In this document: positions 1 to 34,560 of the stretch, piece by piece
Position numbering within the stretch: position 1 is the first letter of the stretch
How the letters are laid out: each line of letters begins with the position of its first letter
From: a virus
Virus record (IMG/VR): IMGVR_UViG_3300030329_005549
Span: 1-34,560 of that record
Direction: 5' to 3' (one strand)
Length of the DNA: 34,560 nt
Notes under the pieces: model-generated
What the model saw: the letters and a program-made list of their open reading frames with translations, nothing else
Database searches by the model: none
Told to the model about the DNA's origin: nothing
Program-made: the position numbers and the translations under genes

Positions 1-198
1 AAACGCCTAGCTTCATTGAGTTTTTTTCTTACAGAAGAGGGCAAGCTATTCCTTAAGACAAGCAAGCTTAAAGCTTCTCTAAACCTAAAACAAGTAGAAA
101 CAGTAGAAGTTGGAGAGGAAAAAATAGGAGAAGATAAAGAACGAACGAAACCCCGCAAGCCTAAGTCCACCCTTGACTTTCTTAAGAAAAAATACTAA
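1..198 (+). CDS. C-terminal end of an unidentified protein, cut by the window edge
   Basis: The frame is open from base 1 to the TAA at 196-198, so this is most likely the tail of a longer gene that starts outside the window. An in-frame TTG at 16 exists but has no ribosome binding site and nothing favours it. The visible 65 residues are lysine- and glutamate-rich, with a basic end (TLDFLKKKY). The family is not recognisable. The last codons contain the -35 element of the promoter for the recombinase gene downstream, so the two genes are packed end to promoter. Confidence 0.6.
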   Translation, partial: KRLASLSFFLTEEGKLFLKTSKLKASLNLKQVETVEVGEEKIGEDKERTKPRKPKSTLDFLKKKY

Positions 199-201
199 AA
201 T
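173..201 (+). promoter_or_regulatory. Promoter P1, leaderless type, for the RecA-like gene
   Basis: TTGACT at 173-178, a 17-nt spacer, then TAAAAT at 196-201. Only 5 nt separate the -10 box from the ATG at 207, so a normal start point falls on or next to the A of the start codon. There is no Shine-Dalgarno sequence before the ATG. The same geometry recurs at 3243, 11393 and 15056. The -35 box lies inside the end of the upstream gene. Confidence 0.7.
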
Positions 202-206
202 TACCC

Positions 207-1301
207 ATGCCTAGAGCGAAAAAAGACGTTTCGGGACTTTCCCCAAAAGACCAGATAGAAGCCTATTTAAAGTCCCATTCTGGAGATCATTACAACTTTG
301 AAGAAGAGAGAACTTATTGCGTGTCTAGCGGAAGTTTATTGCTTGACATTGAAATGGGTGGAGGCATCAGACCAGGCATCATTAGAGCCTCTGGTGTTTC
401 AGAGGGTGGAAAAACTTCATGTGCCTTAGCTTTTGCTAAAAATTTTCAAAAAGAAGATAACAGTATGGCTATCTATATCAAAGCTGAAGGTAGGCTATCT
501 AGTGACATGCTTGAACGTGCTGGAATCGATCAAAGCGATGAAAAATGGTTTACTTATAAAAGCAATGTTTATGAATCTGTTATTGATTTTATTAGACACA
601 TGGTTCAGAGTAACCCAGAGAACTATAGGTATATGTTTATAATTGACTCTATGGATGCATTAGTTCCTCGTGGAGACCTAGACAAAGGAGCAGATGAGGC
701 GATCAAGGTTGCGGGGGGTTCATTGCTTAGTTCTGATTTTTTAAAGAGAATGGCTTTAGGATTGGCTACTAGAGGACATATATGTTTTATGATCTCGCAA
801 GTACGCACGAAAGTTTCTATCAACCCTTATGAAAAAACAGACCCAAGGCTTACAAATGCTTCTGGAGGCAACGCTTTACTTCACTATAGTGATTGGATTT
901 TAGAATTCCAAGAGAGGTATAACAAAGATGTCATAAGCACCCAACCGAACGGCAAAGGTGATGCGCTTGGGCATTGGTGTAAAGTTGTTTTTAGAAAAAC
1001 CCCAAATGAAAAAACAGGCGCAATAGTTAAATACCCAATTCGCTACGGAAGAACAAATGGCAAAAGTATTTGGGCTGAGTACGAGGTTGTAGACATGCTC
1101 CTTCAGTTTGAAATGGCAGAAGCCAAAGGGGCTTGGGTTACAATATCTGACGAATTAATTAAAGAAGTAAAAGAAAAAACGAAGTTCGAACTCAAAAAAC
1201 AACATCAAGGCATGGACAATCTTAGAAAATACTTTGAGGAAAACGAGGATATTGGAAAATTTCTTTTTAAGAAGTTTAGGGAAACACTAAAAAAAGCATA
1301 A
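207..1301 (+). CDS. RecA/UvsX-like strand-exchange recombinase
   Basis: 364 residues, the usual length for RecA-type recombinases. The P-loop is GVSEGGKT at residues 63-70, diverged from the bacterial GPESSGKT. A glutamate follows in IKAEGRL (about residue 94), the Walker B strand is YMFIIDS (142-148), and the L1-like region is ALVPRGDLDKG. The QVRTK stretch near 198 matches the end of RecA strand 5, and the C-terminal GAWVTIS resembles the RecA GAWY segment. These proteins coat ssDNA and drive homologous pairing with ATP. It heads the first unit behind promoter P1 and its stop overlaps the next start (TAATG). The diverged P-loop suggests a phage-specific lineage. The family is secure; orthology to T4 UvsX specifically is not shown. 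Confidence 0.92.
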   Translation: MPRAKKDVSGLSPKDQIEAYLKSHSGDHYNFEEERTYCVSSGSLLLDIEMGGGIRPGIIRASGVSEGGKTSCALAFAKNFQKEDNSMAIYIKAEGRLSSDMLERAGIDQSDEKWFTYKSNVYESVIDFIRHMVQSNPENYRYMFIIDSMDALVPRGDLDKGADEAIKVAGGSLLSSDFLKRMALGLATRGHICFMISQVRTKVSINPYEKTDPRLTNASGGNALLHYSDWILEFQERYNKDVISTQPNGKGDALGHWCKVVFRKTPNEKTGAIVKYPIRYGRTNGKSIWAEYEVVDMLLQFEMAEAKGAWVTISDELIKEVKEKTKFELKKQHQGMDNLRKYFEENEDIGKFLFKKFRETLKKA

Positions 1302-2050
1302 TGTTTAATGATTATAAAATTCGTTGGAGCGACGGTAGGGAAGATTCTATTACCCTGTCAGATTCTACGCCACAATCTTTTGCGGTAGGTGGAATTGCGA
1401 CTGGTGAATTACCAGCATATACATTAGAGAATTTTAAAGCGCAAGACGGCGACATAATGATTGATGTTGGTGGGCATTGTGGGGTAGTTAGCATCTTTTA
1501 TGCTAAATTTTTTCCTAATCTAAAAATCTACGCTTATGAACCTATGCCAAATAATTTTGAAACCTTCAATCAGAATTTAAAAGCCAACAACGTGTCCAAC
1601 GTAGAAGTATTTAACTTAGCTGTGACTTCGAATGGTAGAGACGTTACCCTGTGCCAACCAATATCTAATACTGGAGGCGCAAACGTAACAGATTTTCTAC
1701 GCTCAAACGAAACAAAATACATGAAATTAGCAAAGGCTAAATCCACAACGTTAGATGACATTTTCAAAGAAAACAAAATTGAAAAATGTAAATTATTAAA
1801 AATGGACTGCGAGTGTTCTGAGCATGAAATTCTTCACAATTTTAGTTTCGATTACCCCATTGAAAACTTTATAGGGGAATTGCATATCAATGGAACCTTA
1901 AGGAGAAAAGGATACTCTATAGAAAAAATTATTGAAATACTTGACGCCAACAACGTAAAACACAAAACTGGAGCAATAGAAGTTGCCGATTCCGTAGAGG
2001 ATGATGGTAGGATTATTTCTTATGATTACGGGTTAATGGGACAGCTTTGA
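1301..2050 (+). CDS. FkbM-family SAM-dependent methyltransferase
   Basis: 249 residues. The SAM-binding motif I is MIDVGGHCG (53-61), followed by the acidic motif YAYEPMP (77-83). STTLDDIF (148-155) and LLKMDCECSE (165-174) match the conserved second half of FkbM enzymes, where the usual form is KxDxEGxE. FkbM proteins methylate hydroxyl groups, often on sugars. With the glycosyltransferases (11969-15063) and cupin (7847) in the same region, a role in modifying a phage or host glycan is a reasonable inference, but the substrate cannot be read from sequence. Its ATG overlaps the stop of the recombinase gene. The tmRNA begins 17 nt after its stop, so the RNA is probably cut from the same transcript. 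Confidence 0.85.
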   Translation: MFNDYKIRWSDGREDSITLSDSTPQSFAVGGIATGELPAYTLENFKAQDGDIMIDVGGHCGVVSIFYAKFFPNLKIYAYEPMPNNFETFNQNLKANNVSNVEVFNLAVTSNGRDVTLCQPISNTGGANVTDFLRSNETKYMKLAKAKSTTLDDIFKENKIEKCKLLKMDCECSEHEILHNFSFDYPIENFIGELHINGTLRRKGYSIEKIIEILDANNVKHKTGAIEVADSVEDDGRIISYDYGLMGQL

Positions 2051-2159
2051 TGTGTAAATGAATTTATGGGAGCGTACTGGATTCGATTTAGGGTCTTACG
2101 CTAAATTGCAAGCAGAGGATGATGGTTGGCCTCTTTAAACACCCATTAAAAACACACAT

Positions 2160-2267
2160 GCCAATGATAACATTGACATGGAGATGGCTCCTTCGGTAGC
2201 CGAGGCTGACGAGATTCTCGCTCAGTTCGGTTACGTTGAGGAGGAAGCCCTCCAAATGGCGGCATAG
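2160..2267 (+). other. tmRNA tag-peptide reading frame, unusually long (35 codons)
   Basis: The resume codon is taken as GCC at 2160, because the frame then starts ANDN, the beginning shared by many bacterial tags (E. coli ANDENYALAA). It continues without a stop for 35 codons to TAG at 2265-2267. The peptide begins ANDNIDMEMA and ends EEEALQMAA, so it keeps a double-alanine end of the kind ClpXP recognises. The TAG sits in the loop of the hairpin GGCGG/CCGCC (2258-2274), as tmRNA tag stops usually do. Of the other frames, one stops almost at once and the other gives a 13-residue product ending in arginine. Typical bacterial tags have about 8-20 residues. Confidence 0.8.
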
Positions 2268-2330
2268 TCCCGCCACGTCCTACTCTGGATGCTCGTTAAA
2301 GATGTAGGGCGACGACAGCGAGCAAAACAC

Positions 2331-2350
2331 TGGTTGAGTCTGGTTGAGTC
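2331..2350 (+). repeat. Perfect tandem 10-bp repeat inside the tmRNA
   Basis: TGGTTGAGTC occurs twice in direct succession (2331-2340 and 2341-2350), in the pseudoknot region downstream of the tag stop. The pair is flanked by ACTGG and CCAGT, which can form a 5-bp stem enclosing it. It looks like a recent slip duplication and partly explains the length of the RNA. Confidence 0.8.
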
Positions 2351-2499
2351 TCCAGTAGTTTAAAAAAAGATAGACCAAACTTTACGTGAAGTTGTCGGTG
2401 ACAGACACGTATCGCAAATAAACCGACTAAGCTTGTAGCACATTTGAGCCGATGGTTCTAAAGACGCGGGTTCAACTCCCGCCGCTTCCACCAATTTTA

Positions 2500-2919
2500 A
2501 TGAAATTGCTTGATATACATGGCAGACCCAGAAGCAGAACGGTCACAAAGTTTAAAGTAGATTGGAATAAAAAGTCCCGATCTAAACTCCAATTTAACGT
2601 AAAGCAATTTTTTAAACCCTATTGGGGGGGTCACATTGTGTACGAAGAGTTTCCAGTGTATGGGACAAGACTCAAAGTAGATATCCTCAATGCTACTAAG
2701 AAAATCGCTATAGAAGTTCAAGGGCAGCAGCACGAGTCTTTTAACAAGTTTTTTCACGATAATTCGAGGGCAAAATACCTAGACTCAATCAAGAGAGACG
2801 CTCAAAAAGCGGCTTGGTTAGAATCTAATGGTTTTGTAATTATGTATATTTACGAAAAGGATGTTCCAAATTTATCTTTGTCATTCTTTAGGGAGACTTA
2901 TGGGCTATCTATTGTGTAA
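2500..2919 (+). CDS. Small PD-(D/E)XK-type endonuclease next to the tmRNA
   Basis: 139 residues if the ATG at 2500 is used. The frame stays open back to 2452, but those codons are the 3' end of the tmRNA, so 2500 is preferred. An N-terminal glutamate pair (YEEF, 48-51) is followed by LKVDILN (D61) and AIEVQGQQH (E72-x-Q), a Vsr/EDxHD-like nuclease core. The C-terminal stretch AAWLESNGFVIMYIYEKD matches the closing strand of such folds. It could be a free-standing homing endonuclease, a repair enzyme or a junction nuclease. Its ATG is only 6 nt after the tmRNA CCA and has no Shine-Dalgarno site, so tmRNA 3' processing would leave this message almost leaderless. Confidence 0.7.
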   Translation: MKLLDIHGRPRSRTVTKFKVDWNKKSRSKLQFNVKQFFKPYWGGHIVYEEFPVYGTRLKVDILNATKKIAIEVQGQQHESFNKFFHDNSRAKYLDSIKRDAQKAAWLESNGFVIMYIYEKDVPNLSLSFFRETYGLSIV

Positions 2920-2930
2920 AAATAAATAAG

Positions 2931-3239
2931 ATGTCGAACAAGAAGCCCTTTGAAATACCGAAGCCTGTGTTGCGACAAATCAATGATTGCGCGAATGGCG
3001 GATTTATCTTATTTGCGTTTAATGAAAACAACATGCCTTCTGTTTCTAGTCACTTCAAAGACCCAGCAAAAGCCTTAGCCCTACAACAGTATATAAACAA
3101 CTGGGTATTAGCGGTTGAAGCGATAAATCTCGAAGTAACCGTTGACATTATGAAGGAGGAGCTTGAAATCGATGATTCTGAAGAGGAAATTAGCGAAGAA
3201 GGCGAAGACCCCGAAGATTCTGAAGAAGACGAAGAATAG
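2931..3239 (+). CDS. Small protein with a strongly acidic C-terminal tail, unknown function
   Basis: 102 residues. Residues 1-75 look folded, with mixed hydrophobic and polar sequence including GGFILFAFNEN. From about residue 77 the chain is almost only Glu, Asp and Ser, ending EDSEEDEE. Acidic tails like this occur in phage ssDNA-binding proteins, DNA mimics and RNase or protein inhibitors, but no family is recognised. It sits between the nuclease and the helicase, as the last gene of the P1 unit, 11 nt after the upstream stop. No Shine-Dalgarno site is seen. Confidence 0.65.
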   Translation: MSNKKPFEIPKPVLRQINDCANGGFILFAFNENNMPSVSSHFKDPAKALALQQYINNWVLAVEAINLEVTVDIMKEELEIDDSEEEISEEGEDPEDSEEDEE

Positions 3240-3242
3240 GTC

Positions 3243-3271
3243 TTGACTAAACTTCAAGATAGTGTTAACCT
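3243..3271 (+). promoter_or_regulatory. Promoter P2, leaderless type, for the helicase-polymerase unit
   Basis: TTGACT at 3243-3248, 17-nt spacer, TAACCT at 3266-3271, then 6 nt to the ATG at 3278. The -10 box alone is weak; the call rests on the exact spacing and position shared with P1, P3 and P4. The spacer carries CAAGAT at offset 7-12, as in P3. There is no ribosome binding site. Confidence 0.6.
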
Positions 3272-3277
3272 CGTTGC

Positions 3278-4768
3278 ATGAGTGACATTTATTCATTACA
3301 GATTGAACGTCACGTTTTAGGAGGATTAATCAAATATCCAGATTTATTCGCAGAAATAGATGGTTTTGTAATTGAAAAAGATTTCTACAACGACGTTCAC
3401 TACACAATATACAACGTAATCAAATCCTGCTCGTATTCCAATGAGCAAATAGACAAGGTTCTTCTCGCAACAAAAATCAAAGAGTTGGGGGTATCGTTTA
3501 AAGATGATATTAACATCTATGACTACATAGAAAACCTTGCTTTCACCCAAATCACAAAAGACGCGACAATCAAAGCGTGTCAAGAGCTTATTAAATACAG
3601 GATTCGAAGGGAAATTGAAACAACAGCTAATAAACTTAAATCTGAAATAAAATCAAACGGAGATAAATCAATCGACGACATAGTTGCGTCTTGCGATTCC
3701 ATTTACAATGATAAGATTTCATCATATTCAGATAGCGATAAGCCAGAAAGAATCACCGATGGCTTAGTAGAATTAGTAGAAGATTCTGGAAATAACCCAG
3801 ACGACGAAAGCGGATTCTCTGCCCCATACCCAGAATTTAACAGGCTTTATGGAGGCTTCAAGAGTGGGCATGTTTATGCTATTGCTAGCAGACCGGGCGA
3901 AGGCAAAACTACTTGGCTCAATGACATCTGTTTTAAATCAGCGGCGAAGAATAACGTAAAAGCCCTAGTGCTCGACACGGAAATGACAACGCTAGAAATT
4001 AAATGGAGAATTGTTTCCTCTTTGACTGGTGTGCCGACTTGGTATCTTGAAACTGGCAACTGGAGAAAGACTCCAGAATATTACGAAAAAGTTAGAGCAG
4101 CAGAAGAACTGTTAAAGAAAAATAATGACTATTTTCATTATCACGTAAGCAATAAGAACATTGACCAAATATGCTCTTTAATTCGTAGGTGGTATTACAA
4201 TGAAGTAGGCAGAGGCAACAAGTGTTTAATCGTTTATGATTACGTTAAGCTTACTGGAGAAAAAGTAGGGCAAAATTGGGCAGAGTATCAAGCTATTGGA
4301 GAGAAAATCAGTCGATTAAAAGAGATCGCTGAAGAAGTAAACGCTCCGTTGCTCACCGCTATGCAACTCAATAGAACAGGAGAGAACAGAAACCGCACGG
4401 GAGCAAGCTTGGTTGATGATAGTTCTGCTATTTCCCTGTCAGATAGACTCCAATGGTATGCTGCATTTACAGCTATTTTCAGACGCAAAACGCTAGATGA
4501 AATCGCTTTAGATGGAGAAGACTTTGGAACACACAAGCTAATTCCGCTAAAGACAAGGTTTCAAGGTAAAGACGCTATGGGGCATCAAGACTTCTTACGA
4601 AGAAGATTCCCTGACGGTTCTGAAAGGTATGTCATGAATTACCTTAATTTTTCTGTTGAAAATTTTAACATAGAGGAGTGTGGTTCTTTACATCACATAT
4701 GTGAACGAGCGAGAGAAACCTACGAGCTTAATGATAGACGTAGGAATGATGGTGAGTCTGTATTATGA
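3278..4768 (+). CDS. dnaB: DnaB-like replicative helicase
   Basis: 496 residues, within the DnaB range. Residues 1-105 form a DnaB-type N-terminal domain (IERHVLGGLIKYPDLF, then FYNDVHYTIYNVI). The RecA-fold motor follows: P-loop ASRPGEGKTTW (203-213), glutamate in LDTEMT (near 235), Walker B CLIVYDYVKL (316-325), and AMQLNR (361-366), the DnaB motif 4 form. It unwinds DNA ahead of the phage polymerase, working with the primase whose ATG overlaps its stop (ATGA at 4765). No loader gene is visible in the window. It heads the P2 unit. Identification is secure from motif order and spacing. Confidence 0.95.
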   Translation: MSDIYSLQIERHVLGGLIKYPDLFAEIDGFVIEKDFYNDVHYTIYNVIKSCSYSNEQIDKVLLATKIKELGVSFKDDINIYDYIENLAFTQITKDATIKACQELIKYRIRREIETTANKLKSEIKSNGDKSIDDIVASCDSIYNDKISSYSDSDKPERITDGLVELVEDSGNNPDDESGFSAPYPEFNRLYGGFKSGHVYAIASRPGEGKTTWLNDICFKSAAKNNVKALVLDTEMTTLEIKWRIVSSLTGVPTWYLETGNWRKTPEYYEKVRAAEELLKKNNDYFHYHVSNKNIDQICSLIRRWYYNEVGRGNKCLIVYDYVKLTGEKVGQNWAEYQAIGEKISRLKEIAEEVNAPLLTAMQLNRTGENRNRTGASLVDDSSAISLSDRLQWYAAFTAIFRRKTLDEIALDGEDFGTHKLIPLKTRFQGKDAMGHQDFLRRRFPDGSERYVMNYLNFSVENFNIEECGSLHHICERARETYELNDRRRNDGESVL

Positions 4769-5700
4769 GCGTTAATATTAAAGATATGCTGTACGAACTT
4801 GGCTACTCCAACATACAGGAGAACGCCAAGGAGTACAGAGCTAGACCTATATACAGAGAGTCTGACAACAATACCGTCTTACGCATAAACAAACACAATG
4901 GTAGATTCGTTGATTTTGCTAGGAACGTTAGTGGTAGCTTTGAAGATTTAGTCCAAATATCTTTGAATTTAAAATCTATCAACGAAGCAAAAACTTGGGT
5001 TGGAAATCATGGCGGGATTAGTTCTGATTCAATACAAGCAAAACCCGAACTCAAAGAACAAAAAACATTTTCCAAATCTGTATTGGCCAAATTATCTCCA
5101 GAGCATGATTATTGGATAGACAGAGGGATAAGTGAATATACAGTTTCTGAGTTTAAAGGGGGTATAGTCAGAGAAGGAAAAATGGCAAATCGATATGTAT
5201 TCCCCATCTTTAATGCAAAGGAAGACTTGGTGGGTGTTGCGGGTAGAGACTTACACAATAACACCAATAGGCCAAAGTGGAAGCTGATTGGAGACAAGTT
5301 CCAATGGAAATATCCACTCTTTTTAAATTATGAAATAATTAAAGAGAAAAAAGAAGTTGTCATCGTCGAAAGCATAGGCGACATGCTTGCGTTATGGGAT
5401 ATCAATGTCAAAAACATTGTTGTATCTTTTGGGCTAGATATTCCTACGGCCCTTTTAAACCTATTCCTCAGATATGACCTAGAAAGGTTGGTGGTTTCAT
5501 TTAACAATGACTCGCAAGACAATAACGCAGGAAATATGGCAAGCGAAAAAGCCAAAAAAAAATTACTAAATTACTTTGATCCTCACCAAGTTCAGGTTAT
5601 ATTGCCTGACAAGAACGACTTCGGGGAGATGAACAAGGAGGAATTATTATTATGGGCGAAAACAAACAATATCTATCAGCCTCTAGAATCAAGACGCTAG
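4765..5700 (+). CDS. DnaG-type TOPRIM primase
   Basis: 311 residues, shorter than bacterial DnaG and without a helicase-binding C-terminal domain. The TOPRIM core is EVVIVESIGDMLAL (197-210, catalytic E202), then SFNNDSQDNNAG (245-256), then DKNDFGEM (282-289). The N-terminal 70 residues (ARPIYRES...GRFVDFARNVSGS) resemble the DnaG zinc-binding fold but contain no cysteine, so the metal site appears lost. The Asn-Asn-Asp form of the metal motif is a variant of the usual DxD seen in phage primases. It would make RNA primers for the polymerase, coupled to the helicase by the 4-nt gene overlap. The downstream nuclease starts inside its last 49 bases. Confidence 0.9.
   Translation: MSVNIKDMLYELGYSNIQENAKEYRARPIYRESDNNTVLRINKHNGRFVDFARNVSGSFEDLVQISLNLKSINEAKTWVGNHGGISSDSIQAKPELKEQKTFSKSVLAKLSPEHDYWIDRGISEYTVSEFKGGIVREGKMANRYVFPIFNAKEDLVGVAGRDLHNNTNRPKWKLIGDKFQWKYPLFLNYEIIKEKKEVVIVESIGDMLALWDINVKNIVVSFGLDIPTALLNLFLRYDLERLVVSFNNDSQDNNAGNMASEKAKKKLLNYFDPHQVQVILPDKNDFGEMNKEELLLWAKTNNIYQPLESRR
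5635..5641 (+). promoter_or_regulatory. Strong ribosome binding site fixing the nuclease start
   Basis: AAGGAGG lies 10 nt before ATG 5652, inside the end of the primase gene. It is the clearest Shine-Dalgarno sequence on the + strand of this window. It shows that the host uses ordinary SD initiation as well, which makes the SD-less promoter-proximal genes stand out. Confidence 0.8.
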
Positions 5701-6626
5701 AAAATTGCTCTTGGTTATACTGGTGTAAATATCACCTTAAGCTGCCAGACAGCACGAATGATGGAGCCATCAGAGGCTCTATCTGTCACCTTATTTTTGA
5801 ATGCTTGCTAGAAGAACGCAGAAAGCCTTTGTTTGATACAATTATGAAGGCCAACGATTTGGAGTCGAGCCCTTCTATTATCAGGTTAGTCAACAAGCAC
5901 CTAACCAGAGAGGGCGCTCATACCCAAGAGAACTACGACATGATCAAGAAGATGGTTCTTGTTGGCCTTAAAAATGATTTTTACTGCAAAGGGAAAGCTC
6001 TTGGAATAGCAGAGCAAAAGTTTGATATAGTAAGTGAAAATCCGCCTTACAGAATTCTTGGCTTTATAGACAAACACGCCATTGACAAAAAGGAAGGCGC
6101 TGTAAGTATCATTGATTATAAATCAAGCAAAAGCAAATTCAGAGGGGAAGAGCTAGATTCAAACCCTCAAGCCATGATGTATTCTTTGGCCGCGAAAACC
6201 CTTTGGCCAAAAGTTAAAAAGCGTTTAGTCCAGTTTCTTTTCTTAAGATTTCCTCGTCAACCAGTTCAAGAGCTTGAATTTACAGATGATCAACTTCGTG
6301 GATTTGAATATTATCTGTCTCATATTTATGAGCAAATAAACAATTTTACAGAAGAGCTTGCGAAATCAAATTACGCAAAAGATAACCCTAAAGTTCATTG
6401 GCTCTGTGGGCCAGCTAAAAGTGGGTGGATTTGCCCGTATCAAAAACCCTTTGACTATTACGTTTTGCTTGACAAAGATTCAAGAATACTTCAAACTGCA
6501 TATGAAGAAGATGACCTTCCCAAAAAGAAAAAAGGTCAAACCATAGAAATAAGAAAGTATGAAGGATGCCCAAGGTTCTACTCCTCAAACGCGGAAAAAA
6601 ACCCTAACGACCCATTTGACTGGTAA
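5652..6626 (+). CDS. RecB/Cas4-like PD-(D/E)XK exonuclease with probable Fe-S cysteines
   Basis: 324 residues. RecB-family nuclease motifs appear in order: SASRIKTLENC (9-19), GSICHLIFE (42-50, H45), GFID (137-140, D140), IIDYKSSK (153-160, D155 and K157) and QAMMYSL (173-179, the QxxxY motif). Cysteines at 19 or 25, and at 252, 261 and 306, match the one-plus-three layout of AddB/Cas4 iron-sulfur nucleases. Such enzymes resect DNA ends, which fits with the recombinase and annealing protein here. The start at 5652 is supported by AAGGAGG 10 nt upstream, and the first 49 bases overlap the primase gene. The next gene begins in its stop codon (TAATG). Confidence 0.88.
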   Translation: MGENKQYLSASRIKTLENCSWLYWCKYHLKLPDSTNDGAIRGSICHLIFECLLEERRKPLFDTIMKANDLESSPSIIRLVNKHLTREGAHTQENYDMIKKMVLVGLKNDFYCKGKALGIAEQKFDIVSENPPYRILGFIDKHAIDKKEGAVSIIDYKSSKSKFRGEELDSNPQAMMYSLAAKTLWPKVKKRLVQFLFLRFPRQPVQELEFTDDQLRGFEYYLSHIYEQINNFTEELAKSNYAKDNPKVHWLCGPAKSGWICPYQKPFDYYVLLDKDSRILQTAYEEDDLPKKKKGQTIEIRKYEGCPRFYSSNAEKNPNDPFDW

Positions 6627-7384
6627 TGACGCCACTTTTTAAATCTCATTATTCTATTGGTAAGTCGATACTTACGTTAGAAGAGGAAGGCTCGTCTATG
6701 AAAAACGGGCCTCAATCAATTATTGATTTATGCAAGGAAGCTGGCATTAAAGATTTATATTTAGTAGAAGATTCAATGAGCGGCTTTTTACAAGGATATA
6801 TTAATTCAAAAGAATCGAAGTTAAACTTTCGATTTGGATTGAGGTTGAACGTGTGCGGCGATCTAAAAGAAAAAAACGAAGACTCACTCAACAAGACATC
6901 CAAGGTTGTTATATTCGCTAATAATCAAAAAGGGTATAAGCGGCTTATTAAAATTTCCACACAAGCTTCTCAAGAAGGGTTTTATTATCAACCGCGTACT
7001 GATTATAAAGCCTTAGCAAAACATTGGAATGATAAAGATTTAACTTTAGCTGTACCATTTTACGATTCGTTTTTGCATAGGAATGCGCTTCATGGAGCGG
7101 TCTGCGTTCCTGACTTTGGATTTGCTAAAAATTTAGTTTTTTTTGAAGAGGAAAATGATATACCTTTTAACTTTCTGATTAAAAACCATTTGAAAGAGTA
7201 TGTTAATGGTACTCATGAAACACTGAAGGTAAAGAGTATTTTCTACCCCAAAAAAGAAGACTTTAAAGCGTATCTGACATTCAGATGCATAAACAAAAGA
7301 ACAACCTTAGATAAGCCAAACTTAGAGCACATGACGAGTAATGAGTTTTGCTTGGAAAGTTGGAGTGAAGCAAATGCTAGTTAA
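6626..7384 (+). CDS. Detached PHP domain of DNA polymerase III alpha
   Basis: 252 residues that align by pattern to the N-terminal PHP domain of DnaE. Landmarks are SHYSIGKSILTL at the start, SIIDLCKEAGIKDLYLVEDSMSG, FRFGLRLNV, NNQKGYKRLIKIST, and the closing KKEDFKAYLTFRCINKRTT followed by SNEFCLES. The last part corresponds to the DnaE segment just before the palm. The usual PHP histidine and aspartate metal ligands are largely missing, so proofreading activity is unlikely. The catalytic core is a separate gene at 8829. The stand-alone domain presumably binds the core in trans to complete the enzyme. The start overlaps the previous stop, and the last 11 bases overlap the next gene. Confidence 0.8.
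   Translation: MTPLFKSHYSIGKSILTLEEEGSSMKNGPQSIIDLCKEAGIKDLYLVEDSMSGFLQGYINSKESKLNFRFGLRLNVCGDLKEKNEDSLNKTSKVVIFANNQKGYKRLIKISTQASQEGFYYQPRTDYKALAKHWNDKDLTLAVPFYDSFLHRNALHGAVCVPDFGFAKNLVFFEEENDIPFNFLIKNHLKEYVNGTHETLKVKSIFYPKKEDFKAYLTFRCINKRTTLDKPNLEHMTSNEFCLESWSEANAS
7362..7365 (+). promoter_or_regulatory. Ribosome binding site deciding the start at 7374
   Basis: GGAG ends 8 nt before ATG 7374. An upstream in-frame start near 7341 has no such site and would lengthen the overlap with the PHP gene, so 7374 is chosen. Confidence 0.55.
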
Positions 7385-7850
7385 AGTAACAAATAAACAC
7401 GGCGGGAAAGGGCGTCAACGAAAAGACCGAGAGGATCGCACTCTTGGATACAGGTCTTGGAGGCTTGAACAAGCTAGGGGGCTGTATACTACTGACGTAG
7501 ACCAAGTTGAATGGAGAGCTATTGGGGGTAAATTAGTGCCAGTAGCAATTTTAGAACTAACTAGGGTAGATGGAGACAGACGGCCTGTTCAAAAGTACTT
7601 CGATGCTATTATTGATAGGTTTACAAACAGGGACTCCCAAAAGCAAACCATTACATATGTAGCCGATAAGTTAAATGTAAATGCTTTTATAGTCGCTTAC
7701 CTCCAAAACCTTTCTCAATTTTACGTATACAATCTATCCGAAGGCGACGGATGGAAGTTTTATTCAAAATCAGAATACAAGACTTGGCTCTCTTCTTTAG
7801 GGGCAGAGCTTATAACTACCGAAGAAACCGAAGACCCATTCGAACTATGA
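7374..7850 (+). CDS. Unknown 158-residue phage protein, possibly with a nuclease-like fold
   Basis: The N-terminus is basic (KHGGKGRQRKDRED), followed by DVDQVEWRAIGGKLVPVAILELT, then a helical part with VADKLNVNAFIVAYL and LSQFYVYNLSEG. An acidic residue, a beta hairpin and an ExT/K-like strand end resemble the outline of PD-(D/E)XK or VRR-type nucleases, but no catalytic lysine is clear. It ends acidic (TTEETEDPFEL). It lies between the two DNA polymerase fragments, overlapping the PHP gene by 11 bases and sharing ATGA with the cupin gene. Function is not assigned; a DNA transaction role is inferred only from position. Confidence 0.6.
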   Translation: MLVKVTNKHGGKGRQRKDREDRTLGYRSWRLEQARGLYTTDVDQVEWRAIGGKLVPVAILELTRVDGDRRPVQKYFDAIIDRFTNRDSQKQTITYVADKLNVNAFIVAYLQNLSQFYVYNLSEGDGWKFYSKSEYKTWLSSLGAELITTEETEDPFEL

Positions 7851-8209
7851 ACATGGACGCAGGAAAACCTAAAATTGTAAAGAAAGCTTGGGGGCAAGAA
7901 CTCTGGATGGCTAATAACCAAGCTGAAAATTATTGTGGTAAAATTTTAACCATCGACAAAGGCTATAAGTCCTCGATGCATTTTCATCTTAGCAAACACG
8001 AAACATTTTATGTTTTGAAAGGTAGCCTTGCGGTTCATCTATTTAACCTTAGTGAAGGCGAACCTTTGGAAACCGTTGTTGTTAACGAGGGGGAAACTTA
8101 CGAGCTTGACAGGGTGACGGCCCATCAGCTAGAAGCTCTTGAGCAATTAGAACTGATAGAAATAAGCACCTTCCACAGAGACGAAGATAGCTATAGGATA
8201 CATAGGTAA
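7847..8209 (+). CDS. Single-domain cupin, mannose-6-phosphate isomerase-like
   Basis: 120 residues from ATG 7847, which overlaps the previous stop (ATGA). The frame is open back to 7751, but that lies inside the preceding gene. The cupin metal motif is HFHLSKHETFYVLKG (two His and Glu in the first motif) and the second motif histidine is in VTAHQLEAL. The opening KKAWGQELWMAN and LTIDKGYKSSMH match the type II phosphomannose isomerase/sugar-nucleotide cupin pattern. Such proteins act on or bind phosphorylated sugars. Here it sits inside the polymerase operon, which is odd; a link to the glycosyltransferase genes 4 kb downstream is possible. Confidence 0.8.
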   Translation: MNMDAGKPKIVKKAWGQELWMANNQAENYCGKILTIDKGYKSSMHFHLSKHETFYVLKGSLAVHLFNLSEGEPLETVVVNEGETYELDRVTAHQLEALEQLELIEISTFHRDEDSYRIHR

Positions 8210-8847
8210 TGGACGAACATCTACTCAGATTCGATAAAGAAAAAACTTTCGTATTCATCGACTGCGAAACCCTCAACCTTTGCTTGAATTCTTGCCATAA
8301 TCTGCCTTGGCAGATCGCTATGATTAAAGTAAAAGGAGGCAAAAAAGTTGCGGAGAAAGACATTTACATAAAATGGGATACAGATTTAAAAATTAGCGAA
8401 GGCGCTGCTAGAATTACGAGATACAGCCAGAAGACCGTTGATTCGCTAGGTATAGCCCCAGAAGAAGCCTTTCCAACTATAGAAGACTGGCTGGACAACG
8501 CAGACTATATTGTTGGTCATAACATTATAGGCTTCGATGTTTATTTAATTAAGGATTATTACAAATTACTTGGCAAATCTTCAGAGCATCTTTACCCCAA
8601 AATGATTGACACGAGCGCTATAGCGAGAGGGGTTAAAATGGGCATACCCTTTAAGAATGGAGACTCTCTGGCGGAATACCAATACATAGCTTATCACAGA
8701 AAGCAAAAAGGAATAAAAACAAACATGACTTCCTTGGGTAAAGAATTTGACATAGACCATGACTACGCTAATCTTCATAATGCCTTAATCGACTTAGGGC
8801 TTAATGTTAAAATTTGGGAAAAACTTAAATGGCAAATCGATCTTTAA
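8209..8847 (+). CDS. DnaQ-like 3'-5' exonuclease (DEDD family)
   Basis: 212 residues. Exo motif I is FVFIDCETLN (D18, E20). Motif II is YIVGHNIIGFDVYLI (D110). Motif III is LHNALIDLGL (H190, D195), the DEDDh form. The enzyme probably proofreads for the DnaE core encoded directly downstream; the two genes overlap by 19 bases, which favours coupled synthesis. It starts in the stop of the cupin gene (TAATG). In many bacteria this activity is a separate epsilon subunit, as here. Confidence 0.9.
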   Translation: MDEHLLRFDKEKTFVFIDCETLNLCLNSCHNLPWQIAMIKVKGGKKVAEKDIYIKWDTDLKISEGAARITRYSQKTVDSLGIAPEEAFPTIEDWLDNADYIVGHNIIGFDVYLIKDYYKLLGKSSEHLYPKMIDTSAIARGVKMGIPFKNGDSLAEYQYIAYHRKQKGIKTNMTSLGKEFDIDHDYANLHNALIDLGLNVKIWEKLKWQIDL

Positions 8848-11396
8848 CATTCGAAAAAAAATTCAAAGACTATGATCTTGATATACACGGCGTAAGACTG
8901 CCTCAATTCGAGATTGATAACACCTACAAGCACAGGCTTCATGTAAGTGAGGACTGTAACAATTTTGATTTTTTACGCAAGCTGTGCCTCACAGGCTTTA
9001 ACCAATTAAACGTCGAGAAAGATTCTGAGCTTTACAACAAATACGTAGAAAGAGCTAAATATGAATTAAACACCCTCAAAGAACTCGGTTTTATTGACTA
9101 TACTTTATTGGTATGGGATGTGATCAATTTCTGTAAAGAAAACGATATCCCAACTGGACTAGGGCGTGGGTCTGCCGCCGGGAGCTTGGTGTTATTTTTG
9201 ATTGGGGTAACGGGCGTTGACCCGATTAGACACGATTTATATTTTGAGAGATTCGTTTCAAAAATTCGTGCTAAAAAAACAGTTGTCGATGGGGTAACGT
9301 ACCTTGATGGGTCTTTGATGTGCGATGTAGATTTAGACATTTGCTACTATAGGCGACAAGAGGTAATTCAATATCTAGAAAATAAATTCAAAGGCAAAAC
9401 CGCTAAGATTATTACCATGAACACGCTCAGTGGTAAACTGCTGATAAAAGAATGCGGTAAAATTGTTGCTGAGAAAAACGAAACCGAAATGAATGGGGTA
9501 TCAGCGCTTATACCTAAAACATTTGGGCAAGTTATGGACATCGAAGAGGCTTATAAAGAAGAAGATAAGTTTCGTGATTGGTGTGATGATAATAAAACAG
9601 CTTATAAGGTAGCGCTTAAGCTTCGCGGTCTAATCAAAAACAAAGGGGTACACCCTTCTGCCATCTCCCTTTCTTACGAGAAGATGGAGGATTCTTGCCC
9701 AGCAGAATTAACTTCAGCGAAAGACTCTTCAGTGTCTTCGTATGATATGAATTGGATTTCTATTTTTAATGTTAAACTTGATTTGTTAGGGCTTCGCAGC
9801 GTCTCTGTTGTAGATGACGTATGTAAACAGGTTGGGCTAAGTTTGAATGAAATAGACTTGAATGACCCATTGATTTACAGGCAGCTTCAAGACTTAAAAA
9901 CGCCTCACGGGTGTTTTCAGATTGAAGCCGATACAAATTACAAAGTTTGCCAAAAAGTCATGCCAAAAAACATCGAAGAATTAAGTGCGGTTCTTGCTTT
10001 AGCTAGGCCGGGCGCGATGCAATTCGTCGATCAATATGCTTTGTACGTAAATAGTGATACATACGAACCTATCCATCCGTTCTTTGATGATACCTTAAAA
10101 GAAACGGGTGGCGTAGCTCTTTACCAAGAGCAGCTAATGAAAATGGCTAATAAAGTCGGGTTCACCCTCGATGAAGCTGAAATTTTACGCAGGATTGTTG
10201 GCAAGAAAAAGAGGGCGGAAGTTAAAAAGTGGAAAAACAAAATTTCAGATAAAATCAAAGAGAATAAACTAGACCCAGAAATTGGCGATATCCTCTGGCA
10301 AATTCTGGAAGATTCAGCTAATTATTCTTTTAATAAGTCTCACAGTATGAGCTATGCCGCTTTAGCTGCTGCGACAGTTTACCTTAAATTTAAATATCCA
10401 CAACAATTTTTCTTAAGCTTATTGAAGATGACTCGTCATGAGCCCGACCCAATTAGTGAAATTGCTAAAATTCATACGGAGATGAGCGAGTTTGACATAA
10501 AACTTTTACCACCTCATCTTACCCGTTCTGAAATGGACTTTAGTATCGAAGGTGATGATATTCGATTTGGTCTTTTATCCATTAAAGGTATTTCTGAAAA
10601 GTCAATTGAAAAAATAAATAACTTTAAAAATACTTATTCTGATAAGTTCGAAGTATTTATGGCCGCTAAAGAATCCAAGTTGAACATAGGTGTGCTTTCT
10701 GCTCTTATCCAAGCTGGGGCTTTAGAAGGGTTTAAGCAGTCACGCAGCAAAGTCGTACTAGAGGCCCAACTGTGGAACCTTTTGACGGATAGGGAACGCA
10801 GATACGTTATGAACTTTGCAAAGCAAATGGATTATGATTTAGTTGAAATCCTCAAGTTCTTGATGAAGTTCAAAGACGAAAAGGGGAAAGTTATAATCAA
10901 AGACTCTAGGTACGAAACAATAAAAAAGAAATATAAACCATATTTGGACATATATATACTTAATAGTAAATCTGAAAGCTTTGCGAATTGGTATTACGAA
11001 AAAATGCTTTTAGGTTATACTTACAACAAATCCTTGAAAGACATCTTCTCCCAAAGACGAGAAGACCTTTCTTCGATTAGGGAAATTGGAGAAATGCCAT
11101 TTAGGTCTAGGGCTATTTTTGTAGGACGGATAGAAGACACTTACAAAGGAAAATCAAAAAACGGCAATAAGTATTTCAAAGCGGTTATCTCTGATGAAAC
11201 AGGGCTTTTGCCCACCCTCATTTTTAAGGATAAAATGGATGAGTGCGAAAGCCTAAACGGCGGGTTCCCCAAGAAAACTAATATTGTAATTGTAAAAGGG
11301 CAAAAATTTGAAGACGCTATATTTGCTGATATGATTAGCGTTCAAGATACGAAGGTTTTTACCAAGCTTTCTGAATTGAAGGCAATTAAAAGTTGA
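8829..11396 (+). CDS. dnaE: DNA polymerase III alpha (DnaE) catalytic core without PHP domain
   Basis: 855 residues that begin where the palm of DnaE should begin (FLRKLCLTGFNQL). GLGRGSAAGSLV (111-121) is the family signature. CDVDLDICYYRR (165-176) supplies the two catalytic aspartates, and KLDLLGLR (316-323) the third. VHPSAISLS and ALARPGAMQFVDQY follow in family order, then fingers, a helix-hairpin-helix region and an OB-fold (RAIFVGRIEDTYKGKS near 757). The PHP domain normally at the N-terminus is a separate gene at 6626. The stop (TGA 11394-11396) is part of the -35 box of promoter P3. A clear beta-clamp motif was not identified. Confidence 0.95.
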   Translation: MANRSLTFEKKFKDYDLDIHGVRLPQFEIDNTYKHRLHVSEDCNNFDFLRKLCLTGFNQLNVEKDSELYNKYVERAKYELNTLKELGFIDYTLLVWDVINFCKENDIPTGLGRGSAAGSLVLFLIGVTGVDPIRHDLYFERFVSKIRAKKTVVDGVTYLDGSLMCDVDLDICYYRRQEVIQYLENKFKGKTAKIITMNTLSGKLLIKECGKIVAEKNETEMNGVSALIPKTFGQVMDIEEAYKEEDKFRDWCDDNKTAYKVALKLRGLIKNKGVHPSAISLSYEKMEDSCPAELTSAKDSSVSSYDMNWISIFNVKLDLLGLRSVSVVDDVCKQVGLSLNEIDLNDPLIYRQLQDLKTPHGCFQIEADTNYKVCQKVMPKNIEELSAVLALARPGAMQFVDQYALYVNSDTYEPIHPFFDDTLKETGGVALYQEQLMKMANKVGFTLDEAEILRRIVGKKKRAEVKKWKNKISDKIKENKLDPEIGDILWQILEDSANYSFNKSHSMSYAALAAATVYLKFKYPQQFFLSLLKMTRHEPDPISEIAKIHTEMSEFDIKLLPPHLTRSEMDFSIEGDDIRFGLLSIKGISEKSIEKINNFKNTYSDKFEVFMAAKESKLNIGVLSALIQAGALEGFKQSRSKVVLEAQLWNLLTDRERRYVMNFAKQMDYDLVEILKFLMKFKDEKGKVIIKDSRYETIKKKYKPYLDIYILNSKSESFANWYYEKMLLGYTYNKSLKDIFSQRREDLSSIREIGEMPFRSRAIFVGRIEDTYKGKSKNGNKYFKAVISDETGLLPTLIFKDKMDECESLNGGFPKKTNIVIVKGQKFEDAIFADMISVQDTKVFTKLSELKAIKS

Positions 11397-11421
11397 CACA
11401 CAACCAAGATTGAAGTAATAT
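11393..11421 (+). promoter_or_regulatory. Promoter P3, leaderless type
   Basis: TTGACA at 11393-11398 overlaps the DnaE stop codon. The spacer is 17 nt, the -10 box is TAATAT (11416-11421), and ATG 11429 follows after 7 nt. A TATAAT at 11419-11424 is an alternative but gives a poor 20-nt spacer. The spacer has CAAGAT at the same offset (7-12) as P2. There is no ribosome binding site. Confidence 0.75.
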
Positions 11422-11428
11422 AATAAAC

Positions 11429-11968
11429 ATGATTCAGTTCTACAAACTTAATTCGAAGGTGAGTGGTGGGGCTTGTAGCTTCTACCTCAATAAGTCTGAC
11501 GGGTCATTTTTTGGCACAATGGTCAAGCAAGCCTCGTGGGACGAAAAAAGACGCAAGGGCAGCGTAAACAAGGACAGCCAAATCACAGTAAAATATAGTC
11601 CACAAGAAATTTCAGATATTATTTTTGCTATCGAAAACAAAAAGGACTTCAGCGCTTATCATTCTTCAACAAACGTAACTAAAGTTGGTTTTTCTTACGC
11701 GGAAAGTGGAGATAAATCTGGTTTCCATTACAACATTACCCAAGAGCCAAAAGAAGATTCAACTCAAAAAAAGTCCATCAGGGTTTCGCTTTATTACAAT
11801 GAAGCTTTTTACCTCAAAAAGCATCTTGAATATTTGCTTAACGAATACTTTGCGTCCGAAGATGCAAAATACGAAGCTCGGCAAGCAGAGTATCAAGCAA
11901 AACAACAAAGTAAACAGCAATCGAATGCTCCTGCTCAAGAAAAAGCAGACGAAGAAGACCCTTGGTAA
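11429..11968 (+). CDS. Putative single-stranded DNA-binding protein
   Basis: 179 residues: a beta-rich N-terminal part (GGACSFYLNKSDGSFFGTMVKQASW, FSAYHSSTNVTKVGFSY, KSIRVSLYYNEAFYLKKHLEYLL), a glutamine-rich linker (about 150-168) and a short acidic end, ADEEDPW. That layout (nucleic-acid-binding core, flexible linker, acidic tail ending in an aromatic residue) is that of SSB proteins, and the core resembles Whirly/PC4-like ssDNA binders more than an OB-fold. It directly follows the polymerase and has its own promoter P3. Function is inferred from architecture and context, not from a certain family match. Confidence 0.5.
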   Translation: MIQFYKLNSKVSGGACSFYLNKSDGSFFGTMVKQASWDEKRRKGSVNKDSQITVKYSPQEISDIIFAIENKKDFSAYHSSTNVTKVGFSYAESGDKSGFHYNITQEPKEDSTQKKSIRVSLYYNEAFYLKKHLEYLLNEYFASEDAKYEARQAEYQAKQQSKQQSNAPAQEKADEEDPW

Positions 11969-13882
11969 ATGAGTAAAAAGAAAATTCTCTTTCAAAGCGA
12001 CTTTTCGCTTGGTAAAACTGGATTTGGCAGAAACGCAAGAGCCTTGCTTAAGTATCTGTACGAAACAGATAAATATGAAATCGTTCATTACTGCTGCGGC
12101 ACTCCTTATTCCGAACCTTTTTTAAAAAAGACCCCTTGGAAATCTATAGGGTGTTTGCCTGACGATCCAAGGGAACGAGAAATGCTAAATAAAGACCCTC
12201 ACATGTCTAAGAGGGCTTCTTATGGTGAGTATTACCTTGATAAAGTCATAAAAGAAGAGAAGCCAGATGTATATATGGCTGTTCAGGATATTTGGGGCGT
12301 AGATTTTTCTATAAAAAAGCCTTGGTTTAACAAGATCAATTCAATAATTTGGACAACGTTAGACTCTTTACCAATTCTACCAACAGCAGTAGAAGCCGCA
12401 AAGAAAGTAAAACACTATTGGATATGGAGCAGTTTTGCTACAGACGTTTTAAATGAAATGGGTCATGATCACGTTCGCACGGTTCACGGTATTGTTGATC
12501 CAAAACTATTTAAAAGGTTAAGTGATAAACGACGCAAACAACTTAGGGAAGAAAACCAAATAGACGAAAACGAATATGTAGTTGGTTTTGTATTTCGTAA
12601 CCAGTTGAGGAAAAGTGTTCCAAATTTATTAGAAGGTTTCAAAAAATGGAAAAACAGGAATAGAGACGCAAACGGAAAGCTTCTTCTCCATACGCATTTT
12701 GGAGAAGGTTGGAACATAATGAAGTTGGCTGACGAGTATAACGTTGATAAGTCAGATATATTAACGACCTACGTTTGTAAAAATTGTCATAAATATTCAG
12801 TCGCTCCATTCGAAGGAGAAGAAAAGGACTGCCCTCACTGCAAAGCTCAAAAATCGATGGGAACAACGAGCGTTGGCTATGGAGTAACGGAAGAACAGCT
12901 TAATGAAATATACAACCTTATGGATGTTTATTGTCACCCATTTACGTCTGGAGGTCAAGAAATTCCCATCCAAGAAGCAAAGCTTACAGAATTAGTTACG
13001 CTCGTCACTGATTATTCTTGCGGAGCAGAAATGTGCAAAGACGAAGCTTGTTCTTTGTCATTAGATTGGTCAGAGTATAGAGAGCACGGCACAGAATTTA
13101 TTAAAGCCTCCACTAATCCAAATTCCATAGCGAAGCAGCTTGAAAAGGTTTACAAAATGAAACCCAATAAAAAAGCTGACATGGGAAGAAAAGCGAGAGA
13201 TTGGGTTGTCAACAATTTTTCACCAAAAGTTGTAGGTGGGTTCATTGAAAACTATATAGATAATTTACCTAAAATTAATTTTGACTTTTCTTTTGAACGG
13301 GGCGATCAAAACCCAAATTATGTTATGCCTCAGATAGAAGATGACGAAGAATGGATTCTTCACTTATATCATAATATATTAAATGAGCCTGATATTGATA
13401 AAGATGATGATGGTTTTAAATATTGGAAGCGAGAAATAAAAGACAAGAGAACCCCCAGAGAGCATATTGAGAGTTACTTTAGACAAGTCGCTGCGAACTC
13501 TAGCGAGAAGGATGTAATGACCAACTTCGAAAGTCTTTTGGGTGAAGATGATGCTGGAAAAAGAATAATTTATGTAATGCCCGAAAGCGCGGAAGACGTA
13601 TTTTTATCGACTTCATTATTTGAGTCTATAAAAGACCTGTATCCAGAACATAATCTTTATGTGGCTACGCAACCACGGTATTTTCCTATACTTAGCGCTA
13701 ACCCTCATGTATACAAAACGCTTCCGTATTCTAAGCAAATGGAATCTTTTTCGTTTTTAGAAGGAAGTGGAGAAGACATGGGCTATTTCGAAATAGCTTT
13801 TATGCCTTTCGTAAATACCCAAAGGCATCCGTGTTATTCCCACAACGGGAAAGACAAGTTAGGCTTACAACTTAAAAATTAA
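11969..13882 (+). CDS. Multidomain glycosyltransferase: GT4-type, DUF4214-like and N-terminal half of GT9
   Basis: 637 residues. Residues 1-430 are a GT-B glycosyltransferase: FSLGKTGFGRNA near the start, VGFVFRNQLRKSVPNLLEGFK (205-225) and the acidic motif GGQEIPIQEAKLTEL (328-342). A zinc ribbon (C270, C273, C288, C291) is inserted between the two Rossmann halves. Residues 460-507 (HNILNEPDIDKDDDGFKYWK) resemble DUF4214, a domain seen in bacterial surface and glycosylation proteins. Residues 530-637 (RIIYVMPESAEDVFLSTSL, LYVATQPRYFPILSANPHV) match the first half of GT9/heptosyltransferase-type enzymes; the second half is the next gene. It starts 0 nt after the preceding stop. The target may be host surface glycan or a phage structural protein. 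Confidence 0.8.
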   Translation: MSKKKILFQSDFSLGKTGFGRNARALLKYLYETDKYEIVHYCCGTPYSEPFLKKTPWKSIGCLPDDPREREMLNKDPHMSKRASYGEYYLDKVIKEEKPDVYMAVQDIWGVDFSIKKPWFNKINSIIWTTLDSLPILPTAVEAAKKVKHYWIWSSFATDVLNEMGHDHVRTVHGIVDPKLFKRLSDKRRKQLREENQIDENEYVVGFVFRNQLRKSVPNLLEGFKKWKNRNRDANGKLLLHTHFGEGWNIMKLADEYNVDKSDILTTYVCKNCHKYSVAPFEGEEKDCPHCKAQKSMGTTSVGYGVTEEQLNEIYNLMDVYCHPFTSGGQEIPIQEAKLTELVTLVTDYSCGAEMCKDEACSLSLDWSEYREHGTEFIKASTNPNSIAKQLEKVYKMKPNKKADMGRKARDWVVNNFSPKVVGGFIENYIDNLPKINFDFSFERGDQNPNYVMPQIEDDEEWILHLYHNILNEPDIDKDDDGFKYWKREIKDKRTPREHIESYFRQVAANSSEKDVMTNFESLLGEDDAGKRIIYVMPESAEDVFLSTSLFESIKDLYPEHNLYVATQPRYFPILSANPHVYKTLPYSKQMESFSFLEGSGEDMGYFEIAFMPFVNTQRHPCYSHNGKDKLGLQLKN

Positions 13883-13884
13883 AA

Positions 13885-15063
13885 ATGCCTCACATACTAG
13901 AAACATACGCATTGAACTGCGGCGTTAAGATTAATAAGCCGTTTATATACGAACAATATTACCCCGTAGGAGTAGAAAAATATATAACCCTCCACTCAAG
14001 CTCAGAAAGCCAATCAAAACAGTACGACTATTGGGATGAAGTAGTTGACTATATTAAATCGCCCCTCTCCAAAGAAGGGATAGGCATTGTACAAATTGGA
14101 GAAGCGTCTGATAGGGGGATTAGAAACTGCACTTGGACACAAGGAACAGCGTCTTTTAACCAAACGCCGTTCATTTTGAAAAACTCAATGCTACATGTGG
14201 GGGTTAACAACTACGAATCTTCTATAGCTTCTCACTATGGGGTAAAAATGGTGGTTCTTTGTCCGAATCAATATGCTGCATCTTCGGGGCCATATTGGTC
14301 TAACGAAGAAAACGCTAAAGTTTTTGAATCGGTTAGTGAAGATAGAAAGCCGTCTTTTTCTGTCGTGGAAAATCCAAAAACTATCAATGAAATTTATCCA
14401 GAAAAAATAGCCCAAAGTATCCTCGATCTTTTAGGCATTGATTATAAAATTCCTTATCAAACCGTATTCATTGGGGATAATTATTCTTCTATGAATATAC
14501 AGACAGTTCCTTCTTCCCCAGCGCAAACAAGCTCTGAAGTAACATTGATCGTCCGTATGGACTTAGAATTTAACGAACAAGTTCTAGCTCACCAAGCTTC
14601 ATTGGGTAAATGCGGGATTGTTACAGAAAAGCCAATCGATACAGATTTGCTATCTTACATAAAACCAAATATAGAAAATTTAATTTATATTCTGGATGAA
14701 AACGAAGACTTGAATTTTGTTAAGTTTTTGCATGAAAACGGGATCAAGCACGCATTGATGACGGATATGGAAGGAGAAAAGCTTGACAAAATGAAACTTA
14801 AATATCTTGATTACGGATTCATTTTCCAAAGGAGAACCTCTGATAAAGACATGGACAAAATCAAAGAAGTCCCAATGGATTTTCTTCACTTTAAAACAAG
14901 AAAAAAAATCTTTCAAGATGGCAATGTCTACAATAGCGTTTTCGACCTAAAAAGAGATAAAAAAGCTTCAGACATTAATGATTTTTCATTTTCAAAAGTT
15001 GAAGATGCTGATGATTTCTGGGAGAGCTTAGAAGACTATTACATCGTAAAAAAGTTTGACTAA
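13885..15063 (+). CDS. C-terminal half of a GT9-type glycosyltransferase plus unknown domain
   Basis: 392 residues. Residues 1-190 fit the nucleotide-sugar-binding half of GT9: KYITLHSSSESQSKQYDYW, EGIGIVQIGEASDRGI, then LHVGVNNYESSIASHYGVKMVVLC. The matching N-terminal half is the end of the preceding protein, which stops 2 nt before this ATG in another frame. Residues 200-392 (FIGDNYSSMNIQTVPSS onward) form a second region of alternating strands and helices with no recognised family. The pair may work as a complex. The gene has no Shine-Dalgarno site, so re-initiation after the upstream TAA is likely. Its stop overlaps promoter P4. Confidence 0.7.
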   Translation: MPHILETYALNCGVKINKPFIYEQYYPVGVEKYITLHSSSESQSKQYDYWDEVVDYIKSPLSKEGIGIVQIGEASDRGIRNCTWTQGTASFNQTPFILKNSMLHVGVNNYESSIASHYGVKMVVLCPNQYAASSGPYWSNEENAKVFESVSEDRKPSFSVVENPKTINEIYPEKIAQSILDLLGIDYKIPYQTVFIGDNYSSMNIQTVPSSPAQTSSEVTLIVRMDLEFNEQVLAHQASLGKCGIVTEKPIDTDLLSYIKPNIENLIYILDENEDLNFVKFLHENGIKHALMTDMEGEKLDKMKLKYLDYGFIFQRRTSDKDMDKIKEVPMDFLHFKTRKKIFQDGNVYNSVFDLKRDKKASDINDFSFSKVEDADDFWESLEDYYIVKKFD

Positions 15064-15084
15064 TTTCCAAGGATTCATTAGACT
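15056..15084 (+). promoter_or_regulatory. Promoter P4, leaderless type
   Basis: TTGACT (15056-15061), 17-nt spacer, TAGACT (15079-15084), 6 nt, then ATG 15091. The -35 box overlaps the stop of the preceding gene. CAAGGA occupies the same spacer offset (7-12) as CAAGAT in P2 and P3. The first codons ATG AGT GAC are the same as those after P2. Confidence 0.65.
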
Positions 15085-15090
15085 AAAGAT

Positions 15091-15822
15091 ATGAGTGACA
15101 ATAAAAAAGCGGCGACAAAACCATCGTTGATCAAAAGAGACAGCAATGGATTAATTGTTCAACCTAAAGTTAAATACCTTTTCAATGAAGACGGTATGAT
15201 TGATTGGCGAAAAATGGTCAGAGCAGAACACTTGGTGTCGAACAGGCAAAGGACTCAAGAATCAGACGTGTCGCTATTGGAAGATAAAGACCTCCTTATT
15301 CTTCTAGCTGGAATTAAAGAGCTATCTCAAGTTCGTGGTTATTCTTCTGTGTCTTACGATGTGAAATCTCCATCTAGAGATTACGTTGTCGCGTCATGCA
15401 CAATCGATTGGATTCCAAACTTCGAAACAGAAGGGAGAGAGATTTCTTTCTCTGCTATAGGAGACGCTTCTCCAGCTAATACAAATAGCTTCGCCACAGA
15501 TTACCTTGGGCCGATTGCAGAAAATAGAGCTTTCGTAAGGTGTGTGAGAAATTTTCTAAGGATCAATGTTGTTGGTCAAGACGAAATTGGTAGCCCTAAA
15601 GCGATGAGCCAAGGAAGTCAGACTTCAGTTAATAGTGGAGACTTTAACCCAAAGTCTCATTTATCAAGCTTAATGAAAAGCAAAGGGATTACCTTTGACC
15701 GACTAAAGTCGAAACTGGTAAACGAAAAATACGAAAAAGCAGAAGAAGTAGAGTGTATCGAAGATATACCCAACGTCAAAGTCTTTGAGCTTATCGAAAG
15801 GATTAACAAGGCTAAAGCTTAA
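15091..15822 (+). CDS. Putative ssDNA-annealing recombination protein (Rad52/ERF-like)
   Basis: 243 residues. The central part, FSAIGDASPANTNSF then LGPIAENRAFVRCVRNFLRIN (about 128-170), resembles the G-D-A and AETRAxxRALR patterns of phage annealing proteins in the Rad52/ERF/DdrA group. YSSVSYDVKSPSRDYVVASCTIDW before it would be the beta-sheet of the fold. The C-terminal 70 residues form a separate small helical unit (LSSLMKSKGITFDRLKSKL...). With the RecB-like nuclease and RecA-like protein it would complete a resection, annealing and strand-exchange set. Its stop overlaps that of the convergent gene on the other strand. Family assignment is tentative. Confidence 0.5.
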   Translation: MSDNKKAATKPSLIKRDSNGLIVQPKVKYLFNEDGMIDWRKMVRAEHLVSNRQRTQESDVSLLEDKDLLILLAGIKELSQVRGYSSVSYDVKSPSRDYVVASCTIDWIPNFETEGREISFSAIGDASPANTNSFATDYLGPIAENRAFVRCVRNFLRINVVGQDEIGSPKAMSQGSQTSVNSGDFNPKSHLSSLMKSKGITFDRLKSKLVNEKYEKAEEVECIEDIPNVKVFELIERINKAKA

Positions 15823-16142
15823 TTCTTAGGCAGCTTGTCTTTAACCGATTGGATATAGGAAGTAAGATTTTCTAATTTTTCTGGTCTGCCCATATGAAAT
15901 TCAGTAATCGCTTCGAATTGTTTTTCTATAGGCCAATTTGCCAATATTTCGGATTGACGTTCTTTTTGTATTTCTACATTGTCAATTTCGGATTTTTGAT
16001 TGTTCCACTTTTCTTCCAGTTCTTCTAACGTGGGCTTGGGCGCGTCATTAGAATCTCCCCAATGTAAGCTGTCGTAATCATTGTTTCCAATAACCCATTC
16101 GTATTCTTTATAAAAAGTTTCTAGTACTTTTAAAATATCCAT
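15819..16142 (-). CDS. Small tail-fibre-associated protein, XkdW-like
   Basis: 107 residues. WVIGNNDYDSLHWGD followed by APKPTLEELEEKWNNQ matches the pattern (NDYDxIxW, KPTxEELxAxW) of the small phage proteins grouped with XkdW and tail-fibre assembly factors. The rest is helical and charged. It is the last gene of the - strand tail block, and an AAGGA site 5 nt before the start overlaps the upstream stop. Its own stop shares TTAA with the stop of the convergent recombination gene, leaving no room for a conventional terminator. Confidence 0.65.
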   Translation of the reverse strand: MDILKVLETFYKEYEWVIGNNDYDSLHWGDSNDAPKPTLEELEEKWNNQKSEIDNVEIQKERQSEILANWPIEKQFEAITEFHMGRPEKLENLTSYIQSVKDKLPKN

Positions 16143-16147
16143 AATAA

Positions 16148-16152
16148 TCCTT
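16148..16152 (-). promoter_or_regulatory. Ribosome binding site for the XkdW-like gene
   Basis: On the - strand AAGGA precedes the ATG at 16142 by 5 nt and overlaps the stop of the upstream gene (16151-16153), supporting this start. Confidence 0.6.
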
Positions 16153-16951
16153 AAATAACATGTTGGGCTGTTTCTTTTTCTATTTCTGATATGGCCATAA
16201 ACGAAGACGTTTTGCCGTAATAGGGAAAAAGACTACTTGGGCCTCTATTCATATATATAGAAGGGTATGAGGTGTGTGTTTTGCCAACCCTGATCCTCCA
16301 TGTGTGATCTACTACATCGCCCACTGAGTCTACTAAATATGTTAGACGAGCCACTTGTCCCATATCGGCTCCTAGAAGTTGGTAGTTCCAAACTTTTTGC
16401 GGGATTTGCTCGTCATCTTTAAATAGGGCTATTACGGCTGCTCCCCAAAAGTCCGATTGCAGACTTAATTCACAGGTTATTTCAAATACATTATGAGGAT
16501 GCTCCGCTTTGGTTTTTATTTGCATAACCTCGAACCCCTGAGTTTGACTTGGCGTGTCATTAATCGTGGAGTTAATTCCATATCTGTCGTTTATTTGTTT
16601 ATAAGCGTATTTAATGAATCTTCTTTGAGAATTAAATGCCACAGGGGTGGATGAAGACGCAACTATATACGGATGAAAGCAACACAATTCTGATTTTCCA
16701 ACTTCGTTTCTTGCTATTACCTTATGCGGACCCAAGGTTCCATCTAACAAAGGCACTACGCCCGTAATCTGCGTATCTGAAACAACGCTAAAATTAGCTG
16801 GGTATTCGTCTTGGAACATGCTCATAAATGACATGCCAGTTACATCAGATAAGTTTTGCCCGTTGATAGAAAATGTTATGCCATTATAGCCAGCTTCTGG
16901 GGTTATCCCCGAAGCTTGAGGCGAATTAATAAATGTAATTGTATTGGACAT
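16151..16951 (-). CDS. Tail/receptor-binding protein with N-terminal IPT/TIG-like domain
   Basis: 266 residues. The first 90 (ITPEAGYNGITFSINGQNLSDVTGMSF, ... LGPHKVIARNEVGKSEL) follow the IPT/TIG immunoglobulin-like pattern. The rest (FEITCELSLQSDFWGAAVIALF, HTWRIRVGKTHTSYPSIYMNRG) resembles beta-rich phage fibre end domains of the kind that describe a measured display structure, possibly the distal tip. Its ATG follows the upstream stop with one base between (TAAcATG). No signal peptide, as expected for a virion protein. As the last large gene of the block it may carry the receptor-contact end, but this is inference from order. Confidence 0.65.
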   Translation of the reverse strand: MSNTITFINSPQASGITPEAGYNGITFSINGQNLSDVTGMSFMSMFQDEYPANFSVVSDTQITGVVPLLDGTLGPHKVIARNEVGKSELCCFHPYIVASSSTPVAFNSQRRFIKYAYKQINDRYGINSTINDTPSQTQGFEVMQIKTKAEHPHNVFEITCELSLQSDFWGAAVIALFKDDEQIPQKVWNYQLLGADMGQVARLTYLVDSVGDVVDHTWRIRVGKTHTSYPSIYMNRGPSSLFPYYGKTSSFMAISEIEKETAQHVI

Positions 16952-16952
16952 G

Positions 16953-18728
16953 TTATGATTTTAATAGTTCTATTGTTCCAGATTTAGCAGAGAATACAAA
17001 ATTTTCTAAATCAATTTTGACAGTGTTCATTACTTCGTATCCATTTGATACTTGCCCAGTTTGGACAAGATTAACTTTTGAATGTAATTGGTTGTTCGAT
17101 TTCTCGAATTGACTTATGGGAATAATTGAACTTTCACTGTTGTTGTAAAGCTTTGCTCCCGTAGCAGTAGTAAAGTATTGCCCAGATATCGTTATTTCAT
17201 CGTCCCTATTTGTTCTTGGCTTGTCTATGCCTAAAATTATTGGTTGCTTAGAGGTTAGATTCACATGCTCGCCAGTGATTTCGTTTATATTTAGCAGTGC
17301 GTTTTTGCCAGATAGTTCATTTAAGTAGTCATTAATATTTTTTGAATTAATTTCCTGAGAAGGTATCAAAAATGGATTGCCGCTTCCCACTAATGTGGAA
17401 TTTATTATTGCAGATATTTTAGTTACCCCAGTTTCCAAGGAGTCTAAAAGCGAGGAGTTATTTACCGAAATGTCTCCAAAATAATTAAATGAAGTATCTG
17501 AATCTAAAGACGAATTGCTTACAAAATAAAAACCATTATTTCCAGAATCTAAAATGTTAGTACCAGTAAAGCCAATCGTATGAACCATTTCGGTAGCGTT
17601 TATTGCTTCTATCTGTATTTGATTTCCAACAACCCAATTACTCGAATCAATGCTTGATATTGTAGGCAATGGATAGAAATTATTATTTGAAGTATGTATC
17701 CCGCTAACATTACCAGAGTAACCGCTGGAAATCAAACCCCCCTCGATCACGCCCCGTGGAACAGAAATATCTACATAAGTTTCCCCAGTGTTCACGATAG
17801 GGGCTTCTACATAATTGTTTTGCCCTTTTGGATACCCGTTGAATAAAATTTTTGCACCGTATAAATTTATACCACTTACTCTTAGGTTTTTACCATACGT
17901 AGCGGAAGCGGTTTCTATATTCGTGATGTATGTTGAATTGATAATTAAATTATCAGTTGTTTCGTATTCTTCAAAAACAGTTTGTATATATTCTCCTTGA
18001 GAAAAATATCCGCTTTGTTTTTGGAGCTTAATTGGTTTATTGCTTAACGCGCCAACTGGAACCACAAAAGAAAGGCCAGAGCTACCAAGTTTAGTAAGAT
18101 TATCTACATTTATAAAACCGTTTATCCCTGAAACAACAACTCTGTTGACTTTATGCAGGGCTTTGCCGTTCGAAAGCGTAAGTAAATCTCCATAACCCAA
18201 CCCGCTTGGGTTACGCACCTCAGCATAAATAGGAGGCTCTTCAACGCTTACGGCTCCTTCAGTTTCTCCTATTTCGGTTGAGAGCTCTATAACGTTGTTT
18301 CCAGTGGGTAAGTCTTGTGGGACTTTTGCTATTATTTTTCTTTCGTTTTCTACAAAAAATTCAGATACTCCGCTTCCTCCTATTTTAATAGATTTTGTAT
18401 CCAAAAAATAATTTCCTTTAATTGATATTTCTTCTCCCCAGCGTTGGGATTGAGGATATACCCCGCTCACTACTGGTTTACCGATGAATTTATAATATAA
18501 GCTTGGGGTAAATTGATCAACTCCGTTATCTATAGTAAGTAAGTATTTGTCACTTAGACCGCTGGGTATTCTAATTTGAACCTGAGAGTTTGATTCGTTA
18601 AATGAATTTAAATTAATTTCTGCTTCTTGGCCAGACACTCCAGAACCAAAATACAAAATAGTATCAGAACCAGAGTAAATGTTTTCTCCAGTTATAGTAG
18701 CGTACCTATCTTCGTATGTTTTATGCAT
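16953..18728 (-). CDS. IPT/TIG-repeat tail protein
   Basis: 591 residues, nearly all beta-strand-like. Several IPT/TIG-type units recur: KPVVSGVYPQSQRWGEEISI with KGNYF, YGKNLRVSGINLYGAKILF, LPTISSIDSSNWVVGNQIQI, and KPRTNRDDEITISGQYF near the end. Each has the G(x)NxxxxGxx turn and a spacing of roughly 80-120 residues. Such repeats form rods or decorations that hold adhesive tips away from the tail. The start lies 8 bases inside the preceding gene. No catalytic residues are visible. It is composition-matched to its neighbours (Ser, Gly, Asn-rich), which suggests one family expanded by duplication. Confidence 0.7.
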   Translation of the reverse strand: MHKTYEDRYATITGENIYSGSDTILYFGSGVSGQEAEINLNSFNESNSQVQIRIPSGLSDKYLLTIDNGVDQFTPSLYYKFIGKPVVSGVYPQSQRWGEEISIKGNYFLDTKSIKIGGSGVSEFFVENERKIIAKVPQDLPTGNNVIELSTEIGETEGAVSVEEPPIYAEVRNPSGLGYGDLLTLSNGKALHKVNRVVVSGINGFINVDNLTKLGSSGLSFVVPVGALSNKPIKLQKQSGYFSQGEYIQTVFEEYETTDNLIINSTYITNIETASATYGKNLRVSGINLYGAKILFNGYPKGQNNYVEAPIVNTGETYVDISVPRGVIEGGLISSGYSGNVSGIHTSNNNFYPLPTISSIDSSNWVVGNQIQIEAINATEMVHTIGFTGTNILDSGNNGFYFVSNSSLDSDTSFNYFGDISVNNSSLLDSLETGVTKISAIINSTLVGSGNPFLIPSQEINSKNINDYLNELSGKNALLNINEITGEHVNLTSKQPIILGIDKPRTNRDDEITISGQYFTTATGAKLYNNSESSIIPISQFEKSNNQLHSKVNLVQTGQVSNGYEVMNTVKIDLENFVFSAKSGTIELLKS

Positions 18729-20322
18729 ATTTTTCAGTTGTTAATGTCCCGCTCCCTAATGTATATCCAGAGTTAGTTAAAAACGCCCCACTCCCATAAG
18801 ACAGAACGTAATTCCCAGAGCCAAAATGCCCGCTCCAACAATGTTTATTGTTTTGGGTAAATTGTTTTGTTCCAAATATTTCAATATTATTCTTAACTTT
18901 TTCGCAGTTCACTGACAGGCTAGTTTCAAAGCCAGAGCAATTTTTGCTTAAAGAACCTTCTATGTTATGTACAGCGCCAGATACAACTGCTATGTTTGTG
19001 TCTAAGTCGTGACGGGTTAGGTTTTTGTTTATGTTTACTTGCAAATCTGTATCTGGGCATTCTGTGCCCGCTTCAATAACGGTTTTATTTCCGCTTATCT
19101 CTGGTTCGTAAGTAACAAAGTGCCTCTTATCCGAAAACCCAGTAGCTCGTGAAGCATAATAATTAGAATCTTGCCATGTTTCTATTTGGCTAAATGATAT
19201 ATTAACATTATTAACATTCATAGTGGAGCTTGTTTCGTTTATGTCGTTTACGCAAACCCCGCTGCTATAAAAAATATTCATTAAGCTTTGAGCTCTAGAT
19301 ACAGAATCCCCCGAAGTGGCCCCAGTTCCGACAAGAGCACACATGTCGAAAGAGCCAGTTTCTACGCCTGTTGTATATGTATACGAAAGTGTTTGGTGAG
19401 AGCCAAAAGAATCGTCGGCAAAATTGTCAGCAAGAGCAATCAAGCCAGAAAGCTCTCCTGACATTGTGGTGTCTAGCGTGCAAGAAGCCTGATACCCAGT
19501 AAAATAAAAATTTTGTACACAGCCAGAGTCGAGTATAAAATGAGCTATCTGATTATCGCAACAACCACTACCGCTTTGATTAATTGGTACTCTTCCAGAT
19601 ATTGGTCCATCTTTAATATTTCCATAGACTAAAACGTCAACATAATCACCGCTGTTTCCAGAGTCGCTAAAACACGCATGAATTGCTCCTTCTATTGGGA
19701 ACTGGTTTGCGTTTTGGGTAAATTCTGCATTTACATAATAAGCATAGCCTTCTGTTCCGCCGCAGTTTACATCATCTCCCGACCAATACAAATAAGAGCT
19801 AGAGCTTTGGTTAGAGCAACCAAATCCACCAACACCGTTTGGAACCGTTACGCTAGTATGCACGTCGCATACTCCGCTATCCCAAGCAATATTGAAAAAT
19901 ATAGGGTCTCCATTCTGAGTGAATGATAGATAACCGTTATTCGGTGCGCCTCCCGTGGAAAAACCCATCCCAGAATGGTTCGTGCAGTGGTAATACAAAG
20001 AGCTAACCGAATTGTATTCAGCTTCTCTTACCGTTATTTCTGTATAAGCCCCACTGCTACCTGGAGTACCGTAACTATTTATATTATCACCAGTAGCTAT
20101 AGACCCACCCGGATAATGTACCCCATCAAGCTGCCAAGAAAACCTAAATGGATGACCAGAATTACTTACGTGAGATTGGTCAAACCTGTATGTGTTTAAA
20201 CATACGGGGTTCCAATCCAAATCCAAGTCGGGCGTTAATAAAGGGCCACTGCCAGTATCGATGTGAAATTTATTTCCATCGTTTGTCCCTGATACGGTTA
20301 CGTTGTATGTTGTTAAATTCAT
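18721..20322 (-). CDS. Tail protein with N-terminal cupredoxin-like domain
   Basis: 533 residues from ATG 20322. A TTG five codons upstream is rejected because it would overlap the previous gene, while 20322 gives the same TAAcATG junction seen at 16951. Residues 1-125 match the cupredoxin-like domain of marine phage tail proteins: YNVTVSGTNDGNKFHID, YRFDQSHVSNSGHPFRFS, YGTPGSSGAYTEITV, LYYHCTNHSGMGF. H57, C113, H116 and M119 stand where a type-1 copper site has its ligands. The rest is cysteine-, serine- and glycine-rich beta sequence of unknown family with many short aromatic strands. It is likely a tail-surface protein. Confidence 0.75.
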   Translation of the reverse strand: MNLTTYNVTVSGTNDGNKFHIDTGSGPLLTPDLDLDWNPVCLNTYRFDQSHVSNSGHPFRFSWQLDGVHYPGGSIATGDNINSYGTPGSSGAYTEITVREAEYNSVSSLYYHCTNHSGMGFSTGGAPNNGYLSFTQNGDPIFFNIAWDSGVCDVHTSVTVPNGVGGFGCSNQSSSSYLYWSGDDVNCGGTEGYAYYVNAEFTQNANQFPIEGAIHACFSDSGNSGDYVDVLVYGNIKDGPISGRVPINQSGSGCCDNQIAHFILDSGCVQNFYFTGYQASCTLDTTMSGELSGLIALADNFADDSFGSHQTLSYTYTTGVETGSFDMCALVGTGATSGDSVSRAQSLMNIFYSSGVCVNDINETSSTMNVNNVNISFSQIETWQDSNYYASRATGFSDKRHFVTYEPEISGNKTVIEAGTECPDTDLQVNINKNLTRHDLDTNIAVVSGAVHNIEGSLSKNCSGFETSLSVNCEKVKNNIEIFGTKQFTQNNKHCWSGHFGSGNYVLSYGSGAFLTNSGYTLGSGTLTTEKYA

Positions 20323-20323
20323 G

Positions 20324-22570
20324 TTAGCAGTACCCAAAAAATCTAGATGTGTAAGACGGCGTAGTTATTTGACCAGTGGTAAAAGAGCTTAAACTTCCAG
20401 TAGTGCATGTTGAATAATTATCCGCAAGTTCGGTTTCCAAATTGGAAAGAGCTTGAGAATAGTCTTTGCCTGACTCCGTTAAAGTCCCGCTCGAAATTGG
20501 TAGTCCCGTGATAACATCAAATCCGCTGGTTAAATTGTCTCCTCCATTATATCCGCTTGGATATAATTCATTCATGCCTGAACTCCAAATATTAACCCAA
20601 ACCTGAGACGAATGATCGTTTATAGTCGTAGTGCTAAATGGAAATACAATTCCACTTTCATAATAATAAGCTTCTTGGAAACCGCTTGCCCCAGAAGTTC
20701 TGCTTATAATAGTATGGTTTGGATATGATGCGTCTATTATAACTTGAGCAGCATTGATTGCTTCATCAATTGATAAGCCAGTAGTACTTATTACTGTTGA
20801 GTCTCCACTTGAGGCCGCATATATTAAACCAGACTGTACCAAGAATGACCCACTAGAACAAGCTAGCTCCGATTGATGTCCGTTATACAGGTCTATTACG
20901 TCGTTTTTTAACGAAATAATAAATGGGTGATCGTCTTGGTTTCCAGTTAAGACTCCAGTGAATAAACCACTAGAAACAAAATTGTGAGTTTCGTTTGAGG
21001 TTGTATCTCCAGAAGAAATTATAACACAAGTGTCTTGGTCTAAGCTTGAAGAGTATTCGTCAAATTTATCTCCAAATTCATCAAACGTATACTGACCGCT
21101 TAAAAACTTATTGAAAGCATTTGCGCTAGCGTCTTGCGAAGTGTTCCCTTGACCAATTATAGTATAATTCCTTATCAAATTTGAGAACGCATCTGTTCTC
21201 TTTCCTAAGTCCATATAGACATCTCCCCCAGTTATGCCTGTTCCAGAAAAATCTACGCATATTTTATCAACGCTATTAGTCAATGGAAATTCAAAGGGAC
21301 TGGAAATTAAAGCGGACTCTAAATTTATTTTTGATGAATATTCATTATTTAAACCTATACCACTAGACCATATGGTCTTGCATGAATACCCAATAACTGG
21401 AGCGTCTTTAATGTATACGCATTGATTTGCTATCCCAGTTCCAGAAGAGCTAAAAACATTTAAGCTATAAGAACCTTCAGTAAGACCGCTCAAGGGAACC
21501 TCTACGTAAGAAGACGCGTAATTAAAGCTTGGGTTATTATAAATGTTAATTGAAGAATCACTTTCATCAATTAAAACAGCGCCAGTCAAATTCAGTATAT
21601 TGTTTCCATATATATTTACCACCCCAGTAAAACCAACTGATTCATTTACGAGTTGACCAGAATTCAAAGAAAGAACTAAATCTTCTTGAGAATCTTCCTG
21701 CTGAACAGATGTTGAAAATTTCTCAACAGAAGTTGAGCTTACTCCTGATTGTCCATACACAGTGATATAATCATCAAAATCCCCAGAAGGCACTGAGAAA
21801 GAAAATGCATTGTTATTCAAAAGTTGAATTTGTATTTGCGATTGCCCTAGAGCGGCTCCACTTAACCCATGAAAAGCAAAACCGCTGACCGTTATATTTT
21901 CCCCATATGTCCCTGTGTTTGGAGATATACTAGTTACTCTTGGGGTTGGCACGAAATAATCAGAGGATGGCGTATCTTGACCAGTTAAAGTGCAAGTTAA
22001 TATGGATGTAGCTTTTTGTTGATCAAAATTTCCAGTATCCTCAACAGTTGCTATGCTTACCCAAATGTTGTTTCCTCCAGCCTTAGAGGTAAAAATGTCA
22101 TTTAATCTAGTGGTAGATAATTGATACGAGCCGCTTGCTAAAGTGCCTTCTTCTTCTGAGCCGCAAAAGCCGCTTCCATAAGCGTCGTTTAGTTTACCTG
22201 AAACTCCAGATTCAGAAGCGCCCGTAACTAATATACTACAAACACCAGAAGCCTCATTAACGTTTGAAAAAACTATTTCACCAGACGAGCAATACCCAGA
22301 GTATCCACTGTTAACATATGTGTTTTCTAAGTCAGTTAAAGCGCCAGTTTTCTCATAGCCAACGCCAGATAAAGTGACGAACTCTGTAATATCTGGCCTT
22401 TGAAAAATCACAGAACCCCAACTAGCAGTACTTGGCACTCTTACATCTATAAACTCGTGGTTGATTATTTGAAACGAGGCTTCGCCAGAGCCGACTAAAA
22501 CGCCAGTGATAAACTCTGCTCCTGTTTCATTAAACAGTACGGTTTCGCCTATGTTTCCGCTTATTTGCAT
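20324..22570 (-). CDS. Large beta-rich tail protein with IPT/TIG domains
   Basis: 748 residues. A clear IPT/TIG unit lies near residues 210-290 (PRVTSISPNTGTYGENITVS, GFAFHGL), and a second IPT-like unit follows (ESVGFTGVVNIYGNNILNLTG). The N-terminal 200 residues and the C-terminal 350 are Ser/Gly/Asn-rich with frequent short Y, F and W strands and scattered cysteines, but no recognised family. The C-terminal SFTTGQITTPSYTSRFFGYC could be an assembly or capping segment. Its ATG overlaps the upstream stop (TAATG), so it is probably translated together with that gene. A role in a tail fibre or tail-surface appendage is inferred from position. Confidence 0.65.
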   Translation of the reverse strand: MQISGNIGETVLFNETGAEFITGVLVGSGEASFQIINHEFIDVRVPSTASWGSVIFQRPDITEFVTLSGVGYEKTGALTDLENTYVNSGYSGYCSSGEIVFSNVNEASGVCSILVTGASESGVSGKLNDAYGSGFCGSEEEGTLASGSYQLSTTRLNDIFTSKAGGNNIWVSIATVEDTGNFDQQKATSILTCTLTGQDTPSSDYFVPTPRVTSISPNTGTYGENITVSGFAFHGLSGAALGQSQIQIQLLNNNAFSFSVPSGDFDDYITVYGQSGVSSTSVEKFSTSVQQEDSQEDLVLSLNSGQLVNESVGFTGVVNIYGNNILNLTGAVLIDESDSSINIYNNPSFNYASSYVEVPLSGLTEGSYSLNVFSSSGTGIANQCVYIKDAPVIGYSCKTIWSSGIGLNNEYSSKINLESALISSPFEFPLTNSVDKICVDFSGTGITGGDVYMDLGKRTDAFSNLIRNYTIIGQGNTSQDASANAFNKFLSGQYTFDEFGDKFDEYSSSLDQDTCVIISSGDTTSNETHNFVSSGLFTGVLTGNQDDHPFIISLKNDVIDLYNGHQSELACSSGSFLVQSGLIYAASSGDSTVISTTGLSIDEAINAAQVIIDASYPNHTIISRTSGASGFQEAYYYESGIVFPFSTTTINDHSSQVWVNIWSSGMNELYPSGYNGGDNLTSGFDVITGLPISSGTLTESGKDYSQALSNLETELADNYSTCTTGSLSSFTTGQITTPSYTSRFFGYC

Positions 22571-23571
22571 TATGGAATAAATATTGGATTATTTATTGTC
22601 ACTGAAGAGCTTGCTTCTCCTGCTGGGGTTATGACTTTACACGGGCCTGTTCTAGCAAATCTAGGAACGACAACATCAAATTGAGTCTCAGATATATTAT
22701 GAATTTTATTACTAGCGATTCCATTGTTAAAAACAACGCTCGTTACATTTGCTAAATTTGTTCCGTATATAGTTAATTGAGCTCCTCCATTTACTGGACT
22801 AGGAGCAAAACTAGTAATAGTTGGCAAATCTCCATATTTGTTTGATTTTATTTTAAGTGAAGATTTTAATTTTGTTCCAACACTAAAATCTAACGATTTA
22901 GACTCAAGGACGCCCTTCACTTCATAAGCCATACCTCCCAAAGTCATGTTAGCAATAACTTCTTTTCCTTGGTAGGGCAAAGTCTCCAGTATATTATATG
23001 TCTCAAGACTCAAAGATGATGATTTTTCTTTATACGATATACGATATGGGACAACCTCTCCGACACGATAAACTGGCTCCATAGCAACAGAATAATCATA
23101 AGACAAGGAAATTAATTTACTAGATGCATCTATACCTTGTATTGTGACATCCATATCAGAAAACTTAAGATAATCTCTTTCTTCATCTTGAACTGTCGTT
23201 GGGGTAAATGTTCCGCCGAAATCTTCGTAGAAGTCTAAACCGATAGAAATTTTTGCTGGTCCATGAGGCGAAGCCGAAAATCTGTACGAATTCAAATATC
23301 CAGTTTGCAAGCTTAAACCAGCAGCATCTATGCTATAAATGTTTGACTCGTTTTGCTTGGTAGAGGCATAAAACGGGTCTTGTCCAGTTACAAAAAATGA
23401 AAGGCTTGCGCTTGTTTTTAAACCCGCATTTGGGAGATATTCAAAATTTCCAGCTTGACCCACTTTAGCGGAATGGTCTGAAGAGGCATTTACAGAAAAA
23501 GAAGCTGAGTCAGCCAGTAATTCTTGACCATTTACTGACAGTCTTACATTATTATAATTATAATAGTTCAT
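22570..23571 (-). CDS. Tail protein with C-terminal IPT/TIG domain, first gene of the - strand block
   Basis: 333 residues. The first 240 (VRLSVNGQELLADSASFSVNA, FFVTGQDPFYAST, VIANMTLGGMAYEVKGVLES) have repeated long beta strands like phage major-tail or tail-tube proteins. Residues 250-330 (PTITSFAPSPVNGGAQLTIYG, TNLANVTSVVF, GPCKVITPAGEASSS) are a typical IPT/TIG domain. Major tail proteins of lambda-like phages often carry a C-terminal Ig-like domain, so this could be the tail tube protein; that is possible but unproven. AAAGGAG sits only 2 nt before the start, closer than usual. It is transcribed divergently from gene M. Confidence 0.6.
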   Translation of the reverse strand: MNYYNYNNVRLSVNGQELLADSASFSVNASSDHSAKVGQAGNFEYLPNAGLKTSASLSFFVTGQDPFYASTKQNESNIYSIDAAGLSLQTGYLNSYRFSASPHGPAKISIGLDFYEDFGGTFTPTTVQDEERDYLKFSDMDVTIQGIDASSKLISLSYDYSVAMEPVYRVGEVVPYRISYKEKSSSLSLETYNILETLPYQGKEVIANMTLGGMAYEVKGVLESKSLDFSVGTKLKSSLKIKSNKYGDLPTITSFAPSPVNGGAQLTIYGTNLANVTSVVFNNGIASNKIHNISETQFDVVVPRFARTGPCKVITPAGEASSSVTINNPIFIP

Positions 23572-23654
23572 TGCTCCTTTTGCCTTCTTCCTAACACATT
23601 ATATTTACACTGGAGACCCAAGAAAGGTGTAAATAAAAGCGAGGAATAAGGAAT
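23572..23654. promoter_or_regulatory. Divergent tail-gene control region with an 8-bp dyad
   Basis: 83 bases between two outward-facing starts. ATTTACAC (23603-23610) and GTGTAAAT (23627-23634) form a perfect inverted repeat with a 16-nt spacer, a usual operator layout. On the - strand TATAAT (23603-23598) lies 26 nt before the ATG but has no good -35 box. On the + strand the dyad itself gives TTTACA-18-TGTAAA. The + start has GAGG and AGGA sequences before it. These promoters are unlike P1-P4, consistent with late, activator-dependent expression. Confidence 0.45.
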
Positions 23655-24161
23655 ATGGCATCTATATATGAAATACCCTCTTGGAATAATGGAACGTGGT
23701 CACTGAACAATATAGTGATTCACGGAGGCAGATATTACTACAACACAAATGAATGTTCTAATTGTACACCCGCGTTACATTCTTCCGAATGGGGAGGGTG
23801 GAGTCAATTTGGAAATGCGTGGGTTCCACATTTTTTCTGGGTTCCCAGTTATGCCCCTTCTATCTCTAGCGAGCCTAAGGTTAAAAGCGTAAAGTTTGGA
23901 GATGGATATGAGCAAAGAACCCCAGAACACATTAGCAGCAGTTTAATCTCTTTAAGTTTAGCCTTCGACAAGAGAAGCGAAGAAGAGGCTACAGCAATAG
24001 CTCATTTTTTACACACCAGAGGAGCGCACGAGGCTTTCGTATTTACTCCTCCGTCTCCATACGGGAGTGCGAAAAAATTTATTTGTAAAAAATGGGATAC
24101 CTCAGTAGAATTTGAAGGGTCTTATTCCGTCAAAGCCACTTTTGAAGAGGTTGTCGAATAA
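23655..24161 (+). CDS. M: Lambda gpM-like minor tail protein with added N-terminal carbohydrate-binding-like module
   Basis: 168 residues. Residues 75-168 match the gpM family: VKSVKFGDGYEQRTPEHISS, then FLHTRGAHEAFVFTPPSPYG, then FICKKWDTSVEF. In lambda gpM caps the tail-tip side of the tape measure. Residues 8-65 (SWNNGTWSLNNIVIHGGRYY, NTNECSNCTPALHSSEWGGW) look like a small CBM5/12-type module, with a W/Y-rich pattern and a final W. This extra module is not part of the basic gpM pattern. It opens the + strand tail block after a divergent control region and its stop overlaps gene L (TAATG). Confidence 0.85.
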   Translation: MASIYEIPSWNNGTWSLNNIVIHGGRYYYNTNECSNCTPALHSSEWGGWSQFGNAWVPHFFWVPSYAPSISSEPKVKSVKFGDGYEQRTPEHISSSLISLSLAFDKRSEEEATAIAHFLHTRGAHEAFVFTPPSPYGSAKKFICKKWDTSVEFEGSYSVKATFEEVVE

Positions 24162-25312
24162 TGAACAAAACCACCGCTCAAACATCAACTAAGAAACTAG
24201 CCGAATCAGCTTCATCGCTAGAGCCATCGGCTTTAATTTCTTTATTTGAAATTGATATTACAGAGCTTTTACAAACTAAACAGCGCGTAGTATATTCTAA
24301 TCTTTCGTATGAAGATGCGTCTGGCAACTCGATATTGAGGTTTCACAATAATATTAAATTAGTACAAAGCTCAATATGGTTTGATGGAAAAGAGTATTTT
24401 GCAGCCCCAATAAGAGCAGAAGGCTTTGAAACATCAGCGAAGGGTTCTCCTCCGAGTCCCAAGTTGTCGATAACAATCAACTATAAAGGCTTACCCCCTG
24501 AAACCCTTAATAGAATTAAGTACTTTAAAATGACCATTAGAGACTTAGACGACTTGATAGGAGCTAAGGTCACACGAATAAAAACGTTTGCTAAGTATTT
24601 AGACAAAATAAATTTTTATAGCGATTACAATTCAGCTAATCCAACCAAACTAAAAACGAACTTAGTCACCCCCCCAGAAGGGTACGACCCTGATCCCAAC
24701 GCTTATTTCCCACATGATATTTTTTATATAGACAGAAAATCCTCCGAAAACAAAAACCATATAGAGCTTGAATTGGCTTCTCCTTTTGATACTCAAGAAA
24801 TCAAATTACCAGCTAGAGTTGTTACGGAAAAAAATTGCGTATGGACTTATCGCGGTGAGGGCTGCTGTTATGAATATACCGACATAAAACAAACAGACAC
24901 CAACGAAATCCATTATTCCCCAAACGGGGGTTGTAAAGCCACATCAAATAACACGGCCCCCCCCATCGCAAATGACAAAGACGAAATTATCAGAGACCTT
25001 TTACAAGAGGACGGCCACCAATTACAACTTCCAAGCAACAATAACACCCCATACTTATGGGACAGAGGCAAGACTTATCAAGCTGGACAAGTAACAAGAA
25101 TTCTACTTAAAGGAATAAACTATTTCTTTGTCTCCAAGGTAAACAATAACGTCGGAAACCCACCCCCAAACGACGCGTTTTGGTATGCAGACAAATGCTC
25201 AAAGAAGCTAAGTGGCTGTAGACTGAGATGGAAAAACAATCCCATTTTGGGAAATCAATCAGGCCCACTTCCATTCGGCGCATTCCCCACTTCAAGGCGC
25301 AGTATAAAATGA
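24161..25312 (+). CDS. L: Lambda gpL-like tail-tip protein with inserted carbohydrate-binding-like module
   Basis: 383 residues. The N-terminal body (LISLFEIDITELLQ, FDGKEYFAAPIRAEGFETSA, MTIRDLDDLIGAKVTR) and the cysteine region CVWTYRGEGCCY (226-237) then CSKKLSGCRLRW (346-357) are those of gpL, which binds a 4Fe-4S cluster through four cysteines. Between the two cysteine pairs there are about 110 residues, many more than in lambda. Residues 298-345 of this insert (YLWDRGKTYQAGQVTRI, INYFFVSKV, GNPPPNDAFWYADKC) resemble a CBM5/12 module. C258 is an additional cysteine. Stop and next start overlap (ATGA). Confidence 0.87.
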   Translation: MNKTTAQTSTKKLAESASSLEPSALISLFEIDITELLQTKQRVVYSNLSYEDASGNSILRFHNNIKLVQSSIWFDGKEYFAAPIRAEGFETSAKGSPPSPKLSITINYKGLPPETLNRIKYFKMTIRDLDDLIGAKVTRIKTFAKYLDKINFYSDYNSANPTKLKTNLVTPPEGYDPDPNAYFPHDIFYIDRKSSENKNHIELELASPFDTQEIKLPARVVTEKNCVWTYRGEGCCYEYTDIKQTDTNEIHYSPNGGCKATSNNTAPPIANDKDEIIRDLLQEDGHQLQLPSNNNTPYLWDRGKTYQAGQVTRILLKGINYFFVSKVNNNVGNPPPNDAFWYADKCSKKLSGCRLRWKNNPILGNQSGPLPFGAFPTSRRSIK

Positions 25313-26025
25313 ACCTAACACAGTATATAAAAAACAAAATTAAGGAGCACGCTTTTAAGGAAAAGCCAAAGGAGTGTTGTGGTTTCGTACTAGACTGCGA
25401 GGGCGAAAGAAAAGTGTTCGAATGTCATAACAGTTCGTTTACTTCAGATTTTTTCAGGATATCGCCCAAAGATTATATAAGAGCAAAAGACGTGGGTAAA
25501 ATAATAGCAGTATATCACTCTCATACAAATACAAACGATTTATTTTCTGAGTTTGATAAATTCAATAGTGTTTGCCATAATATAACTTATATCCTTTACT
25601 GTTTGTCTAATAATTCATTCACCTATTTTGATCCTAAAAATAATTCTTTTAACAAATACATCGGAAGGAAGTTCGAAATAGGCAAAACGGATTGCTACGC
25701 ATTAGTGAGAGACTTTTATCAAGACGAGTTAAACATTAAACTAACAAACTATAGAAGAAAAGATGGTTGGAGAAACAACTTGGAAAAACTATTCGATTCC
25801 AAATTTAAAAAAGAAGGATTCTATGAGGTTGATTCTCTACAAAAATATGACTGTATACTTTTTCAACTTAAGAAAAATGAACCATCTTCTCATATTGCTG
25901 TTTTTCTAGGAAAAAACTTAATCTTACATCAGCCAGAAAAATCTTATTCACGCATAGAAGAATATTCTTCTAGGCATCAAAAATTTACTAATCGTATTAT
26001 AAGGCATTCTCAATGGGCGAATTAA
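25309..26025 (+). CDS. K: Lambda gpK-like tail assembly peptidase (JAB/MPN plus NlpC/P60)
   Basis: 238 residues from ATG 25309; the frame is open further upstream, but that lies inside gene L and the ATGA overlap fits. The N-terminal JAB/MPN metallopeptidase domain shows E22, the zinc ligands in YHSHTNTNDLFSEFD (H70, H72, D83) and the CCG segment. The C-terminal NlpC/P60 domain has the nucleophile in GKTDCYALVRDFY (C129) and the histidine in SSHIAVFLG (H195). gpK acts in tail-tip assembly and may cleave tail protein or peptidoglycan at infection. It overlaps gene I by 13 bases. Confidence 0.9.
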   Translation: MNLTQYIKNKIKEHAFKEKPKECCGFVLDCEGERKVFECHNSSFTSDFFRISPKDYIRAKDVGKIIAVYHSHTNTNDLFSEFDKFNSVCHNITYILYCLSNNSFTYFDPKNNSFNKYIGRKFEIGKTDCYALVRDFYQDELNIKLTNYRRKDGWRNNLEKLFDSKFKKEGFYEVDSLQKYDCILFQLKKNEPSSHIAVFLGKNLILHQPEKSYSRIEEYSSRHQKFTNRIIRHSQWAN

Positions 26026-26654
26026 CAAAAATAAAGTTACACGGCGTTTTAGCAGATAAAGTTGGTCAAGACTCTTGGGACTTGAAAGTAAATAGTGTGT
26101 CAGAAGCCCTAAGGGCTATAGATGTACTATGTGGCAGGAAACTAACCAAGGCTATCTTGGAAAACGAAAAGCAAAAAATCAAATACAAAATTTTGGTTGA
26201 TGACAAAAGCCTACTCTCTAAAGCCATAGACACACCAGAAGAAGCGCTAGAGTCTGAAATATTTATCCAAAAGAAAATAAGCAGAATTGACATAGTTCCC
26301 GTGATCGAAGGCGCTGGAGATGACGCAAAAGATTTTGCAATGATTGCTGGTGGAATTATGCTTATAGGAATGGGGTGGGGAGAAAGCCCATTGATGGTTA
26401 TGATGGGGGCTATGGCCGTCATGCATGGAATGGCTAACATATTATCTTCCCCGCCTGAGTTTGAAGATTTCAAAGAAATACAACAAGTAAATAAAAAAGA
26501 ATCTTATTTATTTGACGGCGCTGTTAATACGTATAACCCTGGTGGACCAGTTCCAGTAGGATATGGAAGAATGAAAATGGGCTCATTAACCATAGCTTAT
26601 TCTCATAAAAACACTGACAAAAAAATATACGAAAACGGAGTTTATTACCCGTAA
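26013..26654 (+). CDS. I: Lambda gpI-like tail assembly protein
   Basis: 213 residues. It begins with a ubiquitin-like beta-grasp part (TKIKLHGVLADKVGQDSWDL, VSEALRAIDVL), has the family's hydrophobic Gly/Met-rich middle (FAMIAGGIMLIGMGW, LMVMMGAMAVMHGMANIL) and ends with GGPVPVGYGRMKMGSLTIAY, the typical end of gpI. The protein is needed for tail-tip assembly between L/K and J. Its position K-I-J is as in lambda. 24 nt separate it from gene J; they hold no clear binding site. Confidence 0.88.
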   Translation: MGELTKIKLHGVLADKVGQDSWDLKVNSVSEALRAIDVLCGRKLTKAILENEKQKIKYKILVDDKSLLSKAIDTPEEALESEIFIQKKISRIDIVPVIEGAGDDAKDFAMIAGGIMLIGMGWGESPLMVMMGAMAVMHGMANILSSPPEFEDFKEIQQVNKKESYLFDGAVNTYNPGGPVPVGYGRMKMGSLTIAYSHKNTDKKIYENGVYYP

Positions 26655-26678
26655 TACTGCAAAACAAAAATTATAGTA

Positions 26679-29600
26679 ATGCAAAAAAATATTCCAGAAG
26701 AAAAAGTAGACGGAATTTATTACGACAATACAGGCGTAAGATATACTTCCGTAACGGAAGCCGATCTGTGTGATCTTGTTTGCGAAGGAAATATCGACGG
26801 TTTAGTTTCTAAGGAATATGTCTTTGATCAAACTAATAGTTCTGAAGGCGATATTGGATACGCTGGAGTTACTATAGAAACTCTTCCATCAGAGTTGTGT
26901 TCCGTTTATTGGAACGAAACCCCAGTGCAAGATAAAGATACGTCAAAATATAACTTTCAAGAAGTAGACGTAACCACAAGCGAAAGTCTTATTTACGCGA
27001 ACGGAATACCGAGCCAAAGAATTAGAACCATCAACGAAAAACTTAGGGGGTTGGAAAAGAAAAGCACGGACGCAAGCGATTATGCTATATATTATAAATA
27101 TTATAAAATACTAAACAAAGACTGCTCTAAAATTACAGTAAATTTAAAAGTCGGAGCTTTAGGAAAAAAAGATAGATTCATCGGGAGCGTTACAGACCCA
27201 AACCCAACATACGGACAGTTTTTAGATAGTGACCTCAGGGTTAACGTTTATTATAGACCAATTTATTCTTCAAAGTCTCAATCCGAATACACCCTTGGAG
27301 AAAGCGTTAAATTCAGTGGAACACTTACATCGCCATACGCAAGAAGCGTCATTCTTGACTTGCCAATTGAAAAAACCCGTGCCTCAGCAGAAAAACTAAA
27401 AACAGATTTTATCGGGTGGGAAATTCGCGTTCACAAGGGCACGGTAGAACCTACAACTCCAGATACTAAAAACGTAGTTTTCGTTGATTCCATTGTTGAG
27501 GAACTCGAAGATTCGTTCATGGCTCCTAATACGTTTATTGTTAGGAATAAATTTAATGCTGAATTTTTTGGTAAAATACCAGAAAGGGCTTATGACGCAA
27601 GACTTTCAAAAATAAAAATACCAAGTAATTACAACCCAATAACCAAAACATATACTGGACATTGGGACGGAACTTTTTCTGACGAAAAAACTGGCCCTTA
27701 CGGCTCGAAGGGATTATACTGGTCAGATAATCCAGCTTGGTGCTTTTATGATTTAATAACCAACAAAAGATATGGTTTAGGAAAATACATTAAAACAGAT
27801 ACTTTCGATAAGTGGACTTTGTATGAAATAGCAAAATACTGTGACGAACTTGTATCTGATGGAATGGGCGGGCTTGAACCAAGGTTTACTTGTAATATTA
27901 TAATCCAAACTAGGGAAGACGCATTCAAAGTCATAAATGATATGGCTAGCGTTTTCAGGGCTATAGTTTATTATAGCGCTGGTAATTTATACGCGGTTCA
28001 AGACGCCTTAAAGCAACCTATTTTTCAATTTACAAACGCAAACGTAGAGAATGGCGATTTTCGTTACTCAAGCACTAGCGCAAAAGTAAGACATACCGTA
28101 GCGGTTATTAGATATAATGACAAAGAGGATTTTTATAAACCAGCCGTTGAATATGTAGAAGACGTAGACAGCATAAGAAAATACGGCATAAAAGAAAAAA
28201 GCATTTCCGCATTCGGATGCACTAGCAGAGGCCAAGCTAACAGGTTAGGGAGGTGGGTATTGGCTTCTGAAAGTTTGGAAACAGAAACTTGTACGTTTAG
28301 CACTGGTCACGAAGGAGCCCTCCTAAGGCCAGGCGACATTATAATAGTTTCAGATTCGAACAGGATAATGACGAGAAGGGGCGGAAGAGTAAAGTCGCTC
28401 ACAAAAACAAACAACTCTCAATTTACGGTTGTGCTTGATGGAGAATTAGAAACCTTAGATTCTCAAAGAAGCTATGAATTTACCGTATCTACCCCTTCGT
28501 TCAGTTTTGATCCAGCGCAAGTGACCCTTTCGGATTCTAATGACACCCAATATATTAGAAACGTACACATTCAAAGGTTCACTATAAACCATAGCGATAT
28601 TAATTACCAAACCTCCGATGGTGTTTCTCATATCACCGTTAACGGAAATATAGATATTACAAATTTTAGTACTCCAGATAATTTAACTTGGAGTATACTC
28701 ACAACGGATATCGATAACTCCGCTGCGACCATCCAAGAACGCTTGAATCATGAACAAAAATTCAGGGTAATCAATGTAAGAGAAAAAGAAGCGGGCAAAT
28801 ATGAAGTAGCAACCGCAGAATATTCTGAAGCAAAATACAGACAAATTGATGAAGCCGTTAAGTACGTTAACCAAGTAGACTTTACTGTACCGCAAAGACC
28901 CAAGAACATACAGATTAATAGTGTTGATAGTATTCCAGGCGCACCCAATACTAAAGTTGTAAAGTATTCAATAGCAGCACCCACAAACACAAACGGTTTA
29001 TCTTATTACGCGGTTTACGCGAAGAAGGGTTCTGGCTTCGGATCAGGTATTCCTGAAAATCAATATTTAATAGGCAAAGTTTTTGCTACGTCAAACTCTC
29101 CTATTGGCGAATTTATACCTTCCACAGCGGGCACTTATTACTTTAGGGTATACTCTTCCAATTCGTTAAATCAATACTCCTCTTCTTACAGAGAGGTTAA
29201 CAAGCAAATATCAAATATACAACCAATCAAAGACGTAAGAGTTCATTCCCTTACTCTAGCAGATAATCTAAGAGTAAATGACCCAGCGGAAAGTGATCCA
29301 TTTCATCCAGCTAGTACCTCTACGGATGAATATGATGGATCAACAACTTTGATTTCTTGGAAAACAGATATACCAACGTATGAAGGAGCTAACGTTGTAC
29401 TCGATTTTAACTATAAAGTAACCGTGTTCGAAGGCCATCAGACAACAACGCCTCTAGTTACCTATAACAATTATCTACCAAACGATGCGGAGCTATCATC
29501 TACAACTTTTGAATTTTCTTTAAACAAAAACTACGCAGCAAATGCAAACAACATAAAACTGGTTGATAGAAAATATGCCTTTAAAGTTGAGGCAATTGAC

Positions 29601-30884
29601 GCAAACAACAATTCTTCATCAGCGTCCTCAACAGGTTATGATATACTTTACGTAGATAACCCAGCGCCTACAAAGCCAGCTTCAATCCAAGGAATGATTG
29701 ACATAAACAATCATATTAAAATTTTTAACTTGGATAGACCGCCTGATGCTACTTCAGTTTATGTCTTCGCTCTTGGTTCTTCGTTCTCATATAGCGATTA
29801 CCTTGATGGAGATGTCTCTCCAGATATCAAGAAAATCAATGCAGACGTAGATGTCTTAGAAATCGATCCCAGCTTTAAGACTGACGATTTAAAAGCTGCC
29901 CATGTGGCTATTGCTTATATTGATGATTTTGATGCTGATGTTATTGATTTTGCGGCCAAAAACGGTATCAGTTTCGAAATGGAAAAGCTTCTTGCTTCTA
30001 GAATTTCTGATGTAATCGAAATTAAAAAAGTAACTCCAGAAATTATAGACTTGCTTGGGGAAGGCTGGAAGTCTTGGATCAAAATTAACACAGATGGAAA
30101 ATGGTATGGCAGGGGAATCAAATGCGTAAAAGACGTTACTGATGACTATGATGATTATGTTGGCTACGTGCCATTCTATTGCACGAGAAAAATGCCTGTC
30201 ATAGAATACGCTGCAAATGGAGATGTTTTTGTTGGGTATTTACCAGGCGTTGATCCAAGCGTAAATACTACCGCGTTTACCGCTGGTTGCTTGTATCATT
30301 TACCTCCCAGAACCCAATTCCCAGCGGGTTGGTATCCTCAAACATATACTGATCAAATCGATTTGATAGGTGGACATACAAGTAGCAATTTCACCGAAAC
30401 AAGAAGCGATTACGCGGGGGTTTACCCTAAAGGTTTTAAGCGCTTTAGGGTTTACTTTGAGAAAAATAAAGACCCCAATAAATACTGGGTGATGGGCATG
30501 AACGTAAACAATACCAAATATTACGATACGCAATTAATTAGTGATCTTGGAAAATTTTTCACTCCTACTGCTGGTTCAGATTGGGACGAAATAGGTAATC
30601 CATATTACTCATATGATTTCGCTGGTGGGGCTAAAGATGCCTTATCTCAAGCTAAACTAGATAACCCAAACAAAGAAGTAATGATTGGGGGAAGTGACGC
30701 TTACTTTAATTACCATCCTGCTGGGTTTGTACAAGGATTCGGTGGGCTACCTAAGACCATTGAGTATTTCGATATCCATTTAGGTCATATGGTTGACAAT
30801 TCATATTTAAAAGAAGCCATGTTCTTCGTAATGGCAACAGATCAAAACGAAAAGAATTTAGACCCCGACCCGCCATGTAATTAA
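26679..30884 (+). CDS. J: Lambda gpJ-like central tail fibre/host-specificity protein
   Basis: 1401 residues. The N-terminal 600 follow the gpJ/tail-hub pattern: GLVSKEYVFDQT, DNPAWCFYDLITNKRYGLGKYI, EDAFKVINDMASVFRAIVYY, QANRLGRWVLASESLETE and GALLRPGDIIIVSDSNR. Fibronectin-III-like segments follow (VPQRPKNIQINSVDS, YYFRVYSSNSLNQYSSSYRE; IQPIKDVRVHSL; NPAPTKPASIQGMI). The last 350 residues (GRGIKCVKDVTDDYDDY, FYCTRKMPVIEYA, CLYHLPPRTQFPAGWYP) have no recognised family and probably form the host-contact end. In lambda, J makes the tail-tip fibre and binds the receptor. It is followed after 2 nt by the last + strand gene. Confidence 0.9.
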   Translation: MQKNIPEEKVDGIYYDNTGVRYTSVTEADLCDLVCEGNIDGLVSKEYVFDQTNSSEGDIGYAGVTIETLPSELCSVYWNETPVQDKDTSKYNFQEVDVTTSESLIYANGIPSQRIRTINEKLRGLEKKSTDASDYAIYYKYYKILNKDCSKITVNLKVGALGKKDRFIGSVTDPNPTYGQFLDSDLRVNVYYRPIYSSKSQSEYTLGESVKFSGTLTSPYARSVILDLPIEKTRASAEKLKTDFIGWEIRVHKGTVEPTTPDTKNVVFVDSIVEELEDSFMAPNTFIVRNKFNAEFFGKIPERAYDARLSKIKIPSNYNPITKTYTGHWDGTFSDEKTGPYGSKGLYWSDNPAWCFYDLITNKRYGLGKYIKTDTFDKWTLYEIAKYCDELVSDGMGGLEPRFTCNIIIQTREDAFKVINDMASVFRAIVYYSAGNLYAVQDALKQPIFQFTNANVENGDFRYSSTSAKVRHTVAVIRYNDKEDFYKPAVEYVEDVDSIRKYGIKEKSISAFGCTSRGQANRLGRWVLASESLETETCTFSTGHEGALLRPGDIIIVSDSNRIMTRRGGRVKSLTKTNNSQFTVVLDGELETLDSQRSYEFTVSTPSFSFDPAQVTLSDSNDTQYIRNVHIQRFTINHSDINYQTSDGVSHITVNGNIDITNFSTPDNLTWSILTTDIDNSAATIQERLNHEQKFRVINVREKEAGKYEVATAEYSEAKYRQIDEAVKYVNQVDFTVPQRPKNIQINSVDSIPGAPNTKVVKYSIAAPTNTNGLSYYAVYAKKGSGFGSGIPENQYLIGKVFATSNSPIGEFIPSTAGTYYFRVYSSNSLNQYSSSYREVNKQISNIQPIKDVRVHSLTLADNLRVNDPAESDPFHPASTSTDEYDGSTTLISWKTDIPTYEGANVVLDFNYKVTVFEGHQTTTPLVTYNNYLPNDAELSSTTFEFSLNKNYAANANNIKLVDRKYAFKVEAIDANNNSSSASSTGYDILYVDNPAPTKPASIQGMIDINNHIKIFNLDRPPDATSVYVFALGSSFSYSDYLDGDVSPDIKKINADVDVLEIDPSFKTDDLKAAHVAIAYIDDFDADVIDFAAKNGISFEMEKLLASRISDVIEIKKVTPEIIDLLGEGWKSWIKINTDGKWYGRGIKCVKDVTDDYDDYVGYVPFYCTRKMPVIEYAANGDVFVGYLPGVDPSVNTTAFTAGCLYHLPPRTQFPAGWYPQTYTDQIDLIGGHTSSNFTETRSDYAGVYPKGFKRFRVYFEKNKDPNKYWVMGMNVNNTKYYDTQLISDLGKFFTPTAGSDWDEIGNPYYSYDFAGGAKDALSQAKLDNPNKEVMIGGSDAYFNYHPAGFVQGFGGLPKTIEYFDIHLGHMVDNSYLKEAMFFVMATDQNEKNLDPDPPCN

Positions 30885-30886
30885 AA

Positions 30887-31642
30887 ATGAATAATAACAC
30901 ATTAATAATCTTTTTAAACAGTAACAGGAAAATAGTATTGTCTTTCCCAAAGGACGTTACCGAAGAAGAAGCCTTAGAGCAATTTAATGCTACTCACGAA
31001 GCTGAAAAAAATGATGTTAAAAAATATTTTTATGTTAAAGACGACACCGTTTCTGTAGACGTATACCAAAGACACTACGAGCTCACAGAAGATATGAAGC
31101 TTTCTATGGACATTAGAAAAGCTTTTATTGAAACCAAAATTTCAGAAATCAGAAAAAAGAGAGACGTATTGATTTCAAATTTAGATATTCCTTTCTGGAA
31201 AGCTTTAGAATCAAGGGACGAAAACCTTCAGGATTACATTGCGAAATTAAAAGACTTCCTCAGAAACGTACCAAATACCCTCAGATTCAATGACATAAAA
31301 GAAAATTCAGATATCGCCAAATATGACCCATTTGGCAACATATTTGAAATAGCCCTACTGGATGGTGGAAACGGCTACAAAACGCCTCCTAGCGTCAAAA
31401 TAGACCCACCAAACACCACTGGTGTATTTGGTTTCGAAACCAAAGCTGTGGCTTCAATCAAAGACTCTAAGGTGGTTGGTATTACTGTAATAGAATACGG
31501 GTGTGGATACAATTTTGTTCCGAAAGTTTTTATTGATCCTCCTGAAGATGGTGAGCCAGCAAGGGCTGCTTGTACGTTTCCTCACAATACGTTATTGACT
31601 CAAGATACGATTATTAATAATAGCAAGCTGCATTACTCATAG
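30887..31642 (+). CDS. Tail-fibre-associated protein with two GxGY beta repeats
   Basis: 251 residues. A helical, charged first part (residues 1-125; KISEIRKKRDVLISNLDIPFW resembles tail-fibre assembly factors such as DUF4376-type proteins) is followed by two similar beta units: LLDGGNGYKTPPSVKIDPP (31355-31411) and EYGCGYNFVPKVFIDPP (about 31494-31544). GxGY...P.V.IDPP units are common in phage baseplate and fibre proteins. It is probably a fibre accessory or chaperone for J. Its last 10 bases overlap the convergent tape-measure gene. Confidence 0.6.
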   Translation: MNNNTLIIFLNSNRKIVLSFPKDVTEEEALEQFNATHEAEKNDVKKYFYVKDDTVSVDVYQRHYELTEDMKLSMDIRKAFIETKISEIRKKRDVLISNLDIPFWKALESRDENLQDYIAKLKDFLRNVPNTLRFNDIKENSDIAKYDPFGNIFEIALLDGGNGYKTPPSVKIDPPNTTGVFGFETKAVASIKDSKVVGITVIEYGCGYNFVPKVFIDPPEDGEPARAACTFPHNTLLTQDTIINNSKLHYS

Positions 31643-31648
31643 AGTAAT
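31632..31648. repeat. Perfect palindrome covering two convergent stop codons
   Basis: ATTACTC, loop ATA, GAGTAAT. It contains the TAG stop of the + strand gene (31640-31642) and the TAA stop of the tape-measure gene (31635-31633 read on the - strand). No T-run follows on either side, so it is not a standard intrinsic terminator, though it could stop or stabilise both transcripts. Confidence 0.6.
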
Positions 31649-34560
31649 CCACCCGGTCTCTTTTCCTTTACAATTACGTCTAGCACCGCAGACTTAATTC
31701 TATCTCCAAGAACCCTGCCTTCTTCGGAATTTACATCCGTAGTTGTTCCTTGGTTTGCTTCAGTTGAAATGCCACCGTTGCCATCAACATTCACCACGAT
31801 GCTAATGTTGTTTGTGGTTTCTAACGCTCCCGTATATTCCCTGCTGGTGGAGTCTACAACATCTCCTACGTCTGCTCCAGTTCTATCTGTGATACTTGCT
31901 GGAGATACATAGCCACCTTTATTATAGGTATTGATTCTTCCTCTGTTTAGGTTTTCAAAAAATTGCAAGCCATACTTATCGACAATGCCTTTTCGAACTA
32001 CGTATTCACCGCCAGTTAATAATGCTGGGATATCATCTTCCGTGCGTCCACCTCTAGCAAATTTACCCATCATCGATCCAGCGAATAATAAAGCCCCAGC
32101 GCCAAATAAGAAGCTGGTTCTTCTATTCTTTTTCGATTGATGGAATTTTTCTTCTTGCTCTTTTTGGTTGGCTAAATATTCTAGACGTTCTTTTTGATAA
32201 TTCCAGAAATTATCTGCTTTCTCAAACTTGTATCTGTTTTGCGGGTTATCCTCGTCGGTTAATGCGAGAGCAGATAGGTTTGAATCTGTCATGAATTTAC
32301 CCGCCTTTGGACGCTTTAAATCATCGTAAATGAATTTGTTTTTGAGGTGAATTTTGTGTTTACCTTTGCCTAGCTCTAAGGTTGATTTGTCAAGAATATC
32401 TTTGTCAATATGCTTGGCTATGTCTGGATACTTACTTGCTACAGCTTTAATAGCGTCAATCCTTTCGGCTGTGATAGGCTTGCTCAAATCAAGTCTATAA
32501 CCAGTTTCTGTGCGCATGTCAAATTTGCCAGTTTTCCTACCAAGCCAGTCTTTCTTTTCTGATTCTTTATCTTCAAATTTGTAAGAGTATGCTTGTAGGC
32601 CAGCCTTGGATACATCTGAGCGTTTTCTTCTAGCCGATGTCTCGGCTTCTTTAAGCTTTGCTAATTGGTCATTGATGGGGCCACCAGAAGCGGCATGAAC
32701 TATGCTAGACTGATTAAGGGAATCAAAAAAATCTTTTCCGTATTTATTTACCGATGAGCGCTTGATTACATATTCCCCCCTGCTTAGATAAGCTGGAACA
32801 TCATCCTTTACGCCAGAGCCACCAAATACCATGCCACCGCTACTATAACCCTTAACTAGCCCACCCTTATTCATTTTGTCAAGACCAAACCCTTTGAACG
32901 CTGCGTTTACAGCCATGTCTAGACTTTTATCCAACATCTTATCAGCTATATTTCCAAACATTTCAGCGAAAGCTTCTTTAAGGTCTTTTGTGCCTTTGAT
33001 GGCTTGGCTAAATGCGCCTGACACTCCGCTCTTAAAGTCTTTGCCAAACCCTCTAGCGAAATCGTCCATGTCTTTGTCGAATTCTTTAATAGTATACGTA
33101 AAACCAGACCTTAGAGATGCGGCGAATTGATCGAAACCATACTCGTTAGCTTCGATTGATTGTTTAACCCATTTATCCAATGTGGAATTTAGCTGTTCTG
33201 TGGTTCCGATTCCTTTTTTGAACAAGGCAAGCGTTCCTTCAAATTCTCCGTTGTATTGGGCGGTAAGTTCTATATTTGCTTCTCTAACGTCTTTTTCTGC
33301 CTGTGATAATTTTTGAGTTTGTTCATCTGGCGTTAAATGCCTAAATCTTGTAATGAAGTCCTTGGTTACTTCAGCTATTGCGCTTGAAACTGCCTCAGCG
33401 GTTCCTGTTCCGTCTTTTAATTCTTGAGTAGATAATTGTAAAGTTTTACTGTACCTTTTGCTTCTGGCTTCAATTAATTTTAATGCTTCTTCTTTTGGTA
33501 TAGCTTGTCCAATGGCATTAAATGATTCCTTTAGCTTTGCTAATTGGGCGTTGATTTGTTCTACGGATATAGTAAGGAGCATGTCTGGGTCTAGCCTGTC
33601 CATTTCCTTCATGAGTTCAATTGCGCGATTTGCTTCTTCTTTCGCTCCACCGACTTTTTGTTCTTTGAATATTCTGTTTTGTTCTTTTTTAACCGCGCCT
33701 TCACCAAGTAAAGCGGTGACTTCATCGCTTCCTGCTTTCCAACCAGTCAAGCCGTGTTTTTTCGCTAAATTTTGCACAGCTTCTCCTCTTAAGGAAGCGA
33801 TGTTTTGCTCTCTGTCTTCTCTTAGCTTCTCTCTCCTTGCTTTGATTGCGGCTATTTCATCGTCAGTGCGACCTGGGTCTTGTAGCTGGTCGTTAAATCG
33901 TTTTAGCTGTGTTTGAAAGGCTTCTTCTCCAGTCATTCCCATCGCTCCAGCCTTTCTCATTCTTATAATATCCTCAACTCTTCTGCTTAAGGTTCCTCCT
34001 TTTGTTGTCGAAAGCCTAACTCTTACATCGTTAAGGATTCTGCTTTGCTCGGCGTCAGTTTTTTGTTTTGCCATTGCCGATTGACCTTCAGCAAGCCTGT
34101 TTTTTCTGGCTTGTTCTGCCGCCCCATCCAAGCCTTGCTTGAATCTAGCTTTTGTTGCCGCTCCAAGTTTGCTCATTGCTACAGTAGCGTCCGTAACGCT
34201 GCTATTAAACTTGTTTATTGCTTGACCCGCAAGACTTAATGCGGCTGTAAAGCCTTCCTCTAGTGTTTCTCGATCTCTCTGAAGACTACCGTCTTCTAGG
34301 TTAAGATTCCCTAGGCCACCCATTGGTTGCCACGGTGGTAGCAGCGGTGGATTGATAGGAGGCAAATCACTAGCGTCAGCCGTCACTGGTGGCGATACTA
34401 GGCTTGTTGGTAAATTAGGTGCGCCCGCCCAAAAACGTGATGGCGTGACCGCCGAAGGCGGCAGGTCTAATGGTTTCCCTACTGGTGGTGTAATTTCTGC
34501 TGGTTCAGTCAGTGGTGGGGGCGGTGGTGGTTGCCACGGTGGGTCTGGAGGTCTTACCTT
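31633..34560 (-). CDS. Tape-measure protein, lambda gpH-like, N-terminus beyond the window
   Basis: The frame is open to the window edge, so the protein is longer than the 975 residues seen. A GTG at 34386 is a possible internal start, but nothing supports it. From N to C: a proline-rich stretch (34310-34560, with PPWQP twice), long charged helices (SLAGQAINKFNSSVTDATVAM onward), then FGNIADKMLDKSLDMAVNAAF, as in gpH-like C-terminal regions. Two copies of a GG...DDxPAxLxxGEYVxxxxxVxKYGxxFFxxLN unit lie at about 32709-32875 and 31936-32064. A hydrophobic stretch (SFLFGAGALLFAGSMMG) lies just before the second. Tape measures set tail length and are ejected at infection. The gene is on the opposite strand from M-J and downstream of J, unlike lambda. 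Confidence 0.85.
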   Translation of the reverse strand, partial: KVRPPDPPWQPPPPPPLTEPAEITPPVGKPLDLPPSAVTPSRFWAGAPNLPTSLVSPPVTADASDLPPINPPLLPPWQPMGGLGNLNLEDGSLQRDRETLEEGFTAALSLAGQAINKFNSSVTDATVAMSKLGAATKARFKQGLDGAAEQARKNRLAEGQSAMAKQKTDAEQSRILNDVRVRLSTTKGGTLSRRVEDIIRMRKAGAMGMTGEEAFQTQLKRFNDQLQDPGRTDDEIAAIKARREKLREDREQNIASLRGEAVQNLAKKHGLTGWKAGSDEVTALLGEGAVKKEQNRIFKEQKVGGAKEEANRAIELMKEMDRLDPDMLLTISVEQINAQLAKLKESFNAIGQAIPKEEALKLIEARSKRYSKTLQLSTQELKDGTGTAEAVSSAIAEVTKDFITRFRHLTPDEQTQKLSQAEKDVREANIELTAQYNGEFEGTLALFKKGIGTTEQLNSTLDKWVKQSIEANEYGFDQFAASLRSGFTYTIKEFDKDMDDFARGFGKDFKSGVSGAFSQAIKGTKDLKEAFAEMFGNIADKMLDKSLDMAVNAAFKGFGLDKMNKGGLVKGYSSGGMVFGGSGVKDDVPAYLSRGEYVIKRSSVNKYGKDFFDSLNQSSIVHAASGGPINDQLAKLKEAETSARRKRSDVSKAGLQAYSYKFEDKESEKKDWLGRKTGKFDMRTETGYRLDLSKPITAERIDAIKAVASKYPDIAKHIDKDILDKSTLELGKGKHKIHLKNKFIYDDLKRPKAGKFMTDSNLSALALTDEDNPQNRYKFEKADNFWNYQKERLEYLANQKEQEEKFHQSKKNRRTSFLFGAGALLFAGSMMGKFARGGRTEDDIPALLTGGEYVVRKGIVDKYGLQFFENLNRGRINTYNKGGYVSPASITDRTGADVGDVVDSTSREYTGALETTNNISIVVNVDGNGGISTEANQGTTTDVNSEEGRVLGDRIKSAVLDVIVKEKRPGGLLYE

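Follow-up and report, generated by a model that had tools for sequence, protein, structure and literature searches.

Predicted leaderless promoters at the heads of replication operons in a family of uncultivated aquatic phages

Analysis of a phage genome fragment together with its relatives revealed sigma-70-like promoters placed directly before the start codons of genes that head replication and recombination operons. These promoters very probably yield leaderless or near-leaderless mRNAs, with the tail operon kept separate, an arrangement whose reason would be compaction combined with insulation. The window, that is, the whole stretch of DNA analysed, corresponds to positions 1-34,560 of the IMG/VR record IMGVR_UViG_3300030329_005549 (34,560 bases, GC about 38%). 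Its replication half (1-15.8 kb, + strand) encodes RecA/UvsX, DnaB, a DnaG-like primase, an exonuclease, a PHP-domain fragment, a DnaQ-like exonuclease and DNA polymerase III alpha, and is accompanied by tail genes. DNA polymerase III alpha appears to be split: the gene at 8829-11396 and a separate gene at 6626-7384 match one family (phrog_405), the latter at its PHP end, with other genes lying between the two.

The comparison set comprised 80 IMG/VR loci whose DNA polymerases are 63-82% identical to that of the window, giving 1.52 Mb with the window for the scan of promoter geometry; since these relatives share ancestry, the site counts obtained from them are not independent. For the set of motif-led genes (223 genes), 13 further loci derived from metagenome-assembled genomes (MAGs) were added. 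Gene calls and Shine-Dalgarno (SD) statistics were produced with custom scripts. The phage family is large, uncultivated and aquatic, and no isolate phage reaches 60% polymerase identity to the window. Polymerase relatives in MAGs span Flavobacteriaceae, Saprospiraceae, Proteobacteria, Halobacteriovorax, Verrucomicrobiales, Woesebacteria and Lokiarchaeota, a scatter over phyla that looks like misbinned phage contigs.

Four predicted promoters of shared geometry in the window

Promoter 1 (173..206, + strand) consists of TTGACT at 173-178, a spacer of 17 nt and TAAAAT at 196-201, followed after 5 nt by the ATG at 207; it precedes the gene of a RecA/UvsX-like recombinase (207..1301, +; PF00154, E = 9e-17; phrog_97, E = 9e-33). 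Promoter 2 (3243..3277, +; TTGACT-17-TAACCT-6-ATG 3278) precedes the gene of a DnaB-like replicative helicase (3278..4768, +; PF03796 and PF00772; phrog_19, E = 5e-59), which heads an operon continuing with primase, exonuclease, PHP, DnaQ and polymerase III alpha genes. Promoter 3 (11393..11428, +; TTGACA-17-TAATAT-7-ATG 11429) lies before the gene of an SSB-like protein (11429..11968, +), and promoter 4 (15056..15090, +; TTGACT-17-TAGACT-6-ATG 15091) before a conserved gene with no family match (15091..15822, +). Every letter of the boxes and every distance reported for these sites in the initial annotation agrees with the window sequence. At each site the hexamers are TTGACA-like and TATAAT-like with a 17-nt spacer, as in sigma-70 promoters, and the TANNNT box stands 5, 6, 7 and 6 nt, respectively, from the start codon, as in TA-led genes.

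The four sites are the sole matches to TTGACN18TANNNTN{4,9}ATG on both strands of the 34.5 kb. Dinucleotide shuffles (n = 100) give a mean expectation of 0.21 matches against the 4 observed, with none of the 100 shuffles reaching 4, and the reversed control pattern yields 0 matches in the window. A generic scan for sigma-70-like promoters detected 49 instances against 46.4 expected; since such matches are not enriched, it is the geometry as a whole that carries the signal. The weight-matrix check suggested in the initial annotation was carried out with 70 non-redundant sites from relatives, the window being left out to avoid circularity, and all window positions were scored on both strands. 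The dnaB, recA, SSB-like and 15091 sites come out at ranks 1, 2, 3 and 8, with scores of 19.6, 18.4, 17.6 and 8.1, the best other position scoring 10.0. It is scarcely credible that the boxes form an operator or an origin site instead of promoters: both hexamers, their spacing of 16-18 nt and their distance from the start codon are those of sigma-70 promoters, and each window site lies on the strand of the gene that follows.

The product of gene 11429 has no Pfam or PHROG match. Its AlphaFold model (pLDDT 91.7) retrieves WHY1/WHY2 with Foldseek (E = 7e-5), and the family alignment displays an acidic C-terminal tail that is conserved and has W or F as its last residue (W in the window). The most fitting interpretation is a single-strand binding protein with a predicted Whirly/PUR-like fold. 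The product of gene 15091 has no Pfam match either, other members of its family having just scattered weak ones; its model is of low confidence (pLDDT 72), with weak Foldseek matches to RAD52 (best E = 4e-3), and the protein may be a Rad52-like annealing protein.

Spacing of the boxes and of the start codon across relatives

Across the 1.52 Mb, TTGACN-17-TANNNT occurs 308 times, about threefold more often than the same boxes with spacers of 14-16 or 18-21 nt (about 80-130 each). For boxes 17 nt apart, the next ATG follows the -10 box at a distance of 6 nt in 113 cases, 7 in 37, 8 in 29 and 9 in 21, compared with 1-2 cases at distance 6 for control boxes of that spacer. When spacers of 16-18 nt are pooled, each distance from 0 to 4 nt has 3-8 matches, a number that rises to 23 at 5 nt and to 140 at 6 nt, the filled range being 5-11. 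This sharp lower edge is the one expected if the ATG has to lie inside a transcript whose start is about 7 nt beyond the -10 box. The pattern precedes 223 predicted genes in the 80 loci, the window and the 13 MAG loci, compared with 0-10 for four control patterns; the start codon is AUG in 193 of the 223, as chosen automatically. In 34 whole virus records, 164 matches fall at distances 5-8, compared with 18 for the reversed control (summed from the table). The exact 17-nt spacer described for the window thus holds at its four sites and becomes a strong preference in the relatives, where 180 of the 223 genes have 17 nt, 26 have 18 and 17 have 16.

Restricting the analysis to mutually dissimilar spacers leaves 74 sites, 43 of them at distance 6, whose information is almost entirely contained in the two boxes, with nearly none in the spacer sequence. 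Position, spacing and the absence of SD sites are conserved in relatives where the flanking sequence diverges. Coding constraint from the upstream gene was considered as a cause of the TTGAC conservation and is ruled out by the position of the box relative to the upstream stop, which varies from -15 to +18.

The distance peak also bears on the choice of start codon. The annotated ATGs might be wrong and the true starts lie downstream behind a normal leader; in favor of this, the family alignment of gene 15091 has a variable N-terminus ahead of a conserved core. The SSB-like family, however, has an invariant M1 and is conserved from residue 1 onward, which supports the annotated start of gene 11429; moreover, the peak is tied to the annotated ATG across gene families that are not related to one another, which makes wrongly placed starts highly improbable.

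Pelagibacter phages HTVC008M and HTVC010P, one of which was measured to be similarly AT-rich, show no enrichment of the pattern before real ORFs, and their few distance-6 matches precede ORFs of merely 5-12 codons. Rhizobium and Caulobacter phages were set aside as a comparison, their GC content being too high for a fair one. Chance in AT-rich DNA is ruled out by the control boxes, the shuffles and these two Pelagibacter phages.

It is quite conceivable, although not the reading we favor, that the promoters are real and leaderless and that the phage copies the habit of a host rich in leaderless genes, a proposal that concerns the reason only and is compatible with compaction and insulation. 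Leaderless genes occur widely among bacteria, making up more than 20% in Actinobacteria and Deinococcota (PMC3160421), and the SD-bearing internal genes would mean that the host ribosome uses both modes. Against this proposal, 150 genomes of the phylum of one MAG that holds such a phage contig contain 199 strict matches compared with 105 for controls in several hundred Mb, whereas the phages have, in 1.5 Mb, 113 compared with about 1-2. Every match in the 1.8 Mb of that MAG, whose bin may not be the host, falls on the phage contig. Since the Pelagibacter phages and the genomes of the MAG phylum show little or none of it, the arrangement is a trait of this phage family, and not of AT-rich aquatic genomes or of aquatic phages in general.

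A second promoter class was observed in one relative of 171,916 bases (L024/G016), with a spacer of 16 nt and a distance of 6 nt, before many small early-type genes; this relative has 28 leaderless-type genes altogether.

Genes that carry the promoter

Promoter occurrence was counted by homologous gene, with the -35 box relaxed to a match at 4 or more of its 6 positions. The SSB-like gene carries the promoter in 70 of 75 homologues (93%), gene 15091 in 56 of 66 (85%) and dnaB in 41 of 51 (80%). The PHP gene is preceded by it in 57 of 73 relatives (78%), the window's own copy lacking it. Primase, exonuclease, DnaQ-like, polymerase, glycosyltransferase and tail genes are at or near the level of shuffles; for primase, exonuclease, DnaQ, polymerase and tail genes, 0-9% have the promoter, compared with 1-10% in the shuffles.

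The recA promoter, present in the window as it had been written, is hardly conserved as such. The strict motif precedes 1 of 41 recA homologues and the relaxed motif 18 of 40, all of them at distance 9. The relatives mostly have their promoter one small ORF further upstream, this ORF being preceded by a leaderless-type promoter and lying within 400 nt of recA in 20 of 28 cases. The end of the corresponding ORF is seen in the window at 1..198 (+), cut by the window start. In one clade, dnaB shows 9-10 nt between the -10 box and the ATG; the predicted leader there is therefore 3-4 nt long, not zero. The proposal that transcription starts on the ATG of the replication genes is thus strongly supported by the relatives in a softened form, in which the predicted start point lies on the ATG or a few nucleotides before it.

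Shine-Dalgarno sites and the tail operon

As proposed for the four window genes, none has a usable SD site, the anti-SD energies being +1.8, +0.6, -0.5 and -3.1. An AAGGA near gene 15091 sits upstream of the -10 box and hence outside the predicted transcript. Among motif-led genes (n = 211), a 4-base SD core is found in 3%, compared with 0% in the control. The same core occurs in 30% of operon-internal genes (5% for a downstream control) and in 41% of divergent starts (4% in the control). The host ribosome probably uses SD sites, since these two groups carry them above control. The internal gene at 5652, for which a perfect SD site had been reported, does have a real AAGGAGG; this is separated from the ATG by 10 nt and falls within the end of the primase gene, and an SD site is present in 22% of the homologues compared with 7% in the control.

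The start of the tail genes is built differently. The region 23572..23654, from which two structural (tail) operons diverge, has an inverted repeat, -10-like boxes and SD-like GAGG/AAGGA before the ATG at 23655, with no TTGAC box at spacer 17. The homologues of the tail-operon head at 23655 have an SD site in 86% of 22 cases, compared with 5% in the control. The inverted repeat TTACAC-16-GTGTAA (23605-23632) adjoins or overlaps TATAAT/TATATT-like -10 boxes. In all loci, TTACAC-N5..16-GTGTAA occurs 22 times (21 in relatives and once in the window), at the start of the 23655 gene in the relatives listed, compared with 1 match in total for three permuted control palindromes. The repeat may serve as an operator or as a 5' hairpin of the structural promoter. 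The tail operon is presumably late, judging from its gene content. The tail half also includes a J-like central fibre gene (26679-30884), whose product resembles J proteins of phages with Gram-negative hosts.

Promoters within intergenic gaps

A same-strand upstream neighbor was found in 212 cases, with a median gap of 31 nt from stop codon to ATG, compared with a median of 1 nt between other same-strand neighbors. This length equals one promoter (6+17+6+6) minus 4 bases of overlap between TTGA and the stop. In 78 of the 212 cases, the TGA of TTGAC occupies the position of the upstream stop codon. The window offers three variants of such overlap: at promoter 1, the TAA of the -10 box (from 196) terminates the preceding ORF (1-198); at promoter 3, the TGA within TTGACA is the stop of the polymerase gene, which ends at 11396; at promoter 4, the final T of the -35 box opens the TAA stop of the preceding gene, which ends at 15063. 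The promoter, as delimited by its predicted boxes, fills the gap from stop to start and leaves no leader.

The same crowding could be taken to mean that translation proceeds mainly from long polycistronic read-through mRNAs, the closeness of box and ATG being a by-product of short gaps. Nearly all heads indeed lie in compact same-strand arrays, with the short median gap given above. Crowding alone predicts distances below 5 nt as well, whereas the observed peak stands at 6 with a sharp lower edge; the spacer-16 class of G016 keeps this distance of 6, and the genes lack an SD site for internal initiation. We consider translation mainly from read-through mRNAs improbable.

Proposed mechanism and its rationale

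According to the model that we favor, the host-type (sigma-70-like) promoters would make RNA polymerase start on the AUG of the operon head genes, or 0-4 nt before it, and ribosomes recognizing a 5'-terminal AUG would initiate on these genes in the absence of an SD helix. Genes farther down the operon would depend on SD sites or on coupling, and the structural (tail) operon would be expressed from a different promoter region, with its inverted repeat and an SD-bearing leader. Such an organization would be compact, the promoter taking up exactly the gap between two genes. It would also insulate the head genes, in that a gene with no SD site would be translated well only from its own transcript and not from read-through. 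The initial annotation had proposed altered ribosomes or limiting initiation factors as the context of leaderless translation, for which the analysis brought no evidence to light; the anatomy is better accounted for by compaction or by insulation from read-through. A phage-encoded bS21 was considered as a general link to altered ribosomes and rejected, being found in just 2 of 40 relatives (L106 and L107).

A related idea, possible but rather doubtful, is that translation initiation is divided by gene class, with leaderless replication and recombination genes expressed from promoters of strong -35 and weak -10 boxes as opposed to SD-led tail genes, so that a change in ribosomes or initiation factors could switch the phage from replication to virion production.

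Relation to known leaderless systems

The lambda cI transcript from PRM is the classical leaderless phage mRNA, and differs from the present case in serving a single maintenance gene and not a set of replication operons. Leaderless initiation was first found in lambda, as noted in PMC3160421. A TANNNT element whose first T lies about 10-12 bp upstream was described in many bacteria by Zheng et al., who also suggested that leaderless starts may shield genes from translation on read-through transcripts (PMC3160421). In Deinococcus radiodurans, TANNNT located 6-7 bp before ORFs was experimentally shown to drive leaderless mRNAs (PMC12340547). The TA-led genes of Deinococcota and Actinobacteria resemble those described here in having TANNNT 6-7 bp before the ORF, in lacking SD sites and in being operon-proximal (PMC12340547; PMC3160421). 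They differ in that the carrier is here a phage family with an SD-led tail-operon head. Moreover, in Deinococcus the -10 box works without a -35 box, the addition of which raises expression, whereas TTGAC is the strongest element in the present phages.

Cluster O mycobacteriophages (Corndog and relatives) have a few predicted leaderless promoters (PMC4351075). These are PL1, PR2 and PL2, of which PL2 serves a structural operon, and the host itself is rich in leaderless genes. Unlike in Cluster O, the arrangement here extends to most replication units of 80 contigs and spares the tail operon. Sulfolobus likewise has leaderless proximal genes and SD-led distal ones (cited in PMC3160421); here the promoters are of the bacterial sigma-70 type and belong to a tailed phage, and the split goes by the function of the genes in addition to their position. 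A search of open-access papers yielded no phage family described as combining, family-wide, leaderless replication heads with an SD-led tail operon.

Leaderless translation in phages has so far mostly been a matter of single genes, or of few promoters in leaderless-rich hosts. A phage family that is apparently leaderless for its replication heads, and not for at least one structural operon of the same genome, lets the two initiation modes be compared in a natural setting, and leads to a testable idea of how translation might serve a phage to keep gene classes apart. For such phages, the geometry also supplies a practical rule for correcting start codons, the ATG being sought about 6 nt after TANNNT.

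A tmRNA gene in the window and in relatives

A one-piece tmRNA gene was observed at 2068-2493 (+) of the window (RF00023, 130.8 bits), which ARAGORN missed. A tmRNA scores above the cut-off in 19 of 40 relatives (including L099-L104). The tag frame is unusually long and conserved, with 30-35 residues, a core of the form DM..APS[VL]xEADxILA..G[YWF]xE and an AA/VA end; the tag of the window reads ANDNIDMEMAPSVAEADEILAQFGYVEEEALQMAA. In one relative (L085), a candidate tag of 45 residues was found.

Follow-up and report, generated by a model that had tools for sequence, protein, structure and literature searches.

Why does a phage tmRNA encode a tag of 35 residues, over three times as long as is usual? 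The question arises from the stretch of DNA analysed here, hereafter the window, which is a linear IMG/VR virus contig of 34,560 bases. An original prediction, made from the letters of the sequence, had proposed that a tmRNA tag frame at 2160-2267 is unusually long and may serve a second function beyond proteolysis. The features on which the following analysis draws are:

207-1301, UvsX-like recombinase gene, before the methyltransferase gene
1301-2050, plus strand, FkbM-type methyltransferase gene, upstream neighbour of the tmRNA
2068-2493, plus strand, one-piece tmRNA gene of 426 nt with encoded CCA (Rfam RF00023)
2068-2074, plus strand, 5' acceptor strand GGGAGCG, pairing with CGCTTCC near the 3' end (7/7 pairs including G3.U70)
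2115-2148, plus strand, pseudoknot 1, arms GAGG/CCTC and TGATGG/CCCATTA (sequence reading and Rfam alignment)
2156, plus strand, A at position -4, counterpart of E. coli A86
2160-2264 (2160-2267 with the stop), plus strand, tag reading frame of 35 codons, ANDNIDMEMAPSVAEADEILAQFGYVEEEALQMAA, with resume codon GCC, followed by TAG at 2265-2267 (covariance model and translation)
2187-2234, plus strand, conserved core APSVAEADEILAQFGY, tag residues 10-25, with a predicted helix at residues 13-22 (pN/pS of 64 versions; AlphaFold)
2257-2275, plus strand, helix 5 hairpin TGGCGG-CATAGTC-CCGCCA, 6 bp, with the TAG at 2265-2267 in its loop (folding)
2500-2919, plus strand, DUF559/endonuclease-like gene, downstream neighbour

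The tmRNA gene and its tag frame

The Rfam model RF00023 matches the window end to end (model positions 1-374) with 130.8 bits (gathering score 47, E-value 3.6e-51) and is the only Rfam match in it, which bears out the predicted tmRNA. The permuted (two-piece) form had no match in the window in this search; the model of the standard form aligns at full length. Of the two programs proposed for checking the gene, the Rfam search thus supports it, whereas ARAGORN, run on the window, did not detect a tmRNA at 2068-2493. The acceptor stem, the G3.U70 pair and a 3' CCA, on which alanylation depends, are all present, the RNA ending in CCACCA with its last base at 2493. G3.U70 is the alanine identity pair, and a G-T at 3:70 is found in 56 of 57 relatives; the exception pairs at 1/7 positions and looks like a mis-detected 5' end.

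In E. coli, A86 acts as a ruler, fixing the frame at a distance of four bases downstream, and 11 nt lie between pseudoknot 1 and the coding sequence (PMC2481249). The window has the same 11 nt between the end of pseudoknot 1 and the resume codon, and the A at 2156 stands four bases ahead. The covariance model places its GCa-AAC exactly on GCC-AAT at 2160 and gave no indication of another frame. Since the model aligns the resume codon there, and since the A at -4 (63/63 relatives), G3.U70 (56/57) and the stop codon enclosed by a hairpin (63/64) are conserved, the tag frame of the window is secure. As predicted, the frame from 2160 starts with ANDN and runs for 35 codons to a TAG held in a hairpin loop; the stem of this hairpin has 6 bp.

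The further predictions of an acidic tag with a helical middle and a MAA end also hold: the net charge is -9, AlphaFold models of 31 tags show a helix at residues 13-22, a turn and a second helix at 28-34 (mean pLDDT 79.7), and MAA is a small hydrophobic, LAA-like end of the kind found in ClpXP-type ssrA degrons. The helix-turn may resemble UBA-type motifs, a likeness on which we make no claim, and the ends of the tags (ANDN..AEEAAVAA) may have an alphaproteobacterial look. A fold search with the 35-residue model yielded nothing significant.

Overall, the gene shares with E. coli ssrA (RF00023, tag ANDENYALAA) the tRNA-like domain with G3.U70, pseudoknot 1, the A at -4, the 11-nt spacing, the stop in the helix-5 loop and the hydrophobic C-terminal end. 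It differs in the tag itself, which has 35 instead of about 10 residues and contains a conserved internal core.

Relatives carrying the long tag

Using the neighbouring UvsX-like gene, we fetched 80 related viral loci, and every tmRNA with both ends found there carried the same core. Further members were collected from viral contigs with a DNA pattern for the core (covering EADxILAxxG), from which chance hits were removed. Together these yielded at least 64 distinct DNA versions in which the resume codon could be placed, encoding tags of 29-35 residues; a few extra members have a GGC or GAT resume codon, placed by analogy, and tags of 28-35 residues. The more than 60 distinct peptides, 28-35 residues long, have the common core APS[L/V]xEADxIL..FG[F/Y/W], and no relative with an early stop was found. 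Ten divergent members score 73-107 bits with the Rfam tmRNA model and the locus L332 scores 136 bits, which confirms all of them as tmRNAs. A profile of the tags recovered all nine phage records tried (E-values 2e-10 to 2e-20). In the phage collection searched, the tag is absent from cultured phages; the one weak match to the core (MT839445, E-value 0.4) is not a tmRNA by Rfam.

The C-terminal ends are less uniform. Among 63 distinct tags, 46 end in AA, six in LV and two in VE. By E. coli rules LV and VE are poor ClpX ends, so that degradation is not assured for all members. The predicted ClpXP-type degron is therefore retained in most relatives, but not in all.

Other RNAs occur in some of these loci. 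Two long-tag phages have a Pistol ribozyme upstream of the tmRNA (L205:2145-2212, L272:2882-2950), and three have matches to abiF RNA (L237, L272, L289).

For several members (L009, L010, L011, L034, L044, L048, L049, L060) ARAGORN sets the beginning of the tag too far downstream, at EADEILA or close to it. We rejected these shorter tags: they would put the resume codon at RNA position 129-136, well outside the normal spacing, and would not account for the invariant upstream A at -4. Automatic annotation thus misses or mis-starts many long tags, and wrong tags will be reported.

Conservation of an internal core

Across 31 aligned tags, S12, E15, A16, D17, I19, L20, A21 and G24 are invariant, an invariance partly demanded by the search pattern. 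The 64 versions were likewise gathered in part with this pattern; we therefore considered the columns outside it, the 23 versions found only via UvsX, and the tags from another scan that used a different pattern. Outside the pattern, the serine in alignment column 13 is present in all 64 DNA versions, which use all six serine codons; the residue after the glycine is always tyrosine, tryptophan or phenylalanine, and two residues further on there is always glutamate or aspartate. By simple counting over all pairs, in which phylogeny is ignored, the core (columns 11-26) of the 64 versions has a pN of 0.16 and a pS of 0.56, and the C-terminal part a pN of 0.40. The 23 versions found via UvsX gave corresponding values (core pN 0.12, pS 0.37; C-terminal pN 0.35). 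The second scan added about 20 tmRNA tags, for example ..APSVAEADAFLKASGFVDAELLAA and ..APSVAEADAVLARFGYVNAEAVAA, and including EADAFLKASGF, EADAVLARFGY and EADAILNSFEF, in which the positions after EAD vary somewhat.

The core is thus conserved at the amino-acid level, by selection on the peptide, and more strictly than the degron at the C-terminus. No other part of the tag is conserved as well, and the core persists across very different tmRNA backbones: outside the tag these are mostly 41-55% identical between groups, compared with 44-94% for the 16-residue core (L332 lying at the low end). This strengthens the earlier suggestion of a function beyond that of a bare degron. Because tmRNA activity in E. 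coli tolerates changes in the tag template (PMC2481249), the conservation points to a role of the peptide after its release.

Comparison of the core with known sequences and folds gave no significant match, and a PDB search returned nothing. An origin of the core from a phage or host protein was rejected, as neither the pattern hits, examined for a convincing C-terminal match, nor PDB offered a source.

Distribution in phages and bacteria

At a threshold of 1e-5, the tag profile matched nothing in 1,345 bacterial genomes (385 from the class of an alphaproteobacterium, 369 from the class of a gammaproteobacterium, 295 from the class of a Bacteroidota genome and 296 from an actinobacterial phylum). 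Within these samples, the core is phage-only. Its near-invariance in dissimilar phages, together with its absence from all 1,345 genomes, makes the long tag probably the phage's own tagging signal.

Length also separates the two groups. The longest tag in 58 bacterial tmRNAs identified by ARAGORN had 17 residues, with modes at 10 and 9, whereas 15 of 36 tmRNAs from metagenomic viral contigs, among the matches listed for one tag-independent pattern and thus a sample rather than a census, had tags of at least 20 residues (Fisher p 6e-8). These include long-tag families unrelated to that of the window, such as DVELSTMTFEDAMAFVGADYAVAA and VKSQSERVAEGEAILASIFASEYALAA, whose tmRNAs are confirmed by Rfam. 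Their tags have about 20-27 residues and are alike within each group (L302, L308, L329, L356 and L357; L317, L322, L372 and L376); more such families or members are L310; L306; L340; and L355, L368 and L378.

Of the 97,179 sequences in a curated tmRNA collection of 2025, 79 come from phages, and the commonest tag length there is 10 residues (PMC11915505), so that the long-tag family seems to have gone largely unseen so far. In the part of the literature that we searched, we found no account of a 'long tag' of phage tmRNA.

Relationship to other unusual tmRNAs

Long phage tags as such are nevertheless already known, since the tmRNA annotated in mycobacteriophage ET08 (species Bxz1) encodes a tag that we reread from the sequence as ATDTDATVTDAEIEAFFAEEAAALV, 25 residues long, in agreement with the remark in the original prediction that longer tags have precedents in phages. 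What is new is the conserved core and its spread. The ET08 tag is also acidic and has AEEAA shortly before its end, but it is 10 residues shorter, has no APSxxEADxILxxFG core and shows no demonstrable homology to the window tag. ET08 further encodes a release-factor-like protein with an RF-1 domain (L420:36040-36450) and a peptidyl-tRNA hydrolase (L420:11565-11939), a gene set that suggests a wider ribosome-rescue kit.

The ssrA tag of Mesoplasma florum, of other length and sequence, is read by the Lon protease (mf-Lon) and not by ClpXP (PMC8138137). It shares with the window tag its unusual length and sequence, and illustrates that a changed tag can accompany a change of protease; however, its sequence is unrelated, it is encoded on a bacterial chromosome and its protease is known.

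A survey found ssrA in 402 of 18,146 phage genomes, and two-piece tmRNAs are described in marine phages, for example Melnitz and Pelagibacter phage Mosig (PMC9004378). These phages likewise encode a tmRNA, but theirs is permuted and of the alphaproteobacterial type, whereas that of the window is in one piece, and the long core is not described there.

We also came across unannotated phage tmRNAs: one in Mycobacterium phage SirSheldon (L419:1131-1533, tag about AAFVDADYAVAA), and permuted ones in Caulobacter phage CcrPW (L417:1471-1765, tag about VNDNDAPVMEQRLAA) and Stenotrophomonas phage DLP_6 (L418:1479-1700, tag about ANDDSFAPMAIAA). GOLLD RNA lies near a phage tmRNA in two cases (L419:2303-2716, L378:4832-5239).

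Genomic neighbourhood

The tmRNA starts 17 nt past the methyltransferase gene, within a co-oriented series of replication genes. Directly upstream of it no promoter-like site was found, and the tmRNA is therefore probably cut from a longer transcript. The longest ORF of the downstream nuclease-like gene reaches back to 2452, within the tmRNA, but translation more likely starts at the ATG at 2500. Further along the window, DNA polymerase III alpha appears to be split into two ORFs (6626-7384, matching the initial part of phrog_405, 62-188, and 8829-11396, matching 318-1082), with one cupin-like gene and one exonuclease gene between them.

SmpB is absent from the window record and from 48 of 49 other records tested, which may be fragments; SmpB of the host would accordingly be used. 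The one record of the 50 with SmpB (208807-209220, 161 bits) is L415, a 282-kb phage record that contains L378 and carries a tmRNA of another long-tag family. A comparison of the flanks revealed no gene near the tmRNA that is common to all long-tag groups, and we discarded the idea of a shared adaptor gene beside it, as none spans the groups.

Proposed function of the long tag

The window tmRNA very likely acts in trans-translation, judging from its conserved anatomy and established tmRNA biology. It would be charged with alanine by the host AlaRS, and SmpB and EF-Tu of the host would deliver it to ribosomes that have stalled on broken mRNA, where the alanine and the 35-residue tag would be added to the truncated protein. 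As our preferred reading, to which we give about an even chance, this ordinary trans-translation is combined with an extended, two-part degron: the C-terminus, which in most members reads LAA, VAA or MAA, would be a ClpXP-type signal, and the acidic helical core S-x-x-EAD-x-IL-x-x-FG-aromatic would be a second recognition element, docking on a protease, unfoldase or adaptor. Tagged products may then be handled differently or more strongly than with a host tag, which has about 10 residues, and the outcome would presumably be proteolysis. A likely benefit, given the position of the gene among replication genes, would be fast clearance of truncated proteins, with recycling of ribosomes and amino acids during phage replication.

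More tentatively, the core could be the dedicated handle of a phage-only tag, which would give rescued proteins a fate other than that given by the host tag, through another protease, an adaptor or a target of the phage's choosing.

That this fate is something other than bulk proteolysis appears unlikely to us. Rescued proteins would in this case be sequestered, protected or delivered elsewhere through a host or phage protein, the degron end being secondary. The stronger conservation of the core relative to the C-terminal end (pN 0.16 against 0.40), its restriction to phages in our samples and the members with LV or VE in place of an LAA-like end would fit, but AA ends are kept in 46 of the 63 tags, and the groups have no phage partner gene near the tmRNA in common.

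We regard as rather improbable that the extra residues act in or near the ribosome, either by providing a longer tag that clears the exit tunnel or through an effect of the core on termination or release on the tmRNA. A need for length would agree with the existence of several unrelated long-tag phage families, yet length alone leaves the strict conservation of the core sequence unexplained, and the tolerance of E. coli tmRNA for altered tag templates also speaks against this explanation.

Just as improbable, and already disfavoured by the data, is a plain ClpXP degron preceded by a long linker, in which the core would be alike through recent inheritance or a constraint of RNA structure. All members are from uncultured phages and the tag region does form local hairpins, but the amino acids are fixed in the face of high synonymous change, with all six serine codons at one position, and recent inheritance is insufficient to account for the likeness of cores whose tmRNA backbones have diverged to 41-55% identity.

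An independent small protein gene starting at an internal ATG and unrelated to tagging can be practically dismissed: a methionine does precede the core shortly in 57 of 63 distinct tags, but it is not conserved, being missing in several (L201, L216, L205, L272 and the DFAPS tags), and the frame joined to the resume codon is always open, with an invariant A at -4.

Bacterial tags are short and it is their end that matters, whereas here the inside is conserved, and only in phages. If the core does serve as a handle leading to a different fate, the phage would decide where the rescued proteins of the cell end up. If, following our preferred reading of a two-part degron, the core binds a protease or an adaptor, it would constitute a new natural degron and offer a direct route to understanding why phages carry tmRNA.
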